From a virus, in the IMG/VR virus record IMGVR_UViG_3300036846_000903, positions 1 to 31,645 of that record: 31,645 bases of DNA; one strand, 5' to 3'. This document shows, piece by piece, positions 1 through 31,645 of the stretch. How positions within the stretch are numbered: position 1 is the first letter of the stretch; each line of letters opens with the position of its first letter. The position numbers and the translations under genes are program-made. The notes under the pieces were generated by a model, which saw nothing but the letters and a program-made list of their open reading frames with translations, did not search any database and had not been told where the DNA came from.

Positions 1-127
1 CGGAAATTCCGGGCGCCGTTGAAAGGGATCGCCATGCCTGCCGGCCGACCTCGCAAATCGCCCGAACTGCACGTCGTACAGAGCGGCGGCAAGCCGCGCA
101 AGGAGGTGCGCGATCGCGAGGCGGTCA
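1..127. repeat. Terminal direct repeat, left copy (circular-assembly overlap)
   Basis: These bases are identical to 31519-31645. The repeat starts in the spacer before the small terminase and ends inside that gene, so it is not a natural-looking boundary. The length of 127 is a common maximum k-mer size in short-read assemblers, which suggests an uncollapsed overlap of a circular contig. The unique genome would be 31,518 bp. Confidence 0.95.
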
Positions 128-519
128 CGCCCAGGTCGGCGTCGATCAAGGGCGTTCCCAGCCGGTTGAATGCCGGTCAACGGGCGGTCTGGCGCGATCT
201 CGCGCGGTCTCTGCCGGCCGGCCTGGTGCAGGTGTCCGACGCCGTGCGGTTCGAGGAGCTGGTGATTGCGGTCGACGCGCAGCGCCAACTGCTCGCCGAG
301 TTCAACGCAGCCGGCCGCGGCCAGGCCTGGCGCAAGGGGCGCGGCCGCACGCCTGCCGGGATCTCGGCCTACCTGCGCGAGCTCGCCACGCTGTCCGCTC
401 GCGTGCGCGTGCTCTGCGCCGAGTTCGGCATGACGCCCCAGGCACGAACGCACGTGCAGATGCCGCGCAAGCCCGAGGCGGTCGATCCACTCGATTCTTT
501 TCTGGCGCCGAAGAAATGA
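34..519 (+). CDS. terS: Terminase small subunit (P27 family)
   Basis: A 161-residue protein that should recognise the packaging site and deliver phage DNA to the large terminase. It opens with MPAGRPRKS, a basic stretch typical of P27-type small terminases, followed by a helical body (roughly residues 45-140) containing a conserved-looking YLRELATLSARVR segment, and ends in DPLDSFL. I chose ATG at 34 because AAGGGA lies a few bases upstream; a TTG at 19 would add five residues without a better ribosome site. It lies just after the HNH gene on the circle and overlaps the next gene by ATGA. The large terminase is two genes downstream, an unusual separation. The assignment rests on composition, size and context. 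Confidence 0.85.
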   Translation: MPAGRPRKSPELHVVQSGGKPRKEVRDREAVTPRSASIKGVPSRLNAGQRAVWRDLARSLPAGLVQVSDAVRFEELVIAVDAQRQLLAEFNAAGRGQAWRKGRGRTPAGISAYLRELATLSARVRVLCAEFGMTPQARTHVQMPRKPEAVDPLDSFLAPKK

Positions 520-1418
520 ACGCAAGCCGTATCTCGCCCGAGGATGCGCAGGAGTTCACCGAGGCACTCGCGCAAAGCGTCGGGGCGTCCTGGCGCCAGA
601 TCGCGCTCGCAAAGCGCATGGGTGTGCCCAAGGCGTTGGGGTTGAGCGTCGACCAGTGGGTGACGTCCAAACTTGGCGGCTATGTGCGCATGGCTGTCGA
701 GGACCGGCGCCAGGCGGTCCAGGAACTCAAGGCGGAAGGATTGTCGAACCGCGAGGCGGCAGAGGTGCTAGGCATTGATGCACACACTGTTCGTCGAGAC
801 GTAGATGGGGCAAATGCCCCACCCACGAACGGGTTCTCCCACGAAGAGGCTTCCCCCGCTGGGGCAAATGCCCCACCTGCCGATTTGCCGCGCGAGTCGC
901 TGCCCCACGTCGCAAACAACACAGGCAACAACGAGTGGTACACGCCGCCGGAAATCATTGAGGCAGCGCGCGAAGTGATGGGCTCGATCGATGTCGACCC
1001 GGCCTCGTGCGCGACCGCGAACGAGTGGATCAGGGCGACAACATACTTCGACGCGCAAACGGACGGGCTCGTGCAGCGCTGGAACGGCAAGGTCTGGCTC
1101 AACCCGCCCTACGCCCAGCCACTTCTCACGGACTTCGTCGACGCGCTGCTCGCGAAGGTCAAGGCGCAGGAGGTCTCGCAGGCTTGCGTGCTCGTGAACA
1201 ACGCAACGGAGACCCGCTGGTTTCAGGCTCTCGGGGCCGCCAGCGTTGCTGTCTGCTTCATGGAAGGCCGCGTGCGATATATCGATGCGAGCGGCAGTCC
1301 TGCGCTGACGCCGTTGCAGGGCCAGGCCGTTGCCTATTTCGGGCTGGAGGTGCCTACCTTCTGCAAGGTATTCGCCCGTTTCGGCCTGGTCGGCATGCTG
1401 AAAAGGCCGCGGCCATGA
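516..1418 (+). CDS. Phage DNA N6-adenine methyltransferase (Dam family) with N-terminal HTH
   Basis: A 300-residue two-part protein. Residues 1-95 form a helical DNA-binding region with a resolvase-like helix-turn-helix at about 73-94 (LSNREAAEVLGIDAHTVRRD). Residues 138-290 match the phage Dam family: NNEWYTPPE at 138-146, DPAS at 161-164, and the catalytic WLNPPY at 194-199. The family transfers methyl groups from S-adenosylmethionine to adenine N6. The two halves are joined by a linker in which GANAPP occurs twice, encoded by two identical palindromic repeats. The gene starts in an ATGA overlap with terS and ends in an ATGA overlap with a putative nuclease gene. Phage Dam genes usually lie in early or accessory regions, so a place between terS and terL is odd. 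Methylation activity is well supported; the target sequence cannot be read. Confidence 0.88.
   Translation: MNASRISPEDAQEFTEALAQSVGASWRQIALAKRMGVPKALGLSVDQWVTSKLGGYVRMAVEDRRQAVQELKAEGLSNREAAEVLGIDAHTVRRDVDGANAPPTNGFSHEEASPAGANAPPADLPRESLPHVANNTGNNEWYTPPEIIEAAREVMGSIDVDPASCATANEWIRATTYFDAQTDGLVQRWNGKVWLNPPYAQPLLTDFVDALLAKVKAQEVSQACVLVNNATETRWFQALGAASVAVCFMEGRVRYIDASGSPALTPLQGQAVAYFGLEVPTFCKVFARFGLVGMLKRPRP
806..822. repeat. Palindromic repeat, copy 1
   Basis: The core GGGGCAAATGCCCC (807-820) is an inverted repeat, GGGGCA and TGCCCC around AA. The 17-base unit is repeated exactly at 860-876, 54 bp away and in the same reading frame, so both encode the GANAPP linker peptide. A third half-site (TGCCCCAC) lies near 901-909. 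Confidence 0.85.
860..876. repeat. Palindromic repeat, copy 2
   Basis: Exact second copy of the 806-822 unit, with core palindrome 861-874. It lies in the low-complexity linker between the HTH and methyltransferase halves of the enzyme. Confidence 0.85.
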
Positions 1419-2035
1419 GCTATGCGGATTGCCTCGAGACGGAAGGGAAGTCGCGCGCCATCCTCGAGCCGCTGTTTGATTTCCATTCGGGCAATCGCAT
1501 GGTCGTCCTCGAGCACTGCGCCGCCGCGGCGCAACTTCAACGCATCGCCGACCTCGCTATCGGCCGTCGTACCCATCGCGGGGCGGTCACGCTCGAACTG
1601 AAAGCAGAGGAACATTTCAGGGGGAATCTATTCATCGAGGAATTTTCGAACCTCAACATTGGATCCGCTGCGGCGCGCGACGCGCATCCTTCTCGTCTCG
1701 GCTGGGGCCTGACTTGTGGCGCCGATGTGCTCGCCTATCACTTTCTGGACAAGAACCGTCTGTATCTGGTCGGATTCCAGGCGCTCCTCGTGTATGTCTT
1801 TGGCTGCAAGCCCAATGGGCAAATTCGTGCAGGCGACTACTCGCTGCAGGCGCAGCGCAAACACCGGCAAATGAACAATACCGTCGGCCTGTTGGTCAGC
1901 GTCGCGCACTTGCAGAAGGCGCTCGGCGAACAGTTTCAATTTCTAGAGGTTGGCTCACTACTCGATGCCGAATACATCGGGCGCGCGCTAGGTGAAACCG
2001 CCGCAGAATCCCATGTCTCCGCGCGGGGACGGTGA
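1415..2035 (+). CDS. Putative PD-(D/E)XK nuclease-like protein
   Basis: A 206-residue protein without a confident named family. The middle carries a pattern expected of the PD-(D/E)XK nuclease fold: Asp46 in RIADLAIG, then Glu61-Leu-Lys63 in VTLELKAEE (D-x14-ExK), followed by NLFIEEFSN (71-79) and an alternating hydrophobic block GWGLTCGADVLAYHF (96-110) and RLYLVGF (115-121). Such folds cut DNA with a divalent metal held by the D and E. The gene overlaps the methyltransferase stop by ATGA and its end overlaps the start of terL, so all are probably co-translated. Together with the methyltransferase it looks like a compact restriction-modification-type pair, but that function is inference. It could instead act in packaging or DNA repair. 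Confidence 0.6.
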   Translation: MSYADCLETEGKSRAILEPLFDFHSGNRMVVLEHCAAAAQLQRIADLAIGRRTHRGAVTLELKAEEHFRGNLFIEEFSNLNIGSAAARDAHPSRLGWGLTCGADVLAYHFLDKNRLYLVGFQALLVYVFGCKPNGQIRAGDYSLQAQRKHRQMNNTVGLLVSVAHLQKALGEQFQFLEVGSLLDAEYIGRALGETAAESHVSARGR

Positions 2036-3725
2036 CCGCGTTACCGACTACGCCCGCGACGTCCAGGCCTGCTCGATTGTCGCCGGCCCCTACGTCCGCG
2101 CCGCCTGCGCCCGCCACCTGGCCGACCTCGAGGCTGCCGCGGCCCGCGGTCTGTACTTCGATCCGGGCCGCGCCGAGAGGGTCTTCGACTTCTTCCGCAC
2201 GATCCTGCGCCTGAACGCCGGCCAGTTCGAGGGCCAGCCCTTCGAGCTGTCCGCCTGGCAGGCCTTCGTCCTGGGCTCGATCTTCGGCTGGGTAGATGCC
2301 GACGGCGCGAGGCGCTTCCAGGTCGCCTACATCGAGACGGGCAAGGGCAACGGCAAGTCGCCGCTGGCCGCTGGTGTCGGGCTGTACATGATGATCGCGG
2401 ACCAGGAGCCGCGCGCCGAAATCTACGCCGCGGCGTCCAAGCGCGACCAGGCGATGATCCTGTTCCGCGACGCGGTGGCCATGCGCGACCAGTCGCCGGC
2501 GCTGTGCGGGCGCGTGCACAAGATGGGCGGCGACAACCCGTGGAACCTGTCGTTCGCGGGTTCCTTCTTCCGCCCGATCGCCTCCGACGACAATCAGTCC
2601 GGGCCCCGCCCGCACTGTGCGCTCGCCGACGAGCTGCACGAACACCGCGACGGGCTCGTCCTCGAGATGCTCCGAGCGGGCTTCAAGGGCCGACGCTCGC
2701 CGCTGCTGTTCATCACGACGAACGCCGGGTTCGACCGCGCGACCGTCTGCTGGGAGTACCACGAGAAGGCGCGCAAGGTGGCCGAGGGCACCCAGGAAGA
2801 CGACCGATTCTTCTCGTACGTGTGCGCCCTCGACCGCGGCGACGCGCCCTTCGACGACGAGGCGTGCTGGGCGAAGGCCAATCCGAACCTGGGCATCTCG
2901 ATTCAGCCGCGATACCTGCGCGACCAGGTCGCCGAGGCGCGCACGATGCCCTCGAAGGAGTCGCTGGTGCGCCGGCTGCACTTCTGCGAATGGACGGACG
3001 CTGCTTCTCCGTGGATCTCGGGCGAGGCCTGGCGCGGCTGCGAGGTCGAGCCCGAGGGCGAGGTGCTCGAGTGGCTGGCGCCTGCGGGCGAGCCGCTCAC
3101 GCTCGCGGTGGACCTGTCGCTCACGACCGACCTCTCGTCGCTGGCTGCGGCGTCCGACGTCTGGGCGGGCCGCATGATGCGCGTGGCCGCCGAATTCTGG
3201 ACGCCGGCCGACACACTGCGCGAGCGTGCGGACCGCGACGCGATCGACTACCCGCTCTGGGTGCGCCAGGGCTTCCTGCACGCGGTGCCGGGTTCCACGC
3301 TCGACTATCTGCCCATCGCGCAACGCATCGCCGCGATCGCCGCGCAGCGCACGGTGCGCGCGGTCGTTTTCGACCGCTACAAGATGCCGTACCTGCGCCG
3401 GGCGCTCGACGAGCTGGGGGTGTCCCTACCGTTGCTGGAACACCCGCAGACGTTCGTGCGACTCGCCTCGTCCGCGCTGTGGATGCCCGAGTCGATCAAC
3501 CAGATCGAGCGCGCCGTCCTCGAGGGCCGCGTCTCCTTCTGGCGCAACCCGGTGCTCACCTGGTGCGCCGCATCGGCCGTCGTGACGTCGGACGAGCAGG
3601 GCTCGCGCATCTTCTCCAAGCGCAAGTCGACGGGCCGCATCGATGGCCTGGTGGCCGCCACCATGGCCGTCGGGGCGCTGCGGGCGCCGACGCCTGCCTT
3701 CGACGTGGCGGCCTGGATCGGCTGA
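2013..3725 (+). CDS. terL: Terminase large subunit (HK97 type)
   Basis: A 570-residue DNA packaging motor and nuclease. The ATPase half has a Walker A-like GKGNGKS at 110-116 preceded by AYIET, and a Walker B with catalytic acid in ALADE at 203-207. The coupling region includes LLFITTNAGFDR. The nuclease half begins near LAVDLSLTTDLSSL, whose aspartates fit the RNase H-like metal site, and continues to IDGLVAATMAVG near the C-terminus. These are features of Terminase_1/HK97-type enzymes. I prefer ATG at 2013; a GTG at 1992 would add seven residues and neither has a clear ribosome site. Both overlap the end of the upstream nuclease gene. A strong hairpin follows the stop codon at once. Confidence 0.95.
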   Translation: MSPRGDGDRVTDYARDVQACSIVAGPYVRAACARHLADLEAAAARGLYFDPGRAERVFDFFRTILRLNAGQFEGQPFELSAWQAFVLGSIFGWVDADGARRFQVAYIETGKGNGKSPLAAGVGLYMMIADQEPRAEIYAAASKRDQAMILFRDAVAMRDQSPALCGRVHKMGGDNPWNLSFAGSFFRPIASDDNQSGPRPHCALADELHEHRDGLVLEMLRAGFKGRRSPLLFITTNAGFDRATVCWEYHEKARKVAEGTQEDDRFFSYVCALDRGDAPFDDEACWAKANPNLGISIQPRYLRDQVAEARTMPSKESLVRRLHFCEWTDAASPWISGEAWRGCEVEPEGEVLEWLAPAGEPLTLAVDLSLTTDLSSLAAASDVWAGRMMRVAAEFWTPADTLRERADRDAIDYPLWVRQGFLHAVPGSTLDYLPIAQRIAAIAAQRTVRAVVFDRYKMPYLRRALDELGVSLPLLEHPQTFVRLASSALWMPESINQIERAVLEGRVSFWRNPVLTWCAASAVVTSDEQGSRIFSKRKSTGRIDGLVAATMAVGALRAPTPAFDVAAWIG

Positions 3726-3782
3726 AAAACAAGCTTGCTTGTCGTCTACCAGCGACGCTGACAAGCAAGCAATATTGTTTTT
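3725..3782. terminator. Hairpin after terL: bidirectional terminator or operator
   Basis: An 11-bp perfect inverted repeat, GCTTGCTTGTC at 3733-3743 and GACAAGCAAGC at 3760-3770, surrounds a 16-base loop. It is flanked by AAAAACAA (3725-3732) and TTGTTTTT (3775-3782), which are also complementary, so either strand ends in a T-rich tail. The stretch is strikingly AT-rich for this genome. It could end terL transcription. The repeated TTGCTTGT boxes could also be the operator of the ribbon-helix-helix gene starting 16 bases further on. Confidence 0.65.
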
Positions 3783-3797
3783 GATAGACTGTCGGGC

Positions 3798-4103
3798 ATG
3801 ACGACCCGAAAGCACGTCTCCGCGCGCCTGCGCTCGATCGCCCGCGCCGCCCACGACCAGCAACCCCGCCGCGCGCACGCGGCGCCCGCCATGAACGCCA
3901 CGAAGACGCCGCCGGAGCCGCCCGTCGCCCGCCTCGAGGTGCCGGTGCAGCGCGAGGTGCGCCGCGCCTGCACGTTCCAGCTGCCCGAGTCGCTGCTCGA
4001 GGCGCTGGCCGAGGCGGCTTTCCGTGAATCCCGGGCGCGGCGCTCGCGGGTGACGCAGGTCGAGATCCTCGAGCGTGCGCTGCGGGCCGAGCTCGGGATC
4101 TAG
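3798..4103 (+). CDS. Ribbon-helix-helix (CopG/ParD-like) DNA-binding protein
   Basis: A 101-residue protein with a basic, disordered N-terminal half (MTTRKHVSARLRS onward). The C-terminal segment from about residue 54 has the shape of a ribbon-helix-helix domain: a short strand ACTFQLPESLL, a helix LEALAEAAFRES, a turn with RRSRVTQ, and a second helix VEILERALRAEL. Such proteins bind operators as dimers and often repress their own gene. The symmetric TTGCTTGT boxes just upstream are a natural candidate site. No toxin gene is adjacent, so an antitoxin role is unsupported. It stands alone between terL and the minus-strand moron, ending 10 bases from the convergent gene. Confidence 0.7.
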   Translation: MTTRKHVSARLRSIARAAHDQQPRRAHAAPAMNATKTPPEPPVARLEVPVQREVRRACTFQLPESLLEALAEAAFRESRARRSRVTQVEILERALRAELGI

Positions 4104-4113
4104 CAGGGACGGA

Positions 4114-4353
4114 TCAGACCCCGCGGCCGCCGCTTCCTTGCAGCAACTGCTTGCCTCGCGGCGAGTACAGCGGGATGAGGTGGCCGCCGCATTCGCGGCA
4201 GACCTTGCGGCGCGCGCTGATGCGCCAGCAGGAATAGATCAAGCCCGGCACGAGGAAGCAGCACCAGAGAATCAGCTCGATGATGATGGAGCCCGGGGTA
4301 AAGCTCTTCGGCGTGCTCGTGCTGCCGCACTGGGTGCAGATGGTGGAAGACAT
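4114..4353 (-). CDS. Small zinc-ribbon membrane protein (moron)
   Basis: A 79-residue protein read against the structural genes. It has CTQC at residues 6-9, one hydrophobic segment at about 22-43 (SIIIELILWCCFLVPGLIYSCW), and CREC at 52-55. Two CxxC knuckles bracketing a membrane segment resemble the split zinc ribbon of LITAF-like proteins, in which the two halves meet at the membrane face. It follows the secreted-protein gene at 4362-4718 by 8 bases, so the two probably form one leftward transcript. The place, strand and independence from virion genes fit a lysogenic-conversion gene expressed from the prophage. The exact job is unknown. Confidence 0.72.
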   Translation of the reverse strand: MSSTICTQCGSTSTPKSFTPGSIIIELILWCCFLVPGLIYSCWRISARRKVCRECGGHLIPLYSPRGKQLLQGSGGRGV

Positions 4354-4361
4354 TCGGCGTC

Positions 4362-4718
4362 TCAGTTCATCTTGAATTGGCCCCAGGAGAACCGCCCGAC
4401 GGCCTTGCCGGTTCGATAGTCCAGGACGTCGAAGCTGATGGCCTTGTCGGCGCCCACCATCAAGAAGCAGTTCACGGTTCGCACGAAGTTTTCCTTCGCG
4501 TCGAAGGGCATGTTGAAGAACGTCGGTCCAACGACGACTTTGGGCTCCCTGCCGGGCTTCCAGTCCAGGTCGTAGAGCACATCGAGTTTCTGGGCCTGCT
4601 TCAGCTTGGTCCGGCATCCTTCGAAACGGGCGTTTTCATCCGCAGACACGGCGTGTGCAGCGGTGGCCGTGCCGAGGGCCATGAAGACGAAAACGATGAA
4701 GCGGCGAAGAGAGGTCAT
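4362..4718 (-). CDS. Secreted protein of unknown function (moron)
   Basis: A 118-residue protein starting MTSLRRFIVFVFMALG, a classic signal peptide with a likely cleavage after AHA (residues 21-23). The mature part of about 95 residues contains two cysteines (FEGCRTK and VNCFLMVG), which could form a disulfide, and strands such as PKVVVGPTFFNM and ISFDVLDYRTGKAVGRF. I do not recognise the family. It is the first gene of a two-gene leftward unit inserted between packaging and capsid genes. It probably acts in the host periplasm during lysogeny. The ribosome site is weak for the ATG at 4718. Confidence 0.72.
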   Translation of the reverse strand: MTSLRRFIVFVFMALGTATAAHAVSADENARFEGCRTKLKQAQKLDVLYDLDWKPGREPKVVVGPTFFNMPFDAKENFVRTVNCFLMVGADKAISFDVLDYRTGKAVGRFSWGQFKMN

Positions 4719-4770
4719 GCGTCTAATATCGGCCGCAGGACGCCTCCATTAAGAGCGCGCAGGGCGAAAT

Positions 4771-4800
4771 TTGACACGTACGGTTCACCTGGCGAACAAT
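4771..4800 (+). promoter_or_regulatory. Candidate promoter for the head genes
   Basis: A perfect TTGACA (4771-4776), an 18-base spacer and AACAAT (4795-4800, four of six matches to TATAAT) face the capsid gene. This is the only close consensus -35 I saw between the hairpin at 3725-3782 and the capsid gene. It would restart late transcription after that hairpin and the opposing moron genes. The rest of 4719-4924 holds no supported gene. Confidence 0.5.
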
Positions 4801-4924
4801 GCGCGCCAGATGACGACCCGCATCCGCCCACCTCCGGGCGTGCGTCGATCGCTTCCACCGGCTCCCCCCGAGCAACGGCCCACCGGCTCGCCCCCTCCCG
4901 CGACGCTTCCCGCGTCGCCCCCGG

Positions 4925-7042
4925 GTGCCGGCCGTGGCCGACCGTAGCACCGTTCCGGACCTCGTCCACGTTGAAAAACGCGGCGGCCCCGCCGTCGCTT
5001 CGACGCCGGGCGCCGTCGACACGAACGCGATCCGCTTTCGCGTCAGCAACGAGGACGTCGACGCCTTCGGCGACATCGTCGTCCAGGCCGGGCTGACCTT
5101 TCCGCCGACGCTGCCCGCCGTCGCCGACCATTCCCCCTCGCTCGAGGCGAGCGTCGGCGAGTGGCGCTCGGTCGAGCGCGCGGGCCCCGAGACCTTCGCC
5201 ACGCTGCGCCTGCTGCCCGCGGGCGTCTCGCGCATGGCCGACCTCGTGCGCGCGCTGCATCAAGGCGGCTATCCGCTCGCGAGCTCGGTGCATTTCGACA
5301 TCCAGCGCGCCGACATCGAGCCGCTCATGCGCACCGATGCCAACGGCCACAAGACCCGCACGGGCTCGCGCTACCTGCGCGGCCTCGTGCGCGAGGTCTC
5401 GATCACGCAATTTCCCGCGAACCCGGCGGCCGTGGCCGTCGCGCGTTCGCTGGGATTCAACGACGCCGAGGTGGCCGCGCTGTCGCGCCCCGAGCCCGCC
5501 CCGGCGTCCATCGCTCGCACCTCTGCGGTTGCCGGTGCGCCTGCCTCTCGAGGCCTCCCCATGGACTTTTCCGAACAGATCGCGGCCGCGCAGGCCGCCC
5601 ACGAGGCCGCGCAGGCGGCGCTGGCCACCGCCGGCACGAATTTCGAGCACGACGCGAGCGAGGCGAACTTGGCCGCCGTGCAGCGTGCCACGACCGAGGT
5701 CGACCAGGTCAGCGAGCGCCTGGTGATCCTGCGCAATGCGCAAACCGCGGCCGCGCGCCGGGCCGCCGCCGCGCCGGCGCCCGCGCCGGCCGCGCCCGTG
5801 ACCGCGGTCTCGCGCGCGGTGGCCACCGTCGCCGGCACGCCGCCGGCCTCGCCAGCGATCATCGCGCACCGCACGACGGCCGCCGACATGGAGCCCCGCG
5901 GGACGCGTCTCGCGCGCCTCATCATGGCCGCGGGTGTCGCGCGCTCGCGGCGAATCTCGGTCGAGCAGGCCGTCGTCGAGCAACTCCCGAACGATGCCGA
6001 GATGATCCGCATCGCGCGCTCGGCGGCCAACGTCGCCGACACGACGACCGCCGGCTGGGCGGCCGAGCTCGTGCGCACCGAGATTCGCGCGATGCTCGAC
6101 TCGACGCAGATGCCCAATTCCATCTGGCCGGCGCTCTCGGCGGCCGGCACCTCGCTCAACTTCGCCGGCGCGCACTCCGTCCTCATCCCGCAGATGAACA
6201 TCGGCACGACCGCGCTCGGCGCATGGGTCGGCGAGGGCGGGATGATCCCCGTCGTGCAGGGGACGTTCTCGTCGAAGCGCCTGTATGCCTACAAGCTCGG
6301 CGGCGTCATCCCGATCACGAAGGAGCTGCAGCGCATGAGCGATCCGGACGCGGTCGCCACGATGCGCGAGATGCTCCGGCAATACCTGTCGAACCTGCTC
6401 GACTCGTCGATGATCGACACCTCGGCCGAGATCACGGGAGTGCGGCCGGCGGGCCTGCTGAACGGCGTGGCGCCAATCACCGGCACTGCGGGCGGCGGGT
6501 ATGAAGCACTCCGCGGTGACCTGGAAGCCGTGACGAACGCCTTCACGGCCGCGGGCGTGGGCTCGCGTCCGGTGCTGCTCGTGCCACAAAGCAAGCAATT
6601 CCGGCTCAAGACGATGGTCAACGCCCTCGGGCAACTCGTCTTCCCCAACTTCGAAAACGAGGCGCTCGGCTTCCAGGTCATCCCGAGCCAGTTCGTGCCG
6701 CCCACGACGGCGATCGCGGTCGCCGCCGAGAAGTTCGCCAGCGCCATCGACCCGCTCGAGTTCGACACGAGCGAAGAGGCGACGCTGTCGATGGCCAACG
6801 CCGACGCGACCGCGCCGACGCAGGCCGGCGCCGCACCAGGCGGCGGCGCGCTCGGCACGCAGCGCCAGGTCGTCCCGGACGGCGGCATTCCCGTCTCGGG
6901 AGGCACGGGTGCCTCGACCACGGGCTATACGGCCGTGTCGATGTATCAAGCCTGGAGCGTGGCACTTCGACTCGTCATTCCGGCGAGTTATGGCGTGACC
7001 CGCGCCGGCGCCGTGCAAGAGATCACGGGGATCACGTGGTGA
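4925..7042 (+). CDS. Prohead protease fused to HK97-fold major capsid protein
   Basis: One 705-residue frame joins two normally separate proteins. Residues 35-180 match the HK97 prohead protease: FRVSNEDVDAFGDIV, His69 in AVADHS, Ser120/121 in LASSVHF, and the hallmark REVSITQFPANP at 156-167. Residues 213-275 are a helical delta-like domain (MDFSEQIAAAQAAHE onward), followed by an Ala/Pro linker. Residues 310-705 are the capsid core, with TALGAWVGEGGMIPV, AYKLGGVIPITKEL and TGVRPAGLLNG. The start appears to be GTG at 4925 or 4934, since no in-frame ATG precedes the protease motifs. An internal ATG at 5561, with GAGG about 8 bases upstream, could yield a separate capsid protein. Confidence 0.9.
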   Translation: MPAVADRSTVPDLVHVEKRGGPAVASTPGAVDTNAIRFRVSNEDVDAFGDIVVQAGLTFPPTLPAVADHSPSLEASVGEWRSVERAGPETFATLRLLPAGVSRMADLVRALHQGGYPLASSVHFDIQRADIEPLMRTDANGHKTRTGSRYLRGLVREVSITQFPANPAAVAVARSLGFNDAEVAALSRPEPAPASIARTSAVAGAPASRGLPMDFSEQIAAAQAAHEAAQAALATAGTNFEHDASEANLAAVQRATTEVDQVSERLVILRNAQTAAARRAAAAPAPAPAAPVTAVSRAVATVAGTPPASPAIIAHRTTAADMEPRGTRLARLIMAAGVARSRRISVEQAVVEQLPNDAEMIRIARSAANVADTTTAGWAAELVRTEIRAMLDSTQMPNSIWPALSAAGTSLNFAGAHSVLIPQMNIGTTALGAWVGEGGMIPVVQGTFSSKRLYAYKLGGVIPITKELQRMSDPDAVATMREMLRQYLSNLLDSSMIDTSAEITGVRPAGLLNGVAPITGTAGGGYEALRGDLEAVTNAFTAAGVGSRPVLLVPQSKQFRLKTMVNALGQLVFPNFENEALGFQVIPSQFVPPTTAIAVAAEKFASAIDPLEFDTSEEATLSMANADATAPTQAGAAPGGGALGTQRQVVPDGGIPVSGGTGASTTGYTAVSMYQAWSVALRLVIPASYGVTRAGAVQEITGITW

Positions 7043-7182
7043 TCGGCGTCGCGCTGCTCGTCATCGCGCTCGTGCTGTTCGCGCTGGCGGCGGCCGGCGT
7101 GGTTCACCAACGCGTGCAGTTCGTGCCGCTCGGCCTCGCGTTCTGGGTACTGGCGGTACTGCTTCGTGCCTGGCCGCCGTGA
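7039..7182 (+). CDS. Small membrane protein
   Basis: A 47-residue frame starting at a GTG that overlaps the capsid stop codon (GTGA). It has two hydrophobic segments, IGVALLVIALVLFALAAAG at about 2-20 and FVPLGLAFWVLAVLL at about 28-42, with a short polar turn (HQRVQ) between them. The coupling to the capsid gene and clean membrane pattern favour a real gene. I do not recognise a family. A holin-like hairpin is a possibility but unproven; a membrane role in head assembly is another. Confidence 0.55.
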   Translation: MIGVALLVIALVLFALAAAGVVHQRVQFVPLGLAFWVLAVLLRAWPP

Positions 7183-7322
7183 CGGCGGGTTATTCCTGAC
7201 GCCGCGGGAAAACAACGCAGTTGCACCGCGTCGCCTTGATCCTTCCGGCGATGGTTCCCTGGTCCTCCCTCCCTTCCCTATCTCGCCGGGGGACTTTTCT
7301 TCCCCCTCGAGGAGGGCGCGCG

Positions 7323-7619
7323 ATGGCGAAATCGATCTACATTGCCGACCCCGCAGTCGCGGCCGCCTACCACGTGGCGCAGGGCGAGTGGGCCTCGGTA
7401 CCGGACGACGAGGCCGACTGGCTCGTCGTGAACCGGCACGCCTACACGCTCGACCGCCCGGCGGGCCTGCCCGCGGCGGGGTTCGTGAACCCGCTTGCGC
7501 CGCTGCCCTTCGTGCCGTATTCGGGCGGCGAGATCGGGCCCGGCCCGTCGCCGCCTGACCCGCCAGCCGGTCGGCGCGTCCTGCGGCGCGCGCCGCCGCC
7601 GAAGGACGCGGACGAATGA
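7323..7619 (+). CDS. Hypothetical head-region protein
   Basis: A 98-residue protein of unknown function starting MAKSIYIADPAVAAAYHVA, with a proline-rich C-terminal tail (GPGPSPPDPPAGRR). I chose ATG 7323 because GAGGAGG lies about 8 bases upstream. It begins a chain of ATGA-overlapped genes running through the portal to the connector. A 140-base spacer (7183-7322) precedes it in which I see no gene. It may be a small virion or assembly factor. Confidence 0.7.
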   Translation: MAKSIYIADPAVAAAYHVAQGEWASVPDDEADWLVVNRHAYTLDRPAGLPAAGFVNPLAPLPFVPYSGGEIGPGPSPPDPPAGRRVLRRAPPPKDADE

Positions 7620-7879
7620 CCCAAGTCGTCGTCTTCGCGTTCGACCCGGTGCCCGAGCTCGGCGAGCGCACGGGCATCCTCGTGTGCACGGCCGAACTCG
7701 CCTATCAGCTCGTCTCGGAGCACCGCGCCGAGCGCATGGGCGAGCACGCCAACGATGGGCTTCGCTACGTGGCCGGCTCGACGGCGCACGCGGCCGCGCG
7801 CGAGGCGCTGCGCTGCGCGAAGCTCGGACTCAACCCCCCGCGGCCGCGCCGCGCCAAGTCGGAAGGCGTGCGGCGATGA
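7616..7879 (+). CDS. Hypothetical protein upstream of portal
   Basis: An 87-residue protein of unknown function, MTQVVVFAFDPVPELGER onward, with a basic tail (PPRPRRAKSEGVRR). It overlaps both neighbours by ATGA, which supports its reality and co-translation with the portal. No known motif was seen. The basic C-terminus could contact DNA or the portal, but that is only a guess. Confidence 0.7.
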   Translation: MTQVVVFAFDPVPELGERTGILVCTAELAYQLVSEHRAERMGEHANDGLRYVAGSTAHAAAREALRCAKLGLNPPRPRRAKSEGVRR

Positions 7880-9408
7880 CGCCGGCCAGCGGTATCCGGG
7901 CCGAGTTGCGCTCGATTGCGCGCTCCACGGGCTCGATCTTCTCGGGGCTCGGGTTCGGCATCGGGATTCCGAACCGGCAGCCGGCGATGGGGCCGCTGTT
8001 CACCGCCTACGGCGTGGACCGGCAATTCTGGTGGGGCGCCCCGCACGCGCTCGACCCGCTGGACGGCACGGGCTGGCAGCGCAACCTCGATCGCGTCGGC
8101 TGCGGCGAGCTGCCGGTCGTCGAGGCCGTCTATACGCTGTATTCGAACGCCTTCGCGCAGCTGCGCCCGCATCACAAGCGCGTCGACCTGACCTCCGGCG
8201 ACGTCGAGGAGGTGACGGGCTCGCCCGCGGCGCGGCTTCTCATCCAGCCGAACAACTACGAGTCGGGCGCGACCCTCTTCTCCCGCATCGCGTGCGAGTG
8301 GCTCACGGGCGAGGCGCTCGTGATCGCCGAGACCGACGGCCGCACCGACCCCGCGGCGCTGCACTTGATTCCCCGCGGCACCTGGACGCCGCGCATCGAC
8401 CCGCAGACACGCGCCGTCTTCTATTTCGTCTCGAACGAGGAGTCGCTCCTCTTCTCGCCTGAGGCGCAGATCGCCGACGTCGAGCAGGGACGGCTGATGG
8501 TGCTGCCCGCGTCGAACGTGATGCACTTGAGGTGGCGCACGCCGCGGCATCCGCTCGTCGGCGAGTCCCCCTGGTGCGCCGCGGGGTTGGCCGCCGGCGT
8601 CAACGTGGCGCTCTCGCGCACGCAACTCCTCTTCGTCGAGAACATGCGGCGGGTCTCGACCGTCCTCTCGACCGACCAGCAACTCAACGCGCAGCAGATG
8701 ACGACGCTGCGCGAAGCCTTCGACACGCAGTCGGCGCGCTGGGCGACGGGCGGCATCCCGATTCTGGCGAACGGGCTCAAGATGAGTTCGGCCAACCTGG
8801 CCGCGATCGACGAGACCGTCATCGCGTCGCTGCGCTTCTCGAACGAGGAGATCGCACGCTGCGCCGGCGTGCCCCCGCCCATGTACGGGGACTTGACCGC
8901 GGGCGCCATCACCTCGAGCGAGATCCTCGTCCGCCACTGGCTCTCGGTCTCGCTGGGAGGCCTCATCGAGCGGTTCGAGCGCGAACTCGACCGGCTCTTC
9001 CGCATGAACGGCCGCAGTGATCTCATCGAGATGTCGACCGAGGCGCTGCTGCGCTCGGACATGGCCACGCAGGCCGAGGCGCTGTCGAAACTCGTGCAGG
9101 GCGGCGTCCTGAAACCCGACGAGGGGCGCAAGCAGCTCGGCATCGGGCCCGCCGACGGCGGCGATGCGCTCATCGTGCAGCGCCAGATGGTGCCGCTGAC
9201 GCTGGCCGAGGACCTCGCGCAGGCCGAGCTCGACAAGCTCGTCGCCCCGCCGCCGCTGCCCGCGATGCTCAAACCGACCGACTTGCCAAAGCCCGACATG
9301 GGCACGCCCACGCCGGCGCAGGACGCCGCCGCGGCGGCGGCCGCGGAAGGCAAGGCGCAGAAGTCGATGCGCGAGGCCATCCGGCGCGCGATGGAGGTGA
9401 CGCCATGA
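7876..9408 (+). CDS. Portal protein
   Basis: A 510-residue dodecameric-portal candidate of the HK97 type (phage_portal family), the channel through which DNA enters the head. Recognisable parts are ELPVVEAVYTLYSNAFAQL near residues 77-96, the clip and wing region around IACEWLTGEALVIAE, the long stem-side block LRWRTPRHPLVGESPW, and the late helix with EIARCAGVPPPMYGDLTAGAITSSEI, a well conserved portal signature. The C-terminal 60 residues are Pro/Ala-rich. ATG 7876 overlaps the previous stop. It lies downstream of the capsid gene, whereas portal usually precedes protease and capsid in HK97-type operons, so the head gene order is rearranged. Confidence 0.92.
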   Translation: MTPASGIRAELRSIARSTGSIFSGLGFGIGIPNRQPAMGPLFTAYGVDRQFWWGAPHALDPLDGTGWQRNLDRVGCGELPVVEAVYTLYSNAFAQLRPHHKRVDLTSGDVEEVTGSPAARLLIQPNNYESGATLFSRIACEWLTGEALVIAETDGRTDPAALHLIPRGTWTPRIDPQTRAVFYFVSNEESLLFSPEAQIADVEQGRLMVLPASNVMHLRWRTPRHPLVGESPWCAAGLAAGVNVALSRTQLLFVENMRRVSTVLSTDQQLNAQQMTTLREAFDTQSARWATGGIPILANGLKMSSANLAAIDETVIASLRFSNEEIARCAGVPPPMYGDLTAGAITSSEILVRHWLSVSLGGLIERFERELDRLFRMNGRSDLIEMSTEALLRSDMATQAEALSKLVQGGVLKPDEGRKQLGIGPADGGDALIVQRQMVPLTLAEDLAQAELDKLVAPPPLPAMLKPTDLPKPDMGTPTPAQDAAAAAAAEGKAQKSMREAIRRAMEVTP

Positions 9409-10127
9409 CCCCCGAGGAGTTCACCGGCATCGGTCGCGCCGTCGCCGAGGAGATGACCGACGCGCTGCGCTCGGTCAACGCGGTGCTCGAGGCGCAGGCT
9501 GGCGAGATCACGCGCCTGCGCGCGCTCGCCGAGAACCCGGTCGCCGCTCTCCTCATCGACGCCGAGGGTACGCTGCACCTGGTGCAACGCTCGGGCGCCC
9601 GGCTCGAGGCGCGCCTGCCGAACATCGGGGGGCTCGTCGCCGCGGGCGTCGCCGCGATGCGTGAAGAAGTGCGCGCCGAAGTTCACGCCAACGTCGCGCG
9701 CTCGTTCGAGATCTTCGCCAACGCACCTGCGTGGAGCGCCACAACTGTGTACACCGAGGGCCAGACGGTGCAGGCGCACGTGGGACGCACGTACCGCGTG
9801 CGCCTGGGCGTCAAGGCGACGCTGGGCCAGGCGCCTGGCGACCACCCTGAGCAGTGGGAACGCATCGGCACCGGCGGCTTTCGGGTGCTCAAGAGCCGGC
9901 CCGAGGCGCTCGAACCGGGCGACGTCTTCACCGAGAACGATGCGCGCTTCCTGCACGACGGGGCGCAGACGGTGCTGTTCGTGCCCAAAGGCGCCAAGGT
10001 CTCGGACATAGAGCGCGCGGTGAAGGCGCCTTACAGCCTGGCGCAATCGGTGCAGGCGCAGCTGCGCGACCTGGAAGCCGGGCTCGCGGCGCTGCGCCGG
10101 CGGCTCGATGGCGCGGAGGCGGCATGA
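9405..10127 (+). CDS. Virion protein with CBM5/12-like carbohydrate-binding segment
   Basis: A 240-residue protein coupled to the portal by ATGA. Residues 1-45 and 210-240 are predicted coiled coils (the second LRDLEAGLAALRRRLDGAE). Residues 108-155 follow the pattern of chitin/carbohydrate-binding modules of family 5/12: Trp110, Tyr116 (WSATTVY), a glycine turn EGQTV, GRTYRV with Tyr130, and PEQWERIG with Trp151. In that family these aromatic residues contact polysaccharide. A GTLHLVQRSG repeat-like strand region lies before it. Located among head-neck genes, the protein may decorate the virion and hold it on host or environmental glycans. The fold call is from pattern alone. Confidence 0.65.
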   Translation: MTPEEFTGIGRAVAEEMTDALRSVNAVLEAQAGEITRLRALAENPVAALLIDAEGTLHLVQRSGARLEARLPNIGGLVAAGVAAMREEVRAEVHANVARSFEIFANAPAWSATTVYTEGQTVQAHVGRTYRVRLGVKATLGQAPGDHPEQWERIGTGGFRVLKSRPEALEPGDVFTENDARFLHDGAQTVLFVPKGAKVSDIERAVKAPYSLAQSVQAQLRDLEAGLAALRRRLDGAEAA

Positions 10128-10324
10128 CCGCCCGGCTGTTCCACGGGAAACCCCTGTCGGCGGCGCTCGCTTTCGCGCTGCTCGCCGCGCTCTGGGCACT
10201 GCCGGCGGCGGTGGCCGCAGGCTGCACCGTGCTGGTCGCGAACCCCGCCTGCCTCGTCGGCTGCGCCGGCAGCGTGAGCCGCGCCGAGGCGCCCGCGTCG
10301 ACGGCTTCGGAGGCTCGCCCATGA
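10124..10324 (+). CDS. Small secreted protein with signal sequence
   Basis: A 66-residue protein, overlapped by ATGA on both sides. After a basic start (MTARLFHGK) it has a hydrophobic stretch LSAALAFALLAALWALPAAVAAG, then a cysteine-bearing segment (GCTVLVANPACLVGCAG). AAGC resembles a weak lipobox, so it may be a lipoprotein; otherwise it is exported. An exported product is unusual in a head-neck operon. It could act in lysis, as an inner-membrane-linked small protein, or in superinfection exclusion. No family is recognised. Confidence 0.55.
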   Translation: MTARLFHGKPLSAALAFALLAALWALPAAVAAGCTVLVANPACLVGCAGSVSRAEAPASTASEARP

Positions 10325-10878
10325 CGCTCGTGTGCACCTCCGTTGACCGCGAGACGCTGCCCGACGCGCTGCTCGATCTGGCCAAGTCGCACGCGCGCGT
10401 GAGCCATACCCGCGACGACGCGCTCATCACGCAGTACGTCGCGCAAGCGATCGACCAGGTCGAGCGGCGCTGCTCCATCAACTTGAACCCGGCGAGCTAC
10501 ACGGTGGTGCTCGACGTGCTCGCACCCTGCGCCGTCTTGCCCACCGGCCCCGTGCGCGTGCGCCTGCCGGTGAACAACGTGGGCGAGTTCCTGGTGCTCG
10601 ACGCCGATGCGAGCGACGTCAGTGCGGGCTACACCGTGGAGCAGGCCGATCTGGGCGGCGCGCTGCCCGCCTACCTGGTGGGCGCCGCGCCCACGGTGCC
10701 CGGCTGGCAGCTGCAGGCCCAGGTGGGCGTCGAGGCGCCCGAGGACTTGAGCCCGGCCATCACGGCCGCGGTATTGCGCCTCGCCGCCGCGTACTACGAG
10801 AACCGCGAGGCGTCGGTCGCGCTCACCATGGACGAGTTCGCGCCTGAGCTCGTCGCCATCTGGAACCCGAGCGCATGA
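10321..10878 (+). CDS. Head-tail connector protein (gp6-like)
   Basis: A 185-residue protein with the look of the HK97 gp6/phage connector (DNA-packaging) family: an N-terminal helical part (LPDALLDLAKSHARVSHTRDDALITQYVAQAIDQVERRC split by turns), a central strand-rich insertion (ASYTVVLDVL, VRVRLPVNNVGE), and a closing helix pair PAITAAVLRLAAAYYENRE. Such proteins form a ring beneath the portal. The following gene encodes the head-tail adaptor, the expected neighbour. ATG 10321 overlaps the previous stop. Confidence 0.78.
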   Translation: MTLVCTSVDRETLPDALLDLAKSHARVSHTRDDALITQYVAQAIDQVERRCSINLNPASYTVVLDVLAPCAVLPTGPVRVRLPVNNVGEFLVLDADASDVSAGYTVEQADLGGALPAYLVGAAPTVPGWQLQAQVGVEAPEDLSPAITAAVLRLAAAYYENREASVALTMDEFAPELVAIWNPSA

Positions 10879-11216
10879 AAGCCGGAGCGATGCGCCACTG
10901 GATCCGGCTCGAGCGCCCGGACGTCTCGACCGACGCCTTCGCGGGTGTCGTCAAGACGTGGACCGCGGTCGCGGAAGTCGCCGCCGCGGTCGATTCGATC
11001 TCGGGGCGCGAGTTCATCGGCGCCGACCGCGAGCTCGCCGGCGCGACGTGGCGCGTGACGATCCGCGAGACGCCCGGCCTCGTGGTCGAGCCCAACTGGC
11101 GCGCCGTCGTCCTCGACGAGGCGATGCCCATGACGCTGGACTTCGTGGCCGTGCTGCCCTCGCACACGCGCGACCAGATCACCATCGCCGCCTCCGGCGG
11201 TACTTCGCAACCGTAG
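10875..11216 (+). CDS. Head-tail adaptor / stopper-like protein
   Basis: A 113-residue protein of the phage head-tail joining type. It opens MKAGAMRHWIRLERP and contains DSISGREFIGADRELAGATWRV, the conserved core of this family, which forms the ring that closes the packaged head and binds the tail. It overlaps the connector stop by ATGA and is followed, after 15 bases with an AGGAGG ribosome site, by the tail tube gene. Confidence 0.85.
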   Translation: MKAGAMRHWIRLERPDVSTDAFAGVVKTWTAVAEVAAAVDSISGREFIGADRELAGATWRVTIRETPGLVVEPNWRAVVLDEAMPMTLDFVAVLPSHTRDQITIAASGGTSQP

Positions 11217-11231
11217 AGGAGGCCTGCAACC

Positions 11232-11915
11232 ATGGCCAAGATCAAGAGCAATGCGCACCTGTACGTCTCGACGGTCGGGGTCGCGGACCCTGTGGCGGTC
11301 GCCCTCACGTCAGTCACGAAAGCGAACCCCGTCGTCGTGACGCCGGCCACGGCCCCGACCGCGGTGGCCGGCGACTGGGTCTCCTTCGCCGGCACGGGCG
11401 AGCCGCAACTCGACGGCATGTCCTACCGGGTGGCCAGCGTCACGGGCACGACGCTCACGCTCGCCAATTGCGACGGCACCAAGTTCCTCGCCGCGATCGC
11501 CAGCAAGGGCACGATGCAGACCTGGCCGCTTGCGGGCGCCGGCACCACGAACGTGCTGCTGAGTGCGTGCATGGCGCAGATCACCGTCACGGGTCAGGCG
11601 CCCGACACCATCAACCTCGACGACATGTGCGGGATGATGGAGCTGCTCGGCGACGCGAAGCCGCCGACGTTCTCGTTCTCGGGCTTCGTCGACGCCGCCT
11701 CGATCGGATTCGAGAACCTGGTGCGCGCCTCGCTCACGGTGCCCAAGCCCGTTGTGCAGGTGCTGATCGACTACGGCACGAGCGGCGGCTACATCATGGG
11801 GCCGGCGCAGATCGGCGAGATCACCATCACCGCAGGCGTCAACGCGGGCCTGCAGTTCTCCGGTACGGGCGTGTTCACGCAGGTGCCCACCTATAGCTGG
11901 AACCTGACGACATGA
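11232..11915 (+). CDS. Major tail tube protein
   Basis: A 227-residue beta-rich protein that should stack as rings to form the tail tube. It has repeated strand-turn patterns (VYVSTV-like LYVSTVGVAD, VSFAGTG, YRVASVTGTTLTLANCDGTKF) and a C-terminal half FSFSGFVDAASIGFENL, GEITITAGVNAGLQFSGTGVF that fits tube proteins. A strong GAGGAGG ribosome site precedes ATG 11232. Its place, directly before the two chaperone genes and upstream of the tape measure, supports the call. Confidence 0.82.
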   Translation: MAKIKSNAHLYVSTVGVADPVAVALTSVTKANPVVVTPATAPTAVAGDWVSFAGTGEPQLDGMSYRVASVTGTTLTLANCDGTKFLAAIASKGTMQTWPLAGAGTTNVLLSACMAQITVTGQAPDTINLDDMCGMMELLGDAKPPTFSFSGFVDAASIGFENLVRASLTVPKPVVQVLIDYGTSGGYIMGPAQIGEITITAGVNAGLQFSGTGVFTQVPTYSWNLTT

Positions 11916-12232
11916 GCGCCTTCGATCTCCAGACGCTCGAGGCCGAGCCGGCGCTGCAGGCGCTCGGGCACGTGCAGCTGCGCGAGCTGTCCTACGGCGA
12001 CATGCGCGAGGCGATGCGCACGAGCGGCGCCACCGATGCGGCCGACGTGCTGCTCGGGCGGTGCCTGCTCGTCGACGGCGAGCCCATCGGCCTCGCGCGC
12101 CTGCGCGCGCTGCCTGGGCGCCTGGCCGGCGCGCTGGCGCGCTCGACCGTCCAGGTGATGCGCCTGCACGGGCTGGCCGAGCCGGCCAGCGCCGAGGCGC
12201 CGGGCGAGGACGCGCCCGAGGGGGAAGCATGA
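11912..12232 (+). CDS. Tail assembly chaperone, upstream member
   Basis: A 106-residue helical protein with a start MSAFDLQTLEAEPALQAL and a short C-terminal acidic tail. In siphophages two overlapping small genes between tube and tape measure encode chaperones that coat the tape measure during tail assembly (gpG/gpGT logic in lambda). It shares ATGA with the next small gene, which lies in the -1 frame. A run of five G at 12220-12224 just before the stop is a possible slippage point. Confidence 0.72.
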   Translation: MSAFDLQTLEAEPALQALGHVQLRELSYGDMREAMRTSGATDAADVLLGRCLLVDGEPIGLARLRALPGRLAGALARSTVQVMRLHGLAEPASAEAPGEDAPEGEA

Positions 12233-12429
12233 GCGCGCCCGACCGGCTGACGTTCGCCCTCGGCGCGCGCCTGCACATGAGCGCTGCCGCCGTCGATCGG
12301 CTGTCGACGCGCGAGATCCTGGGTTGGGTGCGCTTCTATCGCGAGCAGCAGCAGGCCGGCGGCGACGAGGACGCGCTCGACCCGAACAACCTCACGCCCT
12401 CGCAGCTGCGCGCGATGTTCCCGTCATGA
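12229..12429 (+). CDS. Tail assembly chaperone, downstream (T-like) member
   Basis: A 66-residue protein, MSAPDRLTFALGARLHMSA onward, with STREILGWVRFYREQQ and the ending LTPSQLRAMF. This matches the small GT-type second chaperone reading frame of long-tailed phages. It may be made by -1 slippage at the end of the upstream gene, by its own ATG (12229, overlapping the stop), or both. It overlaps the next gene by ATGA. Confidence 0.68.
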   Translation: MSAPDRLTFALGARLHMSAAAVDRLSTREILGWVRFYREQQQAGGDEDALDPNNLTPSQLRAMFPS

Positions 12430-12806
12430 GCACGACCGAGCGCGATCTCGTCGAGGCGGTGCGCACCGCGGTCGACCCGGTGCCGACCTATTGGGGGTGG
12501 GCGCCCTTCGAGACGGCCGAGGTGCCGCCGACGCTGCCGCTCGTCACCGTGACGCGCCTGCTGTTCACGGCCATCGACTGGCTCGACATGTGTGAGGTGG
12601 ACGACCTGGTCGGCGACACGACGGTCGTCGCCCACGTCTGGGCGGCCGGCTACGAGCAGGCGCGCGCGCTGCAGGCCGACGTGCGCGTGGCGATCCTCTC
12701 CGCGCGCGGCTGGTCGCCGCAATCCGAGCAGGACAGCTACGAGCCGACTTTCCGCGCCTGGCGCATCGAGAGTCAATGGCTCGCCGCCGGTGTCGCACCG
12801 GACTAG
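12426..12806 (+). CDS. Tail completion / terminator-like protein
   Basis: A 126-residue protein starting MSTTERDLVEAVRTAVDP with a beta-rich middle (LPLVTVTRLLFTAIDWL, TTVVAHVWAAGYEQA). Size and strand pattern resemble tail terminator proteins that cap the tube. In many siphophages that gene precedes the tube; here it follows the chaperones, so context gives only moderate support. It is coupled to the chaperone gene by ATGA. Confidence 0.55.
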   Translation: MSTTERDLVEAVRTAVDPVPTYWGWAPFETAEVPPTLPLVTVTRLLFTAIDWLDMCEVDDLVGDTTVVAHVWAAGYEQARALQADVRVAILSARGWSPQSEQDSYEPTFRAWRIESQWLAAGVAPD

Positions 12807-12822
12807 CTAGGAGGCCGCTCCC

Positions 12823-13575
12823 ATGTCCTCCATTGCCTTTCCTACTGCCGTTCCCCGCACGCGCACGGTCAACCTCGGCGGCGATCAGTTCGGGCGCGAG
12901 ACCTTCGCCGCGGTGCTCGAGACGCAGTCGCTCTCCGACGTGCGCGCGCTGCTGCGAGGCATCGCCATCACGGAGACGGCCGCGCAGATCCAGGCCGGCA
13001 ATCCGCCGCAGCTCGTGGCGGTGGACGGTGTGACGAGTGGCAAGTCGGTCGAGGACGCGCAGCGCAAGGTGGAGATCACGTTCGGCACGCAGCTCGCGCA
13101 GGTGGCCATGCGCCTGGTCGAGATCGAGCTGCGCACCGCGATCGAGCGCTCGACGACCGCGCACTCGGGCAAGCTCGCCGACATGACCGGCGCCTGGCAG
13201 TGGCGCTTCATTGCCAAGGGCGGCACGGCGCGCGTGGTCTCGTCGGGCTCCCCACTGCCGGCCTTCGGCCCCGGCGACAAGCTCGTCCTGGTGCCCGCCC
13301 AGGTGCCCTACGCGACGATCACGAATCGCAACGTGCGGCGCGGCGGCGATCTCCAGGCGCGCGGGCGCGCGCGCAAGGACAAGCGCTACAAGGGCGCGCT
13401 CGCGCGGGGCTTCCTCGCCACGGCGACCGCGGCGGTGCGCCGCCGCGCGGAATTCAAGGGGTTTTCGATCGTCGCGGAATTCACCAAGGCGCACATGGTG
13501 CCTGGCGAAGTCATGAGTGCGCGCCAGGGCACGGGCGTGATCACCATTCGCGCGCACGTGCGCAAGCTGGGGTAA
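12823..13575 (+). CDS. Putative tail protein, unrecognised family
   Basis: A 250-residue protein between the terminator-like gene and the tape measure. An AGGAGG site precedes ATG 12823. It has an N-terminal helical half (ETFAAVLETQSLSDVRALLRG, VEITFGTQLAQVAMRLVEIEL) and a basic middle (NRNVRRGGDLQARGRARKDKRYKG). The order and the presence of SGKLADMTGAWQWRF, reminiscent of HK97 gp10-like tail completion proteins, suggest a neck or tail-completion role. I would not name it more firmly. Confidence 0.6.
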   Translation: MSSIAFPTAVPRTRTVNLGGDQFGRETFAAVLETQSLSDVRALLRGIAITETAAQIQAGNPPQLVAVDGVTSGKSVEDAQRKVEITFGTQLAQVAMRLVEIELRTAIERSTTAHSGKLADMTGAWQWRFIAKGGTARVVSSGSPLPAFGPGDKLVLVPAQVPYATITNRNVRRGGDLQARGRARKDKRYKGALARGFLATATAAVRRRAEFKGFSIVAEFTKAHMVPGEVMSARQGTGVITIRAHVRKLG

Positions 13576-13581
13576 GGCGCC

Positions 13582-15621
13582 GTGGACACCATCGAGCGCA
13601 TCTACAAGATCACGGTGGACGCCTCTGCGGCGGTCTCGCAGCTGAACCGCATCGGCGACTCCACGGAAGACCTGGGCAAGAAGTTCACCGAATTCGGCGA
13701 GACGGCGAAGAAGTTCGGCGAAGCGCTCGGCGTGGCCTTCGGGGCGCAGGAGATCGTCGCGCAGATCAAGGAGACGGTCGACGCGCTCGACGAGACCGCG
13801 AAGGCGGCGCAACGTGTGGGCGTGGCCTCGGACGACCTGCAGCGCCTGCGCTACGCGGCGACCTCGTCCGGCTCGAGTGCCGAGGACATGGACAAGGCGC
13901 TCGTCAAGCTGGGGCAGCACATCTTCACGCTCGGCGACCAGACGCTCGAGACGACCAAGATCTTGAAGGCCTTCGGCGTCACCTCGGGCGACACCGCCGA
14001 CTCCGCGATGGTCAAGCTCGCCGAGGGCTTCGCGAAGATGCCCGACGGCATCAGCAAGACCGCCGCCGCGATGGCGCTCTTCGGCCGGGAGGCTGGGGTC
14101 TCGCTCATTCCGACGCTCAACCAGGGCGCCAAGGGTTTTCAGGAGATGGGCCAGGCCGCGGACGATCTCGGCATCGTCATGAGCGGCAACGTGCTGCGCG
14201 CCAGCAAGGAATACAACGACCTGCTCGACACGCTCGGGCGCCAGACGACTGCGCTCAAGGAGAACTTCGTCGCGGGCCTGCTGCCGGGCCTCACATCGCT
14301 GGCCACCGAGATGGCGGCCGGCGCGAAGCAGACCGACCTGTTTCGCGCCGCGGGCGAGGCGCTCGGCGAGGATCTCGTGCGTCTGGCGATGGGCTTCGTC
14401 GTCCTCAAGGCGGGCGTGAAGGACTTTCTCGCCGTGCAGGCGGGCGTGCGCGAATTTGCCACGTCGCCGATCTGGAAGTGGGGCGACGCCTACCAGCACA
14501 CGGCCGACCAGATCGAGAAGAACAACGCCGAGATGGTCACGAGTCTCGAGCGCCTGAACACGACCTGGCAGAAGACGCAGGCGCTCGTCGAGACGAAGTT
14601 CGTCGGACCGCCCGCGCCCGATCCGAACAAGGACTGGCTTGCGCAGACGCTCGCCGCGCGGGCGGCCGCGGAGAAGGCGGCGGCCGATGCGAAGCGCGCG
14701 GCCGACGAATTCGCGCACCGCGACGACGAAGCGCGCAAGCAAGACTACGATGCGATCGTCAAGCTGCAGAAGGACATGAACACGGAGGCCAACGCGCAGG
14801 TCAACGTGCAGCACCTGACCAAGCAGGCGCTGGACGAGTCCAACAAGGGCTTCGAGAAGCAGGCCGCCGCGACGCTCGAGGTCGGCGCCGCCTACCAGAA
14901 GGTCAACGACGACGCGCAGGGCTACCTCAAGACGCAGCAGGACCAGGCGATCCGGCTCCAGGCGCTGCAAAAGCTCTACGCGGAGTCCACGGGCAGCGTC
15001 AAGGAATGGGCCAAGCAGCAGATCATTGCGCTGACCCCTGTGAGTGACGAGGTGAAGGCGCTGGAGGCGGGGTTCGATCGCTTCGTGGACACGCTGTCGC
15101 AGGGCTCGGTCACTGTGGCGCAGGCGTTCAAGGCGATGGCCGAATCGATCGTTGCCGACCTGCTCAAGATCTGGGCGAAGAAGTTCATCCTGGACGCGCT
15201 CGCGAACCTGTTCGGAGGCACGCCGGTCAACACCGATCCCGGTCCGGGCGGCGGCTGGGATGCGGGCGGACAGCCGTTGATGACCTTCGCGCGCGGCGGC
15301 ATCCTGTCCGGCCCGGTGCGCATGCCCATGGCGTTGATGGGCGAGGCCGGCCCCGAGGCGGTCATGCCCCTGCGCCGAGGCGCCGACGGCCGGCTCGGCG
15401 TCTCCGCGGCCGGCGGCGGCGCGGGGGCGCTCAACATCGCGATTCACAACAACGTCGGCGCGCAGATCAGCGCACGGCGCGACGGCTCCGGCGACCTGCA
15501 GATCATCGTGGAGGCCACCAAGCAATCGCTCGCCGCCGACGTGCGCCGAGGCGGGAACGACTTCTCGCGCGCCGCCGAGGCCGCCTGGCGGCTCTCGCGC
15601 GGCGCGGCGGCGCCCTACTGA
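13582..15621 (+). CDS. Tape measure protein
   Basis: A 679-residue protein starting at GTG 13582. It opens with VDASAAVSQLNRIGDSTEDLGKKF-type repeats split by turns, typical of tape measures (V-D-x-S/T-x-A-x2-x-L-x-R/K-I). It has long helices and coiled coils through residues 340-470, and a Gly-rich C-terminal zone with ARGGILSGPVRMPMALMGEAGPEAVMPL, a very common tape-measure C-terminal motif. It sets tail length and helps DNA entry. At the usual 0.15 nm per residue the tail would be about 100 nm. It is the longest gene between the chaperones and tip genes. Confidence 0.95.
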   Translation: MDTIERIYKITVDASAAVSQLNRIGDSTEDLGKKFTEFGETAKKFGEALGVAFGAQEIVAQIKETVDALDETAKAAQRVGVASDDLQRLRYAATSSGSSAEDMDKALVKLGQHIFTLGDQTLETTKILKAFGVTSGDTADSAMVKLAEGFAKMPDGISKTAAAMALFGREAGVSLIPTLNQGAKGFQEMGQAADDLGIVMSGNVLRASKEYNDLLDTLGRQTTALKENFVAGLLPGLTSLATEMAAGAKQTDLFRAAGEALGEDLVRLAMGFVVLKAGVKDFLAVQAGVREFATSPIWKWGDAYQHTADQIEKNNAEMVTSLERLNTTWQKTQALVETKFVGPPAPDPNKDWLAQTLAARAAAEKAAADAKRAADEFAHRDDEARKQDYDAIVKLQKDMNTEANAQVNVQHLTKQALDESNKGFEKQAAATLEVGAAYQKVNDDAQGYLKTQQDQAIRLQALQKLYAESTGSVKEWAKQQIIALTPVSDEVKALEAGFDRFVDTLSQGSVTVAQAFKAMAESIVADLLKIWAKKFILDALANLFGGTPVNTDPGPGGGWDAGGQPLMTFARGGILSGPVRMPMALMGEAGPEAVMPLRRGADGRLGVSAAGGGAGALNIAIHNNVGAQISARRDGSGDLQIIVEATKQSLAADVRRGGNDFSRAAEAAWRLSRGAAAPY

Positions 15622-15633
15622 GCGGGCGGCGCC

Positions 15634-16140
15634 ATGCCAGCTGGCGTCACCCCGGAACTCGCGCGCGCGTGGGCGAGCGCGCCCCGCGGCGTCGAGATCT
15701 GGCAGACGCTCGAGCTGGCGCACCCCCTGTTCGGGGTCTTCTTCCTCACCAATGCGCCCACCCCCTTCACGGTCACGCTCGAGACCGGCCAGCTCGCGAC
15801 CTTCCAGCCGTTTCCCTTCGCGCTCGTGCTGCCCACGATCGACGGCGCCGGCCAGCAGGACTTGTCGGTCACGCTCACGAATGCCGACCAGGCGGTGGCC
15901 GATGCGGTGCAGCTCGCGCACGCCGACCCGACGACGCGCATCGTGGCCACGTACCGGGTCTTCCTGTCCTCCCTCGGCAGCGCGCAGCCGCCGCAGGCGC
16001 CGCCGCTGCGGCTCGAATTCGACTCCGTCCAGATCACCGAGGAGGCGGTCTCCGGCGTGGCCGGGCGCTCGGACACGCTGAACCGGCGCTTTCCGGGCAC
16101 GTGGTACGACGTGGTGCATTTCCCGGGGCTCGACCGATGA
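15634..16140 (+). CDS. DUF1833-type minor tail protein
   Basis: A 168-residue protein with the DUF1833 look: an N-terminal WASAPRGVEIWQTLELAHPLF followed by beta strands ending in DSVQITEEAVSGVAGRSDTLNRRFPGTWYD, where P-G-T-W/R-Y-D is typical. In lambdoid phages proteins at this place link tape measure and tip (gpM/gpL-like roles). It overlaps the C40 peptidase gene by ATGA. Confidence 0.8.
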   Translation: MPAGVTPELARAWASAPRGVEIWQTLELAHPLFGVFFLTNAPTPFTVTLETGQLATFQPFPFALVLPTIDGAGQQDLSVTLTNADQAVADAVQLAHADPTTRIVATYRVFLSSLGSAQPPQAPPLRLEFDSVQITEEAVSGVAGRSDTLNRRFPGTWYDVVHFPGLDR

Positions 16141-16565
16141 CCGCCGCGACCTTGCCCGAGCGCGCGCCGTCCTGGTCGGTGGTCGAGCGCGCGCTCGCCG
16201 ACCTGCCGGGTCGGCCCTTCGCGAGCGGCGCGCGCGGCCCCGACGCCTACGATTGCTGGGGGCTGGTGCTCGAGGTGCGACGCCGGCTCGGGATGGCGCT
16301 GCCGCCCGACTTCGCCTCCGGCGCGCTCGACGAGGCCGCCTTGCGCGCGCTGTGCCTGGCGCCGGCCTGGCCGGCCGCCTGGACGCGCCTGGACGCGCCG
16401 CGCATGGGATGCGTGGTGATCGTCTGCGCAGTGGGGCACGCCGGCATCCACCTGGCCGGGCGCGTGCTGCACGCGCGCAGGCGCTACGGCGTGGTCGCCT
16501 CATCGATCGGCCAGTGGACGGCGTGCTTCGGCGCGCTCGAGTGCTGGGAGGTGGCGCGTGGCTGA
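16137..16565 (+). CDS. NlpC/P60 (C40) tail-tip peptidase
   Basis: A 142-residue cysteine peptidase. Cys40 lies in PDAYDCWGLV, the NlpC/P60 nucleophile motif, and His101 lies in VGHAGIHLA, with His112 in LHAR a likely third residue. Such tail proteins (lambda gpK-like) cut peptide crosslinks of peptidoglycan so that the tail can pass its DNA. It is coupled by overlap to both DUF1833 and the gpJ-like gene. It is the only murein-active enzyme I recognise in the genome, but its place is that of an entry enzyme, not a lysis gene. Confidence 0.88.
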   Translation: MTAATLPERAPSWSVVERALADLPGRPFASGARGPDAYDCWGLVLEVRRRLGMALPPDFASGALDEAALRALCLAPAWPAAWTRLDAPRMGCVVIVCAVGHAGIHLAGRVLHARRRYGVVASSIGQWTACFGALECWEVARG

Positions 16566-19056
16566 TGTCCTCGTGCTCTACAACCCGCTGGACGTGAGCC
16601 GGCGGCGGCGCTACCAGCTCGAGGCCGGCACGCCGCTGCTCGCCTGGCTCGACGAGCGCGAGCCGCAGGCGCTCGAGTCGACGCGCACGGTGTTCGTCAA
16701 CACGCGTTGCTGCGCCGACGCGGCGTACCGCACCCAGGTGGGCGACGAGGTGCTCGTGACCTTCACGCCGGGCAGCGATCCGATCACGGCCACCGAGGTG
16801 CTGCAGGCGGTGCTGAAGGCGGTCATTGCGGTGGCGATCGGCAGCGCGCTGCAGCACCTGTTCGGCATCGCGAAGCCGCAGGCCGGCAACACCCCCAACC
16901 CGAGCCAGGTCTACGGCATCGCCCCGCCGAAGAACGTTGCCCGGCTCGGCCAGCCGATCCCGGTCCTCTACGGCTCGGTCGTCGCGCTGCCCGACTTCGC
17001 CGCGCAGCCGTATACCTTCTTCCTCGGCAACGAGCAGTACCTGCACGCCCTGCTGTGCATTGGGCTGGGGGACAACTTCGTCGATCCGCACGGCCTGCTG
17101 CTCGGCGACACCGCCGCGTCCTCGCTCGCGCCTGGTGTCGTGACGTTCCAGGTCTTCGAGCCCTGGCAGCACGCGCAGACCTTCGGCGTGATCGAGCGTA
17201 TCTGCGGCGTGCGCGAGAACGTGGTCACCTCGCCCGCGGTGGGTGACCAGGAGCTGGTCGCACCGAACATGGGGGGCACGCTCGTGCCGTCGTCCTTCTA
17301 CTGGCTCGCGTCGAACTTCTCGTCGTCACTCAGCCAGCCGACCGGCACCGACATGACGCTCGCAACGAGCCCCGCGCAGCAGTGCGCGCTGCTGCCAGTC
17401 GCCCCGACGCTCGGCACGGTGGTGTCGTGCTACTCGGGCGGACGAGGCGCAAGCGGAGGGCTGTACCAGACCTGGATCTACACCGCCCTCGCCTACGACC
17501 AAGCGCAGAGTCTGCCGGCCGGCGCGCTCGTGCCGCCGCCACACTACGACCAGGCCGGCGTCACCAAGTGGGTCGGCTCTTTCCAGACCTGCAAGGCCGG
17601 CCAGCACGGCTCGCTTCTCGAGCTGGACTTTGTCTTCCCGGGTGGGCTGTACTCTTCCGACTCGAGCGGCAACCTGCAGAATGCCTCGGTGGTCGTCTCC
17701 ATCTTCGCGCAGGCGATCGACTCGGCCGGCAACGACACCACCGACCCACCCTTCTCGGTCAGCGAGACCTTCCAGGCCAAGGACAACACGCCGCAGCGCC
17801 TGACCAAGAGCTACCCGGTGCCCTCGGCGCGCTACCGCGTGCAGGTCGCGCGCACGAGCGCGTCCGACGGCAAGACGAGCACCTCCGACCACGTGACCTG
17901 GGCAGGGCTGAAGTTCCAGCTCGACCCGCCGCCGGCCGGCACGACGGTCTACGGCAACGTCACGCTCGTCGCGCTGCAGCTCAAGGCCACGAACGGGGTG
18001 GCCTCCGACGCCGCGAGCAGCTTGCGCTTCCGCTGCATCCGCATGCTTAGCCCCCTCGGCGTGGGCGCCACCGCGGCCACGGTCAACCCGGCCGACGCCT
18101 TCGTCGACGTGATGACCGCCGCCTACGGCGGCGCGCGCCCGCTCAATGGCGACGAGCTCGACTTGCCCGCGCTCTCGCAGTGGCGCAGTGCCTGGTCGTC
18201 GCACAACGGGTTCAACGCCATATTCGACCAGCCCTCGACGGTGTGGGAGGCGCTCGGACTCACGGTGCAGACGGTGCATGCGGCGCCGCTGCCGATAGGG
18301 TCGCGCATGTCGCTCATCCACGACGGCGTGCAACCCGTGCGCTCGCAGCTGTTCACCGACGCCAACATCGCCGCCGGCTCGCTCACGGTCACCTGCGCCT
18401 TCGACACGGTGGGCACGCCGGCCGGCGTGCGCATCAACTACCGCGACCCGGTCACCTTCTCCGACGCCGCGCTGCTCGTGCCGCTCGATGCGCCCGACTT
18501 CACCACGCTCGACCTCTTCGGATGCACCGACGTGGGCGTGGCGCAGGAGCACGCGAGCCTGATCGCCGCCAAGCGCGCCAAGCAGCGCACGACGATCCAG
18601 TTCGACACCGAGCTGGAGGGTCTGAACGTGCTGCCGGGCGACCGCATCGGGGTGCAGGCCGGCCTGGTGAAGTGGGCGCAGGTCGCGCGCGTGGACGCGG
18701 TGGTCGGCACGACCCTCACGCTCGACCGCGCGCTCGCCTGGACGGCTGGGGCCACGCACGCGGTGCAGCTGCGCGACCCGCAGGGCGTGCCCTGGCGGGT
18801 GGTGGGGGTCACGCGCGGCGTGGACGACTGGCACCTGGTGCTGCCCGCGCTGCCGGCCTGGCCGCTCACCGGCGCGGGCGCGAACCAGGAGGCCACGGCG
18901 CTGTCCTTCGGCGTGCAGGACGCGGAGGTGACCGACTGGACGGTGGCCAAGATCACGCCGAATGCCAACAAGGTCACGCTCGAGGGCGCGAACTACGATG
19001 CGAGCATCTACGCGGGTGCGGCGGCATTCACGCGTGGCGAAGGGGGACTGGCATGA
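16558..19056 (+). CDS. Tail tip attachment protein (gpJ/TipJ-like)
   Basis: An 832-residue central tip protein beginning at GTG 16558, overlapping the peptidase gene. The N-terminus (ADVLVLYNPLD) and the segment IAKPQAGNTPNPSQVYGI, followed by ARLGQPIPVLYGSV, are hallmarks of J/TipJ proteins, where Q-P-I-P-x-x-Y-G is highly conserved. The middle is beta-rich, and the later part contains FTDANIAAGSLTVTCAFDTV and NVLPGDRIGVQAGLVKWAQVARV, like the ring-forming FNIII/baseplate domains. It likely anchors receptor-binding parts and opens during infection. There is no obvious C-terminal fibre, which the next two genes supply. Confidence 0.85.
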   Translation: MADVLVLYNPLDVSRRRRYQLEAGTPLLAWLDEREPQALESTRTVFVNTRCCADAAYRTQVGDEVLVTFTPGSDPITATEVLQAVLKAVIAVAIGSALQHLFGIAKPQAGNTPNPSQVYGIAPPKNVARLGQPIPVLYGSVVALPDFAAQPYTFFLGNEQYLHALLCIGLGDNFVDPHGLLLGDTAASSLAPGVVTFQVFEPWQHAQTFGVIERICGVRENVVTSPAVGDQELVAPNMGGTLVPSSFYWLASNFSSSLSQPTGTDMTLATSPAQQCALLPVAPTLGTVVSCYSGGRGASGGLYQTWIYTALAYDQAQSLPAGALVPPPHYDQAGVTKWVGSFQTCKAGQHGSLLELDFVFPGGLYSSDSSGNLQNASVVVSIFAQAIDSAGNDTTDPPFSVSETFQAKDNTPQRLTKSYPVPSARYRVQVARTSASDGKTSTSDHVTWAGLKFQLDPPPAGTTVYGNVTLVALQLKATNGVASDAASSLRFRCIRMLSPLGVGATAATVNPADAFVDVMTAAYGGARPLNGDELDLPALSQWRSAWSSHNGFNAIFDQPSTVWEALGLTVQTVHAAPLPIGSRMSLIHDGVQPVRSQLFTDANIAAGSLTVTCAFDTVGTPAGVRINYRDPVTFSDAALLVPLDAPDFTTLDLFGCTDVGVAQEHASLIAAKRAKQRTTIQFDTELEGLNVLPGDRIGVQAGLVKWAQVARVDAVVGTTLTLDRALAWTAGATHAVQLRDPQGVPWRVVGVTRGVDDWHLVLPALPAWPLTGAGANQEATALSFGVQDAEVTDWTVAKITPNANKVTLEGANYDASIYAGAAAFTRGEGGLA

Positions 19057-20804
19057 CGCTCGCGTACCCATCGACCCTGCCCTGCGTCTCGCGCGTGGAG
19101 GGGCACTCCGCGGCGATTGCCGCTGGCCTGGTGCGCACGCCCATGGAGGCGGGCAACGCGCGCCAGCGGCGCGCGCACCACGTGCTGCCGCAGACGATCT
19201 CGCTCGTCTTCGTCGTCGCCCAGGCCGACTACGCCGCCTGGCTCTCGTGGGTGAACGCGAACGCCTACGACGGCTGGATCACGCTGCTGCTGCCTGGCCT
19301 CGAGGCCTCGCGGCTGGGCCTGAACACGACGCAGATCGCGGTGCGCTTCTCGTCGGACATCCAGGCCGACCTGGTGCCGATCCACCGCCGGTGGTACTGG
19401 CGCTGCCGCGTCACGGCCGACTACCAGCCGCCGGCCGGCGTGCTCGCCCCGATTGCGACCGGCCCCTGGATCGTGGCCGACTTCACGCTCCAGCCGGTGA
19501 CCTGGCCGGCGCCCACGGTGCGCTGGAACTTCGCGGGCATGTCGACGCTGCCCGCGGGTTTCACATGCACGCGCGCGGCGACGGCCGCCTACTTCGATGC
19601 CACCGGAACGCTCGTCTACGCGCCGGTCAACGTCGCGCGCTTCGACCACGACCCGGTGACGCTCGCGGGGGTCGGACTGCTCGTCGAGAGCGCGGCGACC
19701 AACCTGCTCCTGCGCTCGGACGACTTCACGGTCGCACCCTGGACCAAGAGCGCGGGCTCGGTCACGGGCAACGTCATGGCCGCGCCCGATGGGGCGATGA
19801 CCGCGGACAAGTTCGTCGAAGACTCGAGCAGCGGCAACCACGACGTGACGCAGACGCCCGGCGCGGCCTACGTGGCCGGCACGAGCTATACCTTCTCGGT
19901 GTTCGTCAAGCCGGGCGAGCGCAGCCAGGTGCGCCTCACGTTCTCGTCGGCGCTCTTCGGCGCCAGCGCGGTGGCCTACTTCGACGTGGCGGCGGGCACC
20001 GTCGTGAGCGCGCCCGGGGGCGGCGCGACGATCACGAAGCTCGGCAACGGCTGGGTGCGCTGTGCGCTCGCCGCCGCGTGTCAGACCGCCGGCACCGGCT
20101 CCGTCGCGATCTACAGCGCGGTCGGCGGCGCCTCGAACTACCCGGGCGATGGTGCGTCGGGGCTGTACCTGTGGGGGGCGCAGGTCGAGGCGACGCCCAT
20201 GGCCACGAGCTACATCCCCACGACGGCCGCCACGGTCACGCGCCCGGCCGACGTGGTGCTGCTGTCCGGCCCGGCCTTCACGAGCTGGTGGCGCCCCGAC
20301 GAGGGCGCGGTGGCGGTGGTCGGGCGCACGCTCGACATTCAGGCCGCGAACACGCCGCGCTTCTTCATGGCGCAGAACGCGGCGGCCAACGAGCTCGTCG
20401 AGGTGTACCGGGTCAACGACAGCGCGGTCTCGCGCTTCCTGGTGCAGGCGGCCGGCGTGAACCAGGTCTCGCTCAACATCGGCCCGCTCGCGCCCGGGGC
20501 GCTCACCTCGATCGTCGTGGCCTACAAGCTCAACAACTGCGCGGCGCAGGCCGACGGCGGCGCGGTGGTGCCCGACAACGTGGCCACGATGGCCGCGCCC
20601 GACCGGCTCTACCTCGGCGGCTACTCAGGCACCCCCGGGCGCCTGAACGGCTGGCTCGCCTCGTTCAACTACTACGCCAAGCGCCTGCCGCTCGAGGGCG
20701 ACGTGGGCGCGCCGCCCGACTGGATCACGGCCGGCACGCCACCCGCGCCGTCGACCGACGTGTTCGATGCGCTCACGCCGGTCTCGCCGCCCGCCTTCGC
20801 CTGA
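19053..20804 (+). CDS. Tail fibre protein with C-terminal lectin-like domain
   Basis: A 583-residue protein overlapped with the tip gene by ATGA. Residues 1-150 look like a phage tail adaptor (MTLAYPSTLPCVSRVEGHS, with YAAWLSWVNANAYDGWI and YWRCRVTADYQPP). From about residue 170 it has the phage head-spike/fibre pattern: LVESAATNLLLRSDDF, PDGAMTADKFVED, SYTFSVFVKPGERSQVRL, GWVRCAL, and SGLYLWGAQVE. This region is common in phage fibres and resembles carbohydrate-binding jelly rolls. A further concanavalin-like half ends in LYLGGYSGTPGRLNGWLASF, where L-N-G-x-L/I fits such lectin folds. It probably binds surface polysaccharide. Confidence 0.82.
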   Translation: MTLAYPSTLPCVSRVEGHSAAIAAGLVRTPMEAGNARQRRAHHVLPQTISLVFVVAQADYAAWLSWVNANAYDGWITLLLPGLEASRLGLNTTQIAVRFSSDIQADLVPIHRRWYWRCRVTADYQPPAGVLAPIATGPWIVADFTLQPVTWPAPTVRWNFAGMSTLPAGFTCTRAATAAYFDATGTLVYAPVNVARFDHDPVTLAGVGLLVESAATNLLLRSDDFTVAPWTKSAGSVTGNVMAAPDGAMTADKFVEDSSSGNHDVTQTPGAAYVAGTSYTFSVFVKPGERSQVRLTFSSALFGASAVAYFDVAAGTVVSAPGGGATITKLGNGWVRCALAAACQTAGTGSVAIYSAVGGASNYPGDGASGLYLWGAQVEATPMATSYIPTTAATVTRPADVVLLSGPAFTSWWRPDEGAVAVVGRTLDIQAANTPRFFMAQNAAANELVEVYRVNDSAVSRFLVQAAGVNQVSLNIGPLAPGALTSIVVAYKLNNCAAQADGGAVVPDNVATMAAPDRLYLGGYSGTPGRLNGWLASFNYYAKRLPLEGDVGAPPDWITAGTPPAPSTDVFDALTPVSPPAFA

Positions 20805-20830
20805 CCTTCCCCCCTCGAGGAGATGACCTC

Positions 20831-22372
20831 ATGACGACCACCCCTGCGCGCATGCGCCAGATCATCGGCTCGACGAGCGATTGGGCAGGCAATGACCTGG
20901 TGATCGGCTCGGGCGAGATTGCCTTCGAGCGCGACGCCTCCGGCATCCTGCTCGGCGAGAAGGTCGGCGACGGCGCGAGCCGCTACTCGCAGCTCGGCTA
21001 CTTCTCGCAGCCGGTCTCGGCTTCGCGGTTTGGCTTCTCGGTCAACGCGCCCTCGGCAATCAACAAGGCCGCGCTCGCCTCGGCGCTGGCCGCGAGCGAC
21101 TACGTGTCGCTTCCGGCCGGCACCTTCCAGGTCGACCCGGGCGGCATCAACGTCGCCGGCAAGTCGATCCGCGGCGCGGGCATCTACCGCACCACGCTGC
21201 AGATGCCTGGCGTGAACACGCAGGGTGTCATCTTCACCAACGGCAAGGATTCGACCGCCGCATGGGGCTCGGGCGGCACCCTCGAGCTGCGCGACCTGGC
21301 GGTCATGGGCAATTGGGATGGGTCGACCGCGCTGGCCGACCAGTCGTGGGACGCGACCGCGGCCCTCATCAAGCTCGGCGCGGCGCAGGGCGTGCGCCTG
21401 GTCGACGTGCGCGTGGGCAACTCCTTCGGGCACGGCCTGTCGTGCTACCGGCTGGGCTACGCCACCTTCACGCGGGTCAAGGATCACACCAACCGCAAGG
21501 ACGGCATGCACCTCGAGGCGCCGAGCGGCGCCGACGCCATCACCTCGACCTGGATCGTGGAGTGCGACTTCAACTCCAACCGCGGCGCGGGCAACGTCTA
21601 CCTCAAGAACGGCGTGGGGGTCTTCCTGCTCGGCAACGTGTTCGAGGACGCGACGGCCGGCCTGGTGCTCGATGGCACCGACAACCGCAACGTGACGCTG
21701 AACTTCAACCACTGCGAGACCAACACGCAGGGCCTGCTGAACTTCATCGGCTCCGGTCTCAAGACCGCCATGTGCTTCAACTACTCCGACACCGGCATCA
21801 CGCGCTCCAACCCCGCGAGCCAGAAGCTGTACGCGGTGGGCAACGTGGGCGTGCCCAACGTATGCGAGGACGGCGACGGCGCGGCGCTCGGCGGCTCCTT
21901 CATCGGCGACGGCACCGCGCTGAACATGCCGAACAACTTCCTCGACTTCTACGGCACCGCCAACACGAACGACGTGCTCGGGCAGATGCGCTTTCGCTCC
22001 AACAATGCCCTCAATGCGTCCGTTCCCGCCGCCGCCATTCGGGCGGTGCAGCTGGGCAACTCCAACCAGAATATCGGCGCGCTGGAGCTGGGCACGAACA
22101 ACAACTCGGCGAGCGTCGTCACCTACTCGTGGCGCCTGAGTCAGGGCGGCAACCTGTACCCGCTCACCGATTCGACGTACACGCTCGGCGTGGCCGCGGT
22201 CGGGCGGCTCGCCAACATCTACTCGATCGGCCTGACCCTGTCGCCGCCGGCCTCGGCGGTGCCCGCCAACAACGGCGAGATGGTGGTGCAACTCACGAGC
22301 AACACGGCGCTGGCCTTCAAGGTGAAGGGCTCGGATGGCACCGTGCGCACGGCGACGCTGACGCTGGCGTGA
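20831..22372 (+). CDS. Tailspike with beta-helix (pectate-lyase-like) domain
   Basis: A 513-residue protein with CTCGAGGAG as ribosome site. The N-terminal 60 residues (IIGSTSDWAGNDLVIGSGEIAFERD) form a short attachment domain. Residues 75-370 form a right-handed beta-helix: VSLPAGTFQVDPGGINVAGKSIRGAG, LELRDLAVMGNW, VRLVDVRVGNSFGHGLSCY, GVFLLGNVFEDATAGLVLDGTDNRNVTL. Such spikes bind and often cut capsule or O-antigen. The end (residues 430-513) has LTDSTYTLGVAAVGRLANIYS, typical of a fibre-tip/chaperone-like region. It is the last gene before the attachment site. Whether it is a lyase, hydrolase or only a binder cannot be read. Confidence 0.85.
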   Translation: MTTTPARMRQIIGSTSDWAGNDLVIGSGEIAFERDASGILLGEKVGDGASRYSQLGYFSQPVSASRFGFSVNAPSAINKAALASALAASDYVSLPAGTFQVDPGGINVAGKSIRGAGIYRTTLQMPGVNTQGVIFTNGKDSTAAWGSGGTLELRDLAVMGNWDGSTALADQSWDATAALIKLGAAQGVRLVDVRVGNSFGHGLSCYRLGYATFTRVKDHTNRKDGMHLEAPSGADAITSTWIVECDFNSNRGAGNVYLKNGVGVFLLGNVFEDATAGLVLDGTDNRNVTLNFNHCETNTQGLLNFIGSGLKTAMCFNYSDTGITRSNPASQKLYAVGNVGVPNVCEDGDGAALGGSFIGDGTALNMPNNFLDFYGTANTNDVLGQMRFRSNNALNASVPAAAIRAVQLGNSNQNIGALELGTNNNSASVVTYSWRLSQGGNLYPLTDSTYTLGVAAVGRLANIYSIGLTLSPPASAVPANNGEMVVQLTSNTALAFKVKGSDGTVRTATLTLA

Positions 22373-22402
22373 GCGGGGCTCTACCGCTGGGCTGCGACCA
22401 GG

Positions 22403-22442
22403 CCGGGCAGGGCGAGGAGTTCGAGGCCTCTTGGCTGCCCGG
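22403..22442 (+). terminator. Possible hairpin terminator of the tail operon
   Basis: CCGGGCAG (22403-22410) and CTGCCCGG (22435-22442) are perfect inverted repeats with a 24-base loop that can itself fold. There is only a weak T tail (TTCTC), so this may be a pausing or protective hairpin rather than a full intrinsic terminator. Confidence 0.35.
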
Positions 22443-22469
22443 TTCTCGGTGGCCGCCGCAGTATGATTT

Positions 22470-22490
22470 GTAGCAAAAACGTAGCAAAAC
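22470..22490 (+). repeat. Tandem arm-type repeats left of attP
   Basis: GTAGCAAAAAC (22470-22480) is directly followed by GTAGCAAAAC (22481-22490). A third related element, GTGCAAAAAC, lies at 22663-22672 on the integrase side of the core. Tyrosine integrases bind such arm sites with their N-terminal domain. The whole 22373-22759 gap holds no gene; it holds this attachment region and two hairpins. Confidence 0.55.
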
Positions 22491-22520
22491 GATTAACATA
22501 CTGATTTAAAAGCTGAAAAA

Positions 22521-22568
22521 CGGATTGCAAATCCGTCTAGAGCGGTTCAACTCCGCTTCGCGCCTCCA
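22521..22568 (+). other. attP: attP core: 3' half of tRNA-Cys (GCA)
   Basis: These 48 bases are the 3' part of a tRNA-Cys gene. The anticodon arm (ACGGA from 22520, loop TTGCAAA with anticodon GCA, TCCGT) is followed by a CTAG variable loop, a T arm (AGCGG, TTCAACT, CCGCT) and the acceptor end TCGCGCC, T, CCA at 22566-22568. No 5' half is present upstream, so this is not a tRNA gene. Phages that integrate into tRNA genes carry the 3' end so that the host gene is restored. The integrase gene lies 191 bases downstream. Confidence 0.88.
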
Positions 22569-22591
22569 GAAAATCCCAGCAAATACGCGGC

Positions 22592-22624
22592 ACGGCCGGT
22601 TAGGAATGACTAACCGGCCGTTTT
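22592..22624 (+). terminator. Intrinsic terminator between attP and integrase
   Basis: A perfect 12-bp stem (ACGGCCGGTTAG at 22592-22603 and CTAACCGGCCGT at 22610-22621) with a 6-base loop GAATGA is followed by TTTT. It lies 23 bases after the tRNA CCA end. It would end tail-operon transcription before the integrase, and in the prophage could serve the tRNA-Cys transcript. Confidence 0.8.
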
Positions 22625-22759
22625 GCTTTGGGGATAAAAACCACGCAAGACGCTTAAAAACAGTGCAAAAACCTGGGCGCGCGATAACATCGCGATAGCA
22701 GAAACCGCCATCAACGGTGCGATCTGTCCGTTTCAGTCACCCCCACGGCACTGTCTACC

Positions 22760-24118
22760 ATGACCCTCTCCCGAGCCCGCGGCGTCACCATCGTCGAGCG
22801 CAGTGGCCGCTTCACCTTGCGCCTGCGCCATGACCAGCTCACCGCCGCCACCGGCAAGAAGTACTACTTCGCGACCTTCGAGACCGAGGACGAAGCCGTC
22901 ACCTACGGCAACCGGCTGGTGGCACTCCTCGACCAGGGCGTTGTGCCGCCCGAGTTCGCCAGCGCGAGCCAACAGGCGACGCCCATCGACGCTAACCCGC
23001 CCGTCCAAGGCATCGTGCGCGAGTTCCTGAACAGCGCCTCCAACCTGACCGCCTCGGATTCGCTACTGCTCGGCTCGGAGCAGTTCCTCAACGATCTGCA
23101 CCACGCGCGACTGGCCGAGATCACCTTCGCCTGGGCCGAGGCCTACGTGCGTCGGCTGAAAGGCCGGCAGCTCTCGCCTTCGACCGTACGGATCCGCGTC
23201 GGCGCCCTCGGCCGCGTCCTGGATTGGTATACACGCCGCACGACGCCCAAAGGCGCAATGCCGATCGCCAACGCGATGCGCCTGCTGCCCAAGGGTTACT
23301 CCACGTACAACCCGAACGAGGCCGAGGCCGTCAAGGCCAAAGGCCTGCCCGTGCCGCGCAGTGCGCAACGCGATCGTCGCCTCGCGCCCGACGAGGAGCA
23401 CCGCATCGAACGGGCGCTTGCCGGCGAAAAGCTCGAGGGCAAGCAAGCCGCGCGGCGCTCGCCCGACGATGCCCACCTGCGCGTGCTGTTTCGCTTCATC
23501 GTCGAGACGGGCTGCCGCCTGCGCGAGGCCTACCGGGCCCGCATCGAGCATCTCGACTTCGAGCGCGGCCTCATCCACGTCCAGGGCTCGAAAGGCCGCG
23601 CCGGCCAGATCAAGCCGCGCATCGTGCCCATGAAGCCCGAGCTGCGCGGCGTGCTCCAGGCCTATCTGGGCGAGCGCCGCGAAGGCCTCGTCTTCCCGTA
23701 TTGGAACGGCCAGGACGACGAGTCGACGCTGCGCCAGGTGACGCTCAAGCTCACCCGCAACTTCGCGGGCCTCTTCGCCTACGCGGACTGTGAGGGAATC
23801 ACCGAGCACGACCTGCGCCACGAGGCGACCTGCCGCTGGGTGACGCTGCGCCATGCGCGCACCGGGGCATGGCTGTGGTCCGACACCGAGATCTGCCGCA
23901 TCATGGGCTGGACGTCGACGCGCATGCTCATGCGCTATGCGAGCCTGCGCGGCGAGGATCTCGCCGATCGCCTGGCGCTCGCCTACGCCGCGCCCGAGCC
24001 GACCCCGGGTGCTCCGCGCGTAGCCGTCAACGTGGCGCCGGCGGCAGCGTCACCGGCTGGCGGCGCGGTCGTCCACGCTTTCGCGGCACCGAAGCCGCGC
24101 CGTCCGTCGACGCGCTGA
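22760..24118 (+). CDS. int: Tyrosine integrase
   Basis: A 452-residue site-specific recombinase. The N-terminal part (to about 80) is a likely arm-binding domain; 82-200 is a SAM-like core-binding domain (FLNSASNLTASDSLLLGSEQFLN in two parts). The catalytic domain has Arg253 in ETGCRLREA, Lys278 in GSKGRAG, His350 and Arg353 in EHDLRHE, Trp384 in the histidine/tryptophan position (IMGW), and the nucleophile Tyr393 in LMRYASL. All active residues are present. The last 50 residues are an Ala/Pro-rich extension. It overlaps the convergent excisionase gene by 92 bp. The ribosome site before ATG 22760 is poor. It integrates the phage at a tRNA-Cys gene, as judged from attP. Confidence 0.95.
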   Translation: MTLSRARGVTIVERSGRFTLRLRHDQLTAATGKKYYFATFETEDEAVTYGNRLVALLDQGVVPPEFASASQQATPIDANPPVQGIVREFLNSASNLTASDSLLLGSEQFLNDLHHARLAEITFAWAEAYVRRLKGRQLSPSTVRIRVGALGRVLDWYTRRTTPKGAMPIANAMRLLPKGYSTYNPNEAEAVKAKGLPVPRSAQRDRRLAPDEEHRIERALAGEKLEGKQAARRSPDDAHLRVLFRFIVETGCRLREAYRARIEHLDFERGLIHVQGSKGRAGQIKPRIVPMKPELRGVLQAYLGERREGLVFPYWNGQDDESTLRQVTLKLTRNFAGLFAYADCEGITEHDLRHEATCRWVTLRHARTGAWLWSDTEICRIMGWTSTRMLMRYASLRGEDLADRLALAYAAPEPTPGAPRVAVNVAPAAASPAGGAVVHAFAAPKPRRPSTR

Positions 24119-24347
24119 TCGCGGACGGCGCCGGCGGTGCACGCCGCTGCGCCGCCGCGGCGAGCGCCGCGCTGTTCAAGTGCGCGACGAGGGCGCTGCG
24201 CGGGAAGCGCCAGTCGTGCCCGAACTTCAGGCCGGGCAACTCGTGCCGGCGGGCGCGCTCGCGCACGCCCCGCGCGGTGCATCCGAGCATCGCGGCCACC
24301 TGGTCGACCGTCAGGATGGGATCATCGGCGGGGATGGGCTCGGACAT
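24027..24347 (-). CDS. xis: Excisionase-like HTH protein with AT-hook tail
   Basis: A 106-residue protein. Residues 10-56 are a MerR/excisionase-type helix-turn-helix: ILTVDQVAAMLGCTARGVRERARRHELPGLKFG, seen as three segments, then WRFPRSALVAHL with the conserved W-R-F/I-P-x-x-x-L. The C-terminal tail has PRKRGRPRRQP (88-98), an AT-hook-like minor-groove binder around the RGRP core. I start at ATG 24347 rather than an upstream start because this begins the conserved part. It is the last gene of the leftward early operon and runs antisense into the integrase 3' end. It may bend attP DNA for excision or act as a regulator. Confidence 0.75.
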   Translation of the reverse strand: MSEPIPADDPILTVDQVAAMLGCTARGVRERARRHELPGLKFGHDWRFPRSALVAHLNSAALAAAAQRRAPPAPSAISASTDGAASVPRKRGRPRRQPVTLPPAPR

Positions 24348-24988
24348 GGCGGGGCTCCTACAGAACCATGCGCAGGGGAAAGGAACGAACACCGTCGATG
24401 CTCGGCGCGCGCTGTTCGGCGAGCTCGTGGTCGAACTGGCTGCAGTCCGCGTCCTTCTTCACGGCGATGCGCGTGACGAGACAGAAGACCTCGACGCCGC
24501 CCTCGCTCACGCCTTCCCACACGCGTGCCGGCACGCCGTTGACTTCCACGACGCGCTCGGTGCTCTCGATGGTGATCTTCATGGCCGAGTCTTCCTTCCA
24601 GGAGGATCGGGAGATCCTTCGCCTCGGCGGGCAGGCCGGCGTCGCGCCGGTGCGCATGCGGACGCGTCAGAAAGGGGCATGCGCACGCCGCATAGCGGGC
24701 GCAGTCCCGGTGCGAGGGCGGCTCGGGCGCCGTGCGCGTGATGCAGGCCAGCGGCCCCACGACGAAGGTCTTCCAGGCGCCGAGCGGCTCGCCGCACACC
24801 CAGCAGCGGTGCTCGCGCACGGCACGGGCGTACTTGTCGCCATCGATGGCGCGGTGGTCGGGTGCGCCGTCGACCCAGCCGACGAACCAGGGCACCGGGT
24901 AGCCGCGGCGGTCGAGGGGCAGGCGCGCCAGGCGCGCGGGCAGGGGCGGCAGCTCGGGCCGCAGGGGACGGGGCAGGGTGGCGTTCAT
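24311..24988 (-). CDS. Conserved phage early protein, C-terminal frame uncertain
   Basis: The clearly coding part is the first 130 or so residues from ATG 24988: LDRRGYPVPWFVGWVDGAPDHR, HRCWVCGEPLGAWKTFVVGP and SHRDCARYAACACPFLTRP. The paired cysteines (CWVC, DCARYAACAC) suggest a metal site. I recognise the pattern as a phage early family but know no function. After about residue 135 the composition becomes Arg-rich and overlaps the whole of the next gene (24358-24582), which looks genuinely coding. In another frame the sequence from about 24616 gives PDPPGRKTRP and a stop at 24579 in an ATGA overlap with that gene. A 1-base shift near 24610-24645 would restore this tidy ending. Confidence 0.6.
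   Translation of the reverse strand: MNATLPRPLRPELPPLPARLARLPLDRRGYPVPWFVGWVDGAPDHRAIDGDKYARAVREHRCWVCGEPLGAWKTFVVGPLACITRTAPEPPSHRDCARYAACACPFLTRPHAHRRDAGLPAEAKDLPILLEGRLGHEDHHREHRARRGSQRRAGTRVGRRERGRRRGLLSRHAHRREEGRGLQPVRPRARRTARAEHRRCSFLSPAHGSVGAPPCPSPSPPMIPS
24358..24582 (-). CDS. Conserved small phage early protein
   Basis: A 74-residue protein, MKITIESTERVVEVNGVPARVWEG onward, with a strand-rich middle (GGVEVFCLVTRIAVKKDAD) and an ending SFPLRMVL. The pattern (I/V-E-x-T-x3-V-x-V-N-G-x-P-A-R-x-W-E-G ... PLRM-x-L) is one I associate with a recurrent phage early-gene family without known function. ATG 24582 has GGAAGG upstream and forms an ATGA overlap with a stop in the frame of the upstream gene's expected end. 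Confidence 0.7.
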   Translation of the reverse strand: MKITIESTERVVEVNGVPARVWEGVSEGGVEVFCLVTRIAVKKDADCSQFDHELAEQRAPSIDGVRSFPLRMVL

Positions 24989-25281
24989 GGAGTCATCCCG
25001 TGGTCGGGGCGCTCGTGCTCGGGCCCGGTGCGCGGCTCGCCGAATTCGACGCCCGCATCGGGCCCGAGGGCGTCTTCGATGATCGCGCGGGCGCACAGCG
25101 AGGCCAGGCCCTTGAACGCGTCGAACACGCCGGGCAAATGCGCGACCGGCTTGGCGAGCGTGAGCATCGGGATCGCCCCGTCCATGGTGTCCGGGCGCGC
25201 GAGCACCGCGTGCAGGACGTCGCCCTCGTCGCGGATGGCGACGCGGCCGACCGCGGGCAATCTCATGGTGTTCGAGTCCAT
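24985..25281 (-). CDS. Conserved phage early protein
   Basis: A 98-residue protein without a named function. It contains GDVLHAVLARPDTMDGAIPMLTLAKPV in adjacent blocks and ends REPRTGPEHE-like (GEPRTGPEHERPDHG). GAGGA lies about 9 bases before ATG 25281; a second ATG five codons later is possible. It overlaps the next gene's start (24988) by ATGA. The place among recombination-type early genes suggests a DNA-related accessory role, but nothing in the sequence proves it. Confidence 0.7.
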   Translation of the reverse strand: MDSNTMRLPAVGRVAIRDEGDVLHAVLARPDTMDGAIPMLTLAKPVAHLPGVFDAFKGLASLCARAIIEDALGPDAGVEFGEPRTGPEHERPDHGMTP

Positions 25282-25292
25282 CGGCTCATTCC

Positions 25293-25511
25293 TCAGTGGG
25301 CTTTGTCGAGATCACCCAAGGTCAACGTCTCGCGCTTTGCGGCCAGCACCTCGAGCGCGGCCTGGTCGCGCACCACGACCAGCAATATCGCCGTCGTCGT
25401 CGAGCCCTCGGGAAGTGGGATGGCGGCGACCTCGCCCACGCGCAGCCGGTCGATCTCCGCGAGCGTCCACGCCGAGAGCAGGAACCCGTCGACCATTTCC
25501 ATCATCAGCAT
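25293..25511 (-). CDS. Hypothetical early protein
   Basis: A 72-residue protein, MLMMEMVDGFLLSAWTLAEIDRL onward, with a possible strand-helix pattern (TTTAILLVVVRDQAALEVLAAKR). No family is recognised. Its start shares a base with the stop of the large early gene 25511-26629, so it is probably co-translated with it. Confidence 0.65.
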   Translation of the reverse strand: MLMMEMVDGFLLSAWTLAEIDRLRVGEVAAIPLPEGSTTTAILLVVVRDQAALEVLAAKRETLTLGDLDKAH

Positions 25512-26629
25512 CAGGGTTCCCCCGGGTGGAACTTCGCCTGCCAGGCGGCCGACAGCGCGTCGAGCGCCGCGGCGCCCAGGCCCGCCGTGCGCGCCTCATC
25601 GAGCACGAGGGCGGCGAGCTCGGAGTCCGTCGCGCGCTCGATCTCGATCTGGTAGTCCGCGAGCGATCGAGGCTCGGGCGCCGAACCGGCCGCGGCGGGG
25701 CCTGGCGGCGTCGTGACTGCGTTTTCCGCGCCGGACTGGGACGCGGGTGGCTCCGAAGCCTTCGCGGCGCGTTTGCGAGGAGCCTTGGGTTCGTCGACGG
25801 CCGGCTGTGCTTTAGTCGCACCGCTGTGCTCAGGCAGCACAGGCGCGGGCTCGAACCAGTCCGAGACGACCGAGATGCCGTCACGCAGGCTCGCGTACAC
25901 CCGGCGCAAGCCCACGACCTGCGCGGGCTGGATCGCGTCGAGCCGGCGCTGGATGCGCGCCTCGATTTGCTCGCGCGTCACGCCGAACTGCGCGAAACCC
26001 TTGAGCATTTTCTTCATGCCCTCGGGCGAGACGTCGGCTTTCGCCGTCAGCGTCTTCTCGCACTCGGCGAGCGCCGTGTCGATGATGTAGCGCGGAATGA
26101 TCGCTTCGAGGCACGAGCGCTTGCGGCGCTGGCCGGCGTTCGCGACGAGCTCGTAGATGTCGCGCTCGTCGGTCACCGCATACCCGCCGCGCTTCGTGTC
26201 GCGCCAGTGGCGCACCGGGAACTGGCGTTCTTCGTACGACGTCGCCTCGAGGTCCCAGGCGAAGGCGACGCACTCGCTCCAGCCGTCGTGGCGGAAGACT
26301 TCCTTGATGCCCGAGGCCATGTTGCCCCAGCTGCGCGCGACCGCTTCGACCAGGCGGATGGAGGCGCCGCGGATGTCCGAGCCGCTCCTCGCATACTGGT
26401 ATGCGGCATCCTCGGCCAGGCCGACGTGCTGGCAGTCCCGCAGGATGGCGTCGAGCGCAGCCACCGCGTTGCGCGGGTTCGCGCGCGCGACCAGCGTGCG
26501 CGCCTGGATCTCGGCGACGGCGCGCTGGGTTTCGACCTGGAGAAGCGCGCCACCAGCGGCGGGCGCGGTGACGACACGCGGCGGCGCCTCGAGGATCTCG
26601 CCCGTCGTGGCGTCGATGCTTTTCGCCAT
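25511..26629 (-). CDS. Phage early protein, possible recombination/ssDNA-annealing factor
   Basis: A 372-residue protein, first gene of the leftward early operon. Residues 40-245 form the conserved part: NAVAALDAILRDCQHVGLAEDAAY, SGSDIRGASIRLVEAVARSWGNM, GWSECVAFAWDLEATSYEERQF and RSCLEAIIPRYIIDTALAECEKTL in separate blocks. The G-x-S-I-R-L-x-E-x-x-A-R-x-W-G-N block is frequent in a phage early family that I suspect serves recombination, but it is not a clear RecT, Erf or Red-beta match. Residues 280-340 are a basic, disordered linker (APRKRAAKA), then an acidic helical tail. ATG 26629 is supported by GGAAGCGAGG just upstream; longer starts lack coding signal. Confidence 0.72.
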   Translation of the reverse strand: MAKSIDATTGEILEAPPRVVTAPAAGGALLQVETQRAVAEIQARTLVARANPRNAVAALDAILRDCQHVGLAEDAAYQYARSGSDIRGASIRLVEAVARSWGNMASGIKEVFRHDGWSECVAFAWDLEATSYEERQFPVRHWRDTKRGGYAVTDERDIYELVANAGQRRKRSCLEAIIPRYIIDTALAECEKTLTAKADVSPEGMKKMLKGFAQFGVTREQIEARIQRRLDAIQPAQVVGLRRVYASLRDGISVVSDWFEPAPVLPEHSGATKAQPAVDEPKAPRKRAAKASEPPASQSGAENAVTTPPGPAAAGSAPEPRSLADYQIEIERATDSELAALVLDEARTAGLGAAALDALSAAWQAKFHPGEP

Positions 26630-26684
26630 GTTTCGCCTCGCTTCCTTTCGTGCGCCTTGTCGGGACTGGCAGGGCGGGGCGAAA

Positions 26685-26714
26685 AGTATAGGTACGCTTT
26701 CCTGATGCCGGCAA
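26685..26714 (-). promoter_or_regulatory. Candidate promoter of the leftward early operon
   Basis: On the minus strand, TTGCCG (26714-26709) and TATACT (26690-26685) are separated by 18 bases, giving four and five of six consensus matches. It points to the gene starting at 26629, about 50 bases downstream. The 26630-26816 spacer is free of supported genes. Confidence 0.5.
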
Positions 26715-26816
26715 GAGCGGGGCAGGAATGCTATACAAGCGGGTGGGAATTGCACTGCCGTGTGCGTAAGGCCGTACCCGCGGCGGCGGGCCGAGTCAAC
26801 CGTGCGTCAACTTTTT

Positions 26817-27167
26817 TCAGGACGCGGAGGCCGCGGGGTTCGCGTTTCGGATGTCGGCCAGCGCCTGGAGTATGCCGCGCAGCCCTGCCTGGACGGCGAG
26901 CAACTCCTGCGGGGTGAGCGCGAAGACGGCCTCGCGCTGCACGAGGGGAAAGGGCCAAGCCACGGGCGGACCGATCTCCGGCAGCGGGTAGCCGGTCAGG
27001 CGCTTAATTCGCACGAGCTGGCGAAACGACGGGTCGTGGTTGCCACCTTCCCAGTGCGAGACGTTGGCCTTCGTGACGCCCATTTCGTCGGCCAGCTGCG
27101 ACTGCGTCCAGTGCACGTACTTGCGCGCCGCGCGCACCCATTGGCCGATCGAATCCACATCCCCCAT
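26817..27167 (-). CDS. XRE-family phage repressor (CI-like), no peptidase domain
   Basis: A 116-residue regulator. Residues 8-60 are a canonical XRE helix-turn-helix (WTQSQLADEMGVTKANVSHWEGG, in two pieces, then PSFRQLVRIKRLTGYPLPE). Residues 80-116 form one helical segment (ALTPQELLAVQAGLRGILQAL) that may dimerise. There is no LexA/S24 autocleavage domain, so induction cannot follow the lambda CI route. It diverges from a Cro-like gene across an 87-bp region with a palindromic operator, which is the layout of an immunity switch. ATG 27167 lies in CCCCATGGGG. Confidence 0.83.
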   Translation of the reverse strand: MGDVDSIGQWVRAARKYVHWTQSQLADEMGVTKANVSHWEGGNHDPSFRQLVRIKRLTGYPLPEIGPPVAWPFPLVQREAVFALTPQELLAVQAGLRGILQALADIRNANPAASAS

Positions 27168-27207
27168 GGGGCGGAAGGATAGCTGGGCTAACCACTACAG
27201 TTGTCGC

Positions 27208-27221
27208 ATGTTTCGAGACAT
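27208..27221. promoter_or_regulatory. Palindromic operator between repressor and Cro-like gene
   Basis: ATGTTTCGAGACAT is symmetric at 12 of 14 positions (ATGT-TCGA-ACAT). It lies in the 27168-27254 divergent region and overlaps the proposed -35 of the rightward promoter. A looser pair, GGTATAG and ACTATCC, lies at about 27226-27243 and may be a second site. Confidence 0.55.
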
Positions 27222-27244
27222 ACGGGGTATAGCGGGACTATCCT
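27215..27244 (+). promoter_or_regulatory. Possible rightward early promoter
   Basis: GAGACA (27215-27220), an 18-base spacer and TATCCT (27239-27244) fit a moderate sigma-70 promoter. Transcription would begin near 27251, only a few bases before ATG 27255, so the message could be almost leaderless, in keeping with the absence of a Shine-Dalgarno there. Confidence 0.35.
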
Positions 27245-27254
27245 GTCTGTCCTC

Positions 27255-27539
27255 ATGAGCGTCACCCCCGCCGTCGACCGCTCCTCCGCCGCCCTCGACG
27301 CGGTGGTCCGGGTGTTCGGCTCGCAGCGGGCGCTGGCGGAGGCACTCGGCATTACCCGCGGCAGCGTCACGCAGTGGAGGCAGCGCATCCCGCTCGATCG
27401 CTGCCTCGAAATCGAGAACGCGACGCGGCGCCTGGCCGCCGAGCGCGAGGACGCCTCGCTGATCGTGACGTGCAAAGACATGCGGCCCGACGTGCAATGG
27501 CCTCCGAGCCTGCTCGAGACGACTGCTGAGCACGGCTGA
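27255..27539 (+). CDS. Cro/YdaS-like DNA-binding protein
   Basis: A 94-residue regulator whose residues 14-50 form a Cro/YdaS-type helix-turn-helix: VVRVFGSQRALAEALGITRG, then SVTQWRQRIPLDRCLEIE. The Q-x-A-L-A-x-A-L-G-I-x-x-x-x-V-x-x-W core is typical. It diverges from the repressor and starts the rightward early operon, as expected of Cro. A TTG start at 27201 would place coding sequence across the operator and is unlikely. Confidence 0.82.
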   Translation: MSVTPAVDRSSAALDAVVRVFGSQRALAEALGITRGSVTQWRQRIPLDRCLEIENATRRLAAEREDASLIVTCKDMRPDVQWPPSLLETTAEHG

Positions 27540-27559
27540 CGCGAAGGGGGTTCCAGCAC

Positions 27560-28438
27560 ATGACCGGCGGCATCGACTGGTTTCGCTGGCATCACGGCAC
27601 CGTGACGGATCAGAAATTTGTGCTCGTGGCCAGACGTGCGGGCGCGACGGTCGCCGAGGTCATCGCGGTGTGGGCTTGCCTGCTCGAGGCGGCCTCCATG
27701 AACGAGGAATTGCGTGGCGCGCTAGGAGGCGCGCCGGACTTCGAGGCGATGGACTGCGCCTTGGGGTTGGCCGACGGTCGCACTGCCGCAATCTTCGACG
27801 CCATGCAGTCCCGCGGCCTGGTCGACGGGTTCATGCAAGTGGCGGCTTGGCCGAAGCGCCAGCCCGAGCGTGAGCGCGAAGGCGATCACAGCACGGAACG
27901 TGTGAGGGCGTTCCGTCAGCGGAAACGCCATGAAACGCCGCGAAACGCCATGGAACGCCAGGAAACACCTAGAGAAGAGGAGAGTAGAGAAGAGAATACA
28001 AATACCCCAAGCACTGGCGTGCTTGGTTGTGCTCGTCCTGCGGACGATCTCCCGCAGCTGACGCTTGTCGAGCAGGATCGAAAGCCGGCAAAGCGCAAAA
28101 CAGTCCCCGCCTGTCCGCACCAGGCCATCCTGGCGCTCTGGGCCGAGGTGCTGCCCGCGCTGCCGCAGCACGACGCCGAGCAGTGGCGGGGCACGCGCGC
28201 CGAACACCTGCGCGCGCGCTGGCGCGAGGCCGCCGCGTCCGGCCACTGGCATAGCGAGCAAGAGGGGCTCGCCTACTTCCGGCGCCTGTTCACCTGGGTG
28301 GGCGAGTCGCGCTTTCTCACCGGCCGGGAACACGCGCCCGGCCGGCGCCCCTTCTTCGCCGAGCTCGCCTGGGTCATCGCGCCGGACAACTTCGCGAAGG
28401 TCGTCGAAGGCAAGTACCACGACGATGTCGCCGCATGA
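27560..28438 (+). CDS. Replication initiator-like protein containing the origin
   Basis: A 292-residue early protein; AGGGGG precedes ATG 27560. Residues 1-105 resemble a winged-helix DNA-binding domain of phage replication proteins (IDWFRWHHGTVTDQKFVLVA, VIAVWACLLEAAS, and GLVDGFMQVAAWPKRQ). Residues 106-175 are charged and disordered and are encoded by iterons and an A/G-rich stretch. Residues 185-285 are a helical C-terminal domain (HQAILALWAEVLPALPQHD, WRGTRAEHLRARWREA, LFTWVGESRFLTGR) similar in layout to lambda O-type or DnaT-like proteins that hand DNA to a helicase loader. No separate helicase or loader is recognised nearby, so the host helicase is probably recruited. Confidence 0.78.
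   Translation: MTGGIDWFRWHHGTVTDQKFVLVARRAGATVAEVIAVWACLLEAASMNEELRGALGGAPDFEAMDCALGLADGRTAAIFDAMQSRGLVDGFMQVAAWPKRQPEREREGDHSTERVRAFRQRKRHETPRNAMERQETPREEESREENTNTPSTGVLGCARPADDLPQLTLVEQDRKPAKRKTVPACPHQAILALWAEVLPALPQHDAEQWRGTRAEHLRARWREAAASGHWHSEQEGLAYFRRLFTWVGESRFLTGREHAPGRRPFFAELAWVIAPDNFAKVVEGKYHDDVAA
27907..28005 (+). other. ori: Replication origin: five 10-bp iterons plus A/G-rich unwinding region
   Basis: Five head-to-tail 10-base units fill 27921-27970 exactly: GGAAACGCCA, TGAAACGCCG, CGAAACGCCA, TGGAACGCCA and GGAAACACCT. An inverted unit (GGCGTTCC) lies at 27907-27914. They are followed by about 35 bases of A/G- and A/T-rich DNA (27971-28005) within a very GC-rich genome. Iterons inside an initiator gene next to an easily melted stretch are the lambda ori design. 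Confidence 0.8.
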
Positions 28439-28998
28439 GACCGAAATTCGATGCGCACCACGACCGCGCCGTCGCCGACGACGCGGGCCTCGAGTTCGCG
28501 CTGCGCTGTCGTGCGCACGGCTGCCCCTGCGCCTGGTCGGTTGACTTCGGGGCGGCCCGCAAGCTCTGCAGCGCGCACGCGCACGCCGCCGAGACGCCCG
28601 GGCAGTGGCGGTCCATCACCGAGCGACTGCTCGTCGACGAGGCCGAGCGGGCGCGTTCCGGGTCGCCCCCGGCACCGATGCACCACCGTCCGGCCGACCG
28701 CGCCGCGGCGCTGGCGGCGCTGGCCGAGATCCGCGCCGGGCGCCTCTTCAAGCGCGCGCCGGGCAAGGCCTGGGCGTACAGGCTCATGGAGGCGGAGCAC
28801 GCCGGGCGGTCGCTGTCGTCGTTCCAGCGCCAGGCCTGGCGGGAAGCCCTCGGCGACGCCACGCTCGGCTCGGCGGCCGCGCACGCCATCCTCGACCAGG
28901 CCGCGGTGGGCGTACCGGTGGCGGCCGACGTCATCGCCGAGGCGCTCGAGACGACTGGCGATATCCCCGCCTGCGACGAGACCGAACTGCCTTTCTAG
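28435..28998 (+). CDS. Hypothetical protein with N-terminal cysteine/histidine cluster
   Basis: A 187-residue protein overlapped with the initiator gene by ATGA. Near the start, CRAHGCPCAW and KLCSAHAHAAE form a cysteine/histidine cluster that could bind zinc. A helical C-terminal part follows (FKRAPGKAWAYRLMEAEHAG, SFQRQAWREALGD). Placement directly after the initiator suggests a replication accessory function, but no helicase or loader motif (no Walker A) is present. Confidence 0.68.
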   Translation: MRPKFDAHHDRAVADDAGLEFALRCRAHGCPCAWSVDFGAARKLCSAHAHAAETPGQWRSITERLLVDEAERARSGSPPAPMHHRPADRAAALAALAEIRAGRLFKRAPGKAWAYRLMEAEHAGRSLSSFQRQAWREALGDATLGSAAAHAILDQAAVGVPVAADVIAEALETTGDIPACDETELPF

Positions 28999-29011
28999 AG
29001 ATTTCCGAACC

Positions 29012-29278
29012 ATGCGCACCCTATGCGAGCACTTCGACCAGTACCTGCAGGACAACTGGATCGGCACGAGCCACAAGCCCATGAGCGCGCCGGCCGTCGT
29101 CGCCGCCCAGGCGCGCGACGAGCGTGCGTTCTACGCCGGGGCCTGGGTCGTGCTCAATGTGCTGTACGAGGCGGCCACCGACGCGAGCGACGAAGACGCC
29201 GCCGAGCGTTTCCGCAAGCTGCGCGAGGAGTGCGTCGCCTTCCAGGAGCGCGCGCGGGCGCGGGTGATGGCGTCATGA
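29012..29278 (+). CDS. Hypothetical small early protein
   Basis: An 88-residue helical protein, MRTLCEHFDQYLQDNWIG onward, acidic in the middle (ATDASDEDAAERFRKLREEC). No family is recognised. ATG 29012 lies 13 bases after the previous stop and its own stop overlaps the next start by ATGA, beginning a chain of four coupled small genes. Confidence 0.65.
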   Translation: MRTLCEHFDQYLQDNWIGTSHKPMSAPAVVAAQARDERAFYAGAWVVLNVLYEAATDASDEDAAERFRKLREECVAFQERARARVMAS

Positions 29279-29466
29279 CCTACACCGACGACGACCTCGA
29301 GCAGCGCGCGCGCGAGCTCTGGCCCGAGAGCCCGGAGCTGCAGCGCCAGTGGCAGCGCGCCATGCGCCTGGTGCGCACGACCGCGCATGGCTGGCTGCTC
29401 GAGGTGCCGCGCCCGCGCCCGTGGCGCTCCCGCGTCGACGCGCCGCGGCAGGAGCGGCAGCCATGA
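29275..29466 (+). CDS. Hypothetical small early protein
   Basis: A 63-residue protein, MTYTDDDLEQRARELWPES onward, with an Arg/Pro-rich end (PRPRPWRSRVDAPRQ). The opening resembles small phage proteins that precede lysis or packaging genes, but I cannot assign it. It is coupled by ATGA on both sides. Confidence 0.6.
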   Translation: MTYTDDDLEQRARELWPESPELQRQWQRAMRLVRTTAHGWLLEVPRPRPWRSRVDAPRQERQP

Positions 29467-29672
29467 ACGAGCCCGGCACGGTGACGCTCATCGACGGGAC
29501 GCAGGTGCGCTCGGACTCCGAGGCCTGGCGCCACGAGTGCGAGGCGCGCCGCACGTTGACGCTGCCCGCGGATTACCGGCACATCTACCTGGCCGAGGTC
29601 GCGCGCCGTCGCGGCGACGCCGCTGCCGATGCTTTGCGCGAGACGATGATTCGACTCAGGAGTCGGTCATGA
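29463..29672 (+). CDS. Hypothetical small early protein
   Basis: A 69-residue protein: MNEPGTVTLIDGTQVRSDSEAWRHECEARR in two blocks, then LPADYRHIYLAEVARRRGDAAADALRETM. The TLIDGTxVxxxSEAWRHECEAR pattern is one I have seen in phage early genes without known function. It is coupled by ATGA on both sides. Confidence 0.65.
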   Translation: MNEPGTVTLIDGTQVRSDSEAWRHECEARRTLTLPADYRHIYLAEVARRRGDAAADALRETMIRLRSRS

Positions 29673-29875
29673 GCCGTTCCGTCCGCGACTATCGCTTGAG
29701 CGACCAGGCGCTCATCGAGGTGGCGACGCAACGTGGCCAGGAGGTCGAGCGCCTGCGCCTCGAGGTGGCCGGCCTGCAGCGCGAGTTGCTCGAGGCGCAG
29801 CTGCGCGTGCGCGAACTCGAGGCCGAACTCGCCACGCTTGGCACGACTCCCGCGAGCCTGCCGTCGGCGGGCTGA
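29669..29875 (+). CDS. Small coiled-coil protein
   Basis: A 68-residue protein whose middle is a continuous leucine-heptad coiled coil (VERLRLEVAGLQRELLEAQ and LRVRELEAEL). It is likely a dimer or a partner-binding peptide; function unknown. AGGAG precedes ATG 29669. It is the last gene of the coupled chain and is followed by a tandem repeat and the GH5-like gene. Confidence 0.62.
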   Translation: MSRSVRDYRLSDQALIEVATQRGQEVERLRLEVAGLQRELLEAQLRVRELEAELATLGTTPASLPSAG

Positions 29876-29876
29876 A

Positions 29877-29943
29877 TGTGCAAAACCCGGCAAACGTCAA
29901 CCCGTTTTCTGTGCAAACCCGCTGAATCGTCAACCCCGTCCTC
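29877..29943 (+). repeat. Imperfect tandem repeat before the GH5-like gene
   Basis: Two units of about 33 bases follow each other: both begin TGTGCAAA, continue with CCCG and share CGTCAACCC. They fill the gap between the coiled-coil gene stop and the strong ribosome site at 29946-29953. They could be an operator, an mRNA control element or a recombination scar. Confidence 0.7.
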
Positions 29944-29959
29944 TGAAAGGAGGCGCTCC

Positions 29960-31117
29960 ATGGACGAGACCCCATCCCGCCACGGCTGCCCCGAGCCCAC
30001 GAAGTCGCCCCCGGCGGCGCCCGCACCTGGGCCGATGCCCAAGCCCAACATGGACGATCTGCCGCCGCGCCTGCGCTGCATCGACGGCGAGCTGGTCAAA
30101 CCCAACGGCCAGCCGATCTGGCTGCACGGGGTGAACTTCGGCAACTTCGACGAGGACGACGAGCAGGACTGCGTCCCCATCCACGGCATGGGCGCCAACG
30201 CGCTGCGCGAGGCCTTGCGCTACTGGGGCAAATGGGGAAGCGCTAGCCATCCGAACCCCGACTGCCGGGATATCGACTCGTTCGCGACCTTGAAGCGCGA
30301 GCCGATGCACCTCTGGCTCGGGCGCATCGGCTCGGCCGCGCAAAACGGCCTCTGGTCGATTCCCTTCATCGACTCCAATTGCGGCCAATCGGGCACGAAC
30401 CAGCCCGAGGACATTGCGTATTGCGACCCCTATGGGACGTGGGGCCCGGCCGGGCACAACTTCTACGTCGACCCCGCCATGCGGCGGATATTCGCGTGGA
30501 TCGTGTGGCCGGCCGTCGCCGCGAAGCTGCGCACCATGTCGCGCATTGCGATGCTCGAGCCTCACCCCGAGCCCGCGCATCGCCGCGACGAGTCATGGGC
30601 GCCGCTCGTGGCACAAACGCAGTGGGACTGCATCCAGGGCATTCGCTCGGTCGACCCCGACACCCCCATCCTCGTGGGGCCGCGCGAGGGCTACGACATT
30701 CGGCTGGTGGAGGAATGCCTGCTCGCGCTGCAGGCGCTCGGCCCCCTTGACCCGAACCTCGTCTTCACGGGCAACCTGCTCAACCAGTGGGTCGTCAACC
30801 CGACGCGCTTCGACAAGGGCCTGCAGCACCTTAAAGACCTGCAGGAGAAATATCGCGTGGCGGTGTTCGTGCAGCAGTTGAACCGCAACTCGAGCGAAGA
30901 CCCGGACCTCTCGCTGCTCAAGCGCGCGGTCGCCGCCATGCGCGAGGCGAAGGTCGGCTACACGATCTGGCAGTGGAAGCAGAACACCTCCAACCCGGGG
31001 AACATGGGCCTGCTTTACAAGACCGAGGACGGCTCGGGTTGGGTGGCCAAGCAGGGCGAGATCGACGTCCTGTCGGCCGATTGGAAGCAACCCGGTCCAT
31101 ACGTGAGTGTGACCTGA
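29960..31117 (+). CDS. GH5-like (clan GH-A) TIM-barrel protein, probably catalytically impaired
   Basis: A 385-residue protein with a near-perfect AAAGGAGG site 6 bases before ATG 29960. An ATG at 29876 would add 28 residues encoded by the tandem repeat and lacks such a site. Residues 38-375 follow the GH5 barrel: QPIWLHGVNFGNFD (51-64), NGLWSIPFIDSNCGQ (129-143), RIAMLEPHPEP (195-205) in the place of the NEP acid/base motif with Glu200, GIRSVDPDTPILVGP (227-241) and VGYTIWQWKQN (332-342) as strand 8. At strand 7, where the nucleophile Glu is expected, RVAVFVQQLN (299-308) has glutamines. The N-terminal 35 residues are Pro-rich and there is no signal peptide. It may bind glycans rather than cut them. 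Confidence 0.7.
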   Translation: MDETPSRHGCPEPTKSPPAAPAPGPMPKPNMDDLPPRLRCIDGELVKPNGQPIWLHGVNFGNFDEDDEQDCVPIHGMGANALREALRYWGKWGSASHPNPDCRDIDSFATLKREPMHLWLGRIGSAAQNGLWSIPFIDSNCGQSGTNQPEDIAYCDPYGTWGPAGHNFYVDPAMRRIFAWIVWPAVAAKLRTMSRIAMLEPHPEPAHRRDESWAPLVAQTQWDCIQGIRSVDPDTPILVGPREGYDIRLVEECLLALQALGPLDPNLVFTGNLLNQWVVNPTRFDKGLQHLKDLQEKYRVAVFVQQLNRNSSEDPDLSLLKRAVAAMREAKVGYTIWQWKQNTSNPGNMGLLYKTEDGSGWVAKQGEIDVLSADWKQPGPYVSVT

Positions 31118-31506
31118 TGCAAGGCTCGGCCAATCCGTTCTATGGCTCGCTCGCCTGGAAGAAGGCGAGGGCGGTGTGCTTGAAGCGCAATGGCTGGCAC
31201 TGCGAGCGGTGCGGTGGCAACGTGCAAGGACGTGGCCTGTCTCGGGTCAACCACAAGCAGTCCCTTGAGCAGCGGCCCGACTTGGGTCTGGTGCAGTCGA
31301 ACCTTGAAGTGCTGTGCCCTGCCTGCGACAACCGGTTCCACGCAGAGAAGGGCGGCGCTTCGCCTGACCGTGGTTGCGATGCGCGTGGCCTGCCACGCTC
31401 GCCCGCGCACCCATGGAATAGGGTCTCGGCGCTGCCAGCGGGGGGTGTCGGGGGGGGGCGTCGCTCAAAAAAGCGGCACTGCCGTTCCAGCGGCACACGA
31501 AGCTGA
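31117..31506 (+). CDS. HNH endonuclease next to terminase
   Basis: A 129-residue nuclease coupled to the GH5-like gene (TGATG). The motif is complete: Cys29/Cys32 and Cys67/Cys70 form the zinc site, with His46 (RVNHKQS), Asn62 (QSNLEVLC) and His75 (DNRFHAEK) as the H-N-H residues. In HK97-type cos phages an HNH protein encoded beside the terminases is needed for DNA cutting during packaging, and this gene lies directly upstream of terS on the circle. The tail after residue 80 is low-complexity and crosses a run of nine G at 31450-31458, where an assembly indel is possible. Confidence 0.88.
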   Translation: MQGSANPFYGSLAWKKARAVCLKRNGWHCERCGGNVQGRGLSRVNHKQSLEQRPDLGLVQSNLEVLCPACDNRFHAEKGGASPDRGCDARGLPRSPAHPWNRVSALPAGGVGGGRRSKKRHCRSSGTRS

Positions 31507-31513
31507 ATTTTCT

Positions 31514-31534
31514 GCGCGCGGAAATTCCGGGCGC
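31514..31534. repeat. Inverted repeat between HNH gene and terS
   Basis: GCGC, a mismatch, then CGGAA-A-TTCCG, a mismatch and GCGC form a 21-base near-perfect palindrome centred on 31524; its core is also bases 1-11 of the window. It lies just upstream of terS and could be part of the packaging-site (cos/terS-binding) region or a control site of terS. Confidence 0.45.
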
Positions 31535-31645
31535 CGTTGAAAGGGATCGCCATGCCTGCCGGCCGACCTCGCAAATCGCCCGAACTGCACGTCGTACAGA
31601 GCGGCGGCAAGCCGCGCAAGGAGGTGCGCGATCGCGAGGCGGTCA
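31519..31645. repeat. Terminal direct repeat, right copy
   Basis: Exact copy of bases 1-127, closing the circle. Annotation beyond 31518 duplicates the left end. Confidence 0.95.
31552..31645 (+). CDS. terS: Terminase small subunit, duplicate partial copy
   Basis: The first 94 bases of terS repeated by the circular overlap and cut by the end of the window. It is not a second gene. Its ATG corresponds to base 34. Confidence 0.93.
   Translation, partial: MPAGRPRKSPELHVVQSGGKPRKEVRDREAV

Follow-up and report, generated by a model that had tools for sequence, protein, structure and literature searches.

Among described systems, the closest to the gene pair reported here are the Type II restriction-modification (R-M) systems, with which it shares two adjacent and coupled genes, a methyltransferase of an adenine-modifying family, and a partner showing the PD-(D/E)XK fold and catalytic pattern. 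However, the pair is carried by a phage, its nuclease has no recognised restriction-enzyme relatives in the libraries searched and, within its family, the nuclease persists although its methyltransferase partners come from different families. Among viruses, R-M pairs are at work in giant viruses and chloroviruses, and the uses reported or proposed for them are the degradation of host DNA (chloroviruses) and the exclusion of other viruses (marseilleviruses) (PMC7253447). The R-M genes of chloroviruses and Marseilleviridae likewise comprise a virus-encoded methyltransferase with a neighbouring nuclease, but they belong to eukaryotic viruses and encode demonstrated enzymes (GATC in marseilleviruses), and their likeness to the pair described here carries no claim of sequence relation.

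Orphan phage Dam methyltransferases are usually regarded as solitary and as a means of evading host restriction. They have the same catalytic domain (PF05869; phrog_111) and also reside in phage genomes; here, on the other hand, a coupled nuclease-like gene comes directly after the Dam gene. In a survey of gut phages, most type II modification systems consisted of a methyltransferase without a restriction endonuclease (PMC10711547). Two further kinds of nuclease genes invite comparison. The HNH genes found beside HK97-type phage terminases also adjoin terS and terL, but they encode another fold, the genome considered here has an HNH gene of its own, and its PD-(D/E)XK protein goes with methyltransferases rather than with terminases. 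Homing endonucleases, I-Ssp6803I for example, share the PD-(D/E)XK fold (Z 7.9 against the model described below) and a small size, but the pair reported here lies next to no visible intron and its methyltransferase is a nearly constant neighbour. A literature search by title and abstract, covering few subscription papers, returned no description of this pair.

Genome and organization of the locus

The window, that is, the whole stretch of DNA analysed (31,645 nucleotides), corresponds to the viral record IMGVR_UViG_3300036846_000903. Its positions 1-127 recur exactly, on the same strand, at 31519-31645, a 127-bp direct terminal repeat, and the record is therefore read as a complete closed genome with a circle of 31,518 bp. 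The phage is temperate; its genome holds an integrase gene (22760-24118, plus strand; phrog_1, E 2e-32), together with a replication initiation gene (27560-28438). An open frame of 926 aa (24137-26917) has no PHROG match and may be a non-coding frame of GC-rich DNA.

On the closed circle the gene order is HNH-terS-methyltransferase-nuclease-terL, all on the plus strand. The HNH endonuclease gene (ORF bounds 30973-31506; phrog_144, E 4e-16) adjoins terS upstream. The small terminase gene is of the P27/Terminase_4 type (19-519, with a likely ATG at 34; PF05119, E 7.5e-7; phrog_83) and is followed by the genes for an adenine DNA methyltransferase of 300 aa (516-1418) and for a nuclease-like protein of 206 aa (1415-2035), which is assigned to the PD-(D/E)XK fold from a structural model and the conserved residues D46, E61, and K63. 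Next comes terL (2013-3725; PF03354 and PF20441, TerL_ATPase and TerL_nuclease; phrog_9, E 8e-139), for which the ATG at 2013 is a likelier start than the GTG at 1992, where the mechanical ORF opens. PHROG and Pfam assignments agree for terS, the methyltransferase, and terL, and the four open reading frames from terS to terL lie where the initial annotation had placed them.

These four genes all overlap. ATGA overlaps of 4 bp are found at 516-519, between terS and the methyltransferase gene, and at 1415-1418, where they confirm the coupling of the methyltransferase to the second protein, between terS and terL, that had been noted before; the stop codon of the nuclease gene falls within the 5' end of terL. 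A search of window positions 1-3800 for sigma-70 promoter-like sites returned none, and a promoter belonging to the cassette itself is thus not seen.

The methyltransferase

The first protein of the pair had been described as a Dam-family adenine methyltransferase with a fused helix-turn-helix (HTH), and this is borne out by a Dam domain at aa 138-260 (PF05869, E 3.5e-14; 53.3 bits against a curated cut-off of 28.1), an N-terminal HTH_23 domain at aa 61-94 (E 8e-7), and an NPPY motif. With 41.1 bits against a cut-off of 97.05, it stays below the NCBIfam equivalog TIGR01712 (phage N-6-adenine-methyltransferase) and is not filed there. Its catalytic region is 47% identical over 165 aa to that of the Dam enzyme paired with a relative of the nuclease in locus L056. 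The stretch linking the HTH and methyltransferase regions contains two perfect copies of the palindrome TGGGGCAAATGCCCCA, at window positions 806-821 and 860-875, where 0.01 would be expected by chance, and no other locus has it. Either an operator bound by the HTH or a mobile palindrome of small size could account for these copies.

A divergent nuclease-like protein

The 206-aa protein has no match in Pfam, PHROGs, NCBIfam, PADLOC, or the sequences of the PDB: the HNH families of Pfam and PHROGs do not match it, PADLOC has no model for its family, and the searches of PDB sequences gave chance matches only. No match was found either in a first scan of genome contigs, in a tblastn search of plasmids with the window protein, or in a tblastn search of annotated phages with this protein and its relatives. 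Stepwise searches assembled a family of 17 members, consisting of the window protein and 16 relatives (L002, with 59% identity, L034, L053-L060, L067, L068, L167/L168, and L175-L178). All 17 contain a D followed, about 9-22 residues on, by (E/D)-x-K. K63, E75, W97, and Y108 are invariant, E61 is replaced by D only in L060, and the D column shifts by one in some divergent members of the MAFFT alignment. The residues D46, E61, and K63 had thus been numbered correctly, and the pattern that they form is kept in all 16 relatives, with the substitution in L060.

A structure predicted with AlphaFold from two sequences only was unusable (pLDDT 38) and was discarded. The AlphaFold2 model from 11 sequences has a pLDDT of 78.2 and a pTM of 0.75; in it, D46 opens the strand 47-50, and E61 and K63 lie within the strand 57-65. 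Comparison with the PDB by VIA-align gave PD-(D/E)XK enzymes as leading matches, namely Eco15I (Z 8.6 over 109 residues), I-Ssp6803I (7.9), and NhoI (7.7), followed by RecU/PrfA (7.2), Hjc (7.0), HinP1I (6.8), DpnI (6.5), and PvuII (6.0), the best Z of 8.6 being of moderate strength and near the range where a common arrangement alone may be shared. Foldseek matches in the PDB were weak, with no match below E 0.001, and were led by the ST1444 Holliday junction resolvase, HinP1I, and I-Ssp6803I, with E-values of 0.027 and worse. Against viral models, 18 Foldseek matches reached E < 0.001, almost all of them being uncharacterised phage proteins. A PD-(D/E)XK fold, as had been suspected from the sequence, is probable for the second protein, since the model resembles such enzymes and places D46, E61, and K63 at the expected strands; the protein is presumed to be catalytically active.

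Pairing with methyltransferases of three families

The neighbourhood of the nuclease was counted in loci reached by nuclease queries only, leaving aside the window and L034, which was reached through its methyltransferase, and taking L054 and L055 as one. A DNA methyltransferase gene lies directly upstream of the nuclease gene in 13 of these 15 loci, which are related to varying degree and form about seven separate lineages by reading of the sequences, so that the count does not amount to 13 independent events. Where measured, the two genes overlap or lie within about 20 bp of each other, the gaps ranging from -20 to +15 bp. Adjacent methyltransferase and nuclease genes are hence kept together in the manner of Type II R-M systems and, as the initial idea of a cassette implied, the pair recurs outside terminases; a chance neighbourhood of the two genes is ruled out by the 13 loci.

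The methyltransferases belong to three families. Dam enzymes (PF05869) are the partners in L056, L057, L060, and L068, as well as in L054, where the assignment is based on the NPPY motif and the relation of this locus to L056. MT-A70 enzymes (PF05063) are found in L002 and L053, in L059, where the enzyme shows a DPPW motif and is 47% identical to that of L053, and in L175 by the DPPW motif only. N6_N4_Mtase enzymes (PF01555) are found in L167 and L168, with L177 and L178 assigned by similarity only; L167 and L178 are two loci within one genome. Although the L056 and L059 nucleases share 69% identity, their partners are a Dam and an MT-A70 enzyme, respectively. The N-terminal domains of these two methyltransferases share 41% identity, and this domain of about 135 aa, present in the methyltransferases of L056 (997-1905), L059 (3040-4104), L053 (3889-4914), and L002 (3955-4986), is thus mounted on unrelated catalytic domains of the Dam and MT-A70 types. 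With nucleases this similar beside different methyltransferase families, the nuclease has thus stayed in place and the methyltransferase core has been exchanged. Together, the upstream methyltransferase in 13 of the 15 loci, its origin from three families, and the swap between L056 and L059 argue for an R-M-like module.

The two remaining loci are L067 and L176. None of the three methyltransferase families was found in the 28-kb record of L067, which is possibly a fragment and for which the MT-A70 search had no positive control. The nuclease relative of L176 is located on a bacterial chromosome with no methyltransferase neighbour; read from the sequences, its gene (3931-4461, reverse strand) lies between ArgE-like and transporter-like genes. 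Other observations concern the surroundings of single pairs. In L175 (1134-4768), two methyltransferase genes of the DPPY and DPPW types stand in tandem and are followed by the nuclease gene and a DUF1441 gene. In L002, genes for a HigB-like toxin and an HTH antitoxin-like protein (6452-7114) are found near the methyltransferase-nuclease pair.

The terminase junction as a cargo site

The initial annotation had taken terS and terL to be normally adjacent, which is right for this terminase type: among 70 viral TerL relatives for which terS could be recognised, the two genes lie within 36 bp of each other in 61, and inserts of at least 370 bp are found in seven. A close relative, L082 (TerL 75% identical), has the order HNH-terS-terL with an empty junction. 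In L078 (TerL 74% identical), the junction is occupied by an ATGA-coupled gene of 328 aa with no family assignment; this insert (523-1509) contains repeated CxxC motifs. Other unrelated genes occupy the junctions of L110 (1079-1651), L153 (2456-3028), L115 (3277-3956), L132 (464-1110), and L143 (1805-3870), and none of the other junction inserts belongs to the window nuclease family. The terS/terL junction is thus an occasional cargo site.

The cassette itself differs in base composition from terL. Its GC content is 0.64 in the methyltransferase gene and 0.59 in the nuclease gene, against 0.705 in terL, and the corresponding GC3 values are 0.77, 0.68, and 0.925; the cassette looks acquired. 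Among the nuclease relatives, none was found at a terS/terL junction, and the methyltransferase-nuclease pairs scanned have no relative of the window TerL nearby. Most of the other pairs for which the flanking genes were read have replication, recombination, or helicase genes close by, and the nuclease gene of L175 lies just upstream of the DUF1441 gene. The terminase location of the pair is probably incidental, given that the relatives are found elsewhere, the HNH gene is in its usual place, L082 has no insert, and the base composition deviates. A role of the nuclease as a packaging stand-in for the HNH enzyme is also disfavoured because the HNH gene itself is present upstream of terS.

Possible functions of the pair

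The explanation preferred here, with moderate confidence, is that the pair forms a phage-borne R-M-like module, in which N6-methyladenine would mark self and the coupled nuclease would cut unmarked host or competitor DNA. According to the proposed mechanism, the methyltransferase would mark the phage genome with N6-methyladenine at sites that its N-terminal DNA-binding domain probably helps to select, and the translationally coupled PD-(D/E)XK protein would cut DNA that does not carry the mark, be it the host chromosome or the genome of a co-infecting phage. The module would have entered the terS/terL junction as cargo in a temperate phage and would probably be expressed along with the late genes. 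This explanation builds on the layout and overlap of the genes, their family and fold assignments, the kept catalytic pattern, the pairing with three methyltransferase families, and the deviating composition; it presumes both enzyme activities, the methylation sensitivity of the nuclease, its target DNA, and the timing. The nearly constant pairing of the nuclease with a methyltransferase, whatever the family of the latter, is best explained by a mark that controls the nuclease.

A modification/restriction-type cassette had been put forward in the initial annotation, and the modelled PD-(D/E)XK fold, the kept residues, and the recurring pairs are consistent with it, so that none of the three refuting outcomes named with it (a non-nuclease fold, homologues lacking the residues, genes never paired elsewhere) came true; the marking of phage DNA and an attack by the pair on competing or host DNA are plausible. 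The pair is R-M-like in anatomy, as known here from genes and models, and it is not classed among the Type II R-M systems, in which both enzymes recognise the same site and methylation blocks cleavage. Speaking against the module are L067 and L176, which have no adjacent methyltransferase. In addition, if a nuclease is conserved next to methyltransferases of differing families, the two enzymes do not necessarily recognise a common site, and the many nuclease relatives near replication genes would also fit a role in replication or repair. Both partners are small proteins, and that methylation by the one blocks cleavage by the other is a directly testable prediction.

The strongest alternative, somewhat unlikely, starts from these surroundings: the pair would serve the replication, recombination, or repair of the phage itself, with the second protein acting as a junction resolvase or a MutH-like methyl-directed nicking enzyme guided by the methylation of new phage DNA. 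Its standing comes from the relatives beside replication initiators, a beta-clamp-like gene, helicases, or a RusA gene, and from the presence of the resolvases RecU and Hjc among the fold matches. However, L002 already has a RusA-type gene close by, the window pair sits in the terminase operon and, whatever else is near, the constant link is with methyltransferases of three families.

A nature as a selfish mobile element, of the homing type or some other, is unlikely; in this view the cassette would have taken up residence in an essential, conserved operon, and its methyltransferase would protect the carrier. The vicinity of terminase genes is a frequent landing place for nuclease genes (PMC10448857), some insert is found in about one in ten of the related terS/terL junctions, the cassette has a lower GC content, and the homing enzyme I-Ssp6803I, with its PD-(D/E)XK fold, is the second best fold match. 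But the nuclease relatives are scattered over unrelated locations instead of gathering at a single target, and a methyltransferase gene precedes nearly all of them; the other junction inserts fall outside this family, and cleavage of the empty junction would have to be assumed.

Very unlikely is a modification-dependent nuclease that cuts DNA bearing m6A or another mark, the methyltransferase having a separate role. The fold matches include DpnI (Z 6.5), and the structures of Eco15I and NhoI were solved with methylated targets; yet such a nuclease would be expected to cut the DNA marked by its own coupled partner, and no modified-base reader domain is seen within its 206 aa. Finally, it is hardly credible that the pair acts in packaging, alongside the terminase, by marking the cos/pac site or cutting there, a role that the initial annotation had entertained from the position within the operon and that the overlaps with terS and terL and the DUF1441 neighbour of L175 would fit, since the packaging-type HNH gene is in place, close terminase relatives such as L082 do without the pair, and neither nuclease relatives at terS/terL junctions nor window-TerL relatives near the pairs scanned were found.

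Nuclease-like genes behind other phage Dam genes

Besides the window, a PD-(D/E)XK-like gene is often found next to phage Dam genes. Counting viral loci with a relative of the window methyltransferase, such a gene comes next downstream, usually overlapping, in 33 of 46, a rough figure given that several of the contigs are near-duplicates. The remaining loci comprise one with an HNH gene, one that is uncertain, and 11 with neither. The downstream genes were sorted from motifs by eye, except for group vi, into TPSDID...E (group i, 15 loci, which does not show the usual K), D.D...EI.GNLL..EWK (group ii, seven), PD...W.EAK (group iii, five), TDIDG...EGK (group iv, two), a VRR-NUC-like gene with an E-value of 0.12 (group v, one), PDDEXK_11 (group vi, two; PF20472, E 3e-12), and the window family (one). 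In profile comparisons, group i is related to groups ii and iv, and the other groups are not detectably related; the window nuclease appears unrelated to the nuclease-like genes behind other Dam enzymes, save for a weak 31% probability to group iii.

The 33 Dam genes with such a neighbour make the theme look general. Dam genes of Vibrio K300, Vibrio 1.185.O, BV57P1, HRTV-27, and BKO1-TP3 have no adjoining nuclease-like gene, so the pairing is common and not universal. If divergent PD-(D/E)XK genes that are missed by the libraries routinely follow the seemingly lone methyltransferases of phages, many of these enzymes are not orphans, and phages would possess means of their own to destroy the DNA of hosts or rivals. 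It is tentatively proposed, as a possibility short of an expectation, that phages may carry a large and unrecognised class of modular weapons, each composed of an adenine methyltransferase from one of several families and an interchangeable nuclease from one of several families. Many "orphan" phage methyltransferases would then be the self-protection half of such a weapon, and the mobile N-terminal DNA-binding domain may set its target. One of the recognisable nuclease genes downstream of a phage Dam gene is the PDDEXK_11 gene of L048, located at 5530-6087.
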